From NCBI RefSeq assembly GCF_905475395.1, contig NC_058341.1, positions 67,649,501-67,713,500 on the forward strand: 64,000 nt of DNA, read 5' to 3'. Source of the stretch: Chrysoperla carnea (Eukaryota > Arthropoda > Insecta > Neuroptera > Chrysopidae). Below, in pieces: positions 1 through 64,000 of this stretch. A program made the translations under genes and the position numbers. Each line of letters opens with the position of its first letter. Positions within the stretch are counted from its first letter, which is position 1. The notes under the pieces were generated by a model, which was given only the letters and a program-made list of their open reading frames with translations, was not told the origin of the DNA and ran no database searches.

Positions 1-202
1 TAGGCATTTATTAGAGCCATATGCGAGCGCAGCGAGCTCTACTATCAAAGGTCAGGCCAAAGGTCGAAGGTCAGGCCACTCCAATAAATAGGAGTTAAAT
101 TGGGGTTTAGCGGGATGGGTTTAGCGGACAGGCTAAACGTAGTATAGGTATTCATGAATTGGAGTAACGTTTTTACGGGACAACGTCCGTCGGGGCCGCT
201 AG
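1..202 (+). mobile_element. 3' end of a Helitron-like element (cut by window edge)
   Basis: Ends CTAG followed by T, preceded by an imperfect GC-rich hairpin (ACGGGAC ... GTCCGT). This is the usual Helitron 3' signature of a hairpin plus CTRR. The interior has short direct repeats of AGGTCAGGCCA. The 5' part lies outside the window. Confidence 0.45.
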
Positions 203-805
203 TAAAAATATAATTTTAAACCATTGAAAGCAAACAATTTACTAAGTTAATTGCTGAAATACCATTTATTTGGTTTTCAAAAATTTTCGAAATTTTTCTA
301 GAATTTTTGTTTTTTTTTTGTTTTTCTAGAAAGCTATGTTTCACAAGACCACAACGCCAGTGTATCTTGGGATCACTATAATTAAAATCTTAATTATAAT
401 TAAAACATTAGTATTACAAAATCTACAGAAAAAAATACAAATTTATTTCAATTTTAATTCTCAGTTTTAGTACAAGAATTACCCCCTAGAACACCTCCAA
501 ATTTATAAAGTGAAAATGGCTGAAAAACTGCTTGAAATTTATACAATTTGTAGAAAATAATGAACCATTTTTGGAAAAATTTGTCTGCTTGTCAATTTTT
601 GCTAATTAATTGCAAACAGAAGTTTTGTTATAAATTTGTCAGAAAAAAATTAAGATCGTGTGTTTTGACATGGCCCTTGTAAATACTTTCTTCTTTTTTT
701 TTTCATAAAACGCACCTGTCAAAACACCACTTAAATATTTTTCTGAAAGAAGATTTGACATGTATTTAATGCATTAAAATTGGACTGTCAGCGAAAAAAT
801 GTTCT
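203..805. other. AT-rich intergenic sequence
   Basis: Positions 215-265 look like a decayed copy of the Rep-1 head (AAACAATTTACTAAGTTAATTG). The rest is AT-rich with homopolymer runs. No coding or RNA signal seen. Confidence 0.5.
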
Positions 806-1028
806 TTTAACCTCCGAACTAAAAAAAGGGGTTATTAGTTTGACCGCTATGTGTGTCTGTCTGTCTGCCTGTGGTGGCGTAGCGCCTCAACGGATGTACC
901 GATTTTGATTTTTTGTGTTTTGTTTGAAAGGTAAATTAATGGAGAGTGTTCGTAGCTATGTTTCAAATTTAGGGTTCCGTACCAGAAAAGTTTTGACTGG
1001 GTTTTTTAAATTTTGTAAATTTCACTTG
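806..1028 (+). repeat. Rep-2 interspersed repeat (GGTTCCGTAC family), copy 1
   Basis: Contains GACCGCTATGTGTGTCTGTC, CGTAGCGCCTCAACGGATG, a TTTGAAAGGTAAATTAATGG block and GGGTTCCGTACC. The same order recurs at 12410-12787, and a reversed fragment lies at 2405-2510. Repeats of this wording are common in insect genomes. The family class is not clear from the sequence. Confidence 0.7.
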
Positions 1029-1601
1029 TTACTTTAACAGATTTCATTTGTTTTTCTGCTCATCCAAATTTAAGTCTGACAAATTTATTTACAAAAATTC
1101 TCAGCATAAAAAGTTGAAAAAGATGGATGTGCATTTTCATAAAAAATTTATATCAAAGGTCTGTCTAAAATAATAAGGTCTGTGAGAAGTTAATTAACAA
1201 CAATTGTTAGCCGGACAAATTTTTTCAAAAAATGATTCTTAATAGCTATTCTTGTTAGCTAAATTCAAATATTAATAAAAATTAAAAAATTTTTACTCGT
1301 CTGGCGGGTGTAGCATGATTCAGCCATTTACACTTAAAAATTTTGGGGTGTTCGATGGGGTGTCTTTTTTGACTGATAAAAGAACCGACTGGGACTTCAT
1401 TAGGAATTAAGTATGGTAATTAGTAGTCGTTCAAGTAATTTTTGCCTTTGCCGACGTGAGAGGGGGAGGGTATGTTTTAAATCTTTCGTTATCGTTAAAA
1501 TTTAAAAAATTACATAATATTGAAAATATTAAAAAAAAAAAAGATTAAAATTAAAAAACATCTTTAATCTATTAGGACTTGACTAAATTGAAAAGTGTTA
1601 T
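1029..1601. other. Intergenic sequence with a fragment of the 49.4-kb TIR repeat
   Basis: Positions 1255-1380 (TTTTTACTCGTCTGGCGGG ... TTCGATGGGGTGTC) match the interior and right end of the short element at 49343-49504. The remainder is AT-rich and unrecognised. Confidence 0.5.
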
Positions 1602-2400
1602 AGTCTATGAGATGGTATAAGATTGATTTTCACCCATCTGAGTTTTGCAAGCAAAACAAGTTACGCTACCTGCGTAAGAGGTGTATAACTGCAAAATTTT
1701 CGGTTCTTTTTTGAAAGCTACAATTGAAGCTACCCATGAATTTTCATTTTTCTATCTTTTATATTTTTGGAAAAAATGGCCCACAAGTTTTGCCCTAAGT
1801 TATTCCCTCACGAGAAAACAATGATGTTTATGAAAAATTGTTTCAAAAAAAGTTGGTTCGTTATAAAAATTTTTTTATATGGAACGTTTTTTATATCTAC
1901 ACTTTTGTTCTATTTCGAACGGTTTAACATAAAAAAAACTCAAAATTTTAACTATTTTAAAAACCATAGAAAATTTTTTAAGCATCAAATCTCAAAAACT
2001 ATTAGACATTCGGAGCTGTAGGTTTGCTTCAATTGTTTAAAATTTAATATACTTTCAAAATGATAGTAGCATTAACTAATATCAAAAGCTCATAGTTTTT
2101 GAATTAAATTGTAAAATTTGAAAAAGTCCGAAAAATTTTTTTGTTTGAAAAACGAAGTTTCACACTATCCCAAAAGAATCCAAATAACATACTAAAAAAA
2201 CAGCGTTACACTGCGTTGTGCGATTTTAGGTTTTTTTTGTAAGATTTTATTGGCGTAATCTGATAGCCAGATGAGACATAATTTTTATGAAATTTTATTG
2301 ATTTATAAACACGCCTATTATAGTTTTTCTATCGAAAAGTGTTTAATTAAGTTAATTTCAATCAATTTTTTCCATAAACGGAAAATACCTTTCTAATAAA
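1602..2400 (+). mobile_element. MITE-1 copy, interrupted and decayed
   Basis: The left terminus GGTATAAGATTGATTTTC, then ACCCATCTGA, is present at 1614. The element resumes at about 2255 with CTGATAGCCAGATGAGACAT and TAGTTTTTCTATCGAAAAG. Between them lies about 600 bp of unrelated insert. The right terminus is missing or degraded. Confidence 0.55.
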
Positions 2401-2404
2401 ATAA

Positions 2405-2510
2405 AAAATAAAAATCGGTTCATCCGTTTAGGAGCTACGATGCCACAAACACACAGATACACAAACAAGTTAAACTTATAGCATCCCTCATTTAACTCGG
2501 GGATTCAAAA
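2405..2510 (-). repeat. Rep-2 fragment, reversed
   Basis: Reads ATCGGTTCATCCGTTTAGG then GCTACGATGCCACA then ACACACAGATAC, the reverse complement of the Rep-2 core. Confidence 0.65.
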
Positions 2511-5379
2511 CAAATAAATTTGACACACAAGTCTAGCCCAGAACTTGTACAAGGGCTGCAAGACTTGATTTACTGGTCTTCATCAGGGATTGGTACACTC
2601 AAATTTGATTAATTAGCTTCGGCCAAGGACTCGCAAACCAATGGTGTCCCAACCTCTATAAATATTATACATTAAAAAAGATTTAGAAAATAAATTCTAC
2701 TAAAATTTATGAATGAGCAAAATAATATAATTCACTTTATCAGAAAGTTATTGATCTACCCCCTAAATGTCAAATTCACCACGCCTGTTTTTAGTTTCTA
2801 TCAAAAACATTCAAAATCGGTAAGCATTCAATGTGGCCCACAAAATAATCTTAACAAATATAGATTTTCATTTGCTGATTAGCGATAATAATTTTTGAGA
2901 GTACTACAGTTTTTTCTTTTCTCTATAAAATAAAAGCGTATATTCAGTTGAACAGTTATCAGTTATAGTTGATATCTCCAAATTCGACAATTCGAGAAAT
3001 GAATGGATCACAATTATTGATAAAACCAAATTGGATTGAAAGTGGATGATTTCTTTAAACCAGTTTGTTAACTTTACTATACATTATTACGTTCTGATTT
3101 ATCTATATCAATAGTTATTTCTTCACATTTACAATTGACCCGGTAAAATCCGCCATTGAAAATGAATAATTTTCTCATGGAAAATTTTTGCAGGATCCCG
3201 TTTAAAAAATGCTCCTGAACGTAAAAGTACAGGTTGCTGGTGGGTAACCCGATAGGATAGATTTTAAACTATTTTTTTTTTTAACAAATAAATAATATCT
3301 TAGCTCTTTACTTTGGAAAAAATTTTATCACTCAATTGAGGTCAATTTTAACAAAAAGTATTCTTAAATTTTTCTCTAAACTCTCCAGTTTTCGAGTAAA
3401 AAGTTCATAAAAATTGAAAAAAAGAAATTTTTATGATTTGCATCCTTCAAAAAGTGTATGAAAAAATCTGACTTTTAATATGTGTAAAATTTTTATTTGT
3501 AGTGTAAAGCTTACTCAACAACATCCTGCAAAAAATTTTGATCTAATTGCATTTTAAGTGCCTGATTGTTAACTGTTATGAGAGCACGAAAAACTACCCA
3601 CAACAATGTTTGTGCAATTACAAACAAACAACAGTCTCGTACAACTGAATGAGCGAAGCGTCATTTACACAATTACGAGTTTTAGGGAAGCCAATTGTGT
3701 GGTCGCTCCCATCGGAGTACTTTCCAGGCAAAAAGTACATATCTACTGGAGTATGTACGATGTATCATATTACGTACAATGAAGGCTTTCAAAACCACAC
3801 GCATCTTTTGTTTTGCGTATAGTTCAAAAACTACTCGACGGAATGCAAAGCAATTTTTTTATTTTGTAGCTTATATTATCATCTTTTATTTAAATAAAAA
3901 ATATGTGACCATATCAAAGGGTATTTAGTTGTTATTTTCACTAGAATGAAAAAATTAATTTAAAAATTACACACTTTTATCCATTTCTGTTCATATTCGG
4001 CCGCTATCTTTAATTTTTTAAATGGTATGTTTTTCATTTGATTGAAGGTGTCAATAAGAATTGATTGATACCTCAATCACTTAAATCACTGCAACCGTTT
4101 CGAGTCTATACATTTTTTAAGTTATTCAGCCGCCATTTTGGAAAAATGTCCGCCATATTGAATTATAGTGGAAGAAATTTTCGTTTCCTCGAATGAAATC
4201 ATTTATATTGGGCCCTAGTATTACTGGGCAAAGTGGCTTGCTTTCTGCATAAAATGCAGTTTCATTTTGCTAAACCCTATGACTATTAGTTGGGTTGAGT
4301 TTGTTGACTATAGAGGAGTTGGTTGTTTTGAAATTTTTCCCCTTGCGATCAAAAATGGAACACTATTACAGAAAATGAAAATTTTATCTTAAACGATATC
4401 CACCTGATATTTTCTTTCTGCAAAGAAAATTGTTGAGTTTTGATATTGATATACAACGTGTCCACGGATGCAGGTACCTATTCTTGTAAGTTTTCGTATT
4501 TTGCATTTTAGGAAAAAAGTCTTTCTTTATAAAAAATTTTGCTTGTTCTCAAAAGTATGTAGGCATATTTAAAACTTCTAAATAATGAACAGGGTAGCCA
4601 AAAATTTGGAATCATTATTTTTCTTTTTGGTAAACTGCCTTTCCTTTTTGCTGTAAATTCAACATGTTTGAATATTTTTACGGCCCGTTTTGTCAAATAA
4701 ATGCTTAAGGTATGTGATATTCGCACGATAGTTTACATACAAAACTTAATTTACAAAGAAAGGGGATGTAATAATACTTGGTTTTTATAGGTTAGTTTTT
4801 ATGATAATATAAGTAGTCAAATAGAGTTTTCCTTCCACTATGATAAAACACACCCTCAGTTTAACTAGTGATTTAGTGGATGATTTTGATTTTGAGGAAT
4901 GTACTTTTTATTAATTGATTATAATAAGAGTAGGATAATTATCTCGTAAATTACGCCTCAGATTCAAATTTGGTAAAGAACATTTTCTTCTTTTTTTTCT
5001 CAGCTTATTCAGGAAGCGAAAGTTCCACAGTCAATAATAGAACACTGTGTATAATAAAATTAAAAGTTTGTTACTACATAAATAACTGTGTTGATTAATC
5101 TATAAAGATTAAGTTTCATTGAACGAAAATGTTAATAATTTATTTGTTTCTGAATAAAAATTCGAACCAAAAGACAGAATTTACGATTTACTATCGAATG
5201 CATTTTTGTCAGTTACTTTTTTCAGGCGTTTTTTTCCGGATAATTTTTTTATTTTCAAATCTATTTTTCCGGACCTATTTTTTCCCTCGCTATTGTTTCT
5301 TGGTCTATTTTTTTCAAGTTTATTTTTTCCGGTTTATTATTTCCGTCGATTTTTTTCCCGGGGCTATTTTTACCTAAAT
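2511..5379. other. Long gene-free stretch
   Basis: No supported gene. A TATAAAA at 2924 with TCAGTT words at 2944 and 2959 looks promoter-like, but the spacing is wrong and no ORF follows. Positions 5216-5370 are a degenerate short repeat of TTTTTTCCGG/CTATT words. Positions 4125-4165 carry two GCCGCCATTTTG / GTCCGCCATATTG words typical of a decayed dispersed repeat. Confidence 0.5.
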
Positions 5380-6632
5380 TAAGATAAGTGTACATTATTA
5401 CGGGTTAGGACGTTATTCCGGGAGTTTTTTATTTTGATCAAAAAATAAGAAACACTAAATAAATTTTTAATTTTAAAAAATAAGAGATCCTCTAGCACTA
5501 AATTAATTTGAACAAATCAAATCACACTTAAATACTCATATTGATCGAACAAGTGATCGATAGGTTAACATCTGGTTTTATAACAAACATGTTGTCTTTG
5601 AACGTAAGGTGACAGTGTCAGATTGTTAAGCTTTTTTTAGTTTACTGGTAAGTTTATCATTTTTGAATATGTAAAAATATTGATTAGAATGAATAAATAA
5701 ATCGTTTTAAAGCTTTTTCAAATTATTTTAATTAATTATTTTCTTTAAATTATGATTCGAGGAATTATGTTCTTAATTCAGTGATAGTGAACCATATTAC
5801 GGGAGTCTACCGTAATTAGGGAAAATGAGAAGTAATTATTTTTAATTCTCATTTTAAATTGGTGTTATAATTATTAAAATATTTTATACTGATTGAAGCA
5901 GTAGATACCGTAGATTTTTGTGAAGTAATTACGGGATATGTTTTTTTTTTAAATTTGGCTAATTTATGCTTAAATACTTGCTTTTTATGATAAGTATATA
6001 ATGTGTTTTTAGCTCCCGGAATAATGAGCAGAGTTTTTACTTATGTATACAATTCCGGGAGTATCACATTGTCAAGGAGAAAATTGAAACTTGATTTTAT
6101 TTTATTATTTAAATTAATTTTTGATGATTATTAATGTTAAAATAACAATTCTATTAACTTCATTAATTTAATAACGATAATATTTATAATACCAGTGATT
6201 TATTGTCATTGGTATTCCGCAAAATGTTATGCTTTTTTTAAAAATTAATGAAAAAATTAAAATTTTTATTTTTCAATCAAATTTTATATGATAATACTCA
6301 ATAATCTTAATTACTTTAAACAAAACAATTTTTTAATTTACCTATGTTAAGTGTGTATCCCGGAATTATGTACTTTTATATATCCCGGAATCAGGTTCAA
6401 AGCCAAATTTTATCACGGAATTAGAGACAAATTCACAGTCCAGAAAATTAACGTTTAATACTATAAATTAAAGACTTTGGGGTGAAAAAATGATCAAAAC
6501 TAATTTTCAATAAATCATTTTATACGACAAACCAACTTTTATAGTGGAAATATTCATATTTATTTCAATAGTCAGCTTCAAAGTGCATTATGCCTAAACA
6601 TCCCGTAATATGGTACATTTACCTTAATTAAA
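5380..6632. repeat. About 1.25-kb element with inverted ends and repeated TCCCGKAAT words
   Basis: The left end (AAGTGTACATTATTACGGG) and the reverse complement of the right end (AAATGTACCATATTACGGG) match. Inside, the word ATTMCGGGA or its complement recurs about ten times on both strands (near 5413, 5797, 5930, 6014, 6051, 6358, 6384, 6412). No ORF of note. Probably a non-autonomous DNA element with subterminal motif repeats. Confidence 0.4.
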
Positions 6633-7896
6633 TTCAAAACACCATAAACCTTATAAAAAACATATCAAACATAATGCCTGTTTATATTTATTTATTTATT
6701 GAATTCAACGTATTCTTTCATATAGGTATAATATAAAAAAAAGATATACAGAATTTTTAATACTTCATACACACAATTGTACTCAATAAAGTATATAGTT
6801 AAGTAAGAGTTGTATAATACGCATGCGTATAATACAACAATGCCGTAAATGGCATGGTTACAAGCATGTGGGTTTTGTTGATACATACTTGATTGTAGGT
6901 ATTATAACTTTTTTAAAAACATTTAACATTATAACATTTTATATAAATCCAACAACACACAAGTTGTTCGTTCGTATTATATTCTCTTTTACAACAATTA
7001 TTTAAAAAATACAAAAAAAAAAAAAAAACAAGTTTTAAAAACTTTTATTTCAAACAAAATATATTCCTCATTATTGTCAAGTGTCAAAAAAAAAAACATG
7101 TGAAGTGTTTGTGATATGTAAAATTCAGTGACTTTGAGAGTTAAAAACGGTTTATAATTAATAAACACCAAACAAAAATTTTTAAGTGAGACGAATAAAA
7201 AAAATGTGTGTTATAGTTTTATGAAAATGGAAAAACAACACCGGATACCGGAAATATGATATACACTACAATGATTTATGCATACTATTTAAAACAATAT
7301 ACCGGATATTAAAAACAACAATTCTACACAACACAGGTTCGTTCATATTATATACAAACACTATCTATATGTAATATAATTACTATTATTATAAATTATT
7401 GTTATTATTTAATTTATACAAAAATAACTTTACGCAGAGGAATGGTTATTTGTATTTTTTTATTTATAATATATTTAATTTTTGTTGTAATTCTATTGTT
7501 AAAAAAAGCATTTGTTGTATTCTCTTATGAATGTTTGTGGTTCGTTTGATTTGTTGCGTTATGAATAAATTGGAAGTGTGTGTATTTTACATGAAACATT
7601 CTGTATATATTATTTACATATGTACTTAGGCGTAATTGTTGACTTATCATATGTGTATAATATGTTGGAGATATCTATTTCATAGACTTGTAAAATTTAT
7701 GCTAAGACGATGGATGTGTGTATACAGTTCAAGTACTATTGACCTCTGCAATATGCTCATCTTTAGGTATTTCCAGCATGAATGCATTTGTCGGAAGATT
7801 TGGCCAATTTTTGATGTTAAAAATGCTTTAATCATGTTTAGCACTTTTTGGGTTAACAAAAATCATGGAGCTCGCGTCTACGTCATGCGTCATCGT
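6633..7896. other. Very AT-rich gene-free stretch
   Basis: Poly(A) at about 7014-7028 and many TA-rich runs. Nothing coding or structural supported. Confidence 0.5.
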
Positions 7897-7986
7897 CGCT
7901 CCATACTTATCTCATTGGAAGCATCGCTTCCAACCCGATCACTGTAGTTAAGCAACATTGAAACCACTGAGTGTTGTTGCTTTTTT
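7897..7986 (+). pseudogene. Divergent 5S rRNA-like sequence
   Basis: CCATAC, then CATCG-N8-CCGATCAC, then TTAAGCAACATTG follow the order and mostly the spacing of insect 5S rRNA. GAGTGTTGTTGC and a T6 terminator match its 3' end. The middle of the 3' half (the loop E region) is missing, and many positions differ. It may be a 5S pseudogene or the head of a 5S-derived SINE; a working 5S gene is unlikely. Confidence 0.45.
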
Positions 7987-9546
7987 ATCATTTATAATAG
8001 GTTTTATAAATACGTAAATAATTGCGTTAACAAATTATGGAAGTTTAATTATTTATACTATATTTAATTAAAAATAAACACAGTTATTCCAAAGTTTTAC
8101 TTCCGTCGACAGATTCCATGAGTAACTTTTTTCACAGAATAATGTTAGCTGTGAGATCCCGAAGTTGCAGAGTTTTTAGTCATTTAGATCGTGAGATAAT
8201 CAGTTACAAAGTTCGCGATTTTATTATTCTAAGCATGAACAAACTCAGCTATTTTATTTTTATTTAATTCTATTTTTGACAATATTAAAAAATTTTTTAC
8301 GATATTACAAAATCTCCACAAAATTGAAAAGGAAGTATCTAGGAGAGTTGAAAGGTTTGTTTTTAAAATTGGGAACGTATAGGCGTAACTATCCCCAGTT
8401 TTAAGCGTTCCAAATTTCGTAAACTATGCGCCTAAATAGTAAGCTCTATTAAGTTCTTAAATTTTATTTCTCGTTAAAATCTATCGAAAAAATAATTGAC
8501 CATAGCTTTAGCATAGGAACTGCAAATACCATTAATACAACCTTAAAGAGAGCGCCAATAAACTAGGTGGCCTAATTTCAGCAACCTTGGAACCTTTCGT
8601 CCCGCCATGTACATACCCTACCGTATCCATTACTATGATTTCCACTCGAATGGAACGTAATTTTTTTATTAGTAAGGCAAGTTTGAAAATGTCTATATTA
8701 GACGAAAATTAGACGAAACATGTCATGTTTTAAGTTATTAAAATATGAAAATAAAATACAAGTGGACCAAGCAAAGAAAATTGGAAGATTTTTTCTTCAA
8801 ATCTTAAAAAAGAAGGCATTTTGTATTTTCTTGATTTTTTCAAATACCACGGTGACTAGTTCGAATGTGCTAAGACTACATAAGCCGTACACGATAAGAT
8901 TACAAGCCAGACGGCACTGGAAGTGTTATTAAATTATACGCCTACTCTTAACATGTAGTGTTCTTAAAATATAGGTTTTCAACTGTTTGCAACCAAAGTT
9001 TGAAATTAATAATTCATATTATTATTAGTTTTTTCGATATCTCTAATCATTTCTGGCGCTAAATTTATTATTTGTCAATTAATTAAAATAGGCTGAGTTT
9101 CAAGTTCAGATATTGGCTAAGTATCTTAAAAAATGTGACCCATCACCCTGTATATAACGAAAATATGAGGGTGACTTCATCTTAAATGCGACAAGCTGTA
9201 TATTATTTCCCTAGCCTGTTTTACGGTGAGTCCGCAAGACCTTCTTTATTCCTTGATTCAATTTCCATGATTTACCCTTCATTTTAAGGTTAAAAATGTA
9301 TCGCACCAATTTGGTTAGTAATAAATACTTTTGTTCAGTATGTAATTTGTATATCATATCTGTAATAAAATTGCCTATACACAATAAAAAATATAGTAAA
9401 TAACTGTTAATATTTTGTCACGGATCGACTAGACGACTGTAATTTCTCCCAAAGGAATGGAATGCCACACCAAACGATTTGGTGCGCAATGCGGAATTCC
9501 GACAGAATTAACTAGTTTTTATTATTTAAACTGACTATATATATAA
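7987..9546. other. Gene-free stretch with one dispersed repeat
   Basis: Positions 9035-9215 (GTTCAGATATTGGCTAAGTA, CATCACCCTGTAT, AAATATGAGGGTGAC) recur in reverse order and orientation at about 16595-16740. A decayed repeat is likely. Nothing else recognised. Confidence 0.45.
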
Positions 9547-10095
9547 ACAAGTGAAAACAAACAATTGACTGAGTTAATTGTTGAAATACCATGCATAGTC
9601 AGTGTTGATTTCTTTATCACATTACACATACAAACATGTGACACATACATAATCAAGTATGGTACATATTATAAAATTTCCGCCTAATTGGCGCCCTCAC
9701 GGGTAAACAGTGATGTTTACGAAAAAATGTTTCAAACAAAACTTGTTTAATTTTTGATAAGGAACATTTTTTACATATAAACTTTTGTTCTATCTCTAAC
9801 GGTTTACAAGATGGGTCCTACGGACCCAAGACCCAATTGACCTATGATGCTCATTTACGAACTCGACCTCACTTTTTACGTCCTGAGTACGCTGTTTCAG
9901 CTCGATATCTTTTTTGGTTTTTGAGTTATCGTGTCCACAGACGGACGGATGGACGGACAACCGGAAATGGACTAATTAGGTGATTTTATGAACACCTGTG
10001 ACAAATTTTTTTTCGTAGCATCATTATTTTTAAGCGTTACAAACTTGGGACTAAACTTAATATACTATGTATAATTCATATATATATTACATGGT
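9547..10095 (+). repeat. Rep-1 interspersed repeat, copy A (near full length)
   Basis: Begins ACAAGTGAAAACAAACAATT with an imperfect hairpin (AACAATTGACT / AGTTAATTGTT). It then has TCACGGGTAAACAGTGATG, TCTATCTCTAACGGTTTACA, TTTTGAGTTATCGTG, GACGGACGGATGG and TTTTTAAGCGTTACAAACTT. It ends in a second hairpin around TATACTATGTATA ... TACATGGTATA. No ORF. Class uncertain. Confidence 0.75.
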
Positions 10096-10954
10096 ATAAA
10101 AATTATATGTTTCCATCTCGAATATATTTAGTTAATCTATGAATGCTATTATGTATACCTTTATTAGTTAGCAGTTAAAAGTTTTTTAAAGTTTTTTTTT
10201 TCAACTTAACCTACACAATTTGTGGAGGTTGATTGACGATTTCTTTTGGTTTAAATAAAAATATATTCATCATAATAAAGTATTATATATTATTGTAAAA
10301 AACCGCTCCTATACTGTCATAATAATAATAATAATAATAATAATAATGTTTTTGTAGCTTTGTGTTGTTTTCCAGTTCGAATTTATTTGTTACACCCACG
10401 CAAATATTTCGGCTCATATTCAGTGCAAATGGCTTTTAAATTACAAAAACTAGTCTACTTTGTAAAAAATTATAAATAATTTATTAATGAATGAATCATG
10501 TAATGATGTAAGATTCAAGAATGGGTTTTCCGAATGAATGAGTTTATAAAATTTAGATTATTTTTAATCCGAGCTTAGAAAGTTTAATGTTTTATTTTCA
10601 TTGCCTTCTTGTTCATTGAACACAAAAATTTATGTTATTTGTAATCAAAGGTATCTCGATACTGTAAAAATAAAAATTATAACGAAATTTTAATGTGTTA
10701 TTTATAAACTAGATGGAACCCGCCTGCTTTTCGGGGCAATTTAAACTTTAAAAACAATAACTACTGTGTTATAGCCGTCACTTTCCTTGACCTCACTTAT
10801 CCTCCCTTTTGTTCATAATTTTATGGATTTTAGTTTTTTTGGTGCGGAACCTTAACTTTTTTAAAAATAAAATTTAGCCCATGATACTCGCTGATAATGT
10901 AACTTTCTACAGATGAAATAATTTTTAAAATCGGTTAAGTAGTTATTTCAAGAC
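10096..10954. other. Gene-free stretch with (ATA)n microsatellite
   Basis: The ATA repeat spans about 10318-10347 (ten units). Positions 10710-10800 (CTAGATGGAACCCGCCTGC) resemble the head of the repeat at 20043. Otherwise unrecognised AT-rich sequence. Confidence 0.55.
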
Positions 10955-11392
10955 CATTGAAAACAAACAATTGAGTTAATTGTTGAAATACCATGTATAG
11001 ACAGTGTTGATTACATACATACATGTCACACACACTTAACTGATATTCCCATATAATACATACTATATAATTTGCCCCTAATTTGCGCTCTCACTCTTAT
11101 AAGGAATTTATTTTTTTAGGAAGGATTACATTTAAACTTTAGTTCTATCTCTAACAGTTACTCCATAAAAATTTAAGCTTGATAGCTTTTTTCGTTTTTG
11201 AGCTATCGTGTTGAGAGACAGACAGATGGACAGACATACAGACGGAGAGACAGCCGAAAATGGATTAATTAGGAGATTTTATGAACATCTATACCAAAAT
11301 TTTGTTCGTTGTGTCAATATTTTTAAGCCTTACAAACTTGGGACTAAACTTTGTATACCTTCATATATTTCATATATACATGGTATTATGAC
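10955..11392 (+). repeat. Rep-1 copy B
   Basis: Head AAACAAACAATTGAGTTAATT, lacking a few bases of the hairpin loop. Middle partly deleted; tail TTTTTAAGCCTTACAAACTT and a TATACCTT ... ATACATGGTAT hairpin present. Confidence 0.7.
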
Positions 11393-11808
11393 GAATATCA
11401 ACTTCGATGCAAATCAAACCCAAAGTAATTTTCAATAAAATGCAAATTCAACGTGTTTCGGTCTCTCATCAATAAAAATTTTCTCAAAATTTGAAGCCGA
11501 TTGGACTAAGGAATCACATTAGAAACCTAAAATTCTCTAGGTACCATTTTTTAACTTTCCCTCGGTATGTACATCGACGTGTTTTCACTCAAAACAATAA
11601 TCCCATCAAGTCAAGAATTGGTGGCCAACCCAGCGAGTTTCAATTAATATCCGATATTTTTGTCATTTTGAAAAAATTATGATACTTATCCACAAAACTT
11701 AAAAGTTTTTACTACTGTAATACATATGGATAATCAATCTGTGCGATTTTTGTGACACAAAGTATACATTCAAAAAATCTTAAAACATTTAAAAAAAGTA
11801 TAATAAAT
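11393..11808. other. Short gene-free stretch
   Basis: Reads like a decayed dispersed repeat (AAATTTGAAGCCGATTGGAC, CCTAAAATTCTCTAGGTACC). Nothing firmer. Confidence 0.4.
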
Positions 11809-12331
11809 CGGGCATTCCATTGTTTTTGAAAAAGTACTTTCAAAATGTTGATTTTGCTAATAAAAAGCCACCAAAAATTTATTTCTGAAAAATACACACG
11901 CTTTCTTGCCAAAAACTTAAATTAAATTTTAAACCATTTTTAAACTGTCAAAAGCGCGGGCATCCAATTTGATGACGTAATATCGGTATCATTACACGAA
12001 ATAACACAAATAAGTTTGACAGATATATTCATAGACATCTGATTATAATAAATATAAATACTTATTATCTATGTGTATATTATACTCAGGTGTCTACACT
12101 GAACTAACTTATGGTCTATGACTCATACCGCTATGACATCACAGCAGAGCTTACCCGCGTTTTAGGTCACGTGATATATAGTTTAAAAATTACGATTTTT
12201 AATTTTAATATTTTAAAAGAAAAATGTGCTTTTATGACTCGAAATCAGAATATTTAAGTATATTTATACATAAAGTTTAACTTTTTTCGAATTTCATGAT
12301 TAATTATTTTTGACTAACGATAATACCCTAT
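11809..12331 (+). repeat. Rep-3 dispersed repeat, copy A
   Basis: About 520 bp collinear with 31673-32171. Shared blocks: TTTTTGAAAAAGTACTT, ACACACGCTTTCTTGCC, GGGCATCCAATTTGATG, GACATCACAGCAGAGC, TTAGGTCACGTGAT, CGATAATACCCTATTT. The left terminus is degraded here. Confidence 0.75.
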
Positions 12332-12409
12332 TTGTTGCGTTTTCAGTACCTCCTTTCGATGACACCTAACTCGGGTTACCACATTCACAAATTAAATTAA
12401 TTTAATTTT

Positions 12410-12787
12410 ACTTTTTATTTTGACCCCGAACCAAAAAATAGAGCATTATAATCTTGACCGCTACGTGTGTCAGTCTGTCTGTGGGTCTGTCTGTGGCATC
12501 GTAGCGTCTAAACGTATGAACCGATTTTTTTTTCGTTTGAAAGGTAATTTAATGGGGAGTGTTCTTAGCTACATTTCAAGTGCAAATTACGGTTCCGTAC
12601 CCGGATCAACTAAAAAATTGACGACGATCCTCAAAAACGGTTCATTTTAGAGATGAATCTAAAGAAAAAGGTAATTTAATGGAGGGTGTTCTTAGATAAG
12701 TTTTACGGCAATTTAGTCCTAATTTAGGGTTCCGTACACGAAAAATTAATTGGGGTTTTTTAAATTTTGTAAATTTCACTTGTATGG
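12410..12787 (+). repeat. Rep-2 copy 2, with internal duplication
   Basis: GACCGCTACGTGTGTCAGTC, then GCATCGTAGCGTCTAAACG, then TTTGAAAGGTAATTTAATGG and GGTTCCGTACCC. The AAGGTAATTTAATGG ... GGTTCCGTAC part occurs twice in tandem (12540-12605 and 12668-12742). Confidence 0.7.
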
Positions 12788-14065
12788 TATTTTCTAGCAA
12801 CACTTTTAATTAAAATCAGCTAATCTCGTGTTGGAAATATTTTTTAGAATAAGGATAGTCGATAGGCGTACGCAAGGAATACACACAATATTGCTAATGA
12901 AATAAAATTATTGAAGTATATTTTCTTAAGATACTTAAACCAGGAGTTTGCCACAATCCCGCATCAAACATGTGCATATCTCTTTGTAAAAACAAGTACA
13001 AACATAATTCATGTGTTTTTTTGTCTCCATATTCTTCTCTACAGTAACAGAAGAGTTTTTTGAATTCTCATACATATTAAACAAGTAGCATGTACATACA
13101 CGTGATTCATATTTATTACAAAACTTTTATACAGGAGAAAATAAAATAAAACACTTATTTGTACGGCGACACCTTCAAACAGGGGCTTTTGCTTCAAACT
13201 TCTATTTTAAAAAACCCAAAAACCGCCTTTTTAAAAATTTTTCAAAAAAACACGAAAAAAAAATCGGTGCGAGGTAAATTTTTGTGCATCTTGCTATCCC
13301 TATATATTTTATATGTTTGTCCTATAAATGTTTGTTTGTTTGTTACGCTACGCTTTCACGCAAAAACTACCGAATGGATTTGAATGAAACTGTAGAACAA
13401 TATAGCTCATACAATAGAATAACACATGAGCTATAATTTATAAGGATATATTTAAAAAAAAATTAAATTTAATCTAACATTTTACTGCTCCATCTATGAT
13501 CATCATTTTGAATCATAAATTAAAGTTTTCTGTAAAAATTTCAAATAATAATAAACAGTTTTAAATTTCGTTCAAAATCTCAATTTTTAATGATTGAAAA
13601 TAGTCCAAAAATCATGAAGATATATATAGAATATTTAAACAGTTAACTCAATAGTTAGTTTGTTTTTTCCAGTTTTTTTGGAGTAGAAGCTAATCGAAAA
13701 GTAAGAAATCAAATTAAACACCCCTGTATATAAGCTCGCATAATATTTAATATTATTATTGTTGGTTTTTGATACATTTCAAAAGTGAAACAAGTTACAA
13801 CAAATCTTATATTTAGGGTTTATTAGATTCGCGTACCCCTTTCAATATTAAAATACTAGTATTTCATTCAAAGACTTTTATACATGGTCAATAAAATAAA
13901 CAAACTGTGATGGCTGTGAATTTTAGGGCCTAAACCAATAACTTTATGGTAAAAAATATAATTGCATTAATTGTGCGTTGTTAAACAAAATTTTGTTTGT
14001 CAAAAATGGAAAGAACGCTTTTATTCATTCTAATAAAAATCTTTTCATAATAAAAGCTATAGTAC
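12788..14065. other. Gene-free stretch with a decayed repeat
   Basis: Positions 13310-13430 (TTTGTTTGTTTGTTACGCTA, CACGCAAAAACTACCGAATG) are a type of dispersed repeat familiar from insect genomes. The rest is AT-rich and unrecognised. Confidence 0.5.
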
Positions 14066-14624
14066 AAGATCCGAATTAAGGCCGACCTTCACCCATCTGT
14101 TTACCGAATGAAAGTTATTTTTTATGAAATGTAAAATATTTACAAATATCCCTGTTGTGGGTTGCCCTAAAAAATATGGTCCAGACAACTTTTAATAAAA
14201 ATATCAAAACTTGGAAAGCTTGTAAATTTTATTTTTTGACTGATATTTTGTGGACAATCATATAGCACCGTATTTGCAATAAAATTATCTTTATTTATAT
14301 CTGTGAGGCAATGAATTAACAGATGAACGTAATTACTATTCACAACTTGTATAAATGCGAAAATAGTGAACGAAAAGAGGCAGACAGCATAGCTGCTGCA
14401 TATTCTTTATGGCTTTTACTTTCGAGTAGATCAAAATTCGTTAGATATGAAAGTCAGTGAAAAATTTCTAAAAATTTTACTCTTGATATTTTCACTAAAA
14501 GTAGTCTGGACCACATTTTTCTAGGCAACCCATTGCAGGGATATTTTTTAACATTTTATATTTCATAAAAAATAACTTTCATCCGGTAAACAGATGGGTG
14601 AAGGTCGATCCTAATTGGAATCTT
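14066..14624. mobile_element. Long-TIR MITE related to MITE-1
   Basis: The left arm (AAGATCCGAATTA ... GACCTTCACCCATCTGTTTA ... AAAGTTATTTTTTATGAAAT) returns inverted at the right end. Arms are about 150 bp with a 260-bp centre. Its CTTCACCCATCTG word is shared with MITE-1 termini, but the interior differs. No ORF. Confidence 0.75.
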
Positions 14625-15184
14625 AGACTACTAGTTTAATAACATTAATGACAAAGGTCTAAGAGAGAAAACATTTTTCAAATTTACCACACAAACAGGT
14701 AGATTAGTGATGGGCGATGCTAAGAAAATAAATCGATGTTGAATAAATCTATAATCGATCTATGCCGGTAACGTATTTTTTTATTTTCAAAATTTTCCGA
14801 CTATTACAACAAATATTAATAAGTTACTTAATTGAATTTTATTGGCCCATCCCTAATAGATAGACACCATATTTTTGAAAATGATATTATTTTGGAAGAT
14901 TATCAAAAAATTTCTTATCATGTATGATCATCTGTTATCGTTAAAAGAGGTATCGTTAAAAGCGTCTTGATCGTCCGCTGGTTATAGGCTATGTGAGGCC
15001 ATATTAAATTGAATATGGCGCCTTCTAGAGGACATAAAGTTATGATACAAACACAAATTTCGATTTAATGATAGTGTGTTAATAGGTATCAAATGAAAGG
15101 GCGTAATTAGCACTTTTCAAATATATACATATATGTTGTTATCGTTTCTCACGAAATTGTAGCCCCAAAATAGTTTAAATAAAA
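14625..15184. other. Gene-free stretch with a repeat shared with 38.7 kb
   Basis: AAAGCGTCTTGATC, CCATATTAAATTGAATATGG and TTCTAGAGGACATAAAG (14965-15050) recur in reverse at about 38690-38775, so a dispersed repeat. Nothing coding. Confidence 0.5.
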
Positions 15185-15458
15185 TAAAGTTCAAAAACTA
15201 AAACCCCGACGAATACAAAATCACGCTATTAAATGTATGAAAACAAGAAAACATTTTTAGCCGAAATTCTTATGGTAAGTAAAATCGTCATTACAGTTAG
15301 AAGACCTCTTTTCTGTCCTGTGGAAAATTTTGTACTTTTTTGAAGTCCCCCGACTGTAATGACGATTTTACTTATCATAAACATTTCAGATGAAAATATT
15401 TCCTTGTTTTTAGAATTGTGTGATTTTGTAGTCGTCGCAGTTTTAGTTCTTGAACTCA
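15185..15458. repeat. Palindromic foldback, about 115-bp arms
   Basis: GAAACATTTTTAGCCGAAAT... with GTAAGTAAAATCGTCATTAC pairs with GTAATGACGATTTTACTTAT further right; the centre is about 50 bp (15300-15350). The open frames on both strands here are mirror images of one another, not genes. Confidence 0.75.
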
Positions 15459-15728
15459 ATTTTATTTTCAATATGAAAACAATAATTTTCTATCAGAAAG
15501 TTAATAAAAATGCACAAGTTTTGTTATTTTATTTAGACATTTTATCGAAGACGTCCTAAACAAAGATACATAGATATATGATATATAATATTATAAATAA
15601 AGATAAACATATTATGATGCAGGCTTTTTTATTGTTCAAGTAAAATGTCCGGCCTTTACTATTCAAGTAACTACTTTTAACTATGTAAAAATGTATATAG
15701 AGTATCCGAAAATTTACCTTCTCGCATT

Positions 15729-16494
15729 CAGTGCCGCATTTACCTCTGACGGGGCCCCAAGCAACCTCAGGTTTTTGGGGCCCTCATTGTAAAATCCCCC
15801 CCCCCCCCGATATTTCAAAATAATGAATAAAAAAAAAAAAATAAATAAATAATCAATATATTTTACAGTTAACTCATAATTTACTATCTAAATTACAACT
15901 TTTTTCTACTTTTCTCAGTCGCAAATTGATGAATGACATCATTTTTCATGTGTTTTTTATTTTTGAAGTTATACTTCTTTTGGCGCGTTAGGTAGAAATG
16001 ATGAGGGTAAATTTTTACGATGCGCGCGCACACCGTCACGAAAAACCGACATGATGAAGTTAGCTATAGTTAACATTTTAGTTTTTCAAATAAAGGTACC
16101 AACAAAGTAAAAGTAAGGACATCTACGTATGTTTGCGTGAGAACTGACAACTGTATTCACAATATTTCTTTATTTAAGTATTTCTGAACCTACCACACGT
16201 GTTTTGTATCAGTCCGAATAAAATATATAAAATATACATAAATACATATTTTCTCAAATAATATCATAATATATTATTAAATAATTTACTATGATTATAA
16301 GTGATAATAATTTTTAAAAAGATTTTTATCTTGTTACGCCGAAGAAGTATAACTTCTAACGCGTGTACATAAGTACACACACTTTTTTTTTCAAATTTTC
16401 GAATGTGTTTTGAAAATTTTTCATTTTTTGGGGCCCCTGTCCAAGCGGGGCCCCAAGCAATTGCTTCCTTTGCTTCGCGGTAAATCCGCTACTG
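15729..16494. mobile_element. hAT-type non-autonomous element, interrupted
   Basis: Termini CAGTGCCGCATTTACC and GGTAAATCCGCTACTG are inverted repeats. Flanking octamers CTCGCATT (15721-15728) and CTTGCATT (16495-16502) are an 8-bp TSD with one change, as expected for hAT. GGGGCCCCAAGCAA occurs at both ends. The middle is occupied by a second element (15967-16365). Confidence 0.75.
15967..16365. mobile_element. TIR-1 short element inside the hAT element
   Basis: The left end GAAGTTATACTTCTTTTGGC and right end GCCGAAGAAGTATAACTTC are inverted. The next block (GATGAGGGTAAATTT, GCGCGCGCAC, CGACATGATGAAGTTAGC) is shared with the larger relative at 61440-62674. About 400 bp, no ORF, probably an internal-deletion derivative. 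Confidence 0.7.
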
Positions 16495-16502
16495 CTTGCA
16501 TT

Positions 16503-17651
16503 TAGGAGGTGGTTCGAGACGATAAAAGAAAAAAAAAGTATCATTTTTATAGATAAGTCTGGAAATAAGTCGATTCCGAGTTACAATCACTTATACTGTG
16601 TGTCGCATTTAGGATGAAGACATCCTCATATTTTCGTCATACAGGGTGATGAATTACATTTTTTAAGATACTTAACCTAAATCAGAACTTGAAATTCAGC
16701 TTACTACAAATTGACAAATAGAGACGATTCTTAAGATTTTGTCTAGCGTCAGCGGTGGTTAAATATACCGATTTTCATAATAAAATTAGTATTTTTAATT
16801 TATTAATTATTTTGGTTCACACTCAAAATTATTAGAAGTTTATTGAAATATTTGAATACATAACACTATTAAATTATCAATTTGTCTAGTTTTTACATTC
16901 CATATCACACTAGTTATAAAATTTTACGACGACTAAAAAAAGATCATTATTGATATATTTTTTTTTATACAAGGGGCGCTAATTTTTGAAACTTCCTACT
17001 CGCAGATAAAAAGAATCATATAAATTTCGCCTCATTAAGGGCTCACGATTAAAATCATCAAGTTGTGAATACATAAACTTTTGCTTGATCATTTACGATT
17101 ATGAAAGTCAAGATTGCCAAAGATACCACTCCTTCCAAACAGAGCAATAATTATTCATAATTTTGAAGAAATATTCAGGATGAGCGATTAAAATCGTACA
17201 CCCGGTGTATAGAGTATTTATACAATTAACCATGTTAGTTGTTTATGCATTCTTAGGAAGCATTTTGTAAAAAAACACACTATACAAACGTTGAACTGTC
17301 ACCAAACGTAACAAAACGTAAAATGTTACTTTTGCAAAACAAACGCATAATAATAATGCGAGCCATATGAATACGGCCTTTAGAGGCCAGACCAACAACT
17401 ACTTTTTGATAAATTTAATAATTGTATTTATTTCGATTGTAAGAATCAAATTTCTATTAATTCTTAAAATCAGTATATTAATGCCGTTTTAGCATTGTAA
17501 ATATCTCGCGTAAGCGTAAATATATCATGAATGTTTTATTTCTATTTTCGGGATGAAGACAATACTTTCTATTAAAATACTTTCAGTGGATAATCGTTAT
17601 AATAATAGCTATAGAATGGAAAAAAGCGAAACAAAATGAAAAAAGCAATAA
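16503..17651. other. Gene-free stretch
   Basis: Positions 16595-16740 are the inverted partner of 9035-9215. Positions 16970-17215 (CAAGGGGCGCTAATTTTTGA ... GATTAAAATCGTACACCC) look like a decayed element. Nothing coding. Confidence 0.45.
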
Positions 17652-18076
17652 AACAAGTGAAAACAAACAATTGACTGAGTTAATTGTTGAAATACCCTGT
17701 ATAGAAAGTATTGAATGTCATTATTTGCATTACAAATTGTGTTTGCAACAGAATTATTTTAATAGAACAAAGTTTCGTTCTAATTTGCGCTCTCACGGGT
17801 GAACAGTGATGTTTACGAAAAAATGTTTTAAACAAAAGTTGTTTATTTTTTTCTCATTTATAAACCCAAATTTAAAGCTATAAAAATTTCAGCTTGATAT
17901 CTTTTTTTGTTTCTGAGTTATCGTGATGACGGGCGGACAGACATCTGGAAATAGACTAATGAGATGATTTCATTAACATCTATACGAAAATTTTGTTCAT
18001 CAATATTTTTAAGCGTTACAAACTTAGGACTAAACTTAGTATACGATATTTACATATTTCATATATCCAGGATATA
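17652..18076 (+). repeat. Rep-1 copy C (internally shortened)
   Basis: Perfect head ACAAGTGAAAACAAACAATT; lacks the GGGTCC / GACCTCACTTTTTACG block; tail TTTTTAAGCGTTACAAACTT present. Confidence 0.75.
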
Positions 18077-18539
18077 CAAATGTATGCGTTTTCCCCTAAA
18101 TTCCAACTATCCTTGAAAATAATATGAGACTACAGAAAAATGATGATAAATTGTGAAATAAAATTATTTTCTACAAATTTGTTATTTTATAAAAATAACC
18201 ATTTTACTGAGAAATTCTAAATTTTGGGTTTTTCTCTGCAAAATTTCCTTTTTTCATTTGCTTATTGCTCCCTCATTGAATTGTTTAATATAATGGGATG
18301 GTTATGGAAGGGGCCTTCTATATGTAAAAAACTCCAAACCTCGAAACCCGGTTAAATTGAACGGATTTGCAATAATTTGTTTTTTCGACATAACAAAAAT
18401 GTAAGATCGTATACTAAAAACTTTAAAAATTGGCACTGGAAGGGATGAGCCAAAAGCCTATAACTAAAAAAACTCAAATTTCCCTTAAGTTAAGCTCCAC
18501 TCAGAATCCGTTGCAAAATAACAGAATCGTAATTAGTAA
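18077..18539. other. AT-rich gene-free stretch
   Basis: No recognised repeat, ORF or RNA. Confidence 0.5.
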
Positions 18540-19165
18540 ACCCAAAGATAGTCGCAGACATGAAGTTCGAAAAATTTGAACAGTAAGTGGAATTTGATTG
18601 CGGTTTTCGGCACTCGATTCGTTAATGCGTCAAGAAATTTTGTGACCTAAATTGATTTATAAGAAATTAAAAATATGAAATTTGCATAAATAATGTGCAC
18701 TTTATAATTGCATTTTAAATTAACCGTAAATTTACTAAATTCACAATTCGGTTAATAGTGATGAAAATGATTCCAAACTTGTTACTCTGGGGTTTTTGGG
18801 GTCACTAAACACTAATATCGCAACAGAATTGAGTATTAGGTACCAGGTGCCCGTCGTACCCAGGGTGCCTCGAAGATCAATTCTGTCGTCATACTCGTTC
18901 TCAGCGACCCCGGGTAACAAGTTTGGAATCATTTTCATCACTATAAACCAAATTGTGAATTTAGTTTATTTACGGTTAATTTAAATTGCAATTATAAAAT
19001 GCATATTTATGCGAATTGCAAATTTTTAATTTCTTATAAATCAATTTAGGTCACAAAATTTCCTGACGCTTCAGCGAATCGTATGCCCAAAACCGCAATC
19101 AAATCCCACTTACTGTTCAAATTTTTCGAACTTTGACCGTGTTTAGTGTTTTGTTTCTGCGACTA
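18540..19165. repeat. Foldback element with a GC-richer loop
   Basis: About 240-bp arms (GAAAAATTTGAACAGTAAG; TAAATTGATTTATAAGAAAT; ATGAAAATGATTCCAAACTT) are inverted around a loop at about 18789-18903 that is clearly less AT-rich than the arms. Overlapping ORFs on the two strands simply mirror each other. Confidence 0.75.
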
Positions 19166-20042
19166 ACAGGATTCAAATCGTTTCTAATCGCTTGATTATT
19201 TTTTCGGAAGATAACAGTTTAATTCAAGGTATTCTACACACAGACATTTACAAAGTTATCTCAAAATTTTCGATCTAGTAATTTGTGATGAAAACATTAA
19301 CTTCCTATCAGGAAGTTAATAAAGTGAATCACTGAAAAATATTTTCTTGTTAAAAGACGGCAGCAAAGCAATAACAGAAGCAGTAACAAAACTTACGTAT
19401 GTTGCTTGTTACAAACACACACATGTGAGATCGGGTATCAAACGATATCTAAAGCTACAGCAACCAGTGCCATAGCTAAGCTAAGTCAATGCAGCTTCAC
19501 AACACAATACAAATACATATACAAATGAACAGACGTCAAAGATTCATCGAAAACGCGTTTGGAATCTGTAATAATAAGCATTTTGACTTCTGGTTTTTTG
19601 TACTCTTTTGTGCACATACAAAATAAATACTTTATACAATTTATTATAAACAATAGAGGTATATTATATTTTATTTATTTTATATAGGTACGATGATTTT
19701 TATGTGTGATTTATTTTAAACAAGTCCTAAATGATTTTGTTGTCTTCGTTAACAAGTCCACAAACTGTTTTAACTCGTCAGTATTCGCTAATCATCAACC
19801 GTTCGGTAATCTTAAGTCGCGTGTTGAGAGATTTAGGGTGTTTTCCGTAATATACATCAGTATACTGGCCAATGATAATGATGCAAGAAATTAACGCCAT
19901 ACTGATGATTTGTTCCAAAATGCATGGGCTAGTACCAAATTTTAACTGTAATGTATTTCAATAGAATGGAGGTAACAGCTATTACGAAAATTGGAGTGTT
20001 GTTGTTGAAACACACAATTTAATAAAATTATTGTTTATTCCA
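19166..20042. other. Gene-free stretch
   Basis: A short inverted motif AACTTCCTATCAGGAAGTTA sits at about 19299. Otherwise nothing recognised. Confidence 0.5.
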
Positions 20043-20530
20043 CACTAGCTGTGAACTACCCGCTTTGCTGGGCAACATCCCCACTTGCACCCCTCCCTCC
20101 ACATTTCCTTGCGTGGGATAACAGTTTTGTAATGTACACGTCATGCTCTTTTATTTGATACCCCACTTAGGTATATTTGTAAATATTCGATAATTCCTTC
20201 CCACTTTCTCGCTACACCTTTCTACCCTCCGAAGGTTAAAAGTAGATAAAAACAATAGATCTTTGAAGCTGGTTGTATATCGTGTCAATATTTTAGCTTA
20301 ATCGATGCACAACTTTTTTTGTTTTTGAAGCATATCCCTTTCAACCCCTATTTCAACCCCTTACTCTACTATAATATGGATGTATTATACATAAAAACCT
20401 TCCTCTTGAATCACTCTATCTATTAAAAAAAAACCGCATCAAAATCCGTTGCATAGTTTCAAAGATTTAAGCATACAAAGGGACATAGGGACAGAGAAAG
20501 CGACTTTGTTTTATACTATCTATGTATTGA
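20043..20530 (+). repeat. Dispersed repeat (CTAGCTGTGAACTACCCGC family)
   Basis: Starts ACTAGCTGTGAACTACCCGC and ends with AATCCGTTGCATAGTTTCAA, AAAGGGACATAGGGACAGAG and TTTGTTTTATACTAT. This head and tail wording is typical of an abundant insect dispersed repeat. Class not decided. Confidence 0.55.
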
Positions 20531-20759
20531 TTGATATTCTATCTAATGCAAACACGCCCGGCTAAATATTTATCCGTCACACTATTCTCATCAGCACAAT
20601 ATGATAGCAAGCATACTACCGGTACAATATGGCGCCTGATTCATGACGCTATTACTACTGGTAAGTATACTGATGTAGATTTCGGGAAAATACCCTTACT
20701 CACGCGTTCTGCACATGCGTAAAATATTTCGTGTGTTAAATATTCTTTAACTTTGTTAA

Positions 20760-21110
20760 GGAGGGTCCCTCACCAGTAATAGAAAAAATAAATTAGTAGA
20801 AAATGATCCAAATTTTTAGTATGTTGTAGTTAACGATACATATTATTAAATCAACAAAAAATTTGGGTATCTTATCGATCAATTAAGAGAGTTTTTATTA
20901 ATTAAAAATATAGTAAATAACATAATCATTATCATATCATGCTACGTTATTTAGTGTATTTTTAATTAATTAATTACTCTCTTAATTGATCGATAAGATA
21001 CCCAAATTTTTTTTTTGATTTAATAATATGTATCGTTAACTACAACATACTAAAAATTTGGATCATTTTCTACTAATTTATTTTTTTCTATTACTGGTGA
21101 GGGAACTTCC
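20760..21110. mobile_element. TTAA-flanked near-perfect palindromic MITE
   Basis: Flanked by TTAA on both sides (20756-20759, 21111-21114). Ends GGAGGGTCCCTCACCAG and CTGGTGAGGGAACTTCC. Arms of about 165 bp are almost perfectly complementary around a short AT-rich centre. The TTAA target suggests a piggyBac- or Kolobok-type origin. The near identity of the arms suggests youth or constraint. Confidence 0.8.
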
Positions 21111-21114
21111 TTAA

Positions 21115-22480
21115 ATCATAATCTCAACAGAATTTTAAAATATTAGAGCAGAAAAATAATTTAAATAATTAAATTCATTTTAACTAATTTCACCATATTA
21201 ATTTACTGAGTACGACTTAAATTAAACTAACGAAAGTACGCGAATAGGTTTGATATTTCAGAAGTTTTTTTTTTTTTTTTGATTACACCTTCACTGGCGG
21301 CATGATGAGAAAAATTCTCACAATTTCTGAAGAATTTGAAAAAAATATATATATATCTAAAAAATGTAGATAGATTGAAAAAAATCTGGAAGCAATAATA
21401 CCTCGTGTGAGATTGTGAGTGCCATTGAGCTATTTGGCCACGGGTGCTAGCAATCCATCGCTTATGTATCTTTTTCGAATATCTGAACCGAGTATTTGTA
21501 GGCTGAAGTTTTTTGTAGTCGCGATGAAATACTGACCGCAAATTCTTGAGTTTTTTTACCTCCATTACTGTAAAATTTCTATTTATATAAATTAGTAAAG
21601 AAACTAATTATTTTTACCTACATCAGCGTACTATAATACCCGATATTTGTTTCAACTTATCATTTTAATTATTATATCTTTGTATTCGGCGATTTTATTA
21701 TTACATAATTCGGGGGAATTATGGTAATCAAGGGAATAATATTATTCCATAATTCCCTCGAATTATGGTAATCGTCAATCAAATGCGTAGTTTTGTCATT
21801 CATCTATTAAATGTTGCCCGCTACAAGCCGCCCCGATCCGTTGATTGTTGGATTGACGACGACACTATTAGACACGTTGAATTATATCAAGCGATGATGT
21901 AATCGACTGTGCAGCCAGGAGAGATAGTTTTTGTGGCTTTGTGTTATTTTATTGAATGACTGTGTGTATCATGCGTCAATGTCACATACTACTTATTGCC
22001 TAAAAGTTGCGTTAGTGTAATTTCGCCTTTACAATGGTACAACTACTATGAAAGTAATTTTAGGATTATAAAAAACAAATCTTAAATTTAAAGTAAAAAA
22101 AAAAAAAACAAAAACTCAAGTTCTATTTGTATTATTGATTTTTGAAGAGTTTCATAAAACTCATTTAAACAATTATTTGATTTTTGTGATCAAGTTTTTG
22201 ATTCAATCGTCTTTATGTAATTAATTTAACATTTTGGTCGGTCTCATATTATATATATATAAAAAAAAAAAGTTTATATTCAATGATGATGTGATTTTAT
22301 TTCAATAATCCTCTGTGATTTTTTGTTTTTTTACAAATTGATACTGATTATGAAAGCCGGTTTTTTAGAGAGCAACTAGGATAACAATAAAAATTTGATA
22401 CATAAAAATAAATGAAATAAATAACTATACTAGTAATTTAATTAGATTCGAATTCAAACATTTTTGATCTTTTATATAGA
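21115..22480. other. Gene-free stretch with a compact hairpin
   Basis: Positions 21706-21770 form a hairpin with 20-bp arms (ATAATTCGGGGGAATTATGG / CCATAATTCCCTCGAATTAT). A 112-codon minus-strand ORF (21227-21565) lacks any recognisable domain and is not annotated. Confidence 0.5.
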
Positions 22481-23669
22481 ACAGGCTCTGGGTGGGGTTG
22501 AGTGTGCAAAATATGAGTATCGCATTTTGTCAATTGATTATTGATCAGAAAAGCTTATAGATTATACAGATTGTGAATCTTGTCAGAAACCCTATTGGTT
22601 CAATTTTTGCATACACCCCCCCCCACTCCAAAGAAACAGTTAAATGACAATTTTTTGAATCAAGAAAAAGTTACTCTTGATTCTATGGGTTATTTAATGT
22701 CAAAAAGGGTCTTTGTGATTTTTTCGTAAACTTCTTCGTTTTCGAGATATTAAAAGTTTAATGTTTGGAAAAACTCCAAAAAGGCCATTTAAAAGCTAAA
22801 AAAACAGGGCATAAAATTAGATTTTAGAGTTTATAAAAATTCTAAAATAATGTTTGAACATCCTTTAATAAAGATCTGAAGACTAATACAGGTTACTTCA
22901 TTCTAGAGGCTCATTTTTCAATTCTTAAGAAGATGTTTAATTCCCATTACTAACAATGAGCAGTGCTGCCAACTTTCAACTCTAAGGCCCACTAAACAGG
23001 CGATAGAAAACCACTAAAAAACAACTAGAGAGCAATAATATTGCCAGAAATGATATTAAAATATTAAATTATTTAAATTATTTGCCACTAAAGGTAGAAA
23101 AATAGTAGAAAAAACCACTAGTTTTAGTGGTAAAACTACTAAGTTGACAACACTGACAATGAGTAAGACAGAGATACTAAATATTTCAGTCTTACTGTTA
23201 TTAATAAGAATTATAATATCTTTAAAGAATTAAAAATTGAGGCTTTAGAATTAAAGAATCTGTAATTTTTCTTCAGAGCTTCATAAAGGATGTTCAAGCA
23301 TTATTTTAGAATTTGATAGGCTCTAAAATATAATTTTAAGACCCGTTTTTCAGCTTTTAAAATGGCCTTTTTGGAGTTTTTCCAAACATTAAATGTCGAA
23401 ATGTTAATATGTCGAAAACGAAGCAGTTTACTAAATAATCACAAAGAGCCTTTTTGACGTTCAATAACCCATAGAATTAAGATTAACTTTTACTTGGTTC
23501 AAAAAAATGTCATTTAACTGTTTCTGTGGAGGGGAGTATACCAAAATTGGACCAATATAGTTTCTGGCAAGATTCACAATGTTAATCTATAAGCTTTTCT
23601 GATCAGGAATCAATTGACAAAATGTGGTTCTCATATTTTGCACACTCAACCCCATCCAGCACCTGTTCT
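22481..23669. repeat. Large foldback element, about 480-bp arms
   Basis: Left end GAACAGGCTCTGGGTGGGGT and right end CCCATCCAGCACCTGTTC are inverted. Arms can be followed inward (TGACAATTTTTTGAATCAAG; CCAAAAAGGCCATTTAAAAG; GAACATCCTTTAATAAAG). A hAT MITE sits in the central loop. No ORF. Confidence 0.8.
22961..23155. mobile_element. hAT-type MITE in the foldback loop
   Basis: Ends CAGTGCTGCCAACTT and AAGTTGACAACACTG; exact 8-bp TSD ACAATGAG at 22953-22960 and 23156-23163; 195 bp. Its insertion postdates the foldback. Confidence 0.85.
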
Positions 23670-25017
23670 AATAAGTGAACAAGATATATTCGTTTTTTTT
23701 GTTAAGATGACTATGAGTTAAATTATTGTTATTATATACATTTAGCCGATTGTTTGATCTAAACAGGCATGGCCTTTGTCGTGGTGCCTCGATCCAAAAA
23801 ACTTTTTTTGGGTCATGTCTCCAGAAAACTTAGCACCTTCCTTGATAGCACAAGAGATGCACAGAGTAGAGGTGGATAGTTCCGGGGAAATTTTGGGTTG
23901 AACCTGGAGCTCAGTTTCCGTACATTAAAGGAACTAGTACTTGGAATCATAGCCGCGAAATGCGAAAAAAAGCCAGGTTGAAATGGCTATATCTCGGTCA
24001 ATTTTTAACCAAAAACATTTTTCTACTTTCTTTTGTTTGCTTTCCCTATACCTATCTCTGTCAAAAAAAAAAAATACAGGCAAAAAACCAAAAAAGCGAA
24101 ATTTTGTCACTTTTTTCCTGTTTGTTTCAATTGTTTTGGTATGAAAACTTTTTTTTAATTTTTAAAAAATACTAATCCGATGTAAAATTAAATTCTCTAC
24201 AAAATTTTTTATATAAATATTATTGAAATTTGGCTTAATTTACGAGATATTTGGAAAAACCACAACCTGTGCTTTTCCCCCCTATCTTAAATTTCCACCC
24301 TCTCATTGATTAGCACTTGTAACGGACACATCTTTCTGTTAGCTGTTAATTAATAGGATATATGGCCTGAAATTTTATGATATGTCATATATTAATGAAA
24401 GCTGTGTCGTTGCATTTACTATAACAACGTAATTTATATAAATATCATTCCGATTAATAAATTATTATTTTGAAGACTTATTTATTCTTTCGGGGATTTT
24501 CAACATTTATTTCAGAAGAAGCTTTATCCAGCATATAGCTAATTGCTCTACACTCCGCGGTTTTTCCTTCTTTAATAACCTATTGAACGCAATAAAAACC
24601 CGTGAACGCCTTAGTTTCTTATTGCCCTGTTTTTTAATGCCTAATTAATAATCTGTTACAGACACTTCGAGGATTGATAGAAATTTCGAAGATAGACAAG
24701 TTGCTTAGAGAATATAAGCAAAGGTCACTCTAAGAATTTTCCACAGAAACCATAGACTTTTCTATAGACAAATTTATATGTTACATACAACGTTTCTGTC
24801 AGTCATTGCCTATGTTATTTAATTTAGAAAATATCTACTGTTGTTACATCCATTGTTTTGAGCTCCAATTTTTTGGAGCTCATATAGCTCATATGATAAA
24901 ACATGTTGGAGTTGCATATCTATGTCATAATTAGTTGTCTATGGTATGCACCATTTGGAGTATATTTCATTGTGTTAATTTATAGGCATAAATTTTGGGT
25001 ACTGACTCTCGTACTAA
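23670..25017. other. Gene-free stretch
   Basis: No supported gene. Positions 23780-24070 are somewhat less AT-rich, but no coherent ORF or family is visible. Confidence 0.45.
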
Positions 25018-25411
25018 GGGGCCGTTCATAAAATACATTCGCAATCAAGGGGAGGGGTGGTTCTGTTGAGTGTGACAAGATGTGGCAAGTGGGGGCAGGG
25101 GGTCTAAGACAATGTGACGTTCGCGGCTTATCAAAAAATTTTTTTCAGCTATTTTTTTTTCATTTTTTGTCATGATTAAAAGCATTCATTGACAAAAAGC
25201 ATTTTGTTAATTTATTTAAATTTTATTGGAAAAAAAAAATTAATATTTTTTAATATAAAAATTTGTGTACTATTTATCAAAAAAACTTAGGCTTAGTTTT
25301 TGTGACGTAATATTTATAGGGGGGTCACAGAAAGTGTGACACAGTGTGACAACCGGGGGGAGGTGGTGTCAAAATCCTAATTTTAGCGTGATGTATTTTA
25401 TGAACGGCCCC
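25018..25411. mobile_element. PIF/Harbinger-type MITE
   Basis: Termini GGGGCCGTTCATAAAATACA and its complement TGTATTTTATGAACGGCCCC, flanked by TAA on both sides (3-bp TWA target). 394 bp, no ORF. Subterminal GTGTGACA words occur at both ends. Confidence 0.8.
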
Positions 25412-26117
25412 TAATCATTCATCAGATTAATGTCGATATGTAGGCATAAATTATAAGTGCTAATATAGAGAAAAGTAAAGAGTGTTAGTAAAAATAACAG
25501 AATCTGTTTTTTTCATGATAAGTGAATTATTAGATATCTGATCGTAGTTTTCAATTAGAATCAAGTTTTTTGGAGGATTGTCGATACAGTTAAAAATAAA
25601 GATACTCCTGAACAAAATTTACTTTTTTCGATAAACCTCGTACATGCATGCAAAAAAAATCGGAGGCAGTCATGAGGACAGGGGTCGACAGGGGGGAAAA
25701 CTTAAAACTGTATTTTGAATTTTCAGACTGATTGTAATATTATAAACTAAAAGTTAATATTATTACTTTTTGTTTTTGTTGTTTACTTTTAATCATGCAT
25801 ACGATATTTATTTACATCATGGTCTCTTCGATTATAATTGATGTTTTTAATATGATGCATACAGTGTAAACTAAATATAGACAAATATCTGGAATCGGGT
25901 ACTGAATATAACACTCTGATTACCCAGTCAGGATAAAACTTGATATCCTAAACTGCGTTCGAATTCGGAAAGTCCGTTAACGAAACGGGTTAAAAAGATA
26001 GCTGAAATGGCTCTCTTTTCTCAACTTCTACTTGAATTTTTCAAATTTGGTGTTTATAGATAGAGATTAGTACTATGAATATTCACCATCGTTCCTGAAA
26101 TATTCTATATATAAATT
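25412..26117. other. AT-rich gene-free stretch
   Basis: Nothing recognised on either strand. Confidence 0.5.
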
Positions 26118-26688
26118 AAAAACAAGTGAAAATAAACAATTGACTGAGTTAATTGTTGAAATACCATGTATAGACAGTGTTGATGGTGCAATCGTTTGTT
26201 TTTTGACGTCACGTAAATAAAAAAATATTTCCACTCTTAAATAGCCACCCAACATAACTGATATTCCCATATTAATACATACTATAAAATTTGCACCTAA
26301 TTAGCGCCCCCGTGGGTAAACAGTGATGTTTACAAAAAAATGTTTCAAACAAAAGTTGTTTATTTTTTACATTTAAACTTTTGTTCTATCTCTAACGGTT
26401 TACAAGATAGGTCTTACGGACAAAAGACCCAATTGACCTATGTTGCTCATTTACGAACTTGACCTCACTTTTTACGTCCCAAGCACGCTATAAAAGTTTC
26501 AACTTCATATCTCTTTTCGTTTTTGAGTTATCGTGCTTACGGACAGAGAACCGGAAATGGACGAATTAGGTGATTCTATGAACACCTTTACCAAAATTTT
26601 TTTCGTAGCATCAATATTTTTAAGCGTTACAAACTTGGCACTAAACTTAATATACTATGTATATTTGATATAAACATGGCATAATAAT
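26118..26688 (+). repeat. Rep-1 copy D (near full length)
   Basis: Head ACAAGTGAAAATAAACAATT; a small private replacement after GACAGTGTTGA; then all family blocks to TTTTTAAGCGTTACAAACTT and the terminal hairpin region. Confidence 0.75.
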
Positions 26689-27344
26689 TGATACTGAAAA
26701 TTCTGGAATAATAATAATAAATTTTAAACTACGCAATTGAACAAATTTAAAGTTAAATTGATGCAGCATGAAATGAATAAATTAATTTGTATCAATTACA
26801 ATATTTAAAATATTAAAAAATGAACACACAATAATATTAATTTCTGGTAGATTTCTCCTAGATCAAAGGTTATTGGAGTAATAAAAATAAATTAGATTTT
26901 AATAAGTTATTTATATCATGACCAGTAATAAGTAGTATTCAAATTTGTGTACAAATTATATAATTAATCAATCAGTTCTTTCAGTATACTGTTTTCATAT
27001 AATATTAATTTATACCCGACTACATGGTACAAATGAGTGGTAATGTGTGTATCAGTGTATATATATATATATATCATTTTAATATACCATGTGTGTTTGT
27101 ACCATCTAGGCATATACATATCTGTAGTATGACAGAATACATCAGTTTAGTAATGCATCTAAGTGAGAGGTATTATATACATGTATTGAACACTAGTTGG
27201 AAGACGTTGGAGTATGCAACAAAACTCCCACTCTCTGCATGCATACAATAGAAGGTCTTTTGGTATCTGTAGTCTTACAGCACATGTATATAATACCTCT
27301 CGCTTAGATGCATTTCTAAACGGATGTATTCTGTCATACTCGTT
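26689..27344. other. Gene-free stretch with (TA)n and a hairpin
   Basis: A TA run spans about 27057-27074. An inverted pair of about 60 bp (AGTATGACAGAATACATC ... and GATGTATTCTGTCATACT) spans 27127-27345 with a loop of about 95 bp. Confidence 0.6.
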
Positions 27345-27935
27345 TTGCAGTTAACCATGTAAAGTTGTAGAGTTTTGGGGGACATCATGTTCTGACATCA
27401 GATTGGACCTAGTTCTTCGGGTTTCTTTAATAGCCAATTTAGATCCAAAACGGTAAGAGATAGAATAACAATTTAAATTGGGAAGTTGATCCTCATAAAA
27501 AAAAACATTTTTAACCTAAACCATTTTTCGAAAATCGGCACCTTTCGAGGAAATCCCACTTAACAATATGTCATTATTGCATTTAATCGTAAGAAAATTA
27601 TGGAAAAATGCTTTAGCCAAAAGTTTTCAAGGACAATAGAGGACATTAACCTGTGTCCATGACTTTGACCTAAAATTATAGATAACCTTCAAGTTGCAAG
27701 CTAACATTTTCGAAAAAATGTAACAAAAATTGTTAGTTTTTTTTTATGGGGATCAATTTTCTAAATCAAAATGTTATTCTATCTATTACCGTTTAGAATC
27801 TAAATTGGATATTAATGCAAATAGGCCCAATATGAGTCAGAGGATCATGTCTTCCATCAAACTCAACAATTGTAACAATTTTTGTTACAAGTAATTTTTT
27901 ATTGGTTCACTACAAAACGAACTATTGATATATGC
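27345..27935. repeat. Rep-4 foldback, partial copy
   Basis: GACATCATGTTCTGACATCA, GGACCTAGTTCTTC, AACGGTAAGAGATAGAATAA on the left and the complement on the right (AGAATAACA-like block near 27770, GGCCCAAT, TATTGGTTCACTACAAAACG). It is the inner part of the larger copy at 49905-50965. Another fragment lies at 32185-32325. Confidence 0.7.
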
Positions 27936-29444
27936 TCTTATGTATGCTTGTTCCTTTGCAGCAGACTAGAGACCAAACGCGTAGATCGATTTTGATGATT
28001 TTTATGTGAATCGATTTGTCTTAATATTGTGAATATCATTTAAAGACGTGGCAGCAATGAAAATTCAGTATGGGAACAACCAGACGACATATTGTGAAAG
28101 AAAAAAAATAAAAGTCAACGAACTATGTTAAGTGGAGTATTATTGAATAGCTATTTAAAAATCCTAACTAAAGAAAAAAATAATAAATATAAAAAATAAA
28201 AACTCGACTGCGTTAAATAATAATTGAAAAGAAAAAAACAAGTCTAGTAGTTTACAGATATAATTAAAATTTTTAAGACAAACATGGAAAAAATTTATTT
28301 TATGCAATATTTCCCCTGGAATTCGAAAAAAGAGTTCAGCTTCGAACGATTTAAGAAATAAAAACTATACAACAAAACTTTGTAACAGGCGCGAGGTTAT
28401 AAAGGGGCGCCTGAGCAGAAGTTTTTTAACAAACATAAAATTAATTGTCTATAAAATTGCCATAATTAAAGTGAAATTAAAATTTATTAAAAAACGAAGA
28501 AGTTAGCAAAACAAAATTTTATATGTATTTTATGTGTATCTCTATGGTGATATCAGACAAGAACGTTACTAACCTATATGTTCCTCCTTATTTAATTAGG
28601 AATTTTAAACGTTCATATTTTGCGTACTTCTAAAGATTTTTAAAAACCAATTTTACTTTTCTGCGCGTAGTGAGAATGCTTCACCTGAAGTGATAAAAAA
28701 AATTTAGTAAACAAAGAAAATTTAAATGACACTGAACAGTAAGCTTTGGAACTCTCAATAGTCAAAGAATAGAAATAGAACACAAATGAGGATACGGAAG
28801 AGAAAGCTTACAGCAGATGAATCTGCCGAAGATATTACTACTTAAGAGTACTTTTACTTAAGGTAGTACCTACACGAAAGTGATATTCCAAGAATTTCTC
28901 AAAACTCAGAATATAAAATATTTAATTCATAATACACTTGCTGTTAAAATTAGAAGATGATTTACCATGCCATACATGAGATATTAGCAATTAAAAGTGA
29001 CGCAATTTGTACGTGTACATGGGAGAAGTGTATAAAAATACACAAATTTACAAATATTATATTTATTTACCAATGAATGACGTCCACCATCTCTATGAAA
29101 AACTAATATAATGTAGAATACTATATTTAGAAAATATATAAATAAAAATAAAAATTATTTACCATATAGTTTCGATAAAAAACTTAAATAAATAACTCGT
29201 TTTAGCGATATTTTTTTATGGAGAGGATATAATAACTAATGGTAAAGTTATATATCATAGTATGTGTGTGTATACGTATAGAAGATTTGTTAGTGAGGAA
29301 CTACAGTCTTGTGAAAATAATATATGGTATATGTATAATAGTCATAGCACAGTTAATGCACTGAATGATAGTATTAGTCCAAAACTTTTTGACTGGACGG
29401 TCGCGGAGGAACTACCTTAAGAGTAACAGTATAGTAATTATGGG
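27936..29444. other. Gene-free stretch
   Basis: AT-rich, unrecognised. Positions 27965-28100 resemble a decayed dispersed repeat (ACCAAACGCGTAGATCGATT). Confidence 0.45.
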
Positions 29445-29972
29445 CAGCGGTGAATTTACACTAGGGGCAGTCGGGGCTAGTGCCCAGGGCGGCAAAATTT
29501 GGAAAGTGGAAAAAAATTTTGTTATTGTCATCAAAATTTCTCAATAGAAAATTTTTATTCTTTTAATTAATCATACATCATTTAATAGATAATTTAAGAA
29601 ATTCGACTTTACAATTTTTGTCAAATCGAAATATTGTAAATCATAATTTTGGCACCTTAAGTGAAAATTTATCTTCGAAATAATTTAATTAATTCATTTC
29701 TTTGAAGATTTGACATGGTAATATTTGATTTTTTAATTTGCTGGAATCATAAAATTTAAATTTGGTTTTTTTTTTGAAAAATTAAGAACGTTTTCGAGTT
29801 CTTTTTGCATTTAAAAATAAATAAAATTTAGTTAGTCAATGAATTTCTTAAAAATTGAATAATTTAAAAAAAATAAGATATCAAAACTACATAACTTTTT
29901 TAGTGATATTTCAATGATGGGGCGGCATTTTTTTCAGTGCCTCAGGGCGGCAGAAGTTTAAATCCGGCCCTG
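29445..29972. mobile_element. hAT-type non-autonomous element
   Basis: Right terminus complement CAGGGCCGGATTTAAAC pairs imperfectly with left terminus CAGCGGTGAATTTACAC. CAGGGCGGCA occurs near both ends. Flanking octamers ATTATGGG and ATTATGGA form an 8-bp TSD. 528 bp. Confidence 0.7.
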
Positions 29973-30115
29973 ATTATGGACTTGTGATTGAACTTCAAAA
30001 GAGACGACAATTGTACAGAAATTTGATCAATTTAAACATTGAAGTAGTTAAAAAAAGAGCAAATGAGTTAGTAACGATGCATTCGGCTGATTTAGAAAAG
30101 TGCGTTGTTTATGAA

Positions 30116-30497
30116 CAGTGTTGCCAGATTGGGCTATTTCAATTGTCTATTGGCGATTAAATTTTTCTGTCGGTGGCTAATAGCCATTTGGACTGTTTTT
30201 AATTTTCAGAAATATGAATTTTATTTTGTAATAAAGTCGACTTCTCGTGTATTAAAAATTTATATTATGAAAAGTGATCAATTTATTTAATTTGTAATTA
30301 TGCCAATCGATTATCGCTATCAGAAATATTTTATGATTGGCGCGCTAAAATGCGCATGCGTAAATGTGTGACTTGTGTGTCTGACACAAAAAGATATTTG
30401 AAATTCTGAGATTCTCATCTATTTATTACCATCCATGATTGGGCTACTTCAGCGCTGCTCATGGGCCGGTTTTAGAAAAACTATTCTGGCAACACTG
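30116..30497. mobile_element. hAT-type MITE
   Basis: Termini CAGTGTTGCCAGATTG and TCTGGCAACACTG; exact 8-bp TSD TTTATGAA on both sides; 382 bp. The terminal CAGTGYTGCCA is shared with the MITE at 22961-23155, so they are the same or a sister family. Confidence 0.85.
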
Positions 30498-30701
30498 TTT
30501 ATGAATGTATATCCATCTATTTTCTTATTTAACAACGATAGCTTGAGTCGAAGAACTGTCTCGAACAATCAGCTCGATTTTACAGGTTCTAAAAAATAAA
30601 AAACTTTAAACTAAAGAACTAAAGAACTAAAAAAGGTCTTTATTGATAGAAAGACTTAATGCTAACATTAGCGCCACCCAATTCTGTAAAATAGCATTAT
30701 A

Positions 30702-31023
30702 CAGTAGAACCTCGATAAGTTAAAGTCCAAGGGAAACACAAAATATTTTAAGTTATAGAGGTTTTAAGTTATCAAGGGTCTATGTTAGGTAAAGGTTAAT
30801 ATAGAGGTATGTACATGTTTCTATGTACCCTAGTTAATATAGAGGTATGTACATGTTTCTATGTAGTTACTGAGGGCCTATACAGAGATTATTTATTTAA
30901 GTTATAGAGGTTGCGTATTTTAAGTTATAGAGGTTTTGGGCTCTGATGGGAAGGGAACATAGTATTTTTTGAAGTAACAGAGGTTTTTATGTTACCGAGG
31001 TTTAAGTTATCGAGGTTCTACTG
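30702..31023. mobile_element. Pogo/Tigger-like MITE
   Basis: Termini CAGTAGAACCTCGATAAGTT and AAGTTATCGAGGTTCTACTG, flanked by TA. Interior built of repeated AAGTTATAGAGGTT words and a 36-bp unit in tandem (from about 30799 and 30835). 322 bp. Confidence 0.85.
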
Positions 31024-31025
31024 TA

Positions 31026-31672
31026 GTATGTAAATAAAGATTCCAAGGCACTAGTTTTAATTAATAAATGAATGAATAGTGATATTGAAAAATGATTTTA
31101 GTTGAAATCTGATAATAGATAATTGCTACCATTTAGTGTAATAATTATATTTGTATAACTTATAGAAATGCATATCCACGCCACGTGTCTGTCATAATAT
31201 AACTTGTATATTTCTTAAAATTTATAATTATGTAGATCTATAAAATTTAAAAAAATTACATGTAATAATAATTTTTGTGAAAGTCTCTCCTTGTCTGTTT
31301 AACATATAAATGTATTTAAATAGGTAAAAGACGCCCACACTTTATACACACATAACACAACAACAATCATCAAAGTCTAACTAAAATAATACTTGTTTTA
31401 TTTGTATATCTATCTATCTTTACCTGCTTTTTAAATGTATGGTCATCTGGTGGGTCTCTTAATCATATTCATTCAAATAATGCATAGTTTATATAAATAA
31501 TGCACAGAGTTTAGAATTGGGCAAGAAATCCTTGTTTAAGTTCACCAATACCATAAGCAATACTGTCGTTATAAAGTAAAAAGTCCTGTCTCTAAAAACC
31601 AGAGCAATCAAGTCCAAAACCTTGAATTAAAGTTAATATAATTAATTTTTAACCAGGTCCACCCGTGAGGAA
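31026..31672. other. AT-rich gene-free stretch
   Basis: No recognised feature. Confidence 0.5.
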
Positions 31673-32171
31673 TAGGGTATTCCACTATTTTTGAAAAAGT
31701 ACTTCAAAATGTTGATTTTGCTAAAAAGCCACAAAAAATTTATTTCGGAAAAATACACACGCTTTCTTGCCAAAAATTTAAATTAAATTTTAAACCTATT
31801 TTAAACTGTCAAAAACGCGGGCATCCAATTTGATGGCGTAATATGGGTGTCACTAAGTTTGACAGATATATTCCAAGACATCTGATAATAATAAATATAA
31901 ATACATATTAACTATGTATATATTATACCCAGCTGTCTACACTGAACTAATTGATGGTCTATGACTCATACCGCTATGACATCACAGCAGAGCTTACCCG
32001 CGTTTTAGGTCACGTGATGTACAGTTTAAAAATTACGATTTTTAATTTTAATATTTTTAAAGAAAAATGTGCTTTTATGATTCGAAATCAGAATATTTAA
32101 ATATATTTTTACATAAATTTTAACTTTTTTCAAATTTCATGATTTATTTTTGACTAACGATAATACCCTAT
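31673..32171 (+). repeat. Rep-3 dispersed repeat, copy B
   Basis: Second copy, same orientation, with better ends: TAGGGTATTCCA at the left and GATAATACCCTA at the right form a short terminal inverted repeat. This points to a non-autonomous DNA transposon. Flanks show at most a TA duplication. Confidence 0.75.
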
Positions 32172-32334
32172 TTAGATCCTAAGAAGTATGATATAGAAAA
32201 ACACTTTAAATTAGAAAGTTGATCCTTATAAAAAATTAACATTTCTTATTTAAAACCCTTTATTCGAAAACTTTTGGAGGAAATCAGGCTTTAAAATATG
32301 TCATTAATGCATTTAATCGAAAAACAAGTAAATT

Positions 32335-32895
32335 TAATTGATGAATATTTAAATTTATCCTTTATTATTTACACTTAGCATAGTAAACCGTAAAAAAACA
32401 CAATTACAGCAAATTATTTTGTTTGTTACCTGTGTATTTATTTGTAATAAAACATAGTGTACCTGTACTTATACAACTAAAAGGTATACAATACATGTGT
32501 AATACTGTTTATGGAATAGGTACATGTACTTACAATAACATCCTCCTTCTCTGTCTTTTAGTCACTATCCTTTTTACAAAGTAATAATTATTTTTAAAAC
32601 CTCTCACTAATAAGATGTTCTAGTAAGGTGTATATAAACATATTTTTACCGGTACAATGTTATCGCTTCTCGGCTCAATGAGCTAAGATCAAAGTGTAGT
32701 GTCTGTTCTTATCAGCTTAATATCTGGTACGTCTCGCATTGCGAGACCAGTATATTAAACTATTATTTGGAACATGGTAGATTGTTAGGAGCTTGCTCCT
32801 CTTCTACCCCGGGTTGACCCAGTTTAGCAGTACAGCTGGGATTGGCCCTCTTAAATTAATCTAAAAATAATACTTCTCATAAAATAATCTTTAAT
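32335..32895 (+). repeat. Left arm of U2-containing inverted duplication
   Basis: About 560 bp, from the 3' side of a Rep-4 fragment (32185-32325) through the U2 gene to about 45 bp beyond it. It is repeated in reverse at 35800-36350. The upstream 310 bp (for example TAGTAAGGTGTATATAAAC near -40) is as well conserved as the gene, so the promoter was copied with it. Confidence 0.8.
32662..32849 (+). ncRNA. U2: U2 spliceosomal snRNA, copy 1
   Basis: Starts ATCGCTTCTCGG as insect U2 does and runs about 188 nt. Visible parts in order: stem I (GGCTC/GAGCT); GATCAAAGTGTAGTGTCTG, the branch-site recognition region; TTCTTATCAGCTTAATATCTGG; stem IIb (GTCTCGC/GCGAGAC); an Sm-like site TATTATTTGGAAC; stem III GGAGCTTGCTCC; and stem IV with loop GCAGTA, the U2B''/U2A' site. 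U2 pairs with the intron branch site in the spliceosome. The branch-recognition hexamer reads GUAGUG, not the usual GUAGUA. About 310 bp upstream are shared with copy 2, which fits a retained promoter. Confidence 0.9.
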
Positions 32896-33851
32896 TACGC
32901 GAATAATACTAAATTTTATTTATAATATTTTTTTAAATTAAAAGTCAGAGAATAGTTTAAACACCACGCTTTGTAGCTTGTTTTAAGTAGTATATGGTTA
33001 TCGGTAATAACTTGTCCTCATTAATGGATGGGTATGATATTAGAGAGAGACATACACATCATACATACATACATACAGGTGAAGCTAATATAAGCGTGTT
33101 AAAAAAGAAGTATCTGTCTCACTAAAAATGCACGGATTACGGGGACGAAAGTTTTGTCAGGGGGCGAGAAAAATTAATTTATACTTTTTGTCAAATATGT
33201 ATGTTAAGTACTTCTTGTAAATGACAAGTGCGTTAATATATAAAAGCTTTCTTCATATTAAATAAACTTAAGTTCGAAAATTCTCGAGGAATATGTGTCG
33301 GTCCTTACCCAGGAAAAGAATTTGAAAGGGGTATTGCGATTTTTTTTCAAAATACTTTTTTACTGATGACAATTAATTTTCAGTTTTCATCAGGAAGAAT
33401 GCCATCGTGCACGTAAAAATAACGCAAATATTTAACTTGATTGTTTTGTTCGGATTGACAAGTTAGTGACTTCATAACCGTTGGAGTTTGAGAGGAGATT
33501 TTCAATATCAATAGAAATTATTTTCTGTTCCCTTCCGAGACACATTGTCTATCTCTTGTGCTAGTAATCTTTGGCTCAACAATGAAAAAATTGTTTGTTC
33601 TTTTTTTTATTTACTGAGCCAGGTACATCGTCATTCCGAAGTCACTGAAAAACAAAATTATCATATTCGATTATGTACTATTCCCCTCTCCCGTTCCATT
33701 TCTAATTACCACCGAGTGCTACTCGATTAACAAAACACTTGTATTTTTATTCAAATTGATAAATTTTGCGTTCGATTTCCGCTAAAAACCCTTCTTCGTT
33801 AAAGAAATTTTTACCCATAAATATTAAAATTACCAATGGGTTCCAATTCGA
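32896..33851. other. Gene-free stretch between U2 copy 1 and the LINE
   Basis: Short ATAC microsatellite at about 33060-33077. Otherwise no recognised repeat or coding signal. Confidence 0.5.
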
Positions 33852-33865
33852 TACTTGCATTATTT

Positions 33866-34775
33866 AAAAAAGATAAAGATAAAAAAGAATTTATTGCCAG
33901 ATTATAATATTACAATTAAGTATTACAAATATTCGTAGATGTTCCAATGTTCTATTACCATCTCTTATTGCTATCTTTGGTATATTCCAAGTTTTGTTTT
34001 ACGTATTAATTTTAACAATTTTTATGTTTTTTTTACAATGTATTCTTAAGGATAGATTTAGGGAAAAAAGGATGTGCAACATAATATAAAAAAACCCTAC
34101 TTCTTATGTAAATGTATCATTTGAAACAAATCTGAGAAAGCTATCAGTGAATTTGATATTTATTTATTTTGAGAATGATGAAATTTAAAATTTGAATTTT
34201 GTTATAATAGTAGATGCTTAGTTCTTCTATGTTTATAACTTTTATACTTGTGTGATAAATCGTTTTTAGTATAGTTTCCGATATTGGCTACCTCTTCGTT
34301 TTCGTGGACAGAGGACATTTCAAAAATTTTTTTTGTCATATCGTAGACTGTCTCCTTTAGATATGGGTGGTCCAGCTCTTTGTGAATGATTCTTGAGCTA
34401 TAAAATCGTGGATAATTTCCAACGATTCTTAGAGCCCTGTTTTGGACTGACTGTATTTTTTTAAAATTTGTTTTGCAAGTGCTACTCCAAACAGGAGCAG
34501 CGTATGTCAAGATTGGTCGTATAATAGTTTTAAATATAAGAAGTTTATTTTTTTCACTCAAGATGGATTTAGAGCTAAATATTGGGAATAGAGTTTTAAT
34601 AGTTCCTAAAGATTTCGATCTTACTTCATTAATGTGCTTAGTGAAAGTTAGTTTTGAATCTAGGTGTATTCCTAAATATTTGACGTACTTCGACCAATGT
34701 ATTTGTTCGTCATTGACATATATATGATGATTGAGGGTGGGTCTTCGTTTGGTAAATATGATGGCTTCTGTCTTG
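33866..34775 (-). mobile_element. 5'-truncated Jockey-like LINE fragment
   Basis: On the minus strand the reading frame gives KYLGIHLDSKLTFTKHI, then KLLIFKTIIRPILTYAAPVW, then KIQSVQNRALRI. This is the C-terminal end of a Jockey/I-type reverse transcriptase ORF. The 120-codon ORF at 34202-34561 is intact; the rest of the element's 5' part is absent. A 3' UTR with AATAAA and a T-rich tail follows. The identical 14-mer TACTTGCATTATTT flanks both ends (33852-33865 and 34776-34789), the TSD of a truncated retroposition. Confidence 0.85.
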
Positions 34776-34789
34776 TACTTGCATTATTT

Positions 34790-35547
34790 CTGTTGCCAGT
34801 TGATACATACTCTTGTTTGACTCGTCTAAACTGATGAGATACCATTCTCAAATCTTTAATCAAAAGGTATACACCAAGGTACCATTCCTAATGGTTTAAA
34901 AACCAACACACTTATATACTGCATTAATATCAACTACAACGCACATTAAAAAAGATTTAAAAAACCCACACATGATATAATAGTTGTAGGACTTAAAATT
35001 GAATAAAAGGTATCTTTAAAAAAAACAAGCCGTGGTGAACATGGCCTGTAGGAGCCACATCCATGGTGTTCTGACCCAGTAAATTTTTGTATTCAGCTAT
35101 AAAATTTATTTTATATATTTTTACTTATAATAAATATTTCCATTTTATTATGAAAGGAAATTTCAAATTTTGTGTCTAAACTCTCCAAATTCAAATATAA
35201 TTTCAAACAGAATTATTAAGTAAAGAATAACCAGCCCCTATACATTTTAAGGGCTATGCAAACCATAAACAGAAGTCAAGAAAGAAGTCGGAACGTTTTC
35301 CACAATACCACGTAAATTTTTTTAAAGAATTAAAATGGGGATTTATATAAAGAAATTTTCCTGTTAGGACAAATTAGAAAGAGTTGTTTCAAATAAATCT
35401 GAGATTTTTTAAAAACAATTTTTTTTAAATAATTTTATAAATTTCTCTCTTTAGAGAGAACATAATGAACGAATTTATTCAGTTTAATTCGTGAATCCGT
35501 AACTTTAACTTGACTTGAATATTATACTAATTTTTTATTAATTAATA
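34790..35547. other. Gene-free stretch between the LINE and the U2 pseudogene
   Basis: No recognised feature. Confidence 0.5.
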
Positions 35548-35692
35548 TGGGCTAAACCCCAGTAATACTGCAACACTGGGTCAACCCGCAGTAGAAGAGG
35601 AGCAAGCTCCTAACATTCTACCATGCTCCAAATAATAATAGTTTAAAATATACTGGTCTCGCAATGCGAGACGTACCAGATATTTCGCGCGG
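35548..35692 (-). pseudogene. 5'-truncated U2 snRNA pseudogene
   Basis: Carries stem IIb (GTCTCGC/GCGAGAC), the Sm-like region, stem III (GGAGCTTGCTCC) and stem IV with TTGCAGTA, but lacks about the first 50 nt, including the branch-recognition region. At the break it joins unrelated sequence that is less AT-rich. It cannot yield a working U2. Confidence 0.8.
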
Positions 35693-35791
35693 ATCGTATC
35701 CGACACCATCAACCGAGCCATGATCTATGCTATTCATAAAGACTTCGTCATCCAGGTTACTACTCCAATATTTCGTCCGGTATAAGATTTG
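35693..35791 (+). other. Short unexplained open frame joined to the U2 pseudogene
   Basis: About 100 bp, visibly less AT-rich than its surroundings, with an open frame reading IVSDTINRAMIYAIHKD up to a TAA. No start codon or splice site is evident, and I do not recognise the protein. It could be a piece of a host exon or retrocopy captured at the pseudogene breakpoint, or chance. Confidence 0.25.
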
Positions 35792-35799
35792 AAGAATAT

Positions 35800-36350
35800 T
35801 TTATGAGAAGTATTATTTATTGATTAATTTAAAAGGGCCAATCCCAGCTGTACTGCAACACTGGGTCGACCCGCGGTAGAAGAGGAGCAAGCTCCTAACA
35901 ATCTACCATGTCCCAAATAATAGTTTAATATACTGGTCTCGCAATGCGAGACATACCAGATATTAAGCTGATAAGAACAGACACTACACTTTGATCTTAG
36001 CTCATTGAGCCGAGAAGCGATAACAGTGTACCGGTATAAATATGTTTATATACACCTTACTAGAACATCTTATTAGTGAGAGGTTTTAAAAATAATTATT
36101 ACTTTGTAAAAAGGATAGTGACTAAAAGACAGAGAAGGAGGAAGTTATTGTAAGTACATGTACCTACTCCATAAACAGTATTACAGATGCATTGTATACC
36201 TTTTAGTTGTATAAGTACAGGAACACTATGTTTTATTACAAATAAATACACAGGTAACAAACAAAATAATTCTCTGTAATTGTGTTTTTTTTACGGTTTA
36301 CTATGCTAAGTGTAAATAATAAAGGATAAATTTGGTACTCATCAATAACA
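35800..36350 (-). repeat. Right arm of U2-containing inverted duplication
   Basis: Reverse-orientation partner of 32335-32895. The arms are separated by about 2.9 kb holding the LINE fragment and the truncated U2. Divergence between the arms is a scatter of substitutions and small indels, so the duplication is not very recent. Confidence 0.8.
35834..36021 (-). ncRNA. U2: U2 spliceosomal snRNA, copy 2 (inverted)
   Basis: Full-length second copy on the opposite strand, nearly identical to copy 1 with the same GUAGUG. It differs at a few sites: the bases after the Sm-like run are GGGAC here, and stem IV (GTGTTGCAGTAC) is closer to the insect consensus than in copy 1. Upstream sequence is also shared. 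Either or both copies may be expressed. Confidence 0.88.
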
Positions 36351-36379
36351 CCTATTAATATTTAGTAGTTAGTGTAGTA

Positions 36380-36967
36380 AAAGACCTCGCTAAAATTAGA
36401 TGTAATTTCCATTTCGGTCAAACTTTTTCAAATTTTGGCAAATGATAGTTTAAGTCATTCTAAAGAAAAGTTCCTATGGTCACAAGTCATGAAAATGACA
36501 GGATTTCATGTTATAGCTAAATTAAAGTTGGAAAATGTACTCATGTGTATAATACATGCCTATGTGTGTAGGTATAGGCTAATATATATACAGATATGTA
36601 TAACTACATGCATACGTATGCTTTTTAATGTAAGGGTGTTGTTTTTTAATTCTTGTTTTTTTTTTTTTTTTTTTTTTTTAAGAATATGTTACGAATTATT
36701 CAAAGAAGAAGCAGTGTTTAATGTTCAGTGGATCAATAATATGAAGTGTTAAGATCAATATTTTCTACAATACAATTAAATTACAATAATTTTTTTATAC
36801 AAATGAGTACAATTTCCAACTTTAATTTAGGGATAACTTGAAATCCTGTCATTTTCATGACTTGTGACCATGGGAACTTTTATTCAGAATGACTTAAACT
36901 ATCATTTCCCAAAATTTGAAAAAGTTTGACCGAAATGCAGATTACATCTTATTTGTGCGAGGTCTTC
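36380..36967. repeat. Foldback element, about 155-bp arms
   Basis: Ends AAGACCTCGC and GCGAGGTCTT. Arms share AAACTTTTTCAAATTTTGG, GATAGTTTAAGTCATTCT and AATGACAGGATTTCA in inverse. The centre includes a poly(T) of about 23 (36657-36680). The ORFs here are chance frames of the arms. Confidence 0.75.
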
Positions 36968-37334
36968 AACCCATTTCCAGAGTTTTCATTCATAAGAACC
37001 ATCATCATAAGAACCCACTTCTGATGAAGTATCTTTTTGTTAATAATCACTTGCAGACAAGTGCTTTGTCATGCATTAAACCCAGTAGTTTGTGCCATCA
37101 AACAATAGTCATGTTTTAAACTAATTAGCCTGTGTCATCAAACCCCAAAAATCATAGTATATTGTACGATCGATTATATTTTATTAATAGTTGTCATGTA
37201 TAAAACCGTAAGTCAATACTGACTTTATATTTTATATAGGTACATTTTCAGTCAAAAAAGCATGTTGGAATAAATATGACATAAGAGGTTTTTGAAATGA
37301 CCGATTCAATTCATTTACAATTTATTCAATGTCC
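36968..37334. other. Short gene-free stretch
   Basis: Direct near-repeats of a GTGCCATCAAAC / GTGTCATCAAAC word at about 37091 and 37131. Nothing else. Confidence 0.4.
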
Positions 37335-37590
37335 AATGTTCGCTCTCACGGGTAAACAGTAATGTTAACGACAAAATGATACAAAAGTTGTTTATTTTTT
37401 TTATAAGGGACACTTGTCACATTTAAACTTTTATTCTATCTCTAACAGTTTACATGATGGGTTCTACGAATTCAAGACCCAATTGATCTCATTTGTGTAG
37501 CTCATTTACTCTTAAGTCACTTCTTATGTCTTGAGCACGTTCTAAAAATTTCAGCTTGATATCTCTTTTCTTTTTTGAGTTATTTCGTTC
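37335..37590 (+). repeat. Rep-1 copy E, truncated at both ends
   Basis: Keeps TCGCTCTCACGGGTAAACAG to TTTTTTGAGTTATTTCG and then breaks into poly(T). Head and tail hairpins are missing. Confidence 0.65.
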
Positions 37591-38832
37591 GTTTTTTTTT
37601 TTTTTTTTTTTTTGGTTATTCTGTATTCTAAGCGGGTTAATGGAAAATAAACCAAAAACAGAGATGGATCATTTTAAAGTAGGAATTTCAACGGTTCAAA
37701 TGAGCCCAGACAGAGTATGAAAATCGAAAAAAAAATCAAAAAAGTTTTCCGTAAAAAATGAGCAATTTTAACGGAAAATTAAAAAAATCTCAAAAAAATA
37801 TTTTTTTCGGTTTCATAAAAATCCATGCTTAATCTTTAGGTAACAAAAAAGATACACTTTCATGCAAATTGATTTTTTTTTTTTTTTGAGCGAGAAAAAA
37901 TTTAAAACGAAAAATTCAATTTTTTACGATTTTCTGTGGAAATTTGAAGTTATGTTGAAAAAAGTCCCGTACAAAAGTTTTTCAATTTTTTATTATTTAC
38001 AACTTTTCTGTTGAACATTTTTTTGCTATAAAATCAACTCCATTTCACCATTTCCAAGGGTTTTGAGTTTAATTGTTTTTTAATGTTATTTAAACCCCAA
38101 GCCAACATTTCTATTAAGTTGCTGCCTGATTTATTTTATTTCTCTCAAAACGTAACTACACTAGCCTAATTGTACATCAATAGTGATTTTAATTCGTGAA
38201 TTATTAAATACTTACAATTACAGTTTATTACAGACTTGGAACTTACTTATTTTAAAGCTTTGTAAAAACCTATAAACGAAAAGCTATTATGAAGTTTTTA
38301 GTTTTGTTTATTCGAAATGAAAACGACAACTTTCTATCAAAAAGTGAATATACAACTTTTGTGAAAAGATATTTAATTTTGAATCTTATATTATTCAATT
38401 AATATAGTGTTTGCTTATATCTAAATATTAACTTCTCTCTTTTAGTCTTCTACCCATGAGATTGAAAAGATTTATTTAATAATTTATGCAGATTATTTTT
38501 CTTAAATAATAAACAGTTTTTTGTTGTTTTTATTAGTGTATGTTTATTATAAGAAATAATAATAATTATTGTTATTGATAAATATATATATGTAATAAAA
38601 ATAATAAAAAAAAAATATTTAAAATTCTTTAATATAAATTGTTTTAAAATTTGTTTATGATTACACCAATGCCAATGTGAACTTTAATTTATTTAGTTCA
38701 TGACTTTTTGTCCTCTAGAGAGCGCCATATTCAATTTAATGTGAAGCCAAGATCAAGACGCTTTTATCAATACCTCATTTGTCAAATAATGATAAGTAGT
38801 TTAGAAGCTAGGAGGGAACAAATGAACATATA
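37591..38832. other. Gene-free stretch
   Basis: Positions 38310-38370 and 38690-38790 share blocks with 14.9-15.5 kb (TTCTATCAGAAAGTT-like; TCCTCTAGAGAGCGCC), a dispersed repeat. Remainder AT-rich. Confidence 0.45.
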
Positions 38833-39465
38833 CAAGGTGTTCTGTTATTAACTGAAGATCGTGGGCATTCAGAATAAGCTCATAAAGACACAGGAAAAAG
38901 TTATTTACCAATTTTGGATCTGAGCCCTAATTTGGGTACTACAGGTATGACAAAAATTGATAAATTGGTAAATTCACTGACTATCATTCGATAACCAGTA
39001 GCCAATGATAATCAGTAGATATTAGTATCTATCATTTAATAATATTCAACTAAAGAAGGGATATGAACTGATTTCAATTGGATTATATTATTTTGAAAAA
39101 AACATTTAAAAAAAACTATTATATTATTTCATTGGTTTGGTCAATTCCCACTTTTTTTTTATTATTATTATATTTTTGCAAGAAAACATTAGATCATTAG
39201 TAAAAAAACAAATAACATCACAGAAGGAGTGTTTTTAATTTAACGTAAACGAATATTATTAAATGATAGATACTAATATCTACTGATTATCATTGGCTAC
39301 TGGTTATCGAATGATAGTCAGTGAATTTTCCAATTTATCAATTTTTGTCATAGCTGTAGCGCCCAAATTAGGGATCAAATCCAAAAGTGGTAATTAACTT
39401 TTTCCTTCGTCTTCATGAGCTTATTCTGTAGGCCAACGATCTGCAGTTAATAACAGAACACCTTG
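38833..39465. mobile_element. Foldback MITE with TA flanks, about 210-bp arms
   Basis: Termini CAAGGTGTTCTGTTATTAAC and GTTAATAACAGAACACCTTG, flanked by TA on both sides (Tc1/mariner-like target). Arms can be paired through TTGATAAATTGG and GATAATCAGTAGATATTAGT. No ORF. Confidence 0.8.
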
Positions 39466-41401
39466 TATACATACCGGTCAAACACATAACCCTCGCCATT
39501 GTATAGTCGGGGTAATAAAATGTCAAATAGGGGCAGGGGAAGGTGCCCTAAAATGATTCCCTTTAGAAAAAATACAATTTATAGTCAAACTATTCGAGAT
39601 ATGTAAAACGTCGAAATATTTGTGGTTTCTTTATTCAAATGTTGCAATATTAGCATGTCAATTTCTTTTGATTTGTTCAAATTTTAGGAACTATTTAACG
39701 TTTCTCAAAAGGGATTGTTTTACCGACCTTGTAAGAATAGGTGGTAAAATGATCCTATTGCGTTTGTTACCAAACAGTTCTCGTAAATTATCAATTTTTT
39801 TTTTCATTGCGAATAGTATAAACACAAAAATCACTGGTTAAATCATCTAAATCAATACAGTCAAGACCCGCTACATGATGGGCGATCATTTTACACACAA
39901 AATAGAGATCATTTTAATAAATATAAAAGGGATCATTTTACGCGTAACGATATATTTTAATATTGTCATAAAAATTGACTTTAAATTCATTATACGCCTA
40001 TCAAATTCATAATTCATAATCAATTTGTTATAATATTATTAAACGTAAACAGAAGCCAAGAGTAAAACAATTAGCCGGCGAAAACTAACACAAAAAAGGA
40101 ATTTTTTCGTGGAAATTTGTCTTACTTTTAATCAAAAGTAGTCAAATTAATAGTTTTGCTGCGAAACTCCAAATAGCTTTTACATAGCCATAAGTCTTTA
40201 TTCAACGATGAATTTGATCAAAGTTATCAATTACAAGACCAAAAATTGATAAAATTTGGTTCGCTGTTATTACAGTTATATTAGAGTTAAAAAACGGATT
40301 CTCGTGAAGTACTTGGTTTGTTTTGTGAAAATTAAAGTCTATTTGATGAAAAATAAGGACCAAGATGTAGGTAGGACTTCAAAAGATAGAGAGCCTGATA
40401 AAGTGGAAGGTAAATAAAAAGGGCGTATTCTGGTTAACACAATTCCAACCTTTCTAGTCATGCAAAACAAAAAAAATTGAAAATATCCTTAGTTAGTAAG
40501 GATGTCGTTATACCTTCTATCAACGAAAAGGAACTTTTGCAAAATTGCGGCTATTTGAAAGAAGTTATTTGCCCCAAGCAACAAACTTGAGGCATCCACT
40601 TAGTCTTTAGTTATAATTTACGAATCTTCGAAAAAGATTTGAACGATTTTGATTTGCCAAAATCTATATCCTACAGTGATAAAAATGATGACATTTACGA
40701 TGATTGTCGGCATTAATGTAATGTGTATAAGTTTTTGAACATTGAAAATATTATAAAATTCATTGTGTATTTATTGTATTGTATTATTTTATCACAAATA
40801 CAAAGATTCATACCTTAAAAATCATTTGCTATGGCATGGCAGCACACAAGATATCTGTACATATCTACTTGAGAATTATATTCATATATGGATTAGTGGT
40901 TTTACAACTTATGTATGTGTGTGGACCTGGGGACAATAGTGAACAGAACAGAACAGAATGACTTCTTGTAAGAGAGACAGGTCGCCTGCAGGCTGCAGGC
41001 TGCTTGCCTATTGCTAAATGTAAACACAAACACAAGCCAACTCATTAAAGAATAGTTTTGTGTCAAATAATAATGATAATTTCTTTTTTCATTTTGAATA
41101 ATAAAACATTTAAGTCATTTTAAGTGATTTTACAGAGAATCAATCTTTTCTATTTACTAATCGCGACATTTATAATACATTTGTGTTGTCTAATTATGGT
41201 TTGAGAATCATTCTAATTTATGTTGGAGATAGTTTTTCTAACCTTTATTAAGTTAAATTTTTGAACTGTTTGATACAAAAATAATTGGAAAAAAATATAT
41301 AAGAATCCTAATTTTTTCCTTATTTGAGCTATTAATCATATCTACCACACTTAACTTATCTCTGCCACACTTAAGTTATCAAATGTGATCAACATTCATG
41401 A
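39466..41401. other. Gene-free stretch with a possible coding relic
   Basis: Positions 40330-40720 read in short, broken open frames (for example KISLVSKDVVIPSINEK) with a less AT-biased look than the flanks. It may be a remnant of a transposase or host gene, but no family could be assigned. CTGCAGG repeats at about 40985-41010. Confidence 0.3.
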
Positions 41402-41472
41402 GCATCGTTGGTTCAGTGGTAGAATGCTCGCCTGCCACGCGGGCGGACCGGGTTCGATTCCCGGACGATGCA
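41402..41472 (+). tRNA. tRNA-Gly-GCC: tRNA-Gly (anticodon GCC)
   Basis: The 71-nt cloverleaf reads by eye. The 7-bp acceptor stem is GCATCGT / ACGATGC with discriminator A. The D arm is GGTTCAGTGGTAGAA (A box), the anticodon loop is CTGCCAC with GCC, and the T arm is GGGTTCGATTCCC (B box). No intron. A run of T starting at 41478 serves as the Pol III terminator. It lies about 450 bp upstream of the scramblase ATG on the same strand. Confidence 0.97.
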
Positions 41473-41924
41473 TACAATTTTTTCACGCTACCTCATAACT
41501 TTTGATCTAGAGGGTGAACAAAGCTTAATCCCAAATCTGCAGGTCAATCGAAGCTATTGAAAGAATGAATTTAGAGGTTTTAGCCTCGTTTACTGGAATA
41601 AATCTTTAAAATTTTAACTAGCAATAACCATAGAAACGAGGATACTTGTAAAAAACATGAATCATAATAATTTTTAGTTTCCCATTTGACAAATTCATTT
41701 ACAATCATTATTTTTATCTACACTTCAATCTTCACTTTTATTGCATTGTAATTTTTATGAATGGTAATAATTATTGGATTAAATCGAAATGTATGCAACG
41801 TAACCGATCAGCCGTAATAATAAGTTAATCAAGCACAAAAATTGGATCAACAAAACAAACTCATTTGTACATCTATTTTTCTATCTTCTCCAAGAAATAA
41901 AAATAAAACACAAAATCTCAAATC
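41473..41924 (+). other. Upstream region of the scramblase gene
   Basis: AT-rich sequence between the tRNA gene and the first ATG. It must hold the 5' UTR or a preceding intron. I see no convincing TATA box or initiator, so no transcription start is proposed. The tRNA gene's T-run terminator is at its left end. Confidence 0.5.
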
Positions 41925-42142
41925 ATGTCAAATACATTGGAAGAAAAATTTGAGAAAATGGATCCACAAGAAACAATATTAAAATCATCATTTAAAATGG
42001 ATAAAAAAATTACAAAAATTGATGAACAACTATCAGGAGTGAATCATGATTTGAATAATGTACTTAATAAAAATAATCCATCAGACCTTAGTGACATAAG
42101 TGATATATTAAAATATGAAACAGCATCGATAACTAACGAGAG
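41925..42142 (+). CDS. Scramblase exon 1, initiator exon (residues 1-72)
   Basis: Begins MSNTLEEKFEKMD and runs open to a donor AG|GTAATA, leaving phase 2. The sequence is charged and probably helical (LEEKFEKM, KKITKIDEQL), with no signal peptide. This ATG was chosen because it opens the only frame that joins exon 2 in phase. Upstream untranslated exons cannot be excluded. Confidence 0.7.
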
Positions 42143-45100
42143 GTAATAATTCTGTTTAACGGCTGCAACACAAGAGTGCGTATAACTTTAGCAAATAATC
42201 TGAAATGGAATAGAAAGTATTACTCAAAAAGGTGGTATAAGATTGACGTTCATCCATCTGATAACCAGATGAGACATATATTTTGCCTATGATAGCTTGT
42301 ATTTTACACAAATAATTAAAAACTGTACATATTTATTACCTGCGTAAACCAATCCCTATCCCTATTTTGAGTGTTATTGAAGGAGGGATAAGTGAGAGAA
42401 AGGGAGAGAAAGGGAGATGAAAGGTATAACAAGGTGGACTTTACCAGTCCTTACTTTTAAGGCCAGTGAAGCGGGCAGGTATCAAGCTAGTCAAATAATA
42501 AAATTTCATAAAGAGTATGTCTCATCTGGGTATCAGATAGGTGAAGATCGATTTTATACTCCTGTATCTTATACTCCTGCGATCTTCAGTACTAGGTTAG
42601 GTTAGGTTATACTGCTGGCTGTCCACGATGGACACACTTAGGCTATAAAGCCCATTGTGATACCATATGGGTTTTACCACCTTCCCGCTGATAATTTCAT
42701 TTATCAGCTCCCTAATTTCAGAGGCTGAGTGCACCTCCTTCATGATGCATATTCCATGCACTACACCAGCCCATCACAACTATTAATTAAATTAATTTTG
42801 TTGCGACGGCGGGAATCGAACCCGCTACCCTATGCTTACCGCGGAAGGAATTGGTTACGCATTAACCTACTGAGCTAATAGGGCGACATCTCCAGTACTA
42901 TAAACCAAATATTTTATATACCCAGTTTGCTAGGTATTAATAACTGATAGTTGCAACTCGCCAACTGGCGATAATAATTCGTACTAACAAAAATCAGAAG
43001 AAGACTCGAATTCAGTAGTTAGAATTTCAACTTTAAGGCAAATAAAAATATTCTAATTGAAATCAAATAAATCCCGCCAACTGGCGATAAAAATTGGTTC
43101 TATTAACAGGAAGTGGACCCTTTTTTCAGTAGTTCCAATTTAGACCACCTGATTACTCACCCTTTATCAATAGCAATATTATTCGGGCTAGAATGAATTT
43201 CATTTCATATTTACTATTTATCCAGTGCCAATATAAAATCAATTTGGATATGAAAAGGTATCAAAAAAAGCCAACGTGCATTAACTCAATTCTTATTAAG
43301 TCAATGTCCTATACTCAATCTGAAAATTATCACTGTTGGTCCAAATCTATCGATTTCACTTAAACTTTTCAAAAAATTTATCTGCAGTCGTTGAAGAGGA
43401 TACTCCACAGAAGATTCAGATTATTTGCTAACTTTACGTAATTCAAACTTGGTAAAATAATTTCCATTTTTCGCTAAACTAAAAATTATCAAATGATAGT
43501 TGTGCTGGTACAAGTGGATTTAATGGTGGCGCCACAAGTAGTGGCGGTGGAAGATTTATCGATAGTAATAGTAGTAATAATGGACCAGTATCACGTAAAC
43601 AATTACGTTTTCCAGATGATTATGATGATTACGAAGATGATGATTCGATTAATAATTTTGCTACAGATGGTGTGCATAAAACATTATCGATGACAAATCG
43701 TTATGATCCTGATGAGGCATCAACAGATACGCTGCATCAGCAACGTTCATCGATATGCAATATATCGATACATTCACAGGCAATTAGAGTTGACATACCA
43801 TCGATATATCGAAACATCGATATTCGTTATTTAAAAAAGGGAGGAAACAGCAATTATATAATTCACCATATTATAATTCACCATTCAATTTTGATGGTGA
43901 ATTATGTTATAACTTAATATAAGACGAAAAGTAAGAATAACAAGGGAAAACAAACAATTGACTGAGTCAATTGTTGAAATACCATGTGTAGATAGTGTTG
44001 ACTACTGTGTCTCATTACACATACATGCATGTCACACATACATAACTGAAATTCCCATATAATACATACTATACAATTTGCGTCTAATTTTCAACCTCGC
44101 GGGTAAACAGTGACGTTTACGAAAAGATGTTTCAAATAACAGTTGTTAATTTTATTATAAGGAACATTTTTAACAATTAAACTTTTGTTTTATCTCTAAC
44201 TCTTTACAAGATGGGTCCTTTGGGCCCAAGACCCAATTGACCCATATTGCTCATTTACGAAATCGACCCCACTTTTTACGCCCTTAACACGCTGTAAAAA
44301 TTTCACCTTGATATGTCTTTTCGTTTTTGAGTTATCGTGTTGACAGACAACCGTAAATGGACTAATTAGATGATTTTATGAACACCTATTCGCTCCGTGC
44401 GTGAGTTTCGTTTCCATGGTAACGATACACTACTTTAATTATAGAATTGTATAGATGCATATATAATTGTATGGATTGCATTTAAGACTTACATTGAAAA
44501 TTTAATATTATTGTCTCACAAATTTAAATAAATACTTAATTATGATAATTTACATTTGAAAAATAATATTTGTGCAATTTGATTTCTTATTTTCACAATT
44601 TTTAATGCAGTTTAATTAATTCGTGTTTTACAATAATTTTAATTTGACATTTCTATAACATTAACATGTAAAGAACAAATTAACATGCAAATTAGTAATA
44701 ACAACCCCCTTTAACGCCAAAATTTTTCACTGGAAGCGCTGGCATCGATTTTATTGTCCCTACCATGACTACGCACACAACGAATACCAAAATTTTGTAC
44801 GTAGCATTAATATTTTTAACGATGTTCCAGCATGGTATTTGCAGTTTCTATGTTAAAGCAATGGTACAATTTTTTTTTCGACAGAATTTAACGAAAAATT
44901 AAATTTAAAAATTTAATAATGCTTACTATTAATTCCCAAAGTTTCAGAAATTTTGACCGTTTAAAATGGGAAATAATTATGCCAACGTCCCAATTTCGAT
45001 CAATTTACGTCAAAATTAATATCTCGAAAGTGAAAATTAATTTCTAAATTTTTTTTTTAGAATTGTATTGTATAAACATTTTTTTCTACTTTTTCTTCAA

Positions 45101-48100
45101 TATATAATAATATCATAAAAAATAGTTGGAGAGACCGGACATTTTACATGCTTTAAATGGGACATGAACCTCAAAATCGCGAACTTTGTCTTTAAATATC
45201 TCGCGATCTAAACGGTCAAAAATTATGAAATTTTAGGAATTCATAAATAAAGCTATTATAAACCCGAGAAAAAAAATTCGGCCAAATCTGTCGAAAAGTG
45301 ATTTCATGCTGGTACTACCTTAAGCGTTACAAACTTGGGAAAAAACTTAATATACCTTGATATATATTACATATATACTGGACTAACTTTCAAAATATCG
45401 TAAATTGAAAATTTTGTTTAATTATTTTGCTTTCGATATTTCGAAAACCAAAGCAGATATCGAAAAAGTTTATTCTTATTTTTCGTCCACATTCATGAAG
45501 TTATAACAAAATTCAACATCAAAGTTGAAAATATAAGGTACAAATAATTTTAAACCTTAGTCTGTAGTTGCTTTGGCGCTGGTACTGCCTTAAAATAAAT
45601 TAAATAATCGCGGATTTGTGGTTCTTGAAGCATAAATACTAGTATTTTAAAATTTATTGTACTAAAATGTAAAAATTTCAATACACCGATGTTTTTCTTG
45701 ATATATCAATCGGTGAATTAAACTTTAAAAATACCAGAACAATAAAAATACTTCACTTTGAAAAAAGTACAATATTCACGTAGGCTATGGGTGGTAGCGC
45801 TGGTATTGATATTCCTAGTACAGCATCTGAATCAGGTACAAAAGGATCGAAGGCTTTTACAAATAATACAACATCGATATCATCATCGACTATATCATCA
45901 TCGGATCAAAATAATCGACAACAATGTTCATTAGCTGCAGCTGGTACAAGTGAAAGAAACGATTACAATTTTTTGGGTAATGAAATTATATATGCTTTTA
46001 AAACGCATTTCCAACAAATTTGACCAGATAACTAGAGACCAAAAATGCATGTCCCTTTATAGCTAGATGTTAAAAAACAGCTATCGGTTCGGTACAAAAA
46101 CTACTACACTTGGGACATATAACTGAGCATCATAATACCTCAATACTCAATCAATTGCAATATTTTTTGTACCGCTAGCTTTGTTTTTTCATGAAATGTG
46201 AAACTATAAAAAAACATAAAAGTTGCTCTAATTTGACTCCTAGACATTTTCGGTCTATAAATTTTTGTTCATGTTTGTTGCAAATAAAATTTAGTATAAT
46301 ACCTCTCGAAGCGAAAATCGAATTACCTCTGTAGATATATGTTTCGTACAAATAATACAGAAAAACTTGATAGCAAAAATTTGATATGTAGTCCGATCCG
46401 AATAACGAGAACCTCGAGCCTCGATTGTAAATTTGATCTTTATAGAAAAAATTTCCAATGTCTCCTTTAAAACCCCTTAATTCTTTTTACTTTAATAATT
46501 AACCTTAAAATAACTTCAAAGAACAATTGTATCCAACAGTATAGGATCACTTGACTCCGATGAGACGGCAACGCGAATTTTGGAATTTTTTTCAATTCAT
46601 AAAATACTTGTAGACATTCACACAGAACCTCGTGTCATTTGCCCCAAGCAAATGATAGACGATTAATCGAAATCAGACTAACTTTATTAATTGATAATTT
46701 TCGAAAAATCATTCAGGAAAATTATCATGCCATAATTTTCAGCGGATCGAAATAGCCGTGCTACCACCAATAGATCGACTTTCACGAAAAGTTGATTTTC
46801 ATGAATGGCTGTTCTATTTTTAGAGAAGGTGTATAAGTTTTAATATTTTTTTAACTGAACAGATTCGAAAAAAGTCTTATCAATTATGAATCTGATATTG
46901 AATTTTATTTTAAACGATCTTGAAAATCTATATCAAATTTAAGGTAATCGAAAGAATCCCTGACCGCTGTATATGGAGAATGACTTTCGGTCAAATGTCG
47001 CCAGAATTTGGGAAGATATTCTTCTTGTCATTCTGAGCAAATGAATCAATGAACACAAATCTCGCTAACGTACCGTTTTCGAGATATTCCATATCAAAGG
47101 TTCTGAAAATGTAATTTTTCAGAATTATTCTTCTGCAAAATAAAAATTGCGTACGTCCGTGCGAGTGAGTGTGTGTGGTTATGTATTTTAAGAACAAACT
47201 AATCTTTTTCTAATTCTTTTAGAATAATTTATACATTCAAAACTTCAGGACCGTTTTCATGATGTCGAGCATTATAACTTCTTTCAACAATCTGGTTGAT
47301 GAATATCGCATGTGAGCATCGTATCGGACAAAACTCAAAAATTTTTAAGAGCTACCATATTCAAGTCCATTTTAGTTATTCTGTAACTTTGGCAGAAAGT
47401 AACTCATTCATGTCAACGTTTCAGGCATAAATTATGCGATCGCATATGATATAGAAACTCTTGAAATTCAATGAAAATCGGGAAATTTGACATGGAATAT
47501 GTCAATTTGTGCTCCATGTATAGTGATCAGGGATCCTTTAACCTATCAATTTTTAATTGAATTGCTTTTCATGATAAAACGATTTTTTTTTGATTTTCTT
47601 ATATCAAGTTCTGCGTATAACATTTTTACTAGCCTAGTTGAACGAGTTTTTGGTATTTTTTAGTTAAAAGTATATCACAAATAGAAAATTTCTCAACAAT
47701 AGCAAATCATAACAATAACAAGAGAACAGAGCCATTAAATCATAGTGCCTCACAACCAGATAACTTATCAACATATTTCATAAATGATAACAATAATAAT
47801 AATAATACTACGGTATCCTCATTACATTCAACAATGGAAGCCATATTAAATGTACATCGTACACAACAATACTATACAACTAATTCAGATTTGGAACCGT
47901 TTAATAACAATCAAAAATCAATATTAACAATACATCCACAATATCGTTTATTAGGTACGTAAAGTAAGCTATTCAATTACGAAAAGCGGAATAGCCCTAA
48001 AAACCATAATTTCGAATTGGAAAATGGTACTTTCCAAGCTATTTAAAAAAATAAAAACACCAAGAAATAGGTAAACTTGCAGGGATAAAGTAAACTAGTC

Positions 48101-51100
48101 AAAACCATAAGCATAGTCTATTTAATTAGTTCAAGTAGAAATAATGGTCATAAAAATACGTGTGATAGCTTTTTGTATTGGAAATGATGTTTAAAAAAAA
48201 AGTGCTAGGAGTATTTTTCAGCACAAAAAAATTGAAAAAGTTATAAACAATTAAAGATGGAAGAAAGGTTATCGATTATCACCAATATTTTATAAAATAT
48301 TAATATTTAAGAAATTTAAAAAAAAGATTCTTCAAGAGGAGAATATTTCATATAAAAAACTTTTCCCGAAGTCTATCTTGATTATAATTTTAATTTAACG
48401 CTGAAAATATATCTTCTTACATCATTTTTAGATTTTTGTTACCTATGTCATCAAAAAACCAAAAAAATTTTTAATAATGGGGGTAAAATTTGTTGGCTTC
48501 GTGGAGGCTTTCTTATACATATACCATAGAAGTTAACATAAAACTGTCTATAGGCAGAGTGGTCGTCTAAACAGTTGATCGTTATAGAGAGAGGTCTAAA
48601 GAAGAGTTCTCGGTTCTATTCGTTACCGGTTCTCCGGTGCTATTGGTCGTATAATGACAAATAAATAAGAGGAATATTTGGTTTTTCTTGTAAAATAATA
48701 CGGTACAAAATTGTTTTAGACTCTCTGAATGATGAGCAAGTTGAAAATTCGGATTCAGCAAGTACCAATACGTCGAATTACACTCCTTGTTCGGTAGGAT
48801 TTGTAAATGCATACGAAATACACTCGATACAAATCGACGAATACGCGCGTACACTAAATATAAATATAAGTTGATTTCGAATACAATCGATTTTTGAGCT
48901 AAATTATAGATATGAAATGTAAAAATTTTAAATTATTAGGATTTTTCAGAAAAATATCGACTTTTAAATTAACTGGAAATACTTTCAACTCAAAATTTTG
49001 ATACCATTATTGACTTTCTATGCTCTTAAATATGAAAATACGAGTTTATAAAGATTTTTCGAAAAAGTATCGTTAAAAGTAAAGTTTTGAGGCTGGAAAA
49101 CACGAAATATGGCAAAAGATAGCTCGAAAAAGTCTTGAAATTCCTATGTGCTTTTTTTTTTTATCGGTCAGTGGTTATAATTTTGACTAGCTAAGTTTAT
49201 TGCTGTAACCTCGGAATGAGATCATTTTCTCTATGTTTCGGCTTTCTTTTGATTTTTAAAACAGTTCGAAATTAATACATTCAGCTTGAAATAATAATTT
49301 ATGTCGCTATTACATTTCGGAATTGACTAGAGCATAAGCGCCCATAACATAACAAGACACCCTAGATTTAAAGCTAGCTTTAAGCTAGATTTAAAAATTT
49401 ATAAAAAATAACAAATTTTTACTAGTCTGTCGTGCGTAATAAGTTTTCAGCCATTTTCACTAAATAATTTTGAATTATTCGATGGGGTGCTTTTTTATGT
49501 TATGAGCTTTTATACCACTGGCTTACTTTACTGAATGATCTTCGTTATTAGTAAGTGATACAAATTCACCAGCAATCATTGAATCAACAATATATGGTAA
49601 CAATGGACATCCAGAACAATTAATAACACAACAATTAAATAATGAGTATCCAATCTTGTCAAGACATTCATCAACAGAAACCATACAAAGTAAATTATCT
49701 GCAATGCAATTAAATGAATACACAGTGATGGGAACATTATCCTCAAATGTCTCCCAACAACAGACGAATAAAGAAGAAAAATTAAATGGCAAGGAATCAA
49801 ATTGTATGTTTACAATGAAATCTTAATATGTTTCTTAATAATTTTTTTGTTAAATGGGAACTAAATAAATTTTTTGACAGTAATTTCATGTATATTGTTT
49901 CGTTTAATGGACCCGGCACGATTAGATAGGAAAATGGCTTTCTGTGAAACTTTTTCAAACTACCCCCAAAATGTTCTTCGGATTATGCTGATCAAAAGCT
50001 CTCACCGCCACAAAATTTTTTAACGGCCAGTTTTCGAGCTACAGGCGATCAAAGCTACACATATATTATAGTTATAATATACAAGAGGGTTATTTTAATC
50101 TATAATGGCTAATAGGTTGTTTTCTAGTTAACCAATAAAAAAATTACTCAACAAAAGTTGCAGAGTTTGATGGGACATCATGTTCTGACATCAGATTGGA
50201 CCTAGTTCTTCACATTTCTTTAATAGTCAATTTAAATCTAAAACGGTAAGAGATAGAATAACATTTTCACTTAGAAAGTTGGTCCTCATACAAAAACTGG
50301 CATTTTTCATCTAAACCATTTTTTCGAAAATCGTTAGCTTTTCGAGAAAATGCGCTTTAAAAATATGTCATAATTGCTTTTAATCGAAAGAAAACACGCT
50401 AACTATGGAAAAATCCTTTAGGCAAAAGTTGTCAAGTTATCTTTGACCTACAATAATCGATAAACTTCAAGCATATTTTTTTTCGATTAAATACAATAAT
50501 GACATATTTTTTAATTGCATTTTCTCTAAAAGCTAATGTTTTTCCATAAAATGTCTTTAGCAAAAATTGTTAGTTTTTTATGAGGATTAACTTTCTAACT
50601 TAAATTGTTATTCTATCTCCTACAAAAAAAAAAAATCTATCTATCTCATACTAAATCTAAAACTATTAAAAAACCCAAAGAACTAGGCCCAATCTGATGT
50701 CAGAACATGACGTTCCCATTCAAAATCTGCAAATTTTGGTGAAGTTATTTTTTTATTGGTTAACTACAAAACGATCTATTAGCCATTAAAATGACCCACC
50801 CTGTATACTATAACTATAATACATGTGCAGTTGTGATCGCACGCCCGGTGTTCGAAAACTTCTCGTTAAAAAATTTTGTGAAAGAGATCCGAATAATATT
50901 TTGGGGGCGATTAGAAAGAGTTTCACAGAAAGCCATTTTCCTATCTAATCGCGCAGGATCCTTTGTTAATCTATCTGAATAAAAATAATGTATTAAAATA
51001 TTCTATATCTGGGTTATTTTAAATAGAGCAATCTTGGAAAAAACAAAGCAGGTTTTTAAGGACACAGTTTAAGTGGTTCCATCTTCTTTTAATTTTGATT

Positions 51101-54100
51101 GAAAATATTAATATTTAGTAAAATTATAAATTCGAATCAATTAAATTTTAAGCTCGAAAACACACTTTTCGAGCCTAATGGTTTTCAAAGATTGGTGTCC
51201 AAGTTTCCAAGGTTGGTCTCTCTAAAATAACTCAGGTATAGTGAAATATATTTGAAAATTTTAGTAGCCTGGCCTAAAACAAGATGGAAATACTGTCAAA
51301 AAATAACCAGAATTGTGTTCTTTTTGCATCGTTGACTTATGTGTTAGTAAACAAAACCGTCAAGTCAACGAAGCAGAAAGAACACAAAAAGATAAATTAG
51401 GCAGGACATCTAGGACGTAAAGTTACAATTTAAAAAACTTAAAGATTTTAAATAAATTTTTTCCTGAGTTGGTAGATCTGACTGTAAACTCTGTTCTTAG
51501 GCTTGGCTACCCGTTAACGAGAATTTTGTTAAGTAGAATTTTGTTAAGTAGGTTATAGAAAAGTGACAAAAATACAAGTTGTTAGGTTATCGTGACACCA
51601 CTGATACTTGGCCAATGATAATTTTTAGAAGTATTGTGTGTATCGCCATCCAGTATGGGTATGAGATCCATACTGCATTGACTCGTCCGCCATAAATATT
51701 GCTAATGTTATAATTCTCTCAATACAGTATACAATATGGTTCAAACTGATACTGACATAGTGATATCCACAAAATATTTCTTACCGTGATATGTTTGCTG
51801 GTGTTATCAGCGAAGATTATTATAATTATCGAAAATCCCGCTTTTATCCGGAAAAATCGAATATTCTAGGTTGCCTCAATCTGCCATACTTAACATTTTT
51901 GTCAAAAAATACATACCTACTAAGTTTTTACAAACCAAAGAAAATTTTTGCAAAAACCAGCTTTAGACATCAAAGTTTTTTCTTTCGTTTATTGACGTCA
52001 CTCGCAAGGTTTAATACAAATCGATTGACGTCAGAATCATCAAAATCGGCCCACGCATTGGGCCTTTAGTGCGCCATATAGGAACACACATAGATTTTCG
52101 AACCAAATCTGCTTTTTATGCCACAAAGAATAAAAATCTTCTACAAAAATTTGAAGTTTCAATTAAAAAAACAAATTTTCATCCTGATTGATCATAAAGA
52201 CCTTTTTTTTATTTCCCTACAAAATCGATCCGATACACATGTTTTTGCATTTTTTGTTTCTCCTTCCCGTTTTCGAAACATAAAGGTAGAATTGTTTCAC
52301 TATAAACAGTCAAACTGTAGCTGTTTATTAAATTTCTTAAATTTTTTTAGCAAAATATGTTGGAAGGCCCTCAGAGCATGATTTAATTCGAGGCTTAATT
52401 ATTAAAAAATTTGGATTAAGTGAATTTGGTTCTAGCAATACTGATTCGAATATATCAATTGAAGAAAAACTTGTGTCATCGATAGATTCGTTCGACGAAA
52501 ATGAACAATACAATAACAGAACAATAACATCTCGTAAAAACAATTTTAATTTAACTACTTCTATAAAGGAATATGTTTCTAAAAACTATGTAGAAATTAT
52601 TTTGTAGGCTTTTATAATCCACAAAATTCTCTAAATTCTTGAATAATTTTAGAAACGCAATCTTCTCACAACGCACGACCAAAGTTTTAAAACTTAAAGG
52701 TGTAACTTTTGTTAAAATATGTAATCATATCATGTAAAGTTTTTCTCTATTATTATTGATCATTCCAGAAAGCAACTGGCTCATACGAGATTGAATAAGT
52801 TTTCTAGGCTTGGAAACCGTTTCTGACATGAGAAGTTAAAAAAGTTCATATAGACATTGAATAAAAAAATGAACTGGTTTCTATGCGCGTGATACATTTG
52901 GCCAATTTTATTAAATCATAATAGGGAATATTCATGTATTTTTTTTATATTTTTAATTCATTGTTTACACCGTTATAACATAGTAAAAAATAAAAATACT
53001 GTAATTAAATGTAATAAAATATTTAAAACACAATATCATTTTGAGATGTTTAAACGCAGTATTTTGGCGCTCTCTGTTGATGACGCATAAGTACGTGATC
53101 TGTCAATTGATGACAGTTCAATGTATAATTTACACTTTAAAAAACTGAATTTACAACACAGAATTTACACTCGTTATTATTAAGTTTTCTAATAAAAAGC
53201 CGTAGAATAGTATAATTTAATGAAATACCATATAAAATGTAAGTAATTAATATCATACAGTATGTCAACAAACTTGACAAGCTCGTACTATGATGTCACG
53301 TCCGTATAAAAATTTGAATTTCTGTTTTAAAAATTTTTGAATACCCTCACTGAATTTGTACTTTTAATTAATTTTAAGTAATTAAAAATATATTAATTAC
53401 TAAAATAATGGTTTAGTTGAAATGTCCACTCATTAAAGTTACGGAAGAAAAATATTTGAACCAAATTTAAATTTCATGAATATTCCCTATAGCAAGGCTA
53501 ATGTTGGGGTGCCATGAAATCTAGTTGCATGTAAACAATCAATTTGTGTTGTAACAATCTTATAAGTTAACAGTTATCAGACTGGAATAAATATTCATGT
53601 TTGGTTTTTAAGTTAGTAGGAGTAACCTTCATTTTATCAAAGAACAAGCGAAATCAAGGATTCTTTATAATAACTTGGGGGAAATCCGCTAAGCGAGGAG
53701 ACAACTAAGTTGCCCTTGGAGAGGAAATTAGGATTCAAGCAAAGAACATAGCACAATAGTAACCTTCAGTGAACGCTCTTTGCTTCTGATAGTAAAATGT
53801 CTTTATTACCAGGAGCAAAGAACATCTACTGAATGTTGCCATTATGCTCGATTCTTATCTACTTAGAGACAGTCTCTACTCTCAGATGCAAAGAACTTCC
53901 ACTGAACGTTGCCATTGTGCTATATTCTTATCTGCTTAGAGTCAGTCTCTACTGTCAAAAGCAAAGAACATCCACTGAATGTTGCCATAGTGCTCTATTC
54001 TTATCTACTTAGAGACGGTCTCTACTGTCAGGAGCAAAGAACTTCCACTGAACTTTGCCATTGTGCTCTATTCTTATCTACTTAGAAACAGTCTTTACTA

Positions 54101-57100
54101 TCAGGAGCCAAGAGCGTCCACTGAACGTCGCCATTGTGCTCTATTCTTAGTTACTTGGAGACAGTCTCTTCTGTCAGGAGCAAAGAGCGTCCACTGAATG
54201 TTGTCATTATGCTTTACACTTGGCTGGAAACCTAATTTCCCCTCCATAAAGGACAATTTCGTTGGCTTCTCGGTAAGGATGCATACAAAGGTGACTAAAA
54301 GTCACTACCCAAAACTGTGAAATCAGGTGTTTGTTATCAACTATTAACTTAAAAAGAATTTTTCAATCACAAATAAGATTATATTAATTTTACGCCGAAT
54401 TTTTTTCACAAATAACGTAATATAAATTTTTATGTGGCTTTCTAACCTTGATATCTTGAATGATGTTTATTTTCAAATCTTGTGCTTGTAGTATCTTCGA
54501 TCAAAATGTCCACAAAATTTATTCAAGAATCAAAATTCCGCATTTTTGCATTATATTAAATTCTCTGTAATACAATAGCATTAAAAGACCATCTTAAGTA
54601 TCATTTTGTAAAATTTAACCAAGTTTTATTGTTTCAAGTTAGTAATATATTGGGTTCATTTTCCAAGAAAATCGATAGACTAATAGAGCTTGAAGAACTT
54701 TACTCAAAAGAAGATGTTGTAACCTGCGCCAGAATCAACTCAAGAGATAATAAACGCCGCGTATCTTTTGCTGACCAAGAATTTAATAGTGTAGAATATT
54801 GTACTAAATATCATGAAGATTCCACAAATGATGAGTTTGACATCGAAACAGCAACCAGTAATGATCAATCAACAACTGAATTCGATGATAGATCAGAAAC
54901 AGAGAGTAATACTCAATGGCTTATAGGAGAGAAGAATGCAAGTCATGGTTTGAGTAGTACTGAATTGCGGTCACAATCTATACGAAATTTATCAACATGT
55001 AAACCCTATGTTTGTTTTTTTAATGCAGGATTGATTTTACAGTTGTTAGCTACAAAATTATCTGTCGTAAAAACAATTATGAACTGTATTGTTACGAATG
55101 TGTGATAAGAAAGATCTGACTATCCTTAGGCTTTTGCTTTGTACCATACATATATGGTGAAACATTTAGACCAGGTGGTCTAAGATATGGTATAAGGTCG
55201 ATCTTCACCCATCTGATAACCAGACGAAACATATTTTGGATCAAAGTTTATTGATTTTTAAACACTCCATCATAGTTTTTCTGTCGAAAAGTGTTCATGG
55301 CTAATTTTAATCTTAATTCATTTTAACCAACTTTGTCCATGAACGGTTTTTCAGGCAAGCTTATAGGTATCATTATTTTCGTAATTAAATTATCTTTCTT
55401 CTAATACCGATTTCGATTGGTTAACAGATCTGTGTAGTTACCTATATTGACTTACCTGTTCATATGGTATGAACAGATCTACACCGATCTTTTAACCAAT
55501 CGAAATTGGTATCAGAAGAAAGATAATTTAATTACGGAAAAAATAATGGTATAGGCTTGTTTGAAAAAAAACCGTTCATGGAACAAATTGGTTAAAATTA
55601 ATTTAATTCAGATGTTTCGACACCAAAACGCAAGTGTTACTAGATTTTTGGTATTACTAAATGTAACATTCAATATGTTTTAGTATGTGGAGTGTTAGGT
55701 CCACCGGTATTAAACTTGAAAGAGTTTTCAGTATTGTATACAAAACAAGATATTTCAACGTCAATGGAAGATCAAAATTTCAGCACAAATGATGAAGTGA
55801 ATCAGTCTGCAATCACGTCGAAATCACGCATTCCACTGTTAGATACCAAGTCTAAAGAAACACACGATGTAACAACATCTTGTAGGTTTTACCATAGGCG
55901 AAACAACATAGTCAATACGTAATCAAATGTATTCAATGTACACAGTACAAATAACTTGTCGTCATTTAACATGTAAAGTGTCACCCTATTAGCTCAGTTG
56001 GTTAAGGCGTAACAAATTCTGTCCGCGGTATGCTTAGGGTTTCGGATTCGATTCCTGCCGTAGCAACAAATTTATTTTATGCTAAAAGGAGGTGCACTCA
56101 GCCTCTGAAATTGAGGAGCTGATAAATGAAATTGTCAGCGGAAAGGTGGTAAAACACATATATGGTATCACAATGAGCTCTATAGCCTAAGTGTGTCCTT
56201 CGTGGACATCCAATCTAACCTAACCTAACATGTAAAGTATAGATATCCATACTTTTTGGAAGACATTTTTACTTCGCGTTTTTGCTACAAAAAGTAATCA
56301 GTAACTTTATACATCAGAGCTTGCGTCAAATCCGGTAGTTCTGATTTTTGCAGACTTGTTTGTGATGTTGGTCTAATAAATAATCTCGAGCTCTGAACGC
56401 AACTGTGTCAAAATTCGAAAAAGCCGTGAAAATTTCGATTTTTTTCTGATTTTGGGGATTATAACACTAAAGAACTAGTTTTTGTTGGTACCTTTTCTTT
56501 TTGGACTAGTTTTTGATGGATGTTTTTAAATTAGACAAACTTTAGATTAAAAGTTTGCTATAATATTGGACTAGAGTTGTTTCTGTAGACCCAATAGTTT
56601 CCGAGATAAAGCCTTTCAAAGTTTATCATTTTTTCGAATTTCACAATTTTTTGCAATATTCTGTCGTGTGACTGTTTATATGAGGGTGTATAGGTGTATA
56701 AACAAGTCAGTTTGGTCAGAAAGTGTGGTCTTTAAATTTACACAAATAAGCGCGCTTACAAGTTCGTAATAGCAAATAATGCTGAAAAATCATGAAAAAA
56801 AAAAAAAAAATATTGGATCTCATATTTTGAACTATTCTCACCTCTTTTTGTACTTGAGATTTTGTCCTTAACCTCATCGTTTTTCCAAAAAATTTGTTAT
56901 TTTGAAAAAAATTTGATGCTGACAAAATTAACGATTATTGTGTGGTTTTGATCAATTATTTAATTCAAAATCAATAATCTTAAAAAAAAAAGTTCAGGCA
57001 GTCGTAGGGACTGCCGATAGAAGTGAAAACGGAACTATTAAATTAAGACTAATTGAAATTATATGCAAAAATTATATGCAATTTTTTATGTTTTATTTAT

Positions 57101-60100
57101 TAGTTACATATGATGGGTTAAACAAACCATGAACAATTATAAATACAAACTGTAATAATATTATGTTATATATTATGTTATATATACCTATCCAAAAAGC
57201 GTCCAACGCGCACATAATAAAGTCAGAAATAGTCGATGTATTAGTGTATACGTGTACACAGGCTACTGCGCGTGTACATGTCCCCATAGCTATAGATATA
57301 CTATTATCATTTGGGTGTCGGTGACGCCAACCGATGATTTTACCCTCTACCAAAACGCTCAACGCGCCTAAAGAAGTTTTCACTTCAAAAATTTTATTCT
57401 CGGGGTTTTCGAGATGTTGACGTTTTAAACTTTTTTGGGCTAAAATTTTGTTAACAACAAGTTTGACGATTTTCGGGAGTGGTTTTGATCAAATATTTGA
57501 TTAGAAAACCAACTGATCTAATAGTTTTTTTTTTTCTATTTTCATGATTTTTCAGCAATATTTGCTGTTTCGAATTGATAAGTGCGCTCACGCACGTAAA
57601 TTTATAAACAACACTTTCTGTTCAAACTGACTTTTTTTCTAAATCCTCATACAAACCGTTTGCACTCGGTCCCATAAAAATCGGAGGTGTACCTTTAAAT
57701 TCCGAGCTTTTGATTATTTTTCGGTTTTAATAACTCTATTATATCTGGTGCAATCTTAATTCCCTGATTTAACTTGTAACAGATTCAACAAGCCTTACAA
57801 CAACGCCAAGATCTCCAAGCGTAACTGACTCAATAGAAAATCAAATATCAACTGATCAGCCATCCATATCATTAAATCGTACACAACGATGGACTTGTGT
57901 TCATGGTTTACCACCCGTCTTAGAATGTTTAGATACAACTGAATTTATATTAATTGACTTAGATAATGGTGCATTAAAACGTAATCATGGCATACATTCA
58001 TATAACAATGAAAAAGTTTTTACGTTTAAGAATCGCATGGGTGAACTACTATTTTATGGCATTGAACATCCACAATTTTGTTCCACAAATACATGTGAAC
58101 CTCATCGACCATTTGAAATGAATATATATGATATTGATGGTAGAGAAGTAATTAAATTATCTAGGTTAGTTCAATTACATCGTATAAAAGTTTTTAGTGG
58201 ACAAGTTTTTAAGAAACGGTTCGTTTTCTTAAGCATAGGAGTATGGGTACCGCCAAGAGGAGGGCTGGTGGAAACAGCTGCCCCCCCTTTAGAGATTCCC
58301 AATGAGATTCGAGAGCTCCCTCTAGAGATTGCCAAAAATGATTGAAAGTCTACTCATTTGATTTAAAAATGTAATATTCTTCTGAATTCAAAATTTCATT
58401 TCAAACTTTCATTTTTATTGATAAAATCGCATAAACACTACCATTACTGCGTTTTTTCCTCTCCTTATATTTTGACTTGAATGGCATGCTATTTTTATTG
58501 AATGATTATATGAAAGAAAAAGCTTTACCCTTCATATATACCTAAATGATACTGTAAAAATAAGTTCGCAACCTAAAAACTGGCGTGAAAGTATTATAAA
58601 ATGTAATAGTAATAATATTGAAGTTATAGAGTGTTATTTTGCAGTGTAAAAACAGTATGTTCGCCTGACACGTAAATAAATGTAATCTTCCCCAAAAATT
58701 GATTAGGATTGCTTCATCCAAATTCCAAAGAATCATCAATAATCAATTAAGCAAAATGTACCATTTCTAAATATGTCAAATATGTCTCTGTTTGCCCTTG
58801 TTAACAATTTTAGCAAAACTTTCAGGTTTGCCTCTCTCTAGCCCCAGCACAGGAGGGCATGCAAACTAGTTTACTGCAAAGCAAGCGATTACTAGGCGGT
58901 CCTCCGAGTGCGCAGCGTTTTTCTTGGCTTACTACATACAGCCTAAATAAGTGAAATACGCAATTTTGAACTGGGATCCACTGTAAGTCCAGATAATTTG
59001 CTGCGATTAGTTCGCCTACTGCATACTTCATAACTTCATACGCAGCAGATGTAGTGAATAATTGAATGGCTTGTAATAAATAGTTTAACTGTGAGAGAAC
59101 AAATAGCATAATACAATCTCAGAGTTGACTGAGATTAAACAATGGAGAAAATTTTTTAGTTTCAAACACCTTTTAAACTTTTACATTTTTCGACCCTTAC
59201 AGTACATTCCGAGAACAATATAATTTATAACTAATTTATCCATAAAAACTGATAGTGGATATATTTTAACAAAATGCATAAAAGTACTTGTTTGTCAGTG
59301 CTGGATTAAGGCAGCGCGGAGCCTTTAGCAAGTTCGATCAACGAGTGTGTGTTTTTTTAGTCTTCGAATGTCTACCTGGGGCCCTTTAGGGGTAACCTTT
59401 GCATACAAATTTCATAAAAATTTGTCTACTTCCTTCCACTTTTACTTTTTTTTAGTCTTCGTTAATCTAGCTGCAGCCTCCACCAGGAAGGCTCTTCTGC
59501 AGTACCTGTAGTATTTACTACTTTTTCTACATGGCTAATCTGCCACGGTTGTTTGATTATAAATCGATTTATTCGATAAAATACATCTTCTTGACATAAT
59601 GAATTTTCTTAGGATAATATAATTTTCCAAAAACAGTTATTCGATTAACAATATCACTTGGTCTTATCCTTAGAGCTCAATGTCTTGTAGATAGTGAGAT
59701 AGGGATTTGGTGGACAAATTTATCGTCTGGTTTAGGATGATAAGATACAAATTGCATATTTATGACCCGATTTATAGAAACCATCTTGTAAATTGCCACG
59801 ATATTACTGATCGCATGTAATTACGGCTTTAATATCTTCGGCACTTTATTTTATTTTATTTTTCTACCTTAGGTTTACCTCATGTATTGCCGGCTGTCTA
59901 ATACCATGTTTTTATCACACTCTGACCACATACTGCCCAGGACAAATACAATTAGGCAAGATTAAACAAGATATTACATTATGTATACCTTCATACACTG
60001 TGTACGATAATATGAATCGTGATATTTGTGTTGTACGTGGCCCGTTTGGTGCTTATTTTTCTGGTAATAATTTAACATTTTGTGTATACGATAATACTCA

Positions 60101-63100
60101 TGAAGGTTATGTTAATTGCGGTTTAATTACTGATCGTTGGACACATGAACAACAGTTTATGTTTAAAAATAATGTTTATGGTTAGTAAAATTCTGGATAC
60201 AAATATTGTCAAATTGACTACGACTGGAAATATGACGTTATGTATAGAGCTCAAGTCTATACATAACTCTCAATAGATCTTAGTCTAAGAGACGGTATAA
60301 GGTCGACTTTCAACCATCTAATAACCTGATGAGGCACTTATGAAATGTTATTGATTGATAAACACGCCTATGATAGCTTAACATTTAAAAATATTGATGC
60401 TACCAATAAAATTTTAGTATTGGTGTTCATAAAAACCATTTCTGGTTGTCCGTCTGAATGTCTGCCTGTCCTTCCGCCCGTGATCACGATAACTCTAAAA
60501 CGAAAAGAGATATCAAGCTGAAATTTTAATAGCGTGCACAGGACGTAAAAAGTGAGGCCGAGTTTGTAATTGAGCAACATATAATTGGGTCAAGGGTCCG
60601 TAGGACCCATCTTGTAAACCGTTAGAGATAGAACAAAACTTTCAATGGAAAAATTGTTTCTAATAAAAAATAAACAACTCTTTGAAACATTTTTTTGTAA
60701 ACATTTTTTTTTCAGTTTCATCACGCAAGCTGTATAGTATGGATTATATGGAAATATCAGTTATGTATGTGTGACACGCATGTATGTGTATTCGGACAGT
60801 GTAATCAACACTGTTTATACATGGTATTTTAACAATTAACTCAGTCAATTGTTTGTTTCACTTGTTAATAAAATTAATTTTAAACAATTTTTTTGCAGGC
60901 AAGTCTATACCCATTACTTTCGTAATTAAATTATCTTTCTTCTTATACCAATTCATATATATATAACATATAGATAGAGGATTTAATGGGTCCTGAATTT
61001 GAGATATATAGATATATACTAGCGCCACAAAATGAGTGGTTAGAACTAAAAAAACATAGAAATCTCTATATGACGATTATAATCACGCATGCATTGATTT
61101 GTTTTAATTAGTTCCCAGCAAGCTCCTGAGGCGCTGTTTTACGCCATATAGATCTTCAATCCAGTTATATAGAGATCAGTGTACCAATCGATTGGTTAAC
61201 AGGTCGGTAGATCTGTTCATACTCTATGAACGGTCTATGAACTCTATGAACAGGTAAGCCAATAAAGGTAACTACACCGATCTGTTAACCAATCGAAATT
61301 GGTATCAGAAGAAAATTATGGTATAGGTTTGCTTGCAAAGAATAGTTATGAAAAAAATTAATTTAATTAACCATGAACACTTTTCGATAGAAAAAGTATG
61401 ATAGGAGTGTTTAAAAATCAATAAAATTTCATAAAAAAAAGAGTGTGTGTACTTATGTACACGCGTTAGAAGTTATACTTCTTTGGCGTATGAAAAAAAT
61501 TTAAAATAACTCAAATGCAGTAGTAATCGACAATAAATATTAAAATCAATCAAAAAGATTTTGTTTAAATAAAAAATATTTAATTAACGTAAAAATATTG
61601 AAATTTTCATCAACTTGATTCACTGTAATATTAACAGATTCTGATCGAGGCTCAGGAGTTGCAGCTTGGTTTGAATCCATGTTACATGTTTGTTGCCGTT
61701 GTTCATAAGGTCGCTTGGGTTCTGCTGTAGATATATTTCCTTCCGATTTAGATTTTTTGCGCTTTCGGTAACGCCGACAAATTTCTGCATTAGTCATCGG
61801 CATCGCAACTAAAATGAAAAAAATCACAAATAAGTAACATTTAAATTATAGAACATGCTGTAAAATGTCTTCAAAAGAATTTGATTTTTTGATAGTATTC
61901 ATGATTTTCGTGAATGAACTAATTTTGGACTTGCCAAGTATTAATATAGTTTACAATTAATCATTGTAAAATACATTAATTATTAATCTAAAATAATATT
62001 AATCTAATTATTAATCTTTGTAATCAATATTTTCACAGTTAATAATTATCACTTGAATTAAAATACTTGCCAGTATATTGAAGTACAATGCTAGATGTTT
62101 TCTATTAAATGCCGGAAAATTATTCAAGTAATCTGTAATATAAATTAAAAAGAGATGATTAAAATTATTCGATTCGATTCACAAAATGATAAAATATTAT
62201 TATCTAAAGTAATAAATAATAAATAATTAAATTTTATTATTATTTGATTATTTGTTAGAAAAATAATAAGTTCTTTAGAAATATATCTATATATTATACT
62301 TACAAAATTAACCTCTAATATTTGAAAACACTTAAAGTTTTTACAGTTTTTTCACAACACAATGTCAAAAGTTTACAAATAATATTTATATATGTAATAA
62401 ATTGAAGAAAAAGGAATAATTATATAAAATTAATATTCAAAATTAATTATTCATATGAATACTATATTTCACAACCATTGACTTGAACTGGCTCAGGGAT
62501 ATAAGTACTGTGTACTGTATAGTATGAAGACTCAGTACTGTAACTATATTCAGTGTTGATATATTTTTTTATTATTTCAATTCTGTGGCTAACTTCACCA
62601 TGTCGTTCGTGCGCGCGCAGCTCACAAATTCACTCTCATCAAAACGCGCCAAAAGAAGTATAACTTCAAAAATGTATCTCATTTGGTTATCAGATGGATG
62701 AAGGTCGGTCTTATACCGTCTGTTAAGACTACTCCATCACCCAGTATTTCGAAAATGAAGAGTCTTAGACAATATGTTTATTTGAAGTTTTTTATTTCAT
62801 TTGATGCAAGGAACGATTTCCCGAAGTTTATCAATGCATTGAATCATCATTTGCAAGTTACATTAGAAGTAATTGGGCATTTTTTATTATCAGCAAATAC
62901 AATATACGTCGATATAAACCAAACATCCTGTAAAAATAAATATACGAAATTCGTAGGCCCTTAAGCTTAATCTTTCTTTTCCAAATGTAAGCCAAGATTT
63001 ATCACATATGGTACTTAGATTTTTTATCATATGTAAGAACAAATAATTTAAGTTACAATATCTTTGTAAAAATCATTTTTTTACAACATTGTAAACAATA

Positions 63101-63793
63101 TTTCTGTTAAATATTATATATCTATGCGAGCTAACATACATAGTTCTTTTTTCTATCGCAATACGGAGTCTTTCTTAGCATCAACGTCTCATATGGTAAA
63201 GTTTTAGACTCTACGAGAGGTACGAATAAAGTCATAAAACCAGTCGTAGTTAATTTTTTTCTTGAGTAAATAAAAAATTGTATGTATTAATTGTACTAGG
63301 TGTAAAATTTCCATTAAATTTTGAACCAAAACGTAAAATACTATTGCTAAGTGCGGCGGTGCTTTTGAAATACATTTATTTTTCTGGTTCCTTCTTTCGT
63401 CGTCAAGTCAACGCTGAAGAAGATTATGTTGAGCCATTGACAACGGTATCTACACCAGTTTCGCCAATTCCCACTACATTATCATCGCATCCAGTAGTTG
63501 TAAAACAACCAGAGTTAAGTACCAAAACAACAGCATCTATTGTAAGCTATGAACCAACGAACTCTGTGAGAGAGATTCGTGAACAGTTTAAACCATCTTC
63601 GAGAGTGTCTAATACAAATTTTCCTAGAAGGCGTTCGGTCACAAAAATTGGTAAACAGTATAACATCTTAATTGATGAGTCTTCATCATCATCTACAACA
63701 AAAACTGAACCAATGCCTGAACCAAAAAATTTTCATCATTCATCTATTGAAAAATCAATTCCAAAAGGGTTCAGCACAGAAATTGAACTCTGA
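41925..63793 (+). CDS. Phospholipid scramblase with very long N-terminal extension (11 exons, about 1052 aa)
   Basis: The model joins 41925-42142, 43500-43779, 45784-45976, 47664-47954, 49552-49803, 52351-52533, 54639-54998, 55684-55881, 57783-58164, 59873-60180 and 63300-63793. The total is 3159 nt, 1053 codons with the stop, and every splice phase matches. Exons 9-11 match the scramblase family: GLPPVLECLD and FILID near residues 700-716, GREVIKLS near 778-785, a Cys-containing patch at 790-798, then VNCGLITDRWTHE and GVKFPLN leading into a hydrophobic helix at about 902-917. Family members are single-pass membrane proteins linked to bilayer lipid mixing, usually 220-400 residues long. Here about 690 residues of Ser/Asn/Thr/Gln-rich, probably disordered sequence precede the domain, and about 135 follow the helix. 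Exon 9 has no ATG before the domain, so upstream exons are required. The family call is firm. Exons 1-8 have no recognised homology and rest on frame, splice sites and codon-like composition. Confidence 0.85.
42232..42566. mobile_element. MITE-1 copy in intron 1
   Basis: Left end GGTATAAGATTGACGTTC with CATCTGATAACCAGATGAGA; right end TCTCATCTGGGTATCAGATA with GAAGATCGATTTTATACT, inverted. Interior shortened (335 bp) and replaced by unrelated GGGAGAAAGGG-type sequence. Confidence 0.75.
42595..42887 (-). mobile_element. tRNA-derived SINE, copy 1, in intron 1
   Basis: On the minus strand the head has a Pol III A box (TTAGCTCAGTAGG) and B box (GGTTCGATTCC). The body then has GGAGGTGCACTCAGCCTCTG and CTAAGTGTGTCCATCGTGGA, and the tail is AACCTAACCTAACC. 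Flanked by a 13-bp TSD, ATCTTCAGTACTA (42582-42594) and ATCTCCAGTACTA (42888-42900). Confidence 0.9.
43500..43779 (+). CDS. Scramblase exon 2 (residues 73-166); donor uncertain
   Basis: The acceptor ATAG|T restores AGT (Ser) from phase 2. The protein is Gly/Ser/Asn-rich, followed by an acidic Asp-rich stretch (DDYDDYEDDD). The frame stays open past 43779 into AT-rich repeats. The next exon needs phase 0, and two candidate donors give it: a GC donor, CAG|GCAATT, at 43780, or a GT donor, AGA|GTTGAC, at 43789, which adds three residues. Neither is strong. Confidence 0.6.
43945..45378 (+). repeat. Rep-1 copy F in intron 2, broken by two inserts
   Basis: Head GGGAAAACAAACAATTGACT to GATTTTATGAACACCTAT is intact; an unrelated insert follows (44388-44776). 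A short Rep-1 piece, ACCAAAATTTTGTACGTAGC, then leads to a second insert (about 44822-45318), and the tail TTAAGCGTTACAAACTTGGG. The word GCTGGTACTRCCTTAA ends the second insert and recurs at 45572. Confidence 0.7.
45784..45976 (+). CDS. Scramblase exon 3 (residues 167-230)
   Basis: Starts after GTAG with GCT-ATG-GGT in phase 0. An in-frame TAG lies immediately upstream, so the exon cannot extend further left. Encodes a Ser/Thr-rich segment (TTSISSSTISSSDQNN). The donor is G|GTAATG, phase 1. The acceptor has a poor pyrimidine tract. Confidence 0.65.
45977..47663. other. Intron 3
   Basis: 1.7 kb with no recognisable mobile element, RNA gene or ORF, in contrast to its neighbours. Donor GTAATG and acceptor TTTTTAG bound it. 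Confidence 0.55.
47664..47954 (+). CDS. Scramblase exon 4 (residues 231-327)
   Basis: Acceptor TTTTTAG and donor G|GTACGT, both phase 1, length 291 nt (a multiple of 3). Asn-rich, with a homopolymer encoded by an AAT/AAC run near 47790-47805, then a segment ending HPQYRLL. No domain recognised. Confidence 0.7.
47955..49551. other. Intron 4
   Basis: 1.6 kb. Its only recognised content is the short TIR element near its 3' end (49343-49504). The minus-strand ORF at 48582-48854 has no recognisable features. Confidence 0.5.
49343..49504. mobile_element. Short TIR element in intron 4
   Basis: Ends CATAACATAACAAGACACCC and GGGGTGCTTTTTTATGTTATG-type sequence are inverted; 162 bp. A decayed relative lies at 1255-1380. 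It ends 48 bp before exon 5. Confidence 0.65.
49552..49803 (+). CDS. Scramblase exon 5 (residues 328-411)
   Basis: Acceptor TTATTAG and donor T|GTATGT, phase 1 at both ends, 252 nt. The composition is polar, with many Gln, Asn, Ser and Thr (PEQLITQQLNNEYP, SSNVSQQQTNKEEK). Its acceptor lies 48 bp past the right end of a short terminal-inverted-repeat element. Confidence 0.7.
49905..50965. repeat. Rep-4 foldback, full copy, in intron 5
   Basis: Outer arms (GATTAGATAGGAAAATGGCT, TTTCTGTGAAACT, CAAAATTTTTTAACG, TATTATAGTTATA) and inner arms (TTAACCAATAAAAAAAT, GACATCATGTTCTGACAT, AAACGGTAAGAGATAGAATA) are all inverted at 50600-50965. The element is about 1.06 kb and can pair over most of its length. 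The plus-strand ORF at 50791 is an arm, not a gene. Confidence 0.75.
50966..52350. other. Rest of intron 5
   Basis: 1.4 kb with two chance ORFs of about 90 codons but no recognisable domain. The polypyrimidine tract and TTTTTTTAG acceptor are at its end. Confidence 0.45.
52351..52533 (+). CDS. Scramblase exon 6 (residues 412-472)
   Basis: Strong acceptor TTTTTTTAG; donor C|GTAAAA; phase 1 at both ends, 183 nt. It includes a short more ordered-looking stretch (SEHDLIRGLIIKKFGL) before returning to Ser/Asn-rich sequence. The open frame continues past the donor, so a longer exon is formally possible, but this donor alone fits exon 7. Confidence 0.65.
52534..53686. other. First part of intron 6
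   Basis: AT-rich, no recognised repeat or gene. Confidence 0.45.
53687..54278. mobile_element. TIR-bounded element with a 73-bp minisatellite core, intron 6
   Basis: The left end CGCTAAGCGAGGAGACAAC with AGAGGAAATTAGG returns as the complement CCTAATTTCCCCTCC ... TTGGCTTCTCGGTAAGG at the right. Between them lies a tandem array. An element made of terminal inverted repeats around a minisatellite is a known MITE-like layout. Confidence 0.65.
53816..54235 (+). repeat. 73-bp tandem repeat, about six units
   Basis: CAAAGAAC / CAAAGAGC words start at 53816, 53889, 53962, 54035, 54108 and 54181, an exact 73-bp period. Each unit contains CCACTGAATGTTGCCAT, GTGCTCTATTCTTATC and CTTAGAGACAGTCTCTACTG. 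Units differ by about 5-10 substitutions. Confidence 0.9.
54639..54998 (+). CDS. Scramblase exon 7 (residues 473-592), carries an RVSF motif
   Basis: Acceptor TTTCAAG and donor T|GTAAAC, phase 1 at both ends, 360 nt. It begins with a probable amphipathic helix (KKIDRLIELEELYSKED). It then has KRRVSFADQEF (RVSF at residues 513-516), which fits the RVxF docking consensus for protein phosphatase 1, and ends in an acidic Ser/Thr tail. Apart from that motif no family is recognised. Confidence 0.7.
55178..55625. mobile_element. MITE-1 copy in intron 7
   Basis: Left end GGTATAAGGTCGATCTTCAC, then a long palindromic core centred near 55450 (TAATTAAATTATCTTTCTTC and its complement). The right arm stops before the terminus. 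The core GTTAACAGATCTGTGTAGTT is the best preserved version in the window. Confidence 0.75.
55684..55881 (+). CDS. Scramblase exon 8 (residues 593-658)
   Basis: Acceptor GTTTTAG and donor T|GTAGGT, phase 1 at both ends, 198 nt. Encodes CGVLGPPVLNLKEF followed by a Ser/Thr/Asn-rich linker. The MITE in intron 7 ends only about 60 bp upstream. Confidence 0.65.
55980..56226 (+). mobile_element. tRNA-derived SINE, copy 2, in intron 8
   Basis: Same family as 42595-42887 on the plus strand: TTAGCTCAGTTGG, GATTCGATTCC, GGAGGTGCACTCAGCCTCTG, tail CTAACCTAACCT. Exact 12-bp TSD AACATGTAAAGT at 55968-55979 and 56227-56238. About 45 bp shorter than copy 1 owing to a deletion after the tRNA part. Confidence 0.9.
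56680..57660. repeat. Foldback element in intron 8
   Basis: AACAAGTCAGTTTGGTCAGA, AAATTTACACAAATAAGCGC and GCTGAAAAATCATGAAAA at the left pair with their complements at 57545-57640. The loop holds a decayed TIR-1 end (AACGCGCCTAAAGAAG, 57370-57390) and a GTGTACACAGG/TGTACATG stretch. Confidence 0.65.
57783..58164 (+). CDS. Scramblase exon 9, start of scramblase domain (residues 659-785)
   Basis: Acceptor AACAG (phase 1) and donor AG|GTTAGT (phase 2). After a Ser/Thr linker the scramblase fold begins at about residue 695: CVHGLPPVLECLD, EFILIDLDNGALKR, FKNRMGELLFYG, then CEPHRPFEMNIYD and GREVIKLS. These correspond in order to the first half of the family's beta-barrel. No ATG precedes the domain in this exon. 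Confidence 0.9.
59296..59548. mobile_element. hAT-type MITE in intron 9
   Basis: Left end CAGTGCTGGATTAAGGC; right end GCTAATCTGCCACGG is a degraded complement. Flanking octamers TTGTTTGT and TTGTTTGA form an 8-bp TSD with one difference. 253 bp. Confidence 0.55.
59873..60180 (+). CDS. Scramblase exon 10, second half of domain (residues 786-888)
   Basis: Excellent acceptor (TTTTTCTACCTTAG), phase 2 in and phase 1 out. The patch CIAGCLIPC stands where vertebrate scramblases carry their palmitoylated CCxPCC-type cluster, with fewer cysteines. It then has PGQIQLGKIKQD, YDNMNRDICVVRGPF and VNCGLITDRWTHEQQF, which align with the second barrel half (family pattern: VGKISKHWTG). Confidence 0.9.
60375..60870 (-). 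repeat. Rep-1 copy G (reversed), inside MITE-1
   Basis: Reads in reverse complement from ACAAGTGAAACAAACAATTG through TCTATCTCTAACGGTTTACA to AGCATCAATATTTTTAA; the terminal hairpin is missing. Confidence 0.75.
61440..62674 (-). mobile_element. TIR-1 element (about 1.2 kb) inside MITE-1
   Basis: The right end, read in reverse, gives GAAGTTATACTTCTTTTGGC, then GATGAGAGTGAATTT, GCGCGCGCAC and CGACATGGTGAAGTTAGC, as at 15967. The left end is ACGCGTTAGAAGTTATACTT. It contains a short coding piece on the minus strand. Class unassigned; possibly a partial autonomous member. Confidence 0.7.
61546..61803 (-). CDS. Putative basic N-terminal exon of a TIR-1 protein
   Basis: Starting at the ATG just inside a good acceptor (TTTTTTTCATTTTAG, minus strand), the frame reads MPMTNAEICRRYRKRKKSK and then a polar Glu/Gln/Ser-rich stretch, ending after about 85 codons. 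NAExxRxYRxRKK heads are frequent at the N-terminus of transposon-encoded proteins in insects, so this may be one exon of the element's protein or a relic of it. No catalytic domain is present in the element. Confidence 0.35.
   Translation of the reverse strand: MPMTNAEICRRYRKRKKSKSEGNISTAEPKRPYEQRQQTCNMDSNQAATPEPRSESVNITVNQVDENFNIFTLIKYFLFKQNLFD
63300..63793 (+). CDS. Scramblase exon 11, membrane helix and tail (residues 889-1052)
   Basis: Acceptor GTACTAG completes a Gly codon in phase 1. GVKFPLNFEPKRK leads into the hydrophobic helix ILLLSAAVLLKYIYF, the conserved C-terminal anchor of scramblases. A further 135 or so residues, rich in Thr/Ser/Pro with basic patches (FPRRRS), run to TGA at 63791. 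Classical scramblases have only a short tail here. Confidence 0.9.
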
Positions 63794-63986
63794 CCAAAAT
63801 CGAAAAGCCTTCTTAATAAAGTTCAGGTCATTACTGTTTAAAAAAAATCAGCGTCTTAAGTTAAACGAAATCTCTTCATTATTTTGCCGCAAAAATTGTG
63901 GAACATAAATTCAATAAGAATACTTTATTTAAGAAATGTTTTTATGTAGTATTTGTACTTGGATTAACCTAATTTTTTTTGTTTTA

Positions 63987-63992
63987 AATAAA
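63987..63992 (+). promoter_or_regulatory. Poly(A) signal of the scramblase gene
   Basis: AATAAA lies about 195 bp after the stop codon. Cleavage would fall at or just beyond the window edge, so the 3' UTR is essentially complete at about 200 nt. Confidence 0.6.
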
Positions 63993-64000
63993 GTAAAGTG

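Follow-up and report, generated by a model that had tools for sequence, protein, structure and literature searches.

Chromosome 5 of Chrysoperla carnea carries a scramblase-like gene of 11 plus-strand exons, in which the Scramblase domain lies behind a head of about 697 residues, encoded by exons 1-8 and the start of exon 9. The reading that we prefer, and to which we give about even credence, is that this one gene encodes a membrane-anchored and probably Ca2+-insensitive protein of scramblase fold, whose disordered head serves for interactions and includes a likely docking site for protein phosphatase 1 (PP1). What is new here is a C-terminal tail of 134 residues, the loss of several scramblase signatures, intron places that two other scramblases of this genome do not share, and the motif KRRVSFAD within the head. 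The window, that is, the whole stretch of DNA analyzed, spans 64,000 nucleotides (C5:67649501-67713500) of an assembly with 559,487,470 bases in 337 contigs, of which C5 has 76,427,138 bases; an excerpt of the genome publication gives 560 Mb, 337 scaffolds and a chromosome 5 of 76.43 Mb, and mentions an annotation by NCBI (PMC10116181).

The gene model was assembled from open frames, splice sites and phases as read in the DNA. A sequence-only reading of the same stretch had proposed eleven in-phase exons with about 1052 codons, and this is what we obtained: joining the exons by script gave 3159 nt, corresponding to 1052 codons plus a stop, with an open frame from end to end and no internal stop. 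All the features are collected in the table below.

Features of the scramblase-like gene, in positions of the window
Feature	Position	Strand	Remarks
Exon 1	41925..42142	+	residues 1-72; its ATG is the first one downstream of an in-frame stop; exits in phase 2
Exon 2	43500..43779	+	3' end uncertain: GC donor 43780 or weak GT 43789
Exon 3	45784..45976	+	5' end depends on the choice for exon 2
Exon 4	47664..47954	+	phase 1-1; Asn-rich
Exon 5	49552..49803	+	phase 1-1; contains Met379 and Met387
Exon 6	52351..52533	+	phase 1-1; weakest exon
Exon 7	54639..54998	+	phase 1-1; contains the RVxF motif
KRRVSFAD	54752..54775	+	residues 511-518, exon 7; predicted PP1-docking (RVxF) motif with RVSF core
Exon 8	55684..55881	+	phase 1-1; contains in-frame Met620
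Exon 9	57783..58164	+	39 residues ahead of the Scramblase domain, without any ATG, then the first part of the domain itself
Exon 10	59873..60180	+	middle of the Scramblase domain
CIAGCLIPC	59883..59909	+	residues 790-798; aligned place of the CCCPCC palmitoylation cluster
Degenerate Ca2+ loop, first half (KNNVY)	60165..60180	+	continues in exon 11
Exon 11	63300..63793	+	loop end GVKFPLN, C-terminal hydrophobic helix, 134-residue tail, stop
AATAAA	63815..63820	+	3' of the stop; second AATAAA at 63987

Nine of the ten introns have GT-AG borders, and introns 3-8 are all in phase 1, which makes exons 4-8 symmetric cassettes. At intron 2, the GC donor and the weak GT nine bases further on are both in phase 0 and compatible with an exon 3 that starts at 45784, and the two exons might also be paired in other ways. 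Two more GT sites, at 43897 and 43906, fall inside a repeat that starts at about 43883 and has at least 39 other matches in the genome (40 of 302 candidates scored), so exon 2 should end before that repeat. This junction, with its GC donor, and exon 6 are the weak spots of the model.

Coding potential was scored with a 3-periodic, order-2 model that had 28 of 30 kinase exons from the same genome as its training set (two loci had no open frame and were dropped), against a background of presumed non-coding DNA composed of window positions 1-41800, minus 34101-34900, plus locus L051. All 11 exons were positive in the open frame, with 3.1-12.4 bits per 100 nt; the training exons themselves score 5.2-20.7, a range that is not cross-validated, and head exons 4, 6 and 7 (3.2 each), exon 10 (3.6) and exon 11 (3.1) fall below it. 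Background open runs reaching the score of the exon were 0/45, 0/8, 0/75, 0/6 and 0/17 for exons 1-5 and 5/97, 0/3, 1/72, 0/2 and 0/5 for exons 6-10, the longest exons having few or no runs to be compared with and exon 11 no run of sufficient length; the highest-scoring background window equalled exon 3 to one decimal. Exon 6 combines the lowest support against background with the poorest donor (CTC/GTAAAA), and the donors of exons 5, 6 and 7 score below zero on a consensus matrix. A score based on synonymous choice alone, whose background contained an aldehyde dehydrogenase ORF (locus L053), was positive in nine of the 11 exons, with -0.4 for exon 6 and -4.9 for exon 7, and was higher in frame than in both other forward frames for every exon.

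Several other elements lie in and around the gene. A tRNA-Gly (gcc) gene is found at 41402-41472, about 450 bases upstream of exon 1. Intron 6 holds a tandem array with a 73-base unit (53726-54294), and introns 1 and 8 hold inverted copies (42616-42888 and 55979-56212) of a tRNA-like repeat with a CCTAACCTAACC end, presumably a SINE. On the minus strand, neither an ORF of 193 residues at 34202-34783, which we take to resemble the C-terminal part of a non-LTR reverse transcriptase, nor a short ORF with MPMTNAEICRRYRKRKK in intron 10 (61546-61845), presumably transposon-like, matched a Pfam family over its cut-off. An intact, intronless aldehyde dehydrogenase ORF of 529 residues (Aldedh, 294 bits) lies about 3 kb to the left of the window (L053:5171-6760, minus strand).

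The head was described beforehand as rich in Ser, Asn, Thr and Gln and several times longer than the proline-rich leader of classical scramblases. Our composition counts show it to be unlike such a leader: these four residues make up 40% of residues 1-690, and proline 2.9%. FoldIndex was negative for 434 of the 639 head windows, against 19 of 170 in the domain. Before the domain there is one PxxP (at 667) and no PPxY. We found no Pfam family for exons 1-8 with E-values up to 1, no matching chain in the PDB, and no place in the genome besides the gene itself. When searched alone against Pfam, exons 6 and 8 gave no match, and exon 7 gave a single sub-threshold one (NESP55, at 13.2 bits where the cut-off is 35.4). 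An origin of exon 7 from URI/Bud27 (PF12927) was dropped; this family had no match in the lacewing genome, nor in any of 14 control genomes, which makes the comparison uninformative. Among the open-licence PMC papers listed by a literature search, none described a long head of non-proline type on a scramblase from insects.

In agreement with the claim that only exons 9-11 are scramblase, the Pfam Scramblase family (PF03803) matches residues 698-917 with 99.6 bits (cut-off 25.4), covering profile positions 8-220 of 221. A phmmer search of this part against the PDB gave no match. To compare it at the residue level, we aligned the domain using MAFFT with those of three scramblases from the same genome, which were joined by eye from ORF lists. 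The C-terminal hydrophobic helix is present, and its Lys912 aligns with an Asp in the scramblase at C3:4567, which we take to be the counterpart of human Asp301. The helix is followed by the 134-residue tail (9.7% Pro), which the sequence-only reading had not mentioned. Human PLSCR1, as described in an excerpt, has a CCCPCC cluster, the nuclear signal GKISKHWTGI, a loop D[A/S]DNFGIQFPLD and the helix residue Asp301 (PMC8202325). In the window protein, the Ca2+ loop consensus DxDNFGIxFPLD is absent; in its place stands KNNVYGVKFPLN, with no acidic residue and with the Phe of position 9 kept, in an alignment that has one gap within the loop. CCCPCC is replaced by CIAGCLIPC, whose spaced cysteines could still be acylated, and GLITDRWTHE stands at the aligned place of the nuclear signal. 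The label of scramblase is therefore sound as to domain family, while activity is doubtful, because three signatures linked to it, namely the acidic residues of the Ca2+ loop, CCCPCC and the helix Asp, have been lost.

The three other scramblases place this gene apart from its relatives. Identity to the window domain is 28% for C6:36309, 25% for C3:4567 and 24% for C6:36746. C6:36309 and C6:36746 have one intron in common directly behind the Cys cluster, a place at which the window gene is uninterrupted; conversely, LSR/FTSC and YG/VKFPL mark introns that occur in the window gene and not in those two, and C3:4567 has no intron within the domain. Different intron places and low identity suggest that the window gene branched off long ago and did not arise by recent copying. 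The Ca2+ loop is kept in C6:36309 and C3:4567 and lost in C6:36746, so loss of the loop is not tied to the head; the Cys cluster is also lost in C3:4567. Two of these relatives deserve a description of their own. The one at C3:4567794-4568426 (L001:1393-2136) is intronless, has 64% of 210 aligned residues in common with C6:36309, and is devoid of the long proline-rich leader and the Cys cluster of the latter, so that it looks like a retrocopy; the ORF adjoining it, which we presume to be retrotransposon-like, has no Pfam family over its cut-off. The other, at C6:36746954-36748087, is a divergent scramblase without the acidic residues of the loop, about 437 kb from the classical C6:36309 on the same contig.

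The head had also been called not optional, on the ground that exon 9 offers no start before the domain. The ground is firm: no Met occurs between residues 620 and 744, and because exon 9 has none ahead of the domain an upstream start is needed. The conclusion is too strong, as Met620, Met387 and Met379 are all in frame, and exons 4-8 could be skipped singly or together because each enters and leaves in phase 1. The full head might thus belong to one isoform of several, with internal promoters or cassette skipping giving shorter forms, down to one that starts at Met620 with a leader of 78 residues, and the main product may then be a short form. An excerpt on Drosophila describes just such an arrangement for scramb1, where two alternative promoters give a longer and a shorter form (PMC11335299). 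Nevertheless, exon 1 offers a clean first ATG and scores well as coding sequence, and no internal promoter was indicated by the sequence analysis; we consider this alternative unlikely, while granting it a real chance. A different objection is that two adjacent genes have been misjoined, exons 1-8 ending in a terminal exon of their own and exons 9-11 having a separate, small first exon within intron 8. In its favour, no homologue of the head is recognisable in Pfam, the PDB or the lacewing genome, some donors of the head are weak, and intron 8 contains AATAAA at offsets 494 and 1335, though this is expected in AT-rich DNA. We looked in intron 8 for ATG-to-GT first-exon candidates of the right phase. 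None of the 23 found exceeds a total of 4.5 bits, the value of the best one, a four-residue ORF. The candidate at 57163-57316, with 51 residues, is weakly positive (3.9 bits, about 2.6 per 100 nt), which is near the weakest exons of the chain, and has a poor donor (-1.9). A start of its own just upstream of exon 9 thus found no strong candidate, and a separate coding first exon in intron 8 is not favoured; a start could also come from exon 8 itself, if it were preceded by a non-coding first exon. Moreover, the exon 8 donor, in phase 1, matches the acceptor phase of exon 9, and the coding score collapses beyond that donor. We regard a misjoining as improbable and prefer the reading that one gene joins exons 1-11.

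It could also be argued that the protein is an active scramblase in which the consensus residues have merely drifted, and that the head, neutral and disordered, serves no particular function. Losing consensus residues does not prove that scrambling is lost: the Scramblase match runs over the full length and lies well above its cut-off, and C6:36746 likewise does without the Ca2+ loop consensus. The leaders of PLSCR proteins are, according to the excerpt cited above, poorly conserved and variable in length (PMC11335299). Against this, three activity-linked signatures have gone together, and the frame of the head stays open across eight exons with coding-like scores, so we find this explanation quite unlikely and retain the one of a Ca2+-insensitive protein with an interaction head.

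The candidate partner of the head comes from KRRVSFAD in exon 7. We spotted this motif first and tested it afterwards. The pattern [KR][KR].?V.FAD appeared in 2 of 20,000 shuffles of the protein. In 623 open runs, each at least 60 residues long, from genomic loci that partly overlap and with seven left out (L037 and L054-L059), it had a single match, in L042, which is the window gene itself. Looser patterns arise more often: of 20,000 shuffles of the head, 6033 contained a general RVxF pattern and 279 contained [KR]V[ST]F. The genome has two CBM21 matches, both on C4, with KKKVIFAD and KKIVRFAD in their frame; near one of them (L057) there is an open frame of 522 residues with irregular IQTHSDLIIKEE-like repeats. 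Of the other elements of PP1 docking, the SILK motif ([GS]IL[RK]) is found nowhere in the protein, and a downstream hydrophobic pair, the alternative second motif, is not clear by eye. The motif region gave no phmmer match in the PDB, and none of the open-licence PMC papers listed by a literature search dealt with PP1 docking by a scramblase. KRRVSFAD as a putative PP1-docking site is a lead. Its RRVS also fits the RRxS pattern of kinase sites. Excerpts on the glycogen-targeting subunits of PP1 place docking sites at R63VSF in GM and R62VSF in GL (PMC4482762), and report that phosphorylation of the Ser within them drives the release of both subunits from PP1 (PMC9582199).

Taken as a whole, the preferred explanation would work as follows. 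The divergent barrel and the C-terminal hydrophobic helix most likely hold the protein at the membrane. With three hallmarks of classical scramblases gone (Ca2+ loop, palmitoylation cluster, helix Asp), Ca2+-driven lipid scrambling is unlikely, and Ca2+-dependent activity is probably reduced or lost. The disordered head, rich in Ser, Asn and Thr, is probably an interaction scaffold, by analogy with the unrelated leader of fly Scramb1-A, which probably binds Pyd (PMC11335299, excerpt). Its likely partner would be PP1, at KRRVSFAD, and phosphorylation of the Ser within the motif could switch docking off, as it does in GM and GL. Of all this, the sequence itself shows the gene model, the domain, the lost residues and the motif, whereas anchoring at the membrane, inactivity, the scaffold role, binding of PP1 and the phosphorylation switch are inferred. 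A bolder version, for which we see only a slim chance, is that of an ex-scramblase that has lost its Ca2+-driven activity and become a membrane-anchored PP1-targeting subunit, with KRRVSFAD recruiting PP1 and phosphorylation of its Ser releasing it. If that were true, kinase signals would set which membrane proteins are dephosphorylated. Whether PLSCR proteins are mainly lipid-moving enzymes or membrane-tethered adaptors has been debated; a protein of this fold that has dropped the Ca2+ loop, the cysteines for palmitoylation and the Asp of the helix, and that bears a huge scaffold-like head, would offer a natural experiment on the role of the barrel without Ca2+-driven activity.

With GM and GL the window protein has in common the RVSF core (PMC4482762, excerpt), and with the CBM21 proteins of the lacewing the core [KR][KR]-V-x-FAD; it differs from all of them in having no CBM21 domain according to Pfam and no G-x-x-L after FAD, which the CBM21 proteins have. 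Like human PLSCR1, it has a Scramblase domain over the whole length and a C-terminal hydrophobic helix, to which it adds its tail; unlike the human protein, as far as the excerpt describes it, it has no CCCPCC, acidic loop residues, GKISKHWTGI, helix Asp or proline-rich leader (PMC8202325). C6:36309, in the same genome, has an intact Ca2+ loop and a leader of 101 residues with 31% Pro, in contrast to the far longer and proline-poor head described here. In Drosophila, a Ca2+-insensitive mutant of Scramb1 fails in its role, and the leader of Scramb1-A (M1-G181) is proline-rich, whereas the head of the window protein is several times that length, with 2.9% Pro and no PPxY (PMC11335299, excerpt); what the fly and lacewing proteins have in common is a disordered N-terminal extension ahead of the barrel.
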